A stretch of DNA of 28,330 bases from positions 1-28,330 of IMG/VR virus record IMGVR_UViG_3300025694_000023; one strand, 5' to 3'. Under the pieces are notes generated by a model, which worked only from the letters and a program-made list of their open reading frames with translations, was not told the DNA's origin and did no database searches. Source of the stretch: a virus. Within the stretch, counting starts at the first letter, position 1. Each line of letters starts with the position of its first letter. Both the position numbers and the translations under genes were made by a program. This document shows, piece after piece, positions 1-28,330 of the stretch.

Positions 1-2
1 CA

Positions 3-761
3 AACGTACAATTTTACCCAGATCCAGGCGGTAGATTTAAAGTTAGTTGGGTACCACCGTCACATTTGCAAAATAAAGTAATTGACAAAAACGGAACTAA
101 TTATCCAGGCAATGAACACATGGGTGCTTTTGGTTGTGATAGTTATGATATATCAGGTACTGTAGACGGTTTAGGATCTAATGGTGCTTTACATGGATTA
201 ACAAAGTTTAGTATGGAGGACGCGCCTCCTAGTCAATTCTTTTTAGAGTACGTGGCTAGACCAGCAACCGCTGAAATATTTTTTGAAGATGTTTTAATGG
301 CATTAGTGTTTTATGGCATGCCAATACTTGCAGAGAATAACAAACCACGTTTATTGTATCATTTAAGAAGACGCGGTTATAGAGGTTATTCAATGAATAG
401 GCCAGATAAAGTTTGGAATAAACTATCAACCACAGAAAAAGAAATAGGTGGTATACCAAATTCTAGTGAAGATATAAAGCAAGCTCACGCGGCAGCTATT
501 GAAACTTACATACAACAAAATGTAGGTTTAAAGTCAGATGGAGGTTGTGGTAACATGTATTTTAACAGAACACTAAATGATTGGTCGAGGTTTGATATTA
601 CTAAGCGTACTAAGTTTGATGCTACTATTAGCAGCGGGCTTGCTATTATGGCATGTAATAGACACCTTTATCAGCCGAATAAAAAGATTCAAAAAGCAAA
701 AGTAGACTTAAGTTTTTCAAAGTATAATAACGAAGGTTTTACTTCACAAATAATAAAATAA
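3..761 (+). CDS. terL: Terminase large subunit, C-terminal nuclease part (partial, cut by left edge)
   Basis: The reading frame is open from the left edge, so the gene begins outside the window. The TTG at 66 is an internal codon, not the start. What remains looks like the RNase H-like nuclease domain of a phage large terminase, which cuts concatemeric DNA during headful packaging. Visible landmarks are an acidic motif FGCDSYD (Asp codon at 138, candidate first metal ligand), a central ENNKPRLLYHLRRRGY segment, and a C-terminal TKFDATISSGLAIMA segment (Asp codon at 618). The last has the shape of the late acidic motif followed by an alanine-rich helix that is common in TerL. The ATPase half with its Walker motifs would lie upstream. 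The stop is three bases before the portal start, and the TerL-portal order supports the call. The assignment rests on motif shape and neighbours, not on a search. Confidence 0.82.
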   Translation, partial: NVQFYPDPGGRFKVSWVPPSHLQNKVIDKNGTNYPGNEHMGAFGCDSYDISGTVDGLGSNGALHGLTKFSMEDAPPSQFFLEYVARPATAEIFFEDVLMALVFYGMPILAENNKPRLLYHLRRRGYRGYSMNRPDKVWNKLSTTEKEIGGIPNSSEDIKQAHAAAIETYIQQNVGLKSDGGCGNMYFNRTLNDWSRFDITKRTKFDATISSGLAIMACNRHLYQPNKKIQKAKVDLSFSKYNNEGFTSQIIK

Positions 762-764
762 AAG

Positions 765-3173
765 ATGAACACAAAAAGTGCACAAAATTATTTTCCAAGT
801 CAAGTAGTCAGTGATCAAGAAAAGAACAGCTACGAGTACGGATTAAAAGTAGGTCAAGCAATTGAAGCTGAATGGTTTGGTAAGGACTTTAATTCTAATA
901 GATTTAGTTTAAACCAACAAGATTTTCACAAGTTAAGATTATATGCAAGAGGCGAACAATCAGTTCAAAAATATAAAGATGAATTATCAATTAACGGTGA
1001 TTTATCATATCTAAATCTAGACTGGACACCAGTCCCTGTAATTCCAAAATTTGTTGATATTGTTGTTAATGGTATAGCAGAAAGGGCTTATGATATTAAA
1101 GCATATTCTCAAGATCCATTTGGTGTTCAAAAAAGAACTGAATATATGGAGTCAATAATAAGAGACATGCAAACGGCAGAGTTTCAAGATGAGGCTATAA
1201 ATCAGTTTGGTATTAATCTATATGAAAACGATAAAGCAGAATTACCTGGTTCACAAGAAGAGTTAGAGCTTCACATGCAATTAACTTATAAGCAATCAAT
1301 AGAAATAGCAGAGGAGCAAGCAATAAACGTTTTGTTTGATGGTAATAAATACGATCAAACATTAAAAAGATTGTATTATGATATAGCGGTGCTTGGTATA
1401 GCTGCCGTTAAAAATAACTTTGATACATCATCAGGTATAACAGTTGATTATGTTGATCCTGCTAATTTAGTATACTCATACACTGAGTCTCCGTATTTTG
1501 ATGATATATATTACTGTGGTGAAGTAAAAAATATACCCATAAACGAGTTAAAAAAACAATTTCCACAATTAACAAATGAAGATTTATTGGAAATAGAAGA
1601 TCAACCACATCAAAATGCATACGCGGCAAATAGATACAGTTCATCATACAATGATAATAATGTTGATAATAATATCGCTCAAGTATTATATTTTAATTAC
1701 AAAACATATAACAATGAAGTATATAAGTTAAAACAAACAGGTACGGGTGGTTCAAAGGCTATACAAAAAGATGATTCATTTGAAGCTGTTGGTGAAGTTC
1801 CATTTGAAAAATTATCTAACTCACTAGAAGTTCTATACGAAGGAGCATTAATATTAGGTACAAAAAAATTATTAAAGTGGAATTTAGCTCAAAATATGTT
1901 AAGACCAAAGAGTGATTATACTAAGGTTAAAATGAATTATGCTATACATGCACCGAGAATATACAAGGGAAGAATAGAATCATTAGTAAAAAGGGTAACA
2001 GGTTTTGCTGATATGATACAGCTAACTCACTTAAAGTTACAACAAGTAATGTCAAGATTAGTACCTGATGGTGTTTACTTAGATGCCGACGGTTTAGCTG
2101 AAGTTGATTTAGGTAACGGTACAAATTATAATCCACAAGAAGCATTAAATATGTTCTTCCAAACTGGTAGTATCATAGGTAGATCAATAACGCAAGAAGG
2201 TGATCCTAACCCTGGTAAAGTTCCTATACAAGAAATATCAAGTGGTAGTGGTGGTCAAAAGCTACAAAGTTTAATCACTACATACAATTATTATTTACAA
2301 ATGATAAGAGATGTAACTGGATTAAACGAAGCTAGAGATGCTAGCACACCAGATGCAAACGCTTTAGTAGGTGTACAAAAACTAGCAGCTGCAAATTCAA
2401 ACGTTGCAACAAGGCATATATTGCAAGGCGGTTTATTTTTAACATCAGAACTAGCAGAAAACTTATCATTGAGAATATCAGATGTTATAGAGTATTCACC
2501 AACAAGAGACGCATTTATACAAGCAATTGGCGCACACAACGTAGCAACATTAGCAGAGCTAAGTGAATTACACTTGTATGACTTTGGTATATTCTTACAG
2601 TTACAACCTGATGAAGAAGAAAAACAATTATTAGAAAACAATATACAAATGGCTTTACAAGCTAATAGTATAGAACTTGAAGATGCAATTGATATTAGAG
2701 AAGTTAGAAATATAAAGCTTGCAAATCAATTACTAAAGTTAAGACGTAAAAAGAAAATAGAAAGAGATCAAGCTATAGCACAGCAAAACATACAACAACA
2801 AGCTCAAGCTAACGCACAAGCACAACAGGTTGCCGCTCAAGCTGAAGTTCAAAAACAACAAGCTATACAAGCGCTGGAGCTACAAAACAATGCACAGCAA
2901 GCTGAACTTGACGCTAACAAATTACAACTTGAAGCTGAACTTAAAAAACAATTAATGGAGCAAGAGTTTCAGTATAACTTACAACTAAAGCAAGCTGACA
3001 AACAAGCTGCAAGGGCTATGGAAGAAGGTCGTGAAGATAGAAAAGACACAAGAGTTGTGATGCAAGGTATGGAGCAAAGAAAAACTGCTGCATCAAAAAA
3101 TAAAAATTTTGAATCTTCAGGTAATGATATAATAAGTGGAGATATTGGTTTAGGAAGATTCGAACCAAGTTAA
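765..3173 (+). CDS. Portal protein
   Basis: This 802-aa protein would form the dodecameric ring at the capsid vertex through which DNA enters and leaves. Portal-like landmarks are a segment with WTPVPVIPKFVDIVVNG near residues 87-103, DPANLVYSYTESPYFDD near 231-247, and TGLNEARDAS followed by NALVGVQKLAAANSN near 518-548. I recognise this pattern from marine and Bacteroidetes podovirus portals. The C-terminal part (about 660-780) is a long helix rich in Gln, Ala and Lys, likely a coiled coil or barrel-type extension, ending in a short polar tail. The length is at the high end for podoviral portals because of this extension. It lies directly after terminase and before a scaffold and capsid gene, the standard order. 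The start at 765 follows an A-rich leader with no Shine-Dalgarno box. Confidence 0.88.
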   Translation: MNTKSAQNYFPSQVVSDQEKNSYEYGLKVGQAIEAEWFGKDFNSNRFSLNQQDFHKLRLYARGEQSVQKYKDELSINGDLSYLNLDWTPVPVIPKFVDIVVNGIAERAYDIKAYSQDPFGVQKRTEYMESIIRDMQTAEFQDEAINQFGINLYENDKAELPGSQEELELHMQLTYKQSIEIAEEQAINVLFDGNKYDQTLKRLYYDIAVLGIAAVKNNFDTSSGITVDYVDPANLVYSYTESPYFDDIYYCGEVKNIPINELKKQFPQLTNEDLLEIEDQPHQNAYAANRYSSSYNDNNVDNNIAQVLYFNYKTYNNEVYKLKQTGTGGSKAIQKDDSFEAVGEVPFEKLSNSLEVLYEGALILGTKKLLKWNLAQNMLRPKSDYTKVKMNYAIHAPRIYKGRIESLVKRVTGFADMIQLTHLKLQQVMSRLVPDGVYLDADGLAEVDLGNGTNYNPQEALNMFFQTGSIIGRSITQEGDPNPGKVPIQEISSGSGGQKLQSLITTYNYYLQMIRDVTGLNEARDASTPDANALVGVQKLAAANSNVATRHILQGGLFLTSELAENLSLRISDVIEYSPTRDAFIQAIGAHNVATLAELSELHLYDFGIFLQLQPDEEEKQLLENNIQMALQANSIELEDAIDIREVRNIKLANQLLKLRRKKKIERDQAIAQQNIQQQAQANAQAQQVAAQAEVQKQQAIQALELQNNAQQAELDANKLQLEAELKKQLMEQEFQYNLQLKQADKQAARAMEEGREDRKDTRVVMQGMEQRKTAASKNKNFESSGNDIISGDIGLGRFEPS

Positions 3174-3197
3174 TGTTTAACAAATAAATAAATAATA

Positions 3198-3554
3198 ATG
3201 GCAATAGTAACTAATGATTGGACTGGTAAGATAACTGGATCTGTTTTTACAACAGCGTCTAGTGATGCTATAAAACCTCCTACGGGTCATGTGTTTGTAG
3301 CTATAACAGCTTTAACAGCAACAGATTTTGATAGCTCAGGTGGCTTGGTTGCAGATGACGCAACTGTTTGGGCTAACTCTGAAGGAGCAGCTAATGATGC
3401 AGATGCTGACGCTGAAACAACAAGTTTAGGATCTGGTGGTGTGCAAATAACACAAACTAATGTAGATGTTCCAGCTGGTGTAACAATTTACGGTAGATAT
3501 ACTGAGATCGATATAAACGCTGGACAAATTATAGCATACATAGGAAAAGCTTAA
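3198..3554 (+). CDS. Small virion-type beta protein, possible head decoration protein
   Basis: I do not recognise a named family. The 118-aa product is rich in Ala, Thr, Gly and Asp, has almost no Lys/Arg, and has no signal peptide or membrane segment. It ends with a beta-strand pattern (VDVPAGVTIYGRYTEIDI, then IIAYIGK). That ending, 'aGvtiyGr...i.i.aG.iiAYig', is a style I associate with small structural proteins of marine phages. Its place between portal and scaffold suggests a head-associated role such as capsid decoration or a minor head protein; this is inference from context. The start follows a leader made of repeated AATA units with no Shine-Dalgarno box. Confidence 0.6.
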   Translation: MAIVTNDWTGKITGSVFTTASSDAIKPPTGHVFVAITALTATDFDSSGGLVADDATVWANSEGAANDADADAETTSLGSGGVQITQTNVDVPAGVTIYGRYTEIDINAGQIIAYIGKA

Positions 3555-3599
3555 GAAATTGTACGAGAGTACATATGTTTAATTTTATAATATTATATT

Positions 3600-4784
3600 A
3601 TGGCAAAAGATGAAAACGTCAAGATAGACGAAAAAAACGCCGAGTCACCACAAGGTGATGCTAAGGTAAAAAAACCTCGTCTTAAAAAGTTTCAACAAGA
3701 TGATACACCTATAAAGGTAAATCTTGCTGAACCTAAAGAAGAAGAGGTTAAAGAAGAACAACCTAAAGAAGAAGTGAAACAAGAGGAAAAACCTGTTGTT
3801 GAAGAGATAGTAGAAGAGAAGAAAGAAGAGGTTGTTGAAGAGAAAGAAGCTCCAGTTTTAGAAGAAATAACTGACGAGAAAGTAGAAGAAAAGGTAGAAG
3901 AAGTACAGGAAGCAGTTGAAGAGGCGATTGAAAAAGCAGAAGAAGCTGGGGAAGAGTTACCAGAAAACATCCAAAAGCTTATGAAGTTTATGGAAGAAAC
4001 TGGTGGTGATCTTGAGGATTATGTTAAATTAAATCAAGACTATAGTAAGTTTGATGACACAGCGTTATTAAGAGAATACTATAAACAAACAAAACCACAT
4101 CTAGCAAGTGATGAAGTAGATTTCTTAATGGAAGATAACTTTACTTACGACGATGAGGCTGATGATCCAAAAGATATCAAGCGAAAGAAATTAGCGTTTA
4201 AAGAGCAAGTTGCCGACGCTAAAGCCCAATTAGACAGGCAAAAGTCTAAATACTATGAGGAAATTAACGCTGGTGTTAAGTTAACACCTGACCAACAAAA
4301 GGCTGTTGATTTTTTTAATAGATACAATGAAGAACGAAGTAAGCAGGATAAGATTGTAGAAAAACAAAAAACTACATTTGATCAAAAAACTAAAGATGTA
4401 TTTAATAAAAACTTTAAAGGTTTTGAATATAGCATAGGTGAGAAAAGATTTAGATTTAATGTTAAAGATGCAAGTAATGTCAAAGAGCAACAAGGTGATA
4501 TTAATAATTTTGTTAACAAATTTGTTGACAACAAAAGTAATACCATATCTGATGCAAAAGGATATCACAAATCTTTGTTTACAGCAATGAACGCTGACGC
4601 TGTTGCGAATCATTTTTACGAACAAGGTAGAGCTGATGCTATAAAAGATAGTATCGCAAAAGCAAAAAATGTTAACATGGATCCTAGACAAGGTCTTGGT
4701 GAAGTTGAAGCAGGAGGCCTTAAAGTAAAAGTTTTACAAGACAACGATATGAGTTCATTTCGTTTTAAACCAAAATCAAAATAA
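3600..4784 (+). CDS. Scaffold-like acidic coiled-coil protein
   Basis: The 394-aa product is highly charged. Residues about 40-125 are an extreme Glu/Lys/Val tract with heptad-like spacing (KEEEVKEEQPKEEVKQ is typical). A helical, still acidic region follows, then a more mixed C-terminal part ending in a basic MSSFRFKPKSK tail. Long acidic helical proteins with a basic C-terminus lying immediately before the major capsid gene are usually internal scaffolds. Their C-terminal basic helix binds capsid subunits, and the scaffold leaves or is degraded on maturation. No protease domain is visible, so a fused maturation protease is unlikely. An alternative is an internal head protein that stays in the virion. 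The role is inferred from composition and position. Confidence 0.72.
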   Translation: MAKDENVKIDEKNAESPQGDAKVKKPRLKKFQQDDTPIKVNLAEPKEEEVKEEQPKEEVKQEEKPVVEEIVEEKKEEVVEEKEAPVLEEITDEKVEEKVEEVQEAVEEAIEKAEEAGEELPENIQKLMKFMEETGGDLEDYVKLNQDYSKFDDTALLREYYKQTKPHLASDEVDFLMEDNFTYDDEADDPKDIKRKKLAFKEQVADAKAQLDRQKSKYYEEINAGVKLTPDQQKAVDFFNRYNEERSKQDKIVEKQKTTFDQKTKDVFNKNFKGFEYSIGEKRFRFNVKDASNVKEQQGDINNFVNKFVDNKSNTISDAKGYHKSLFTAMNADAVANHFYEQGRADAIKDSIAKAKNVNMDPRQGLGEVEAGGLKVKVLQDNDMSSFRFKPKSK

Positions 4785-4812
4785 ATTTTAACAATTATAA
4801 ATATAAATAATT

Positions 4813-6306
4813 ATGGCAGCAATTACTCCAACAGGTGGATCGGCGTTAAATAGCGTACCTTCACCAGTTAAAGCGGCAATAACTACTAACTATTTAGATT
4901 TTACATCTGGTAGTAATGACTGGTCTCAGCAGTACTTACCTGATCTAATTGAACAAGAAGCAGAAGTATATGGTAAAAGAACTATATCTGGTTTCTTATC
5001 GGCAATTGGGGCAGAAGAGGCAATGAGCTCAGATCAAGTGGTTTGGACAGAACAAGGTAGGTTACACCTTTCGTATAAAGTAACAGGATATGCAACAGGA
5101 TCCAACACTGGTGACCTTACTTTAGGTGCGGCTCCAGGATCAAGCGCAGCAGCAGCAGCTACTCACGGTATCAGAATTGGTCAAACAGTTCTAGTATCTG
5201 ATGGTCAAGCTAATGCAGTAGTATTTAGAGCGTTAGTAACGCACTTACCAGCAGGTAATAAAATCACAGTAGCTCCTTATACAACAGGTCATGCTTCAGG
5301 TGATATTGCAGATGTTTCAGGTATCAACACAACAACTCTAGCAGCAAGTGGTAGAGTATTTGTTTATGGTTCTGAATTTGGTAAGGGAACTAATGGTATG
5401 GGCGAAACTGCTGGTAACAACCCAGTTATGCCTCAGTTTAATACGTTTAACAACAAACCAATTATCTTAAAAGATCATTATTCAATTTCTGGATCTGATA
5501 CTTCAAGAATCGGTTGGGTTGAAGTTGGCGCAGAAGACGGTACTTCAGGATACTTATGGTATCTAAAAGCAGAAGCTGAAACTAGATTAAGGTTTGCTGA
5601 TTATCTTGAAATGTCTCTTTTAGAGTCAGAAAAAGGTACAGTCGGTGGATCGGTAGCAGATTCAACAATTAACGGTGCAGGAGAATCATTCGGTACTGAA
5701 GGTTTGTTTAAAGCTATCACTACAAGAGGTCATGTGACTTCAGGTATTGCAGGAACTAGTGCAGTAGATGACTTAGGATCTTTTGATGAGATTCTTAAAA
5801 AGTTTGACGAGCAAGGTGCTATTGAAGAGTACATGCTTTATTGTAACAGAACAGTATCATTAGCAATTGATGATATGTTAGCAGCTCAGAACTCTTACGG
5901 GTCTGGTGGTACATCTTACGGTGTATTCAGCAACTCTGAGGATATGGCATTGAATTTAGGTTTCTCTGGATTTAGAAGAGCATCATATGACTTCTACAAA
6001 TCAGATTGGAGATATTTAAATGATATTTCATTAAGAGGTCAAGACGCTTTCAATGATATCAGAGGTGTTTTAATCCCAGCTGGTACTTCAACAGTATATG
6101 ATGAAGTAGTTGGTAGAAGCATGCGAAGACCTTTCTTACACGTAAGATATAGAGCTTCACAAACTGATGACAGGAGAATGAAAACATGGATAACAGGTTC
6201 AGTAGGTGGAAACATCACATCTGATCTTGATGCTATGGAAATCAACTTCTTATCAGAAAGATGTCTAGTAGTACAAGGAGCTAATAACTTCATGTTACTT
6301 AACTAA
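4813..6306 (+). CDS. Major capsid protein
   Basis: This 497-aa protein is presumed to have the HK97 fold and to build the icosahedral shell. The N-terminal region includes NYLDFTSGSNDWSQQYLPDL and an acidic segment LIEQEAEVYGKRT, followed by a beta- and Gly-rich domain. The C-terminal part (STVYDEVVGRSMRRPFLHVRY and ERCLVVQGANNFMLLN) has the look of capsid subunits from Bacteroidetes and marine podoviruses. It lies just after the scaffold-like gene and is followed by the strongest terminator in the window, as expected for the most highly expressed structural gene. Codon choice looks more G/C- and GCA-rich than its neighbours by eye, which fits high expression. The start follows an A/T-only leader. 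Confidence 0.85.
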   Translation: MAAITPTGGSALNSVPSPVKAAITTNYLDFTSGSNDWSQQYLPDLIEQEAEVYGKRTISGFLSAIGAEEAMSSDQVVWTEQGRLHLSYKVTGYATGSNTGDLTLGAAPGSSAAAAATHGIRIGQTVLVSDGQANAVVFRALVTHLPAGNKITVAPYTTGHASGDIADVSGINTTTLAASGRVFVYGSEFGKGTNGMGETAGNNPVMPQFNTFNNKPIILKDHYSISGSDTSRIGWVEVGAEDGTSGYLWYLKAEAETRLRFADYLEMSLLESEKGTVGGSVADSTINGAGESFGTEGLFKAITTRGHVTSGIAGTSAVDDLGSFDEILKKFDEQGAIEEYMLYCNRTVSLAIDDMLAAQNSYGSGGTSYGVFSNSEDMALNLGFSGFRRASYDFYKSDWRYLNDISLRGQDAFNDIRGVLIPAGTSTVYDEVVGRSMRRPFLHVRYRASQTDDRRMKTWITGSVGGNITSDLDAMEINFLSERCLVVQGANNFMLLN

Positions 6307-6314
6307 TACTTTTT

Positions 6315-6357
6315 AAAAGAGTTAGGCGCTTCGGCGCCTAGCCCTTTTTATTTTTTT
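6315..6357 (+). terminator. Strong intrinsic terminator after the capsid gene (cUUCGg loop)
   Basis: A GC-rich stem TAGGCGC (6323-6329) pairs perfectly with GCGCCTA (6334-6340) around the stable tetraloop TTCG (6330-6333), with the C-G closing pair. The outer A-rich flank (6315-6319) can pair with the T-rich side (6344-6348) after one mismatch. A run of T continues to 6357. It starts 9 bases after the capsid stop codon. It is by far the most GC-rich element in any intergenic gap of the window. Confidence 0.93.
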
Positions 6358-6378
6358 AATATTTAATTTTATTATATC

Positions 6379-7179
6379 ATGGCAAAAAAACAAACAAAAA
6401 AAGCGGTAGCTATAGAAGAACCTGTAGTTGCTGTAAAAGAACAACCTAAGAAAAAAGATTCTTGGGAAATGAAGGATAGGAATTACTATTTACTTAGAGA
6501 TTTAAATCCTTTAACATACACTATAAGATCAAGAGGTATATTTTATTTTGATGAAGAGAAAGGATATGAGAGGGAGTTAAAATATACAATCAACCAAAGA
6601 ACACCATTTGTAGATGAGTTCAAAGGTGATGCAAGACTTGGTCATATTGTATTTGAAAATGGTGCACTATATGTACCAAAAGAAAAACAAACATTACAGA
6701 AACTATTATCACTATATCATCCAGATAGAAACACTTTGTTCCAAGAACAAAACTTAGTTAAAGAAGCTGAAGATGATATGGATTACCTTAACTTAGAAAT
6801 AGAAGCTTTAAATCTAGCTAGAGACATGGACGTTGATAGAGCAGAAGCAATACTAAGAACAGAACAAGGTAGTGAAGTTTCAAAGTTAACTTCTAAAGAA
6901 CTAAGAAGAGACATATTAGTGTTTGCTAAACAAAATGCAGAATTGCTTATTGAGTTAGCAAATGATGAAAATGTTCAGCTTAGAAACTTTGGAATCAAGT
7001 GTGTTGAATTAGGATTAATAACTTTATCTGGAGACAACAGGGTCTTTACATGGGCCAAGACAGGTAGAAAAGTTATGAATGTTCCTTTTGATGAACATCC
7101 ATATTCAGCTTTAGCAGCTTGGTTTAAAACCGATGAAGGTTTAGAAGCTTACAACAATTTAGAAAAAAGATTAAGCTAA
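6379..7179 (+). CDS. Unrecognised structural-module protein, 266 aa
   Basis: I do not recognise a named family. The protein begins with a Lys-rich tail (MAKKQTKKAVAIEEP), then a region with IRSRGIFYFDEEKGYEREL and HIVFENGALYVPKEKQTLQ that looks like mixed alpha/beta, then mostly helices. Near residues 182-215 lies LLIELANDENVQLRN followed by GIKCVELGLI, and the C-terminus carries PFDEHPYSALAAWFKTDEG. The last two segments resemble conserved stretches I associate with small phage proteins of unknown function placed after the capsid gene. No membrane segment, signal peptide or catalytic motif is evident. It is the first gene after the capsid terminator and precedes the connector genes, so a head-completion or assembly role is plausible. 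The Lys-rich start could contact DNA. Both ideas are inference. Confidence 0.7.
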   Translation: MAKKQTKKAVAIEEPVVAVKEQPKKKDSWEMKDRNYYLLRDLNPLTYTIRSRGIFYFDEEKGYERELKYTINQRTPFVDEFKGDARLGHIVFENGALYVPKEKQTLQKLLSLYHPDRNTLFQEQNLVKEAEDDMDYLNLEIEALNLARDMDVDRAEAILRTEQGSEVSKLTSKELRRDILVFAKQNAELLIELANDENVQLRNFGIKCVELGLITLSGDNRVFTWAKTGRKVMNVPFDEHPYSALAAWFKTDEGLEAYNNLEKRLS

Positions 7180-7189
7180 TTAATCACTT

Positions 7190-7225
7190 TATAGAGTAGT
7201 CACTCTATTGGGTGACTACACTATA
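7190..7225 (+). promoter_or_regulatory. Two overlapping, mutually exclusive hairpins in the leader of the connector gene
   Basis: Hairpin A pairs GTAGTCAC (7196-7203) with GTGACTAC (7212-7219), eight perfect pairs with an 8-base loop, extended after one A/A mismatch by TATAG (7190-7194) with CTATA (7221-7225). Hairpin B pairs ATAGAGT (7191-7197) with ACTCTAT (7202-7208), seven pairs with loop AGTC. The two share bases and cannot both form. No T-run follows on the + strand, so it is not a standard terminator. The element ends 12 bases before the next start codon. A processing site, mRNA-end stabiliser or weak attenuator are possible roles; none is shown. Confidence 0.6.
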
Positions 7226-7237
7226 TAAAAAGAAATT

Positions 7238-7972
7238 ATGGCAGTAAATATAAACACGGTATATACTAGAGTTCAGTCAATTGCAAACAAAGAGCAAAGA
7301 GGTTATCTTACGCCTATTGAATACAACAGATTTGCAAATCAAGCACAATTAGAAATATTTGAACAGTACTTTTTTGATTTAGATCAGTATCTAAGAAGAC
7401 CAGGTAATGACACTAGACATGCAGACTCTGTAACTAGTTTACAAGAAAAAATAGCATTGTTTGAGGTTTTTGACACTGATTTAGGTTCATACAGTAGTGG
7501 TTATAGTTTACCCGCAGCTCTTCATAAACTATCAACAGTTGAATACTATGTCAGCTCTACAGAAGCTCATGAGTGTGAAACTGTAACAAAAAAAGATTTT
7601 AGATTATTATTAAAGAGTAATATATTATTACCTACAGATACAAATCCTATATACACAAGAACAGGAAATACAATTAAAGTTTACAAAGGCAAAGCAACAA
7701 CACCATTTTACGAAGAACTAACAACAGCATCAAAGGTTAAAGTTGATTATATAAAACAACCTACAACAGTTAACTGGGCTTATTATTTAGATGCAAACAA
7801 CGATGCTTTATATAACGCAACAGGATCAACTAACTTTGAGTTACACGGATCAGAAGAACCAGCTTTAGTTATTAAAATATTAGAACTAGCAGGTGTCGCA
7901 ATGAAGTCAGCTGATGTTTACCAAATAGGTGACAAAGAAAATATTGAAGATATACAACAACAAAAAGGATAA
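7238..7972 (+). CDS. Head-tail connector / adaptor-type protein
   Basis: The 244-aa product starts MAVNINTVYTRVQSIANKEQ and continues with helical text (YLTPIEYNRFANQAQLEIFEQYF). This kind of N-terminus is typical of small phage adaptor proteins that stack beneath the portal. A middle region has KLSTVEYYVSS and later TPFYEELTTASKVKVDY, of mixed alpha/beta nature. The C-terminus (about 195-244) is helical and acidic to polar (PALVIKILELAGVAMKSADV). No enzymatic motif or membrane segment is visible. Its place between capsid and the large tail protein, four bases before the next gene, supports a ring/adaptor function comparable to P22 gp4 or T7 gp11 types. The exact family is not recognised. Confidence 0.65.
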   Translation: MAVNINTVYTRVQSIANKEQRGYLTPIEYNRFANQAQLEIFEQYFFDLDQYLRRPGNDTRHADSVTSLQEKIALFEVFDTDLGSYSSGYSLPAALHKLSTVEYYVSSTEAHECETVTKKDFRLLLKSNILLPTDTNPIYTRTGNTIKVYKGKATTPFYEELTTASKVKVDYIKQPTTVNWAYYLDANNDALYNATGSTNFELHGSEEPALVIKILELAGVAMKSADVYQIGDKENIEDIQQQKG

Positions 7973-7976
7973 TTAA

Positions 7977-9137
7977 ATGGCAGGATTATTTCAAAAAACA
8001 CAAGAAGCATATTACCAACAAAGTCAAAGTACTTTTAGTACAGAGCCAAATGGTAGTCAACGAGCGTTTACTTTAACAACTGTTTTCTTTCCTAGCATAC
8101 CAAGTGCTAAGACAGATATCAGAGTTTTTGTTAACAGCGTTGAAATAGATACTGATAATTATAGTTACGATGGATCTACGGGTGTAATAACTTTTTCAGG
8201 TAATACAAACAACACTAATGAGCTTGAAAGTAATGGAGCACCAAAAGCAAATGCTACATTAAGAGTACAAGAAAGAGCATTAGGTGAAAGCTTTGGTACA
8301 TATCAATACGTTTCATTAGATGATGTTGTAAATAACTTTTTAATAGCTTATGTAGGTGAAAACAAAGTAATACCAAAAGTAAAAAGAACAGATGTTTTAT
8401 TTCATGCTAGAAGAGGTTTAGCTGAGTTTAGTTATGACACTTTAAAATCTAGAAAATCACAAGAAATAGATGTGCCACCATCTCTTATAATACCTCTACC
8501 TCATGATTATGTTAATTATGTTGGTTTACAATTAGTTGATGGACAAGGTATATATAAAAGATTATACCCTACAAGATATACAAATAACCCCACATCTTTA
8601 TTACAAGATGATAATTACGATTATCTATTTGATGGTGATGGCAATGCTTTAACAAAATCACCTTCAGAAGCATGGAATAAATTTAAAGAAGCAAACAACA
8701 CAGGTACAGAAACAACATCAAGATCATTGAATCTTAGTGACGACACAGATATAGAATTTAGGTTTAATGAAGGTAAACGATATGGAATATCACCAGAGTT
8801 TGCACAGGATAACGGTACTTTTTATATTGATGAGGTACAAGGTAGAATACACTTAAGTGGTGATTGTAGTGGCCATCATTTAGTTATTAATTATATATCA
8901 GACACATTAGGAACTGATGGTGAAATGCAAATACATAAGTTTGCTGAAGAAGCTTTATATAAACATATAGCATATGCAATAGCTAGCACACACACTTCAG
9001 TTCAACCAACATACGTTGCTTTATTAAAAAAAGAAAGATTTGCAGCACTACGTAATGCTAAAATAAGATTATCAAATCTTAAATCAGAGGAGTTAGCTCA
9101 GATAATGAGAAACAAATCTAAATGGATTAAACGCTAA
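7977..9137 (+). CDS. Tail connector / tubular-type protein with N-terminal beta domain
   Basis: This 386-aa protein appears to have two parts. Residues about 15-105 read as a beta domain (RAFTLTTVFFPSIPSA, DIRVFVNSVEIDTDNYSY, GVITFSG, then LRVQERAL). That pattern resembles the beta module at the start of T7-like tail fibre proteins. The rest (about 110-386) has VSLDDVVNNFLIAYVG, DVLFHARRGLAEFSYDTLKS and IIPLPHDYVNYVGLQLVDG, a segment style I associate with connector or ring proteins of Bacteroidetes and marine podoviruses. It ends in a basic helical tail (RFAALRNAKIRLSNLK). It starts four bases after the previous gene and is followed six bases later by the giant tail protein. A ring at the head-tail interface is the best guess; the family is inferred. 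Confidence 0.62.
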   Translation: MAGLFQKTQEAYYQQSQSTFSTEPNGSQRAFTLTTVFFPSIPSAKTDIRVFVNSVEIDTDNYSYDGSTGVITFSGNTNNTNELESNGAPKANATLRVQERALGESFGTYQYVSLDDVVNNFLIAYVGENKVIPKVKRTDVLFHARRGLAEFSYDTLKSRKSQEIDVPPSLIIPLPHDYVNYVGLQLVDGQGIYKRLYPTRYTNNPTSLLQDDNYDYLFDGDGNALTKSPSEAWNKFKEANNTGTETTSRSLNLSDDTDIEFRFNEGKRYGISPEFAQDNGTFYIDEVQGRIHLSGDCSGHHLVINYISDTLGTDGEMQIHKFAEEALYKHIAYAIASTHTSVQPTYVALLKKERFAALRNAKIRLSNLKSEELAQIMRNKSKWIKR

Positions 9138-9143
9138 TAGAAT

Positions 9144-12100
9144 ATGCCAGAGTTTAGACGAGAATTTTTAAAATCCAAGATGAATAAAGACTTGGATGAA
9201 AGACTAGTACCACCAGGTGAATACAGAGACGCCTTAAACATTGAAGTTTCAACATCAGAAACTTCTGATGCTTTTGCTATAGAAGCGTCAAATGGTAATT
9301 CTAAAATAACAGCATCAACAGTCTTTGATGGCTACACTAACCCTAAATGTATTGGAGCAGCGAGAGATACGGAGAATAACAAGATATATTGGTTTGTTAC
9401 GTCTGATAATAAAGATGCTATATTAGAATACGACGCAAACTCAAGCGTAGTATCACCTGTTGCTGTTGCTGTTAAGGCAACTAGCGATGTTTTTAAGTTT
9501 AGTGAAAACTTTTTAATAACAGGTATAAACATAATTGATGATCTATTATTCTTTACTGACGACAACTCTGAACCAAAAAAATTAAATATAAATAGATTTA
9601 AAGCAGCTACTAATGGTGACTTTGATACGCATACACAAATATATGGTGGTAATTTATTGGAAGAACATGTTACTACAATAAAGAAATATCCTAAGTCTTC
9701 ACCAAATTTATCTATAAAAAGAACATTAAGAGATGGTATAGTTGATTCAACTTTTATAGATACAGATGGAGATAAGTTTGTTGAAGCTGATGAGTCAACA
9801 ACACCAAAAGCTATAGGTAGTGAGATTGTTTTAGTTTTGTCAGGTCAACCAGATTATAAAGAAAATGACATATTAAAGGTTACAACAACTGATAACTCAA
9901 CTGTATATACAGCAAGAGTTAGCATTAAGTCTATAGATGATATAAGCAGCACTAGTCAAACAATAACAGTTATATTATTATCAACGTCAGATGAAATGTT
10001 AAGCTCTGATAAACAATTGTGGAACATTGAGCTTGAAGAAGGTGATTCGTTTTTTCAAGATAAGTTTCCTAGGTTCGCGTATAGGTGGAAATATAACGAT
10101 GGTGAGTATTCTGCATTTTCACCTTTTACAGGTGTAGCGTTTATACCTGATGACGAAGATTTTATATACAACATGGAAGAAGGCCATAATGTTAATATGG
10201 TTAACAACGTTAGAAAAATTACTTTAAATACTTTTGACACGTTACCAGCTGATGTAATAGAAGTTGATGTTTTATATAAAGAATCTAACGCCGCTAATAT
10301 TTATTTAGTTTCTACATTAAAAAATAAAGAAAAGTCTATAACAATCACGTCTGAACAAATAGAAAAAACTATTGAATCAAATCAATCATTAAGACCTTAT
10401 GATAATGTACCACGTAAAGCTAAAGCGCAAGAGATTACAGCTGGTAGATTAATGTATGGTAACTACCTTCAAAACAATACATTTAGAGAAGCTGTTAAAA
10501 TAAAATTAACAAATACGCCTACAGAGGTTGATAGGGACTCACCTCAACCATCTGCTAAAAGCTTACGAACATATCAAGTTGGTGTTGTTTACTTAGACGA
10601 GTTTGGTAGACAGTCACCTGTTTTTACTGGCACAGATAGTTCTTTAAAATTAGATGGAACGTACGCCGATAAAAAGAATACGTTAAAAGCAAAGATTAAT
10701 TCTGATGCACCATCTTGGGCAACTCATTATAAGTATTACATAAAAGAAAATTCAAACGAGTATTATAACGTTATAATGGACAGGTTTTATGAGGGTGAAG
10801 AAGATAACTTCTGGTTAAGTTTTCCATCATCAGAAAGAAACAAGCTAACAGAAGATGATTACTTGATACTTAAAAAACAAAACGGTAAAAACGTTGCGTT
10901 TGATCCAGATGAATATGGTTTTAAATCTAAGAAATATAAAATATTAGACATACAAAACAGTCCACCAGAATTTATAGCAAAGAAAAAAGAGTTAGTTGGT
11001 GAATTATCTGATGCTAGTACATTATTTCCAAATACATTAGTTGGTCATCCACGTGAAGGTTTTAGAACGTTTAGAGTTGCTGGTGATAAAATAGGTATTG
11101 ATGATAGCGAGTTAAGAGATTTAGCTAGTAACGATAACTTCTTTAATCAAAATAAGTTTATACGTATTACAGACATAACAGACGTGCGTGCTAGTAATTA
11201 TTATCAAATAGAAAAGGTAACTAAGTTTGATAATAGTGGTGGTAGTGATTTTAATGACGCTGATGATTACTATGAGTTTACGTTAGTAAAAAAGTTTGGT
11301 GCTGATGTTAACTGGGTAGGTACAAAGGATAGCAGAGTTAGTGGTTTAAAGTTACAGTTATTTTCTGAAGAAGTAATAATACAAAACGAAGAGTTTTCGG
11401 GTAGATTTTTTGTAAAGCTAAAACGTGATGATGTTATAGCAGAGAATATATTTGGTGGACCATCTGATGAGTTTGATCAAGTGGCTGAAGCTAAATTTAA
11501 ATTGTTTGACTTTAACGACAGTAAGGCTGCTACTAAAACATTAACATCTAAACAGGCTGATACTAACATACTATATATAGATGATGCAAGAAGAAGTGAT
11601 TTTGCTGGTGCTGGTTTTGTTATAGAACATGACTTAGATAAAAGCGGTAACAAGCCAACGGGTGATTTGGCAGCTGGCACAGCAGCATTTACTGTCAAAG
11701 GAGCTAACGGTAAATTTGTAGAAGAAAATACAGTTGTTGGTCCTAAAAAAGGTAATAACAGATTAACGCTACGTTATATAGATTACGGCGATGATAGAAA
11801 AAATTCAGATACTACAGCGCCAAAAGAAAGAGACTTTACAGCAAGAGACGATGAGAATAAAAGAATAACAGGTCAAACTGACTTTCAGTTTCATGAAATG
11901 CTACGTGGACAAAAGGGAATATATTTATCTTTTGCCGGTGATCCTAATCAACATAGGATAAGAATTAGAAGTATAAAATTAAGCTCTGTAAGAAACTTTA
12001 ACTCTACAAGGAGGCATGCTAGTAGTGCAAATAGAGGTATAAGATATGATATAGTTTTAGAATCACCAATTGTATGGGGACCATTAGCATCACAAACTGG

Positions 12101-15100
12101 TGGTACTGATGGTGGTAACTTACGTGTAGATGGTTTAGGTACTGGCCAAGTGTTTCCAATAAGAAAAAGACTTAATTATGCTACAATAAAGCTATGGAGA
12201 AAAAGGACTAATCAAGTTCAAAAGAAAACTGGTAACCCTGCTGTGTGGGAAACAGAACCAAAACCTTCTATAGTTGATCTTGATTTATATTACGAGGCAA
12301 GTGACGCTTACGCAATAGCAGACCATGGTACCGAGCAAAACCTAGGTAACAATAGAAACGGCAGTAAGATATGGTATAACTGTTTTAGTTTTGGTAACGG
12401 TGTTGAATCAGATCGAATTAGAGATGACTTTAATGGCATACGTTTTGATAAAGGTGCTACCGCATCAGCAACACTTGATGAGCCTTTTGCAGAAGAAAGA
12501 AGAAAATCAAGCATAATATACTCAGGTGTATTTAACTCTACAAGTGGTGTTAATAAACTAAATCAATTTATACAAGCAGAAAAAATAACAAAAGATTTAA
12601 ATGATGCGTATGGCTCTATACAGAAGCTGCATAGTAGAGATAATGACATTACCGTTTTATGTGAGGATAAAGTATTAAAAGTACTAGCTAATAAAGATGC
12701 TATATTTGAAGCAGACGGTGACTCTAGATTAGTGTCAACAAATAATGTTTTAGGTCAAGCAGTACCTTACGCTGGTGACTTTGGTATAAGTAAAAATCCA
12801 GAATCATTTGCTGACTTTAGCTTTAGAAGCTATTTCTCTGATAAAGATCGAGGTAAAGTGTTAAGATTATCAATTGATGGTTTAACTGATATCTCTGGTA
12901 AAGGTATGGGTGATTACTTTAGTGATAACTTATCGTTAGCTGATACTGTTATTGGTAATTACAACGAAGATAATAATAGCTATAACATAACATTAAATAA
13001 TGACACTGTTAGTTTTAAAGAGGCTGTAGACGGTTGGCCAAGTAGAAAGTCTTACATACCAGAATATGGTATATCACTTAACAATACTTACTACACGTTT
13101 AACAACGGTGATCTTTATGAACACACTAATGACGTTAATAAGAATACATTTTATGGGGCTGCACAAGCAGACTCAACCATAGACGTTCTATTTAATGAAA
13201 ATAGAAACGCTATAAAGAAATTTAAAACGCTAAATTACGAAGGTGATAGTGGCTGGGTAGCAGATGAAATAACAACAGATCAAGAGACTGGCGCTGACGT
13301 TAGTTTTAAAGCAAAGGAAAACAAGTACTTTGCACATATGAAACATGTTAAGAAACATAAAGTTACAATTGACATAGGTAACAGTGATGGCGGTAATATA
13401 ATAATACCTGATGGTCAAAACATTAATATACTACCTGGTGCAACAGCTTCAACCTCATTTACATTTATTGTGAAACCAAAATCAGGTTATAAGTTTGATT
13501 CAGCGTTTACATTTGGAAGTTTTAATGAAAATTATTTAGTACCTCATCTCACAGAAGCATCAATAAATTCAGATGGTAATATGGTTATTGCTACGCAATT
13601 AAGTAGCTTTAAAATGATACCTGAAAATATTGAATTAGATTTACCACTTGTAACGTCAGGTAAAATATCTACTAACTCATTTACTTTAGCTGGTACGTTC
13701 AATAAGACAATACAAAATTCTTCTGTAAATGACATTAATGGTGGTGGTACTATATCAGCAGGCGCAGCAGATGGTTCGTCATGGACTACTTCTGGTACTA
13801 GTAATACAAGTACAACTTTAATGAATATATTAGTTACGCCTCACTCTAACCACGAATTTACAGATGATAATCTACCACAACTAATTGTGACTGGTGAAAT
13901 TAATGATAACTACGAAATAACTGGACCTACAGCTCAAGCCAACGGTTATACATTTAAAGTTGTTGGGTCAAGGGTTAATAAAAATCTTACAGCAGAAAAT
14001 ATTAAATTAATATCTAAACCAAATAAAGCTGTTAGTCTTGAGACTAATGCTATATGGGGCGCAGATATATCACAAGAAGATTTTGCTAAGGATGAAGAAG
14101 AAAGAGAGATAATAGTTAGAGGATCTGTTGGCGCACAAGTTTTGTTAGGAGCAAGTATTGTATCTTCAACAGGTACTGACCTTGCTATTAATATATTAAA
14201 CGGTAGTGGCTTTTCAACAGGTCAAAAGACGTTAACAATAGGTGATAACGGTGAAGCAAAAGCAATAATAAAGGTAACAGCTAACGGCACAAGTGGAAGA
14301 CGAAACGTGTTTATATTACTTAGCGAAACTACAGGTTACGTAATAACAGATGAGTTTGATAACTCTGATGGCGCAGATGATTCTAAAGTATTATACACTA
14401 TACCGCAGACATTGTTAGTACATATTAGTGGTTTTATGTTAGTAGCAGCGTCTCTAACGCCGCATAGTTCTTTTGGTTCACTACCAGCTGGACCAGCAAA
14501 CAGTACGCAGCATACCCTAAGCTTAACAAACAATTCAATAATAGGTACAAGTGTAGGTACAGGTGTACAAATGCATAACGTGGCTGCTTCTACTAGTCCA
14601 ATGCGACTACCTGCTAATACAGAGTTTCCTACAGAAAACAATATATTCGAGCAGACGTTTTCTCTTGCAAGAGATAATTCCGGTGACAGTGATAGTAGAA
14701 TTGTTAAAGTAGATGACCTTGATATAGAAAATGACTTCTTAAAAACTGATGGTACAAACGCTTATGATTCTAGCACCGGTAATCTTATATTAGCTAACGG
14801 TAGTATATTACAAGTTATTGATCATAGATATGGTGTTATTGGTAGTGGTGGTAGAGGCGCTATAATTATACAATTTGAAATACTTAAATATGGTACAGCT
14901 GATGACTACGTTGTTTTAAAAACACAGAACGTACTTAATTTATCTCAAAATGTTGGTGGCTCAGGTTCTACAGTGTCAACAGTAACTTTAACTGGAAATC
15001 CAACTACTTATATAGCTGCTGATATAGATGAAAGAGCTGGTAATGTATTTGCTACAAAAGCAAATAACGATCCGATAACGTTTCAGTATATTGTTACGTT

Positions 15101-15341
15101 TACAGCCGCAGCAGCGGGTAGGTTTGTTGATGAGTTTCAGGTAACATATAGTTCACTAAGTTCAAACATAGATAACAATACATCAGATGCATATCTTTTG
15201 TTAGAAAGTGGATCAGGTGATAAGTTTGGTAGAATAAAAGAAGGTGATACAGCAATAGCTAACTTTAAAGTATTAGCTGATGGAGCAATAACAGGTGGCA
15301 CAGCAGCAAGTGCAACGGTAGCAGTAAGTTTATTAAATTAA
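9144..15341 (+). CDS. Giant tail nozzle / DNA-stabilisation-type protein, 2065 aa
   Basis: The N-terminus (MPEFRREFLKSKMNKDLDE, then VPPGEYRDALNIEVSTSE) has the pattern of podoviral tail hub proteins annotated as stabilisation or nozzle proteins (P22 gp10 style), which close the tail and hold packaged DNA. Residues about 70-150 (KIYWFVTSD, AILEYDANSS, LLFFTDDNSEPKKLNI) suggest beta-propeller blades. The middle (about 430-1250) is long and mixed, with a conserved-looking RAKAQEITAGRLMYGNYLQN-type stretch near residue 430. From about 1430 the protein becomes beta-rich and Thr/Ser/Asn/Gly-rich. Two related units are visible (about 1441-1501 and 1561-1626), each with a hydrophobic-Pro start, N-x-N-Y or N-D-N-Y, and an ENIxL end. 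It is much longer than P22 gp10, so the C-terminal half may be a fused receptor-binding or surface module. No enzymatic motif was seen. Confidence 0.75.
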   Translation: MPEFRREFLKSKMNKDLDERLVPPGEYRDALNIEVSTSETSDAFAIEASNGNSKITASTVFDGYTNPKCIGAARDTENNKIYWFVTSDNKDAILEYDANSSVVSPVAVAVKATSDVFKFSENFLITGINIIDDLLFFTDDNSEPKKLNINRFKAATNGDFDTHTQIYGGNLLEEHVTTIKKYPKSSPNLSIKRTLRDGIVDSTFIDTDGDKFVEADESTTPKAIGSEIVLVLSGQPDYKENDILKVTTTDNSTVYTARVSIKSIDDISSTSQTITVILLSTSDEMLSSDKQLWNIELEEGDSFFQDKFPRFAYRWKYNDGEYSAFSPFTGVAFIPDDEDFIYNMEEGHNVNMVNNVRKITLNTFDTLPADVIEVDVLYKESNAANIYLVSTLKNKEKSITITSEQIEKTIESNQSLRPYDNVPRKAKAQEITAGRLMYGNYLQNNTFREAVKIKLTNTPTEVDRDSPQPSAKSLRTYQVGVVYLDEFGRQSPVFTGTDSSLKLDGTYADKKNTLKAKINSDAPSWATHYKYYIKENSNEYYNVIMDRFYEGEEDNFWLSFPSSERNKLTEDDYLILKKQNGKNVAFDPDEYGFKSKKYKILDIQNSPPEFIAKKKELVGELSDASTLFPNTLVGHPREGFRTFRVAGDKIGIDDSELRDLASNDNFFNQNKFIRITDITDVRASNYYQIEKVTKFDNSGGSDFNDADDYYEFTLVKKFGADVNWVGTKDSRVSGLKLQLFSEEVIIQNEEFSGRFFVKLKRDDVIAENIFGGPSDEFDQVAEAKFKLFDFNDSKAATKTLTSKQADTNILYIDDARRSDFAGAGFVIEHDLDKSGNKPTGDLAAGTAAFTVKGANGKFVEENTVVGPKKGNNRLTLRYIDYGDDRKNSDTTAPKERDFTARDDENKRITGQTDFQFHEMLRGQKGIYLSFAGDPNQHRIRIRSIKLSSVRNFNSTRRHASSANRGIRYDIVLESPIVWGPLASQTGGTDGGNLRVDGLGTGQVFPIRKRLNYATIKLWRKRTNQVQKKTGNPAVWETEPKPSIVDLDLYYEASDAYAIADHGTEQNLGNNRNGSKIWYNCFSFGNGVESDRIRDDFNGIRFDKGATASATLDEPFAEERRKSSIIYSGVFNSTSGVNKLNQFIQAEKITKDLNDAYGSIQKLHSRDNDITVLCEDKVLKVLANKDAIFEADGDSRLVSTNNVLGQAVPYAGDFGISKNPESFADFSFRSYFSDKDRGKVLRLSIDGLTDISGKGMGDYFSDNLSLADTVIGNYNEDNNSYNITLNNDTVSFKEAVDGWPSRKSYIPEYGISLNNTYYTFNNGDLYEHTNDVNKNTFYGAAQADSTIDVLFNENRNAIKKFKTLNYEGDSGWVADEITTDQETGADVSFKAKENKYFAHMKHVKKHKVTIDIGNSDGGNIIIPDGQNINILPGATASTSFTFIVKPKSGYKFDSAFTFGSFNENYLVPHLTEASINSDGNMVIATQLSSFKMIPENIELDLPLVTSGKISTNSFTLAGTFNKTIQNSSVNDINGGGTISAGAADGSSWTTSGTSNTSTTLMNILVTPHSNHEFTDDNLPQLIVTGEINDNYEITGPTAQANGYTFKVVGSRVNKNLTAENIKLISKPNKAVSLETNAIWGADISQEDFAKDEEEREIIVRGSVGAQVLLGASIVSSTGTDLAINILNGSGFSTGQKTLTIGDNGEAKAIIKVTANGTSGRRNVFILLSETTGYVITDEFDNSDGADDSKVLYTIPQTLLVHISGFMLVAASLTPHSSFGSLPAGPANSTQHTLSLTNNSIIGTSVGTGVQMHNVAASTSPMRLPANTEFPTENNIFEQTFSLARDNSGDSDSRIVKVDDLDIENDFLKTDGTNAYDSSTGNLILANGSILQVIDHRYGVIGSGGRGAIIIQFEILKYGTADDYVVLKTQNVLNLSQNVGGSGSTVSTVTLTGNPTTYIAADIDERAGNVFATKANNDPITFQYIVTFTAAAAGRFVDEFQVTYSSLSSNIDNNTSDAYLLLESGSGDKFGRIKEGDTAIANFKVLADGAITGGTAASATVAVSLLN

Positions 15342-15347
15342 AAAATT

Positions 15348-15851
15348 ATGAGTGCAACAATATCATTTAGTGAAATACCAGCAGACATAGAAGCAAAAAG
15401 CTCAGCTGGTTATAGCAGTTTTGACGTAGACGATAGAGCATATGATCTATTGTATGTTTCAGATATATCATCTGGTAGCATGGCTACACCTCATTTATGC
15501 GGTGCTATTATAGCAAAAAGTACTACTGTATTAACTATAGACACAAGTGTATACGGTACGGCAACTTATAATGCCACGTTAAATGAACATGCAATAGATT
15601 TAAAAGATGTGGTTAATATTGGTTTAGGCATATCAACAGCTAACAGTAGCGAGTGGGACAGTGGGTCTTGGCCTTTTACCGTCACAGGCGCAAGAGGTAA
15701 CCATTACTTTTTTGTGGTTAAAGATAAAGTAGCACAAAGCAATGGCTTACTAGGTTATTACATGCAAGTTAAGATGCGACTAACACCTGGTAGCAGTAAA
15801 AAGACTGAATTATTCGCTGTAGGTAGCGAGATATTTGAAAGTAGTAAATAA
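15348..15851 (+). CDS. Small beta-rich virion protein, unrecognised
   Basis: I do not recognise a family. The 167-aa product reads as a beta-rich globular protein (MSATISFSEIPADIEA, VTGARGNHYFFVVKDK, GLLGYYMQVKMRLTP), with no signal peptide, coiled coil or membrane segment. It starts six bases after the giant tail protein and lies just before the internal-core type genes. A tail accessory, fibre or virion-surface role is the simplest guess from context. Codon use is like that of its neighbours. Confidence 0.6.
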   Translation: MSATISFSEIPADIEAKSSAGYSSFDVDDRAYDLLYVSDISSGSMATPHLCGAIIAKSTTVLTIDTSVYGTATYNATLNEHAIDLKDVVNIGLGISTANSSEWDSGSWPFTVTGARGNHYFFVVKDKVAQSNGLLGYYMQVKMRLTPGSSKKTELFAVGSEIFESSK

Positions 15852-15877
15852 AACAAAATTAATGTAATTATAATAAC

Positions 15878-16639
15878 ATGAGTGAACAAACTAGAGCGCT
15901 GAATCAAGCAATGGGTGCAATTCCTATTTCAAGACAAGGAAATATTCTTTCAAACATTGCAGACTTAAATCAACAAGTTGCTGATCGAGGTGGTGTTGAT
16001 AAAATATATGGTACAGAAAAAGAAAACAAAACAAGTATGTTAGGAGATTTATCAAGTGGACAAGTAGGAGCAATAGGCCAAGGCATTGGAGGTCTAGCTA
16101 GTATAGCATCTAGTATAGTAGGTGGAAGAGCTAGAAGACAAGAACAGGCACAAGCTAGAGATGCGTACAGAAACAGGATGTCGTCGTTTGAACAAATGAA
16201 TTATTATGGTAGTCAACCAATAAACCCATTTGCAAACCTTACTGTTAATCAATTACAAGCTCAATTTCAAGCAAGACAACAACAACAAATGGCAGCCAAC
16301 ACAATGGCACAACTTAGAGGCGCAGCGGGTGGATCAGGTATAGCCGGTTTAGCTCAAACATTATCACAGCAGCAACAAGGCAACCTAGCACAAATAGCTG
16401 GTGGTATAGGTCAGCAAGAAGCTACAAACCAAATAAATATAGCTCAGGGTGAAAACATTAGATTTCAAGCACAACAAGCAGCTGAACAAAGAGTAAGAGA
16501 TAAAAACGAAACCTTATTAGCGTTAGCAACACAGAGAAAAGCAATAGCTGATCAAGCAAGAAAAGACGCTACAGAAGCATTAGTCGGTGGTATAGGTAAC
16601 GTAGCAGGAGCAGCGTTAAGTTTTGTAGGCGCAGGTTAA
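15878..16639 (+). CDS. Internal core / DNA-ejection protein, T7 gp14-like
   Basis: The 253-aa product is Gln/Ala/Gly rich. A hydrophobic Gly/Ala/Ile segment lies near residues 67-83 (GIGGLASIASSIVGG) and a second at the extreme C-terminus (about 234-253, GGIGNVAGAALSFVGAG). Between them are long Gln-rich helices (QLQAQFQARQQQQMAAN) and a Gly turn (LRGAAGGSGIAG) that recalls the 'GESGLEGSSM' turn of T7 gp14. Proteins of this shape are carried inside the capsid and inserted in the host envelope on infection to build the ejection channel. It is the first of three consecutive genes in the T7 gp14-gp15-gp16 order. Homology is inferred from composition and order. Confidence 0.66.
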   Translation: MSEQTRALNQAMGAIPISRQGNILSNIADLNQQVADRGGVDKIYGTEKENKTSMLGDLSSGQVGAIGQGIGGLASIASSIVGGRARRQEQAQARDAYRNRMSSFEQMNYYGSQPINPFANLTVNQLQAQFQARQQQQMAANTMAQLRGAAGGSGIAGLAQTLSQQQQGNLAQIAGGIGQQEATNQINIAQGENIRFQAQQAAEQRVRDKNETLLALATQRKAIADQARKDATEALVGGIGNVAGAALSFVGAG

Positions 16640-16650
16640 AATAAAAAGAT

Positions 16651-18267
16651 ATGGCATTAGAATCAACGAGTATATTATTACAACAGCAAAAAGCATTAGG
16701 TGATGCTAACAAGTTTGTAGACTATAGCGAAACTATTAATAAAACTTTAGGCAAAGCTATAGAAAAAGAAGTAGAAATACGTAAGAAAGCAGAAGATACA
16801 TACTCTGAAACTATGACAGCGTATGAAATAGAGAGGCTACAAACAGATGAGTATCCAGAAGACTGGGGACCACAAATGACAGCTGAGTTAAGTAAACAAA
16901 AACAAGAGTATGCTGAGGCCGCACAAATTGTTAAGACAACAAGAGATAAGACAAGTAAAGAGTATATCGATGCTGTAGCTAAAATGTCTAAGTTAAAGGT
17001 AGGCATGTCTGGCATGAGAACCAAAATAGGCTTGTGGAAAGAAAACGCGAGAGAGTTTGCTCAGTTAGCTGAAGAAGGAGCTATAACAGAAGGTTTAAGT
17101 GTAAACGAAAGAAATAAACTACTTGGTTACAATAACTCTAAAAATACAAAACCAGTTTTTAGAGATGGTAGGTTTGGTGTTGAATACAATTGGATTGATA
17201 AAGATGGTAACCCACAAACTAGCACAGCTTACGAAGGTGAAGAGCCTAGAGTTGTTGCACCTGCAACAAAAGAAATAGAAGCTATGAATGCTAAATATAA
17301 CGATGCTGTTAAGCTTATAGGTGAGGGTAAATGGAACGAAACAGCATGGACACAAGACGTTAGAAACTTCACTAACACATTAAACTTTGATCAGTTAAGA
17401 AGTTTTGCCGGTGATTTTGAATCGGTAAATGGCTTACAAACATTTGATGATATAGAGTTTGTAAAAACAAGACAAGAACAATACGAAAAAACAAATCCTG
17501 ATTCTGATTTTGGCAAGTGGTGGCAAGACCCTGCTAATAAAGGTGAATTAAAAGAAGGTATAACTCAGTTTTTTAAAGACACATATTTACCTAAATTTAG
17601 AGCTTTTAAAGTAGAGCAAGAGGCAACGGGCAGAAGAAACCAAGCTTACAATAGAGCTTTAGGTGGTGATAAAAACGCATTTAATGTATATAAAACAATG
17701 CAAATAAATGATGATGTTAGAAGGATGCTTAGTAGCCATAACGTGCCAAATGGTGAAGATGGTAAACTGTATATAAGTCAAATAGAGACTGTATTTAATG
17801 GTGCTGGTTTAGTTGATGCAGACGGTGCACCACTTAACATTGGATTTATACCTGCAAGTATGGATACAAAAGGTGTAGATGTTACAACAGGCGGATACGA
17901 AGATGTTGTTAGCTTAGTAGAACAAGCAAGAAAAACTGGTAGATACGATGCAAACATAAGAGGTGATGAAGCAGGTAGATTTAAACAATCAATATATGAT
18001 GTAGACTCTTTAAAGGCTGGTGATTCTATAGTTATATACCCAAGTGAAATAAGAACAGCTGGTGACGAACAAACAACTAGAGAACAAAGAGCTAAATATA
18101 AACCTTCAGTTATAACGATACCAGCAGGTTTAAACAGTAGGCGATCAATAGAAGCTTTCTTTAGAAAAGCTTACAGAGACTCTTTTGAAAATATGATTGT
18201 TGATGACGCATACATATCAGGACAAGGTGACGGCACAACGCCAGATAATCCACTAGTAACAGAATAA
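16651..18267 (+). CDS. Internal virion protein, T7 gp15-like by position
   Basis: The 538-aa product is polar and mostly helical. The N-terminal third has long charged helices (KAIEKEVEIRKKAEDTYSE, AELSKQKQEYAEAAQIVK). A short beta-like insert (FRDGRFGVEYNWIDKDGNPQ) follows near residue 170-190. The rest is mixed helix with NGEDGKLYISQIETVF and a late VITIPAGLNSRRSIEAFFRK. No signal peptide, membrane segment or catalytic motif is visible. It lies 11 bases after the gp14-like gene and one base before the giant gp16-like gene. This tight block suggests a virion-internal tube or ejection component. I would not claim homology to T7 gp15 without a profile search. Confidence 0.6.
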   Translation: MALESTSILLQQQKALGDANKFVDYSETINKTLGKAIEKEVEIRKKAEDTYSETMTAYEIERLQTDEYPEDWGPQMTAELSKQKQEYAEAAQIVKTTRDKTSKEYIDAVAKMSKLKVGMSGMRTKIGLWKENAREFAQLAEEGAITEGLSVNERNKLLGYNNSKNTKPVFRDGRFGVEYNWIDKDGNPQTSTAYEGEEPRVVAPATKEIEAMNAKYNDAVKLIGEGKWNETAWTQDVRNFTNTLNFDQLRSFAGDFESVNGLQTFDDIEFVKTRQEQYEKTNPDSDFGKWWQDPANKGELKEGITQFFKDTYLPKFRAFKVEQEATGRRNQAYNRALGGDKNAFNVYKTMQINDDVRRMLSSHNVPNGEDGKLYISQIETVFNGAGLVDADGAPLNIGFIPASMDTKGVDVTTGGYEDVVSLVEQARKTGRYDANIRGDEAGRFKQSIYDVDSLKAGDSIVIYPSEIRTAGDEQTTREQRAKYKPSVITIPAGLNSRRSIEAFFRKAYRDSFENMIVDDAYISGQGDGTTPDNPLVTE

Positions 18268-18268
18268 A

Positions 18269-21200
18269 ATGAAGGAGACTATATTTGAGTTTTATCGTCA
18301 ATATGCTCCAGACGTTAAGATTACTGATGATAAAATTAACGAGATAGAGACGTATTACAGAGGCGATGTAAATAGATTTATTAATGACTTTAAGAAAAAA
18401 GTCACTGACCCAAAGGGCATAACTCTTGACAGACAAGAGTCAGCCGCTATTGGTGCAAGAATATATAGAGCATATGAAGAGGCTGATGTAGATGCTGTAA
18501 TAGAAAACGAAGAAACAGAAAGAAGATTACAAACTAAAGAAAAAGTTAAAGTCGATCCCGACATAGATCCAACAGAATTATTGGATAATTTTTATGATGG
18601 TACAAAAACACTCACACAAGACTACCATCATGTCAAACAATTACTTTCCCCATACGGTTTTAAAGTTAAAAAAGGTAACAGCTACAGCGAGACAGAGAAA
18701 CGTCTTATGGAAGCTGGTAGTGTAATGAACGCTCAGTTTAGTGTTGAAGGTAAAAGATCTTTAATAATAACTGCACCTAACGGTAAAGAGCAAACCATAC
18801 TACTTGATCCTACTGATCAAAACAAAAACAAAGAAATACTAACAGAGTTTTTTAACGCTAATGTTGATAGAGACTCTGATGCTTTTAAAAAAGGACAGTC
18901 AAAAATTAGATCTGTATATAGCGAGATAGGTAGAGATTACTATGACGCTGTTAAGTTAACTGACGCAGAAGAAGACGCTGTAATAGCATCTGCAAAAGAG
19001 GTAAACCTATTTGAAGTACAAACAAGTAGAATGCCTGGAACAGCACCTGGTACTCAAGTAACAACTACTTACATGCCGTATAAAGAAATTATTCAACAAG
19101 CAAAACTTTATTTAGCTGACAAAGAAGATAATAAAAACCCAACAAACGAAGATATAGAAAGAATAGCTAGGCAACTATACACACGTAAAGCTCTGTTTGA
19201 TAAAAGAGCAGCTAAGGGTGATAAGTACTTATCAGACATAGGTAAAACTGAGATCTTTTCATCCTCTACAGGACTTCCAGTTTTTGATTCTGAGGCGGAC
19301 CTTGAAAAGCAAGCGCAAGTGTATATAGGTGGTAAAGCTTTAGAATCATCGGCTGCAAAAAATCTTGAAAGTAGAATAGAAACTGTTGACTTGTTAAATC
19401 AAAACTTTGACGCTGACCCAGATGTTGTTGCATTAAATACTTTATTAGACAAGTATGATGAGCATGAAAACTCTCAGCAAATGATGTACAGCATGAATGA
19501 TGGTGATAGAGAAAGACTTAGAGTTTTAAGTGAAAGAGTTAGTGGTAAAATATTTGATATCGATGCTGAAAGCAGAAACATATTAAGTAGTATTGATTAT
19601 GTTGAAAACACATCTGAACAATTAGAGGTTGCTAGAAAATCATTTAATATGACCAAAAGGTGGTTTGATAAATTTGATCAAGCAACAGATAGAACTATAA
19701 ATGACTTATGGACATTTTGGGGTAGAACAGCATCAGATGTAGATATGATATTAACAGCTGCTTCTAAAGCAGGTAAAGATGGTGGTGAATCACTAGAAAA
19801 AACACTATTTGAAGGTGGTGAACAAAACTCTGACTGGTTTAAAAAAACTTTTCCATCGCTATCAGACGAATCTATAAATAAGTTTAATATTGAAAGGCAA
19901 AAGCAATACCAAAAAATAGAAGGTAAATATAGAGAAGGTGTAAAAGATATTGGCACCGCGTTTCAAAAGGGCCGTGTTGGTGAATTAGCTTTTGATATGA
20001 TTGCTGATTTTTTACCTATAGTTGGTACTATAGCTTTAACCTCTTTCGCAGGGCCATTAACTGGAGCTGCAAGATTTGGTAGTATGATGGGATTAGGTGG
20101 TGGTGCTAGAAGATCAGAGTATGACTTCGACGAATATATAAATCCAACAGCTGGCAAAACATCATTAGCACAAAAAATGTTTATATCCGCTGGTCATGGT
20201 TTAGCAGAATACGCGGGTGAAAGGTTAACAACATTTAAATTAGTTGATAATATGATATCACCTAGAGGTTTACCTAGAATAGGTAGCGATGAGGTGATAA
20301 AAGCACTTGCACCAACAGGTAGAAAATACTTGCAAAAAAACTTTCTATCAGCTGTTCCACTTGCTTTTGGAGCTGAAGGTTTAGGTGAAAGCGCTACTCA
20401 AGTAATGCAAAATGTTTTAGATAAAAGACCAATAATGGAAGGTGTACCTACAGCTTTTTTTGGTGGTATGATTATGGGTGGAGGTATGGGAATTGCAAGT
20501 ACACTTCACGGCGCAGCTATAGCAAGCACTGTTGATAGTAAAACAAGAGATGGTTTAACAAAACAATATGAAGGCTTTCACAATGAAGTTAGTAGATTAG
20601 ATGATCTAAGAAGAAGGCAAAATGATTTTAAATCTAGAACTGGAATTGACTCTAAAAAATATGACGAGTTAATTGAAGCGCAAAAAAAGAAAGTACAAGA
20701 GTCAGCTGATGCTTTAGATAAACAATATAAAATTTTAATACCTGAACTACCAGCTTTTAACAAAGCAATATTGGGTCAGATAATGCGACAAGAAGCTCTC
20801 ATAAACCAAAAAAGACTAGAGTATGAAGCTTTAGAAAAGCAGTACAAAGATGGTGAAATAACAGCGGCAGAGCTTGATACTAGAAAACTAGAGATTGAAG
20901 TTGAGCTTGCTAAAGAAGATGGACTTATTGCTCATCTTGATGCAATAAAAAGTGGTAAGCTAAATCAATTTAAGCTATTAAAAGATTCTAAAGACAAGCA
21001 AAATGAAGATAAATATGATCAGTACATTGATGCCGCAAAAGCTGAAGGTGTTGAAAATGTTGAAGCTAGAGCTGAAGAAATGTTCTACGAAGACTTACAT
21101 GATAGTCAAGTTTTAGTATATAAAAAAATAGCAAAAGAGCATAATAAAAAGAAAGGTAGAAGATATGACATGGAAGTTAAGTCCATGACAAAAGAGCAAG

Positions 21201-24200
21201 CTATAGAAAGAATAAAAGAGTCTGACAAAACAGAAGCTGAAAAAGCAGAGATAATAAGAAATATTAGAGAGGGCAAACAAAATGGTATACAGCTTGATTC
21301 TACGAATAGTAACGGCCAAAATATTAGAACAGCAATATCTATAAAAGAAAACGCAGTTAAAAATAGAAGAGCGTATACAATGCCACATGAGGTTATTCAC
21401 GCTGTTGTTGATGACGCTTTAACATTTGATTCAAGCAAAGGTGTTGATACAGCTAGAGAAGCAGAAATATCAGACGCTATAAAAGAGTACACTAAAAACG
21501 CGTTGCCTGATATATACGAGCAAATAAAAGATCAAAGTCAAGTTGAAGTTATTCCAATGTTCTTTGAGTATTTCTTAGCAAATAAACATAAGGTTAAAGA
21601 CCACGCTGCTTTCTTTGGCGGATTTGCTGGTGCTGTTGTACCTCAAATAGATTTTAACAATGCTGCGGAGTTGTTAAGATATTTTGATTCTTTTGTACAG
21701 TATAATCAAAAAAGATCATCACTAGAAAAAGCTAGAAGAGCAGAACCAAAATTTAGTTTACAAGAAGATCCTAAAGGCTTTGCTAGAAGAAGAGATAAAA
21801 TGAACAATGCTGTTGAGAGAATAATGCAAAATTATAGAGACTCAAGAGTTGGAAGAGAAGAAGATGAACTTGTTGATGATTTTGTTTGGAACGAAGAAAT
21901 AGCAGCTGAAGTTTTAGCGTTTGCAATCGAGAATAAAATTTTAGATACCTACATACTAGGTAAAAGGCCTATGGGTATATCACCTACACAATGGATAAAC
22001 GACGTATATACTGAGTTTATAAGTGTTTCTAATAACTATGACGGTAGAATAAAAGATGCTGATGGTAGAGCAGATTACTTTGGTTGGCTAATGGGTAACT
22101 TAGGCTACCAAGCACTTGATGTTACTAAATCAGTAATTAAAGAGCAGCAACAAAGAGCGAAGACAGTTGACATAGATGAAGCAAGAGGTATAGCCGCTGA
22201 AATAGGAGATACAGTAGAAGACTTTGGTTTTACTGAGGTTGCTGAAAAGTTAGGTGTACCGGTAGAAACAATTAAAGAGTTAACTAAGTTAGTACAAGGT
22301 GAGTTAGGTAGGTTTACAAAGGATATTACAGAGGGTGTCACACTTAATAGAAGTATATCGCCTTTGTTTCAAACATTAAATGCTAGGTTTGCTCAAGCTA
22401 CAGCTAAAAACCCAGGTGGTGGTAACTGGAGAGTAATAGCACCTTTATTAAAAGACTTAAAATCTTTCATAGAAAATAATACAGCTACAATGCTAAATGA
22501 AGTTAGCACTGAATATGCTGCTAAGAACATACCACAGATAGTACAAAAATCTGTTAATGGTGAGTTTATATCGGACTGGCAAGGTAAAAAAATAGACAGA
22601 CAAAGTAAAGCTGACACGGGTAAAACATCTGGTCCACAGATAATGAGAAAAGATAAGCAAGGTATAAGAAATCTTATAAGAAATCCACAAGCTTTGTTAG
22701 ATATATTCTTACCTAATAACAAACCAAGTCAAGCTAAAAAAGAAGGTTTAGCTATTAATTTATCACAAAGACTAGCAAGAGAGATATTACAAAATGATTT
22801 ACTTAACTATATAAAAACAGGTAGCTTTAAAAACTCACCTATAGCAGAAAGACTAGCAAAAACACAAAGCTTATTTGATAGAGTTATAAGCGAAGCTAAA
22901 GCAGCTGAAATAGTAAGGCAGAGTGATAGAATAAAAAATAGTGTAGAAACATTAGCTCCGCCTGATAGAATAAAAGTATTTGAAGTTAACGATCAAATTG
23001 TTGAGCTAATAAGAAAAGGTGTTGATGTTGAGGCTGCTGTAAGGCAACTATTAAGGTTTGGTGATAAAAAAATGTTGCAAGTGGCAAAAGCATATAGTAG
23101 TGTTATCGCTAAGTATGGTGACTTTACAAAGCTAGCAAAAGCAGAAAGATCTAAAATAAAACCAGGCGTTGTTACATTAGAAGATTTTATACAGCAAGAG
23201 TTTGCTGATATAGTAAGTGATGATCTAATGTTTGGTAAATATGTAGATAAAATAGCTAACTTAGAAAAAGATTTAAATGCTTATCATCTTGAAGATGGTA
23301 GAGTAGAAACAGCAAGAAAAACAGACAAGAAGTTTATAAAGAGCTTAATGAAAGAATTTAACAACGACCCTAAAGAAGTTGCTAAGTTTGTTTTAAAGTT
23401 TATGAAGGGTCACACAGCTTCAGCAAGTCAAATATCAAACAAAGCTTTTGGTATTATTGATGGTATACTTAGTATAATTGACAAAGATAGAGTTGGCGCA
23501 AGGTCAAGATTTCAAAACTACCAGAATGTAGACGAGATGCTAAACACGTTATTACGTGATAACCTTGGCATGCAAATTACTAAAGTAAATAAGTTAGGCA
23601 AGCGAGAAGGTGGTTATGAAATAACATACGAAGGTCAAGATGTATTCTTAGGTAATTCTGAAATAAAATTAAACCCAATAGAGTCAAAAGCTGTAATAAA
23701 AAATAACATAACTTACGATCAAAGCAAAACTGAAGCCGACGAGCAAACAGCTGCTATGTTTAAATATCTAGACTTCTTAAACAAACAAAGGGGTAATAAC
23801 TACGATGATATAGATTTTATATTAGCATTACAGTCTTTAAATAGCAACATGCAAACTATGTTGCGTAGATCTGCGCCATACACATATAAGTTTGTAGGTG
23901 ATTATACAGGTGCGTTAAGATATGAACATATAATACCTGCTGGTTATATATTAACAAACATAGCTGATCATTACTTAAACAAAGGAAAGACAAAAGCAGA
24001 TCTTAAAAAGTTAATGTCTAAATATGAAGTTGCTATTATACCAGAGACTATGGATAAGCAGATACCTATGGGATCGTTAATGGCTAGAGGTTATCAAGCT
24101 GGTGACAATGCTTTGGCTAATAGATATTATACTATAGCAAATTTTGGCAAAGACAATTTTTATCCTGTAAAAAATATAAATAACGGTGATGTGTTTGGTG

Positions 24201-26953
24201 ACGTGTTTAGTAAAAAGTCATTACAAAGGCTAAACATAAGAGCAAAAAATAGCGTTGAAAAACGATCAGATTCTAAAGCAGCACAACACTTTGTTGTTGC
24301 TATGAAAAAATCAATTGATCCTAACGCAAAACAAAAAGGCGCTAGCGTTATAGACTTTGATGACACGTTAGCTAAAACTACTTCTAAGGTGCTTTACACG
24401 CTTCCTAACGGAACTAAGGGTAAAATAGATGCTACAGAGTTTGCAACACGTTCTGAAGCCTTAGAAGCTAAAGGAGCAGATTTTGATTTTAGTGAATTTA
24501 CTAAGGTAAAAGCTGGTAAACGTGGACCTTTTTTTGGCAAAGCACAAGCATTAAAAGATAAGTTTGGTAACACAGATATATTTGTGTTAACAGCAAGGCC
24601 ACAAGATGCTGCACCAGCTATACAAAAGTTTTTAAGTGGTATAGGTTTAGACTTAAAAATAGAAAATATAATTGGACTAGAAAATGGTACGCCACAAGCT
24701 AAAGCAGACTGGATAACTAGCAAGGTAGCAGAAGGTTATAATGATATATTATTTGCTGATGATGCTATTAAAAATGTTAAAGCAGTAGCCAATGTACTAG
24801 ATATGTTTAACATTGGTGGTAAGATATATCAAGCAAGGCAAAAGTTTAGTAAAGAAGGATCAACAGAAAAAACATTAGATAAAATATTAGACGAAAATAA
24901 TCCTGATAGTGACGTTGCAGGTAGAACTGTAGATGAAACAGAAGCAAGAGAAAAGGGTAGACCTGGTTTTTGGTTAAAAGAACTATTTAACTTTAGATCA
25001 AAAATTAATCAAATATTTATTCCACCGTCTGCTGAAGATTTAAAAGGGTTATGGGACAATCACATAGCTGGTAAAGGTAGAAAAGGTGAGTCTGATAAAG
25101 TGTGGTTTGAGGAAACTATACTAAGGCCTTATGCTAGAGCAGAACGTGCACTTGATAGAATTAAGTTAGCCATTAGAGATGGCATGGTTAATCTAAAGAA
25201 AATGTACGGTAAAGACTTTGTACAAGATTTATACAAAGATGCTATGCCAGAGTTTACACGTATGGATGCTGCTAGAATATATTTATGGTGGAGAGCAGGA
25301 CATGATATACCTGGTGTAACAACAGAACAGTTTGATAAGTTATTAGATTATGTAATGAAAGATCAGCAACTAAAGAACTATGCTGATAATGTTTTTGAAT
25401 TATTAAACGATAACATAAAACCCGCGTTAGTACCTTTATTTGAATTGTATCCACCACCAACACAATACTGGAAACAACAAGATATAAACTCTGATGTAGA
25501 ATTTGTGTTTAAATTTATACGACCAAGTATACATCAAGAATTCATTGACAATAGATACAATGTGTTTACACCTGAGATGATGAATAAGATTCAAGCTATA
25601 TATGGCACTCAGTTTAGAGAGGCATTAGAAGATATATTCTTTAGGATGGAAGAAGGTGTTAACAGGAACGCTAGTCAAATAAATAACCCTTGGATTAAGT
25701 GGTTAAACTTTGCTACAGGTAATATAATGTTTGTGAATATAAGATCAGCGTTGTTACAGTCTATATCAGCAACAAACTTTATAGAGGTTACTGGACCTAA
25801 TAACTTATTTAATACGCTAGCTAGAGTTATGGATAGAAAACAATGGGTTGCTGATTTTACAGCACTATGGAACTCAGAGTTTTTAAGAAACAGAAGAGGC
25901 AGAGGTAAAATAGATATTGTACAAGAAGAGATACAGCGTACTGTAGCATCTGAAAAAGATCCATTCTTACGTTTAGCTAGCATATTACAAAATAAAGGTT
26001 ATGCGCCTACTAGGTTTATGGATAGTTTAGCTATAGCATTTGGTGGTGCGGCTTATTATAGAAACCTTATTAATGATTATGTTAGTAAGGGTATGGATCA
26101 GGTACAAGCAGAGAGAACAGCTATGAGAGACTTTAGAGAAAAAGCTGAAGCCTCACAGCAGTCCGCAAGAGCTGATTTAATATCTATGCAACAAGCTAGT
26201 GTTATGGGTAGAATATTCTTAACGTTTCAAAACGTTACAATGCAGTACACAAGGTTAGGTAAGAAAGCACTTAATGACTTTAAAAATGGTAGAAGAGTTA
26301 AAAACGCAGATGGTACATTTAAATCTTTACGTGATAGTAGGTTAGAACAAGCTTGGCAAATGTTTCAGTTTATGGCTTATCAAAACTTATTGTTTGCCGG
26401 TTTACAAAAAGCTATAATACTTATGTTTGCTTTAGGTGAAGGTGAAGAAGTTGAAGAAAAACAAAAGATAGATTACTTAAACGCAGCGCTAGATTCTATA
26501 TTAAGAGGTAGTGGTATAGTTGGTGGTATACTATCAGTAGTTAAAAATATAGGTATTGAAATAGCAAGAGGTAACAGGCGAAATTTAGATGTTAAAGTAT
26601 TAGAAATATCACCTACAATATCTACTAAATTTAGAAAAGCAGCTAAGATAATTAATGCTATAGGTAAAGGTAATTATAAAGATTTATTAATTGAAACACC
26701 TTCATTTATTTATGGTCTACCAACTGATAGAATAGAAAGGTTAATAAGACAAATAGAAGCTGGTGTTGATTTACACGATCAGGGATATAAATCATACGAA
26801 AGAATACTAATGAGCTTAGGGTGGTCAACATATGACTTTGGTCTGGCCAAACCTCCAACTGTTTTAGATATATTAGATTTAAGTGAAAAGACAACGAAAA
26901 AGCCAAAAGGTAGAGGCGGTAGAAAGGGTAGAACAGGTAGAAAAAACAGGTAA
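18269..26953 (+). CDS. Giant multidomain internal virion / ejection protein, 2894 aa, with zincin and HAD domains
   Basis: Unbroken over 8.7 kb. Regions in order: helical N-terminus (1-560); Gly/Ala hydrophobic segments (about 572-620, 725-755), candidate membrane-inserting parts; coiled coil (about 769-895); zincin motif HEVIH (H1040, E1041, H1044) with candidate third ligands E1093 or E1100; PKFSL at 1160-1164; HTH-like EVAEKLGVPVETIKEL near 1323; EHIIPA near 1886; a HAD phosphatase domain (about 2020-2180) with DFDDT (D2029, D2031), T2108 in LTARP, K2145 and a DD pair (D2164, D2165); conserved-looking C-terminal regions (about 2330-2350, 2629-2676); hydrophobic segments (about 2695-2730, 2738-2770); and a basic Gly/Arg tail. 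By position it matches T7 gp16, but I see no lysozyme-like domain. It fits the 'polyvalent protein' theme of enzymes carried into the host with the DNA. Activity is inferred from motifs. The ATG follows A-rich sequence one base after the previous stop. Confidence 0.85.
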   Translation: MKETIFEFYRQYAPDVKITDDKINEIETYYRGDVNRFINDFKKKVTDPKGITLDRQESAAIGARIYRAYEEADVDAVIENEETERRLQTKEKVKVDPDIDPTELLDNFYDGTKTLTQDYHHVKQLLSPYGFKVKKGNSYSETEKRLMEAGSVMNAQFSVEGKRSLIITAPNGKEQTILLDPTDQNKNKEILTEFFNANVDRDSDAFKKGQSKIRSVYSEIGRDYYDAVKLTDAEEDAVIASAKEVNLFEVQTSRMPGTAPGTQVTTTYMPYKEIIQQAKLYLADKEDNKNPTNEDIERIARQLYTRKALFDKRAAKGDKYLSDIGKTEIFSSSTGLPVFDSEADLEKQAQVYIGGKALESSAAKNLESRIETVDLLNQNFDADPDVVALNTLLDKYDEHENSQQMMYSMNDGDRERLRVLSERVSGKIFDIDAESRNILSSIDYVENTSEQLEVARKSFNMTKRWFDKFDQATDRTINDLWTFWGRTASDVDMILTAASKAGKDGGESLEKTLFEGGEQNSDWFKKTFPSLSDESINKFNIERQKQYQKIEGKYREGVKDIGTAFQKGRVGELAFDMIADFLPIVGTIALTSFAGPLTGAARFGSMMGLGGGARRSEYDFDEYINPTAGKTSLAQKMFISAGHGLAEYAGERLTTFKLVDNMISPRGLPRIGSDEVIKALAPTGRKYLQKNFLSAVPLAFGAEGLGESATQVMQNVLDKRPIMEGVPTAFFGGMIMGGGMGIASTLHGAAIASTVDSKTRDGLTKQYEGFHNEVSRLDDLRRRQNDFKSRTGIDSKKYDELIEAQKKKVQESADALDKQYKILIPELPAFNKAILGQIMRQEALINQKRLEYEALEKQYKDGEITAAELDTRKLEIEVELAKEDGLIAHLDAIKSGKLNQFKLLKDSKDKQNEDKYDQYIDAAKAEGVENVEARAEEMFYEDLHDSQVLVYKKIAKEHNKKKGRRYDMEVKSMTKEQAIERIKESDKTEAEKAEIIRNIREGKQNGIQLDSTNSNGQNIRTAISIKENAVKNRRAYTMPHEVIHAVVDDALTFDSSKGVDTAREAEISDAIKEYTKNALPDIYEQIKDQSQVEVIPMFFEYFLANKHKVKDHAAFFGGFAGAVVPQIDFNNAAELLRYFDSFVQYNQKRSSLEKARRAEPKFSLQEDPKGFARRRDKMNNAVERIMQNYRDSRVGREEDELVDDFVWNEEIAAEVLAFAIENKILDTYILGKRPMGISPTQWINDVYTEFISVSNNYDGRIKDADGRADYFGWLMGNLGYQALDVTKSVIKEQQQRAKTVDIDEARGIAAEIGDTVEDFGFTEVAEKLGVPVETIKELTKLVQGELGRFTKDITEGVTLNRSISPLFQTLNARFAQATAKNPGGGNWRVIAPLLKDLKSFIENNTATMLNEVSTEYAAKNIPQIVQKSVNGEFISDWQGKKIDRQSKADTGKTSGPQIMRKDKQGIRNLIRNPQALLDIFLPNNKPSQAKKEGLAINLSQRLAREILQNDLLNYIKTGSFKNSPIAERLAKTQSLFDRVISEAKAAEIVRQSDRIKNSVETLAPPDRIKVFEVNDQIVELIRKGVDVEAAVRQLLRFGDKKMLQVAKAYSSVIAKYGDFTKLAKAERSKIKPGVVTLEDFIQQEFADIVSDDLMFGKYVDKIANLEKDLNAYHLEDGRVETARKTDKKFIKSLMKEFNNDPKEVAKFVLKFMKGHTASASQISNKAFGIIDGILSIIDKDRVGARSRFQNYQNVDEMLNTLLRDNLGMQITKVNKLGKREGGYEITYEGQDVFLGNSEIKLNPIESKAVIKNNITYDQSKTEADEQTAAMFKYLDFLNKQRGNNYDDIDFILALQSLNSNMQTMLRRSAPYTYKFVGDYTGALRYEHIIPAGYILTNIADHYLNKGKTKADLKKLMSKYEVAIIPETMDKQIPMGSLMARGYQAGDNALANRYYTIANFGKDNFYPVKNINNGDVFGDVFSKKSLQRLNIRAKNSVEKRSDSKAAQHFVVAMKKSIDPNAKQKGASVIDFDDTLAKTTSKVLYTLPNGTKGKIDATEFATRSEALEAKGADFDFSEFTKVKAGKRGPFFGKAQALKDKFGNTDIFVLTARPQDAAPAIQKFLSGIGLDLKIENIIGLENGTPQAKADWITSKVAEGYNDILFADDAIKNVKAVANVLDMFNIGGKIYQARQKFSKEGSTEKTLDKILDENNPDSDVAGRTVDETEAREKGRPGFWLKELFNFRSKINQIFIPPSAEDLKGLWDNHIAGKGRKGESDKVWFEETILRPYARAERALDRIKLAIRDGMVNLKKMYGKDFVQDLYKDAMPEFTRMDAARIYLWWRAGHDIPGVTTEQFDKLLDYVMKDQQLKNYADNVFELLNDNIKPALVPLFELYPPPTQYWKQQDINSDVEFVFKFIRPSIHQEFIDNRYNVFTPEMMNKIQAIYGTQFREALEDIFFRMEEGVNRNASQINNPWIKWLNFATGNIMFVNIRSALLQSISATNFIEVTGPNNLFNTLARVMDRKQWVADFTALWNSEFLRNRRGRGKIDIVQEEIQRTVASEKDPFLRLASILQNKGYAPTRFMDSLAIAFGGAAYYRNLINDYVSKGMDQVQAERTAMRDFREKAEASQQSARADLISMQQASVMGRIFLTFQNVTMQYTRLGKKALNDFKNGRRVKNADGTFKSLRDSRLEQAWQMFQFMAYQNLLFAGLQKAIILMFALGEGEEVEEKQKIDYLNAALDSILRGSGIVGGILSVVKNIGIEIARGNRRNLDVKVLEISPTISTKFRKAAKIINAIGKGNYKDLLIETPSFIYGLPTDRIERLIRQIEAGVDLHDQGYKSYERILMSLGWSTYDFGLAKPPTVLDILDLSEKTTKKPKGRGGRKGRTGRKNR

Positions 26954-26982
26954 AGAATATTGAAAACAAGTAATAATAAATA

Positions 26983-27021
26983 ATGGCAGCACAAAACACA
27001 ACAACTAAATCCCTTTCATAA
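26983..27021 (+). CDS. 12-codon leader micro-ORF, coupled to the next gene by TAATG
   Basis: An ATG behind TAATAATAAATA, the same leader style as the real genes here, opens MAAQNTTTKSLS and stops at 27019-27021. The last A of the stop is the first A of the next gene's ATG (TAATG), a classic coupling arrangement. It could be a leader peptide, a remnant of a lost gene, or chance. The leader match to the 3198 and 4813 genes is the main support. Confidence 0.4.
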   Translation: MAAQNTTTKSLS

Positions 27022-27323
27022 TGAAACAAATCGAAGAACTAGGCGATAAAACAATTGGTATAGATATAGATGGCGATAAAAAGCCAGACTTCAAGATCGA
27101 CGTAAAAAGTATTGCGATAGTTATAGGCTTTATTATCTCTGGTACTATGGGTTATAACAACCTTAAGCAAGAAATAGAACTAGCTAAAGAACTACCTACA
27201 TATGAAGTAAAAGAAACATCTGACGGTTTATTATTGAAACAAAAAGTTACGTACTTGGAAAAAGAAATAGAAAAACTTGAAGAAAAAGTTAGCGACTTAG
27301 AAAACAAAGTGTATAAAAGATAA
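27021..27323 (+). CDS. One-TM coiled-coil protein, i-spanin or holin candidate
   Basis: The 100-aa product has a short polar N-terminus, one hydrophobic segment (about 31-45, IAIVIGFIISGTMGY) and a heptad-patterned, highly charged C-terminal helix (about 68-100, with YLEKEIEKLEEKVSDLENKV). A membrane anchor plus periplasmic coiled coil next to a cell-wall peptidase is the usual shape of an inner-membrane spanin; a holin is the alternative. The N-terminus has an odd DIDGDKKPDF stretch (residues 15-24) that resembles calcium-loop DxDGDxxxD patterns. The start overlaps the micro-ORF stop. Four bases separate it from the peptidase gene. The function is inferred from topology and context. Confidence 0.62.
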   Translation: MKQIEELGDKTIGIDIDGDKKPDFKIDVKSIAIVIGFIISGTMGYNNLKQEIELAKELPTYEVKETSDGLLLKQKVTYLEKEIEKLEEKVSDLENKVYKR

Positions 27324-27327
27324 TTAA

Positions 27328-27789
27328 ATGATTAGCAAGCACGTTAGTATGCGCGAAGGTAAGTACAGCATAACAGCAAAACGCCTTGGCTTAGAAAACA
27401 ATCCAACTGAAGAACATCTTAACAATATGAAGATGTTAGCTGTAAAAGTATTTGAACCACTCAGAGAGTGGGTTGGTGGTCCTGTCAGGATAAATTCATT
27501 TTATCGTGGACCAGAATTAAATAAAGCTATCGGCGGTAGCAGCAAGTCACAACATTGTAATGGTCAAGCGGTTGACATAGATGATGTGTATGGGCATAAG
27601 ACAAACGCTGAGATGTTTAACTTTATAAAAGATAATTTACAATTTGATCAGATGATTTGGGAGTTTGGTGACCACAAAAATCCTGACTGGGTACACGTAA
27701 GCTACGTTAACCCGGGTGAAAATAGAAACAGATGCCTAGTAGCATTTAGAAAAGACGGTAAAACTCAATACGCAAATTACGCAGCTTGA
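27328..27789 (+). CDS. M15-family zinc peptidase, probable endolysin
   Basis: The 153-aa protein is a single-domain D-Ala-D-Ala carboxypeptidase/endopeptidase-like enzyme of the M15 (M15_3-type) group, which cuts peptide bridges of peptidoglycan. The motifs are clear: RINSFYRGPELNKAIGG, then SQHCNGQAVDID with H76 and D83 as candidate zinc ligands, then DWVHVSY with H123 as third ligand and D120 as candidate catalytic acid, where many relatives have Glu. There is no signal peptide, so it would need a holin or similar route. It is compact, as usual for phage enzymes of Bacteroidetes and marine hosts. Neighbours are one-TM and lipoprotein genes, so a lysis cassette is the natural reading. A tail-associated role at entry is less likely given the position. 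Confidence 0.88.
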   Translation: MISKHVSMREGKYSITAKRLGLENNPTEEHLNNMKMLAVKVFEPLREWVGGPVRINSFYRGPELNKAIGGSSKSQHCNGQAVDIDDVYGHKTNAEMFNFIKDNLQFDQMIWEFGDHKNPDWVHVSYVNPGENRNRCLVAFRKDGKTQYANYAA

Positions 27790-27905
27790 TTAAATGGAAC
27801 AACGTAAAGCCTGAAGACAAGGTGGTTGGAATTATATTTTTTCTACAATGCGCTTTGCTTGTAGCTATTTTAGTATTACATTACATTTATAAAATTTGGA
27901 CATGA
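27786..27905 (+). CDS. 39-aa one-TM protein with TTG start, overlapping both neighbours; holin-like candidate
   Basis: The frame starting at TTG 27786 overlaps the stop of the peptidase gene (TTGA) and ends with TGA overlapping the ATG of the next gene (ATGA). The 39-aa product has a polar, charged N-terminus (MIKWNNVKPEDKVVG) and one hydrophobic stretch (about 16-34, with FFLQCALLVAILVLHYIY). The competing ATG at 27794 gives only six codons. Overlaps at both ends and a clear TM segment argue that this is real; its length and rare start argue for caution. In a lysis cassette it could be a small holin, holin regulator or i-spanin. Confidence 0.5.
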   Translation: MIKWNNVKPEDKVVGIIFFLQCALLVAILVLHYIYKIWT

Positions 27906-28330
27906 CAGAAAAACAAAGAAACTTAGGGAGATTAATAACAATAGGAGCACTTGTGGGTGTTTTATTAGCAGGCGCGCTATCAAGCTGTTCACCTATGTTA
28001 TACCGAGGGATAGATCATAATCAAGTAATGGTCACACATGTACTTGCTTTAACTAAAATGGGTGACACCGTTAAGATAAAAATAGATCAAATAAGACCAC
28101 AACAAACTTATAATGTTGTTGGTTACGACTTTGTTAGATGGCAAGATAATAGATATTATAATCCATATAATGATTATAGGTATGATTACAGATATCACGA
28201 TAGTAGGTGGAGATATCATGGTAAAGCAAATGGCACATATGGTTATGTAATACCAAACCCAAATAATAATAATAACGCACCTATCACAGTGGGTAACGCT
28301 GGTGGATCACAAAGCTATGGTGGTAACACA
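27902..28330 (+). CDS. Lipoprotein, o-spanin candidate (partial, cut by right edge)
   Basis: The 143 visible codons run to the window end without a stop. The N-terminus has a short basic part, a hydrophobic core (about 11-25) and a lipobox LSSC with C29 as the lipidated residue. Ser follows the Cys, not Asp, and no acidic export signal follows, so the expected site is the periplasmic face of the outer membrane. The mature part has a beta-like stretch (MVTHVLALTKMGDTVKIKID), then a striking Tyr/Arg/Asp/Asn-rich region (about 80-106, with DYRYDYRYHDSRWRYH), then an Asn/Gly-rich tail. Its position after the peptidase makes an outer-membrane spanin the first guess. A host-type surface lipoprotein with a superinfection-exclusion role is an alternative. 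The start overlaps the preceding stop. Confidence 0.72.
   Translation, partial: MTEKQRNLGRLITIGALVGVLLAGALSSCSPMLYRGIDHNQVMVTHVLALTKMGDTVKIKIDQIRPQQTYNVVGYDFVRWQDNRYYNPYNDYRYDYRYHDSRWRYHGKANGTYGYVIPNPNNNNNAPITVGNAGGSQSYGGNT

Follow-up and report, generated by a model that had tools for sequence, protein, structure and literature searches.

What does a giant 8.7-kb gene that closes the virion module of an uncultured phage encode, and what could its product do at infection? The gene lies in a window of 28,330 nucleotides, by which we mean the whole stretch of DNA that was analysed.

An unbroken giant gene and its relatives

18269 to 26953, plus strand: giant protein of 2894 residues; single open reading frame with an ATG start and whole homologues on contigs L010, L014, L016 and L022

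The 2894-residue frame contains no internal stop, as verified by an ORF check of the window, and starts one base past the end of the upstream open reading frame. Whole homologues are present on four other contigs, in open frames of 2819–2896 codons counted from stop to stop, with identities to the giant protein of 78% (L010), 50% (L014) and 90% (L016) over the alignment. With its ATG start, its lack of internal stops and these four homologues, the gene is as unbroken as an earlier reading of the DNA (the sequence-only reading) had held.

Searches with the whole protein against Pfam and NCBIfam returned nothing meaningful, without a Pfam match at E ≤ 1, and the only PHROGs match, phrog_2115 ‘tail protein’ at 0.0057, was left unused. 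PDB sequence searches with alignments A1, A2, A3 and A4 found neither a HAD nor a zincin domain. A phage giant that had been a large gene without a name is now tied to a known enzyme class.

Relatives were collected from viral contigs using either the HAD domain together with the C-terminal body as query (at least 479 of 600 stretches confirmed) or the C-terminal body alone (at least 571 of 599 stretches confirmed, the count being of stretches), and the best 80 loci were kept each time; the first and second sets of relatives have some contigs in common. The sequences in alignments A6 and A7 had been picked by means of their HExxH and motif I patterns, and an 81-row zincin set was filtered for histidine at the first motif column (5 of 86 rows dropped), so that the residues concerned are invariant by construction. 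Because of this selection bias, we recounted conservation on the set selected by the C-terminal body alone, retaining the 70 open reading frames with more than 1000 residues upstream and dropping the 10 of 80 with 1000 residues or less. Counts over 89 relatives exclude open reading frames under 2000 residues, most of which are truncated at the end of a contig (L039 and L076 are short without being truncated), and ‘distinct’ there means not identical, near-identical sequences being kept (L042/L046; L095, L102 and L103).

A zincin-like metallopeptidase site

21041 to 21835, plus strand: zincin-like metallopeptidase domain, residues 925–1189; AlphaFold topology with pLDDT 83.7, VIA Z 6.3–6.9
21386 to 21400, plus strand: HExxH motif, residues 1040–1044; in 69 of 69 profile-aligned relatives, all selected independently of the motif
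21545 to 21547, plus strand: putative third zinc ligand Glu1093; in 69 of 69 relatives and in 81 of 81 of the earlier set

An HExxH motif arises by chance in 1.6% of composition shuffles of the giant protein. It is found in 88 of 89 distinct relative open reading frames of at least 2000 residues, where shuffling predicts 0.73. An iterated profile search started from the zincin domain of the window reached 81 of the 94 N-terminal halves of relatives (halves of 250 residues or less were left out). Among the profile-aligned relatives selected by the C-terminal body, His1040, Glu1041, His1044 and Glu1093 are each present in 69 of 69 and Gly1006 in 68; in the 81 of 86 aligned rows with histidine in the first column, Glu1041, His1044 and Glu1093 are invariant and Gly1006 occurs in 79. 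The two histidines, the catalytic glutamate and the downstream glutamate ligand expected of a gluzincin-like site are thus all found in 69 of 69 relatives. Zinc metallopeptidase chemistry is well established.

AlphaFold modeled alignment A6, which comprises 69 zincin sequences with a mean column identity of 16%, at pLDDT 83.7 and pTM 0.75. The predicted order is an N-terminal helix, three strands, a helix bearing HExxH (model residues 113–127) and a helix bearing the downstream glutamate (Glu169 within residues 167–180). The same succession characterizes the polyvalent metallopeptidases, which combine an HEXXH motif and a glutamate in the next helix with an N-helix/three-strand arrangement (Iyer et al. 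2017, PMC5512222).

Foldseek returned zero matches to the PDB for this model at E ≤ 0.001. In the VIA comparison, rows 1–17 belong to a single zincin family, anthrax lethal factor (Z 6.3–6.9), rows 18–23 are other toxin components or copies (Z 5.3–6.0) and the first entry outside the toxin group scores 4.8; the best Z of 6.9 falls in the range where chance resemblance is possible. A resemblance to anthrax lethal factor has also been noted for the similar domain of the N4 virion RNA polymerase (PMC5512222). The zincin slice has no match among GenBank phages. Conservation and predicted fold together uphold the HExxH metallopeptidase motif proposed from the letters.

A HAD phosphatase domain resembling T4 Pnkp

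24326 to 24868, plus strand: HAD phosphatase domain resembling the T4 Pnkp 3′-phosphatase, residues ~2020–2200; invariant motifs, phrog_415 match, VIA Z 10.9
23924 to 23941, plus strand: EHxxPA element upstream of the HAD domain, residues 1886–1891; EHxxP[ASTG] pattern in 38 of 91 N-terminal halves (rows with a HAD start under 700 dropped)

HAD motif I spans residues 2029–2034, and its pattern occurred in none of 1000 shuffles of the giant protein. HAD enzymes transfer phosphate through an aspartyl intermediate. In the set selected by the C-terminal body, Thr2108, Arg2110, Lys2145, Asp2164 and Asp2165 are present in all 67 HAD-bearing relatives. The motif I pattern is present upstream in 67 of the 70 open reading frames, and both Asp2029 and Asp2031 are conserved in 53 of the 54 HAD domains with that alignment column occupied, the one exception having lost both in the alignment; the other 13 rows are gapped there. 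Motif I, Thr108, Lys145 and Asp164–Asp165 are invariant in alignment A4, which holds 17 homologous HAD domains. The full phosphatase motif set claimed by the sequence-only reading is supported by this conservation and by the predicted fold described below.

Seven relatives appeared at one stage to carry a broken HAD domain, which we rejected: six have motif I ~115–220 residues upstream of the aligned part, before an inserted domain, and the seventh (L067) has a motif I reading DFDQT that the search pattern missed.

Among the 17 HAD domains, Pfam DUF2608 matches 15 and Pfam HAD matches 4, all weakly, whereas phrog_415 ‘polynucleotide kinase’ matches all 17, with a best E-value of 1.5e-7 and a value of 0.0018 for the HAD domain of the window itself. 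We modeled the HAD domain together with the C-terminal body (896 residues; AlphaFold) at a moderate pLDDT of 71.5. Foldseek found no PDB match for the HAD model at E ≤ 0.001. The first three VIA rows are all T4 Pnkp 3′-phosphatase entries (Z 10.9, 10.2 and 9.6), the best one aligning with an r.m.s.d. of 2.6 over 120 residues. The domain thus has HAD motifs I–IV, and both its closest fold and its family match are polynucleotide kinase/phosphatases. On the strength of this model, it looks more like a T4 Pnkp-type nucleic-acid 3′-phosphatase than like a protein phosphatase.

The catalytic residues bear on whether the two enzyme domains are structural relics without catalysis. One relative of the 89 (L072) has HDxxH in place of HExxH, the HAD domain is absent in 3 of 70 relatives and 1 HAD of 54 has no motif I aspartate in the alignment, but the catalytic residues are otherwise invariant in 69 and 67 relatives while their surroundings change, and we consider a relic very improbable.

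A P-loop domain nested in the phosphatase of some relatives

In 15 of the 80 open reading frames selected by the C-terminal body, 13 of which belong to the 70 longer ones, HAD motif I is separated from the remainder of the HAD domain by an inserted P-loop domain; the protein of the window itself has no kinase insert. The number of longer open reading frames with the insert equals the number of rows gapped at motif I. Across both sets of relatives, 15 non-identical inserts keep a Walker A motif, the aspartate that follows it, a DGTG Walker B motif and an arginine-rich lid.

Two inserts were scanned against Pfam and matched AAA_33 at 5e-13 each and Zeta_toxin at 4e-10 and 9e-11. Against PHROGs, the L105 insert matched phrog_12810 (unknown, 1e-20), phrog_2071 (ATPase, 1.5e-10) and phrog_505 (polynucleotide kinase, 8e-9), so that an unnamed PHROG, an ‘ATPase’ PHROG and Zeta toxin all score better than the polynucleotide kinase families. 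Values of 0.001–0.003 were obtained with NCBIfam bacter_Pnkp, far under its cut-off. The nearest PDB sequences were 4gp7 (titled Metallophosphoesterase, 0.0099), which we take to be a bacterial Pnkp kinase, and mammalian PNKP (0.19). Stand-alone relatives of the insert are encoded by Pelagibacter phage HTVC008M and by Methylophilales phages, and another lies within a larger protein of Agrobacterium phage Atu_ph07; all are annotated as hypothetical. From these sequence matches, it is plausible that the nested P-loop domain is a polynucleotide kinase. Relatives L083 and L090 carry a different insert at the same point of the HAD domain, one of them with a weak ART-PolyVal match (0.042).

An alternative is that the HAD phosphatase acts on nucleotides or signal molecules, for instance in counter-defence against nucleotide second messengers, instead of on DNA or RNA ends. 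HAD folds are versatile, other HAD-fold proteins follow T4 Pnkp in the VIA rows at Z 7.2–9.5 (nearly all the remaining listed rows being HAD-fold proteins), and the nested kinase matches Zeta toxin as well. Yet a single enzyme, T4 Pnkp, accounts for the first three structural rows, and two separate ‘polynucleotide kinase’ PHROG families match the HAD domain and the nested kinase. We prefer nucleic-acid ends over small molecules as the probable substrate mainly because the fold matches T4 Pnkp and some relatives have the nested kinase, and regard the small-molecule alternative as rather unlikely.

Recurrence of the enzyme pair and its unequal divergence

Of the 70 relatives picked by the C-terminal body alone, 70 contain HExxH, 69 are reached by the zincin profile and 67 have a HAD domain. 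The predicted zincin–HAD pair is a recurring architecture, present by sequence in 67 of 70 relatives examined. Both domains reside in one chain, the HAD domain lying 788–1461 residues after HExxH (n = 90).

The two domains diverge unequally. Compared with L014 and L022, 4-fold degenerate sites differ by 0.32–0.53 in all regions (the counts for the zincin region being small, 11 of 21 and 6 of 19), and amino-acid identity is 0.86–0.87 for the HAD domain, 0.73–0.80 for the C-terminal body and 0.32–0.34 for the zincin region. The HAD domain is the most constrained among the ten stretches compared. We rejected recent recombination as the source of this conservation, since L014 and L022 are far apart from the window at 4-fold sites and their HAD domains still reach 0.86–0.87. 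The C-terminal half of L010, from residue 1450 on, is close to the window (95–99% amino-acid identity, 4-fold differences of 0.06–0.16).

This divergence raises the possibility that the zincin is a host-directed effector: once injected, the protease would cut a host target connected with defence or takeover. The zincin diverges fast around an invariant active site (mean column identity of 16% in A6), and in 9 relatives, three of them near-identical, the slot is occupied by HExxH sites beyond the reach of the zincin profile. A near-universal presence in one slot would equally fit self-processing, however, and we hold a host target to be possible but unlikely.

Searches of GenBank phages by tblastn found no family member, with weak or single-domain matches only: the giant protein gave one weak match (0.007), the single match of the HAD domain, to a metagenomic phage of 462 kb, was weak as well (0.02), and the C-terminal halves of two relatives gave none. 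Among bacterial genome contigs, alignment A2 yielded 82 candidate stretches and 0 relatives, and no prophage was seen.

The C-terminal body and other segments

24899 to 26950, plus strand: predicted helical C-terminal body, residues ~2211–2894; alignments A5, A7 and A9, helical in the model, BFVD matches
26876 to 26950, plus strand: basic C-terminal tail; net charge of the last 25 residues ≥ +4 in 75 of 89 relatives

With the model of the HAD domain and C-terminal body, Foldseek listed 50 BFVD matches at E ≤ 0.001. The four best (1e-54 to 1e-35) come from uncultured viruses and are either uncharacterised or only loosely named, one of them as a ‘UDP-N-acetylglucosamine kinase’; public databases thus already contain relatives, but no function has been described for them. 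Polyvalent or PolyVal names appear on 7 of the 50 listed rows (E-values of 5e-7 to 4e-4, TMq 0.29–0.48), and one listed row is an Elemovirus ‘Structural protein’ (5e-4). Domains shared with polyvalent proteins are thus detected by fold in the BFVD rows, whereas by sequence the window gives no Pfam match at E ≤ 1.

Other segments described from the letters fared unequally. The basic Gly/Arg tail holds up as a charged feature of the family, its charge being kept and its sequence not conserved. Membrane-inserting segments are not supported: the best hydropathy window before the zincin scores 1.66 in the giant protein against a shuffled mean of 1.39, a score of 1.6 is attained by only 17 of 86 relatives, and the median for the family, 1.41, does not exceed the shuffled mean of 1.46. 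Nor does the coiled coil stand, as the heptad signal of residues 765–905 was reached by 89 of 300 shuffles.

Genomic setting

765 to 3173, plus strand: portal protein; phrog_6547, E 2e-139
9144 to 15341, plus strand: tail protein of 2065 residues related to the crassvirus muzzle; Pfam crAss_MUZ_C, E 3e-8, above cut-off; phrog_14478, E 2e-148
15348 to 15851, plus strand: virion-module gene g10; profile match to phi18:3 gp115, E 6.3e-14
15878 to 16639, plus strand: virion-module gene g11; profile matches to Gundel_1 gp072 (E 4.9e-10) and phi38:1 gp099 (E 6.9e-6), both annotated as virion structural
16651 to 18267, plus strand: gene g12, next to the giant on its upstream side; profile match to phi18:3 gp121 (MS/MS according to its record note), E 1.3e-10
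27328 to 27789, plus strand: M15-type endolysin, downstream lysis gene; Pfam Peptidase_M15_3, E 2.6e-15; phrog_894, E 2.4e-30

The genes run in the order muzzle, g10, g11, g12, giant, a weakly holin-like gene and the M15 lysin. The giant closes the portal-to-muzzle virion module, a late virion-gene location of the kind found for polyvalent proteins. Portal, terminase and capsid-module genes of the window match Elemovirus, Pervagoviridae and Pachyviridae phages of Flavobacteriaceae, as well as Maribacter phage Panino and an unassigned Manatee Spring phage.

In Cellulophaga phage phi18:3, homologues of the muzzle, g10 and g12 (gp114, gp115 and gp121) precede a giant, gp123, and the record notes of all four proteins cite MS/MS. 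From this collinearity, which is one of gene order, we infer that the giant protein is virion-associated; gp123 itself has neither motif and no detectable similarity to it. In the same slot, elemoF gp18 of Elemovirus has a zincin that matches A6 at 5.4e-15 and no HAD motif. The C-terminal body has a match in gp074 of Tenacibaculum phage Gundel_1 (1.8e-12); this protein contains an HExxH that A6 matches weakly, and it lacks a HAD motif. The giant of MW202828 has two HExxH, weak A6 matches and no HAD. Neither motif is found in the giants of Panino, phi38:1, phi18:3, phi19:3 and phi46:3. These E-values for giants of cultured phages refer to a small local database of 10 proteins searched with filters off. 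Weak local A1 matches to phi38:1 gp101 (1.2e-6), elemoF gp18 (4e-6) and Gundel_1 gp074 (6e-6) fall in charged helical stretches and were not used. Passages of PMC8776804 and PMC7077304 contain 0 mentions of mass spectrometry behind the ‘structural protein’ labels of Gundel_1 and Elemovirus; those of PMC7077304 do not name Elemovirus, and that paper may not be the source of the records.

The zincin without a HAD domain in elemoF gp18 is relevant to another reading, in which the giant is an assembly or maturation factor: the work of the zincin, to trim the giant or its partners, would be over by the time of packaging, and the HAD domain would stay in the producing cell or act in replication. The zincin is the more universal domain (HExxH in 70 of 70 relatives against HAD in 67), and the P1 protein DdrB is cleaved before packaging according to PMC5512222. 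Against this, the fused HAD domain is retained in those 67 relatives, 788–1461 residues after HExxH in one chain, and the N4 virion RNA polymerase, which has a similar domain, is said in the same source to be packaged unprocessed. A role confined to assembly seems quite unlikely to us.

Relation to known systems

Phage polyvalent proteins resemble the giant protein in joining unrelated enzymes in one giant chain, in the zincin core, in the virion-gene location and in fold matches (PMC5512222); by motifs and predicted fold, the giant unites two unrelated enzymatic domains, the zincin and the HAD, in one polypeptide. They differ in that the main text of this 2017 survey makes no mention of a HAD phosphatase (the words ‘haloacid’, ‘phosphatase’ and ‘polynucleotide kinase’ are absent from it, and each ‘had’ is a verb), and in that the giant lacks a Pfam match. 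Membership of the giant in the polyvalent-protein class is supported as a class: the zincin architecture, the late-gene location and the C-terminal fold matches fit this part of the sequence-only reading, and its idea of effectors entering with the DNA is kept as a conditional step below.

The HAD domain shares its core, the four motifs and its best structural match with the T4 Pnkp 3′-phosphatase. In T4 Pnkp, which is a small enzyme, the kinase and the phosphatase stand side by side, whereas the HAD domain described here is embedded in a giant chain and the kinase of some relatives is inserted inside it. The N4 virion RNA polymerase gp50, a giant chain that is ejected, combines a zincin-like C1 domain bearing HExxH with a C2 domain that is large and helical (PMC12633501), but the giant has no polymerase match in Pfam or among PDB sequences and has a HAD domain instead. 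The crassvirus cargo proteins gp45–gp50 are encoded after the muzzle gene, as the giant follows the gene with the muzzle C-terminal match, and three of them are associated with RNA polymerase (PMC10172136). The likeness to T7 gp16 is one of position, both being very large proteins late in a podovirus virion module; identity with gp16 is not supported, and we agree that the giant has no lytic transglycosylase domain, none being found by Pfam, NCBIfam or PDB sequence searches. A literature search that mostly did not cover subscription journals found no description of a zincin and a Pnkp-type HAD domain in one phage protein. What seems new is the combination with a Pnkp-like phosphatase, how widely it occurs, and the nesting of a kinase within that phosphatase.

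Proposed role during infection

Taken together, sequence comparison and modeling show that the giant carries a complete predicted zincin site, a complete predicted HAD site nearest to T4 Pnkp and a conserved C-terminal body predicted to be helical. We favor, with a probability of roughly 55%, its interpretation as a cargo protein of the polyvalent type that is associated with the virion of an uncultured podovirus, itself related to Flavobacteriaceae phages, and that combines a processing protease with a nucleic-acid end-healing phosphatase. As gene order suggests, the giant would be carried in the head or tail and leave the particle together with the DNA, in the way proposed for crassvirus cargo proteins. 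Before or during entry, the fast-evolving zincin would process its own polypeptide or cleave a host protein; it may process the phage’s own protein rather than attack the host. The slow-evolving HAD domain would remove 3′-phosphates from damaged DNA or RNA ends, and the nested P-loop kinase of some relatives may supply the matching 5′-kinase. Cuts that defence nucleases make in incoming genomes or in host tRNAs could then be resealed.

More doubtful is a specific form of this interpretation, which we put forward tentatively as an improbable one: a packaged end-healing machine in which a Pnkp-type 3′-phosphatase, with a 5′-kinase nested between the nucleophile motif and the cap in some lineages, would be delivered with the genome, freed by its own zincin, and would undo strand or tRNA breaks made by defence systems before phage genes are expressed.

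Should the phosphatase arrive at entry, breaks inflicted by host defences would begin to be repaired ahead of transcription. The zincin–HAD pair recurs in dozens of other uncultured phages, and both enzymes may enter the bacterium with the DNA.

Genes flanking the giant ORF

Two further genes of the window lie on either side of the 2894-aa giant ORF:

9144–15341, + strand, tail gene of 2065 aa that matches the Pfam crassvirus muzzle C-terminal domain at 3e-8
27896–28330, incomplete ORF at the edge of the window, weakly matching VirB8 (0.011)

Homologues of the tail gene occur in phi38:1, phi18:3, Elemovirus, Panino and Gundel_1. The crassvirus muzzle C-terminal domain is present here in a podovirus lineage adjoining Pervagoviridae and Pachyviridae.

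Architecture of the relatives

Several viral loci (L-numbers) encode giants departing from the zincin and HAD phosphatase architecture. The L174, L178 and L192 proteins combine a zincin with the C-terminal body and lack the HAD domain, and HDxxH replaces HExxH at aa 868 of the L072 giant ORF, a substitution that possibly alters the catalytic Glu. L083 and L090 carry a different domain inserted at the HAD point where other relatives harbor a kinase; the L083 insert is weakly ART-PolyVal-like. In two loci, HAD and the C-terminal body reside in a shorter open frame that is not cut by the contig ends, possibly reflecting split genes or frameshifts:

L039, 8354–12541
L076, 8741–12178

The slot-equivalent giant of Maribacter phage Panino is annotated as a 'tRNA methyltransferase', and a motif search of this protein detected neither HExxH nor a HAD motif:

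L002, 13229–18718, 1829-aa giant

One additional motif precedes HAD in the window giant:

23924–23941, + strand, EHxxPA, ~140 aa before motif I of the HAD domain

This motif could mark an additional domain; by pattern count, EHxxP[ASTG] occurs in 38 of 91 N-terminal halves.

Mosaicism

The L010 and window giants share 42–67% identity before aa 1160, whereas from aa 1450 onward they are 95–99% identical with few changes at 4-fold degenerate codon sites. These sequence comparisons indicate that the pair is mosaic and that the exchange was recent.
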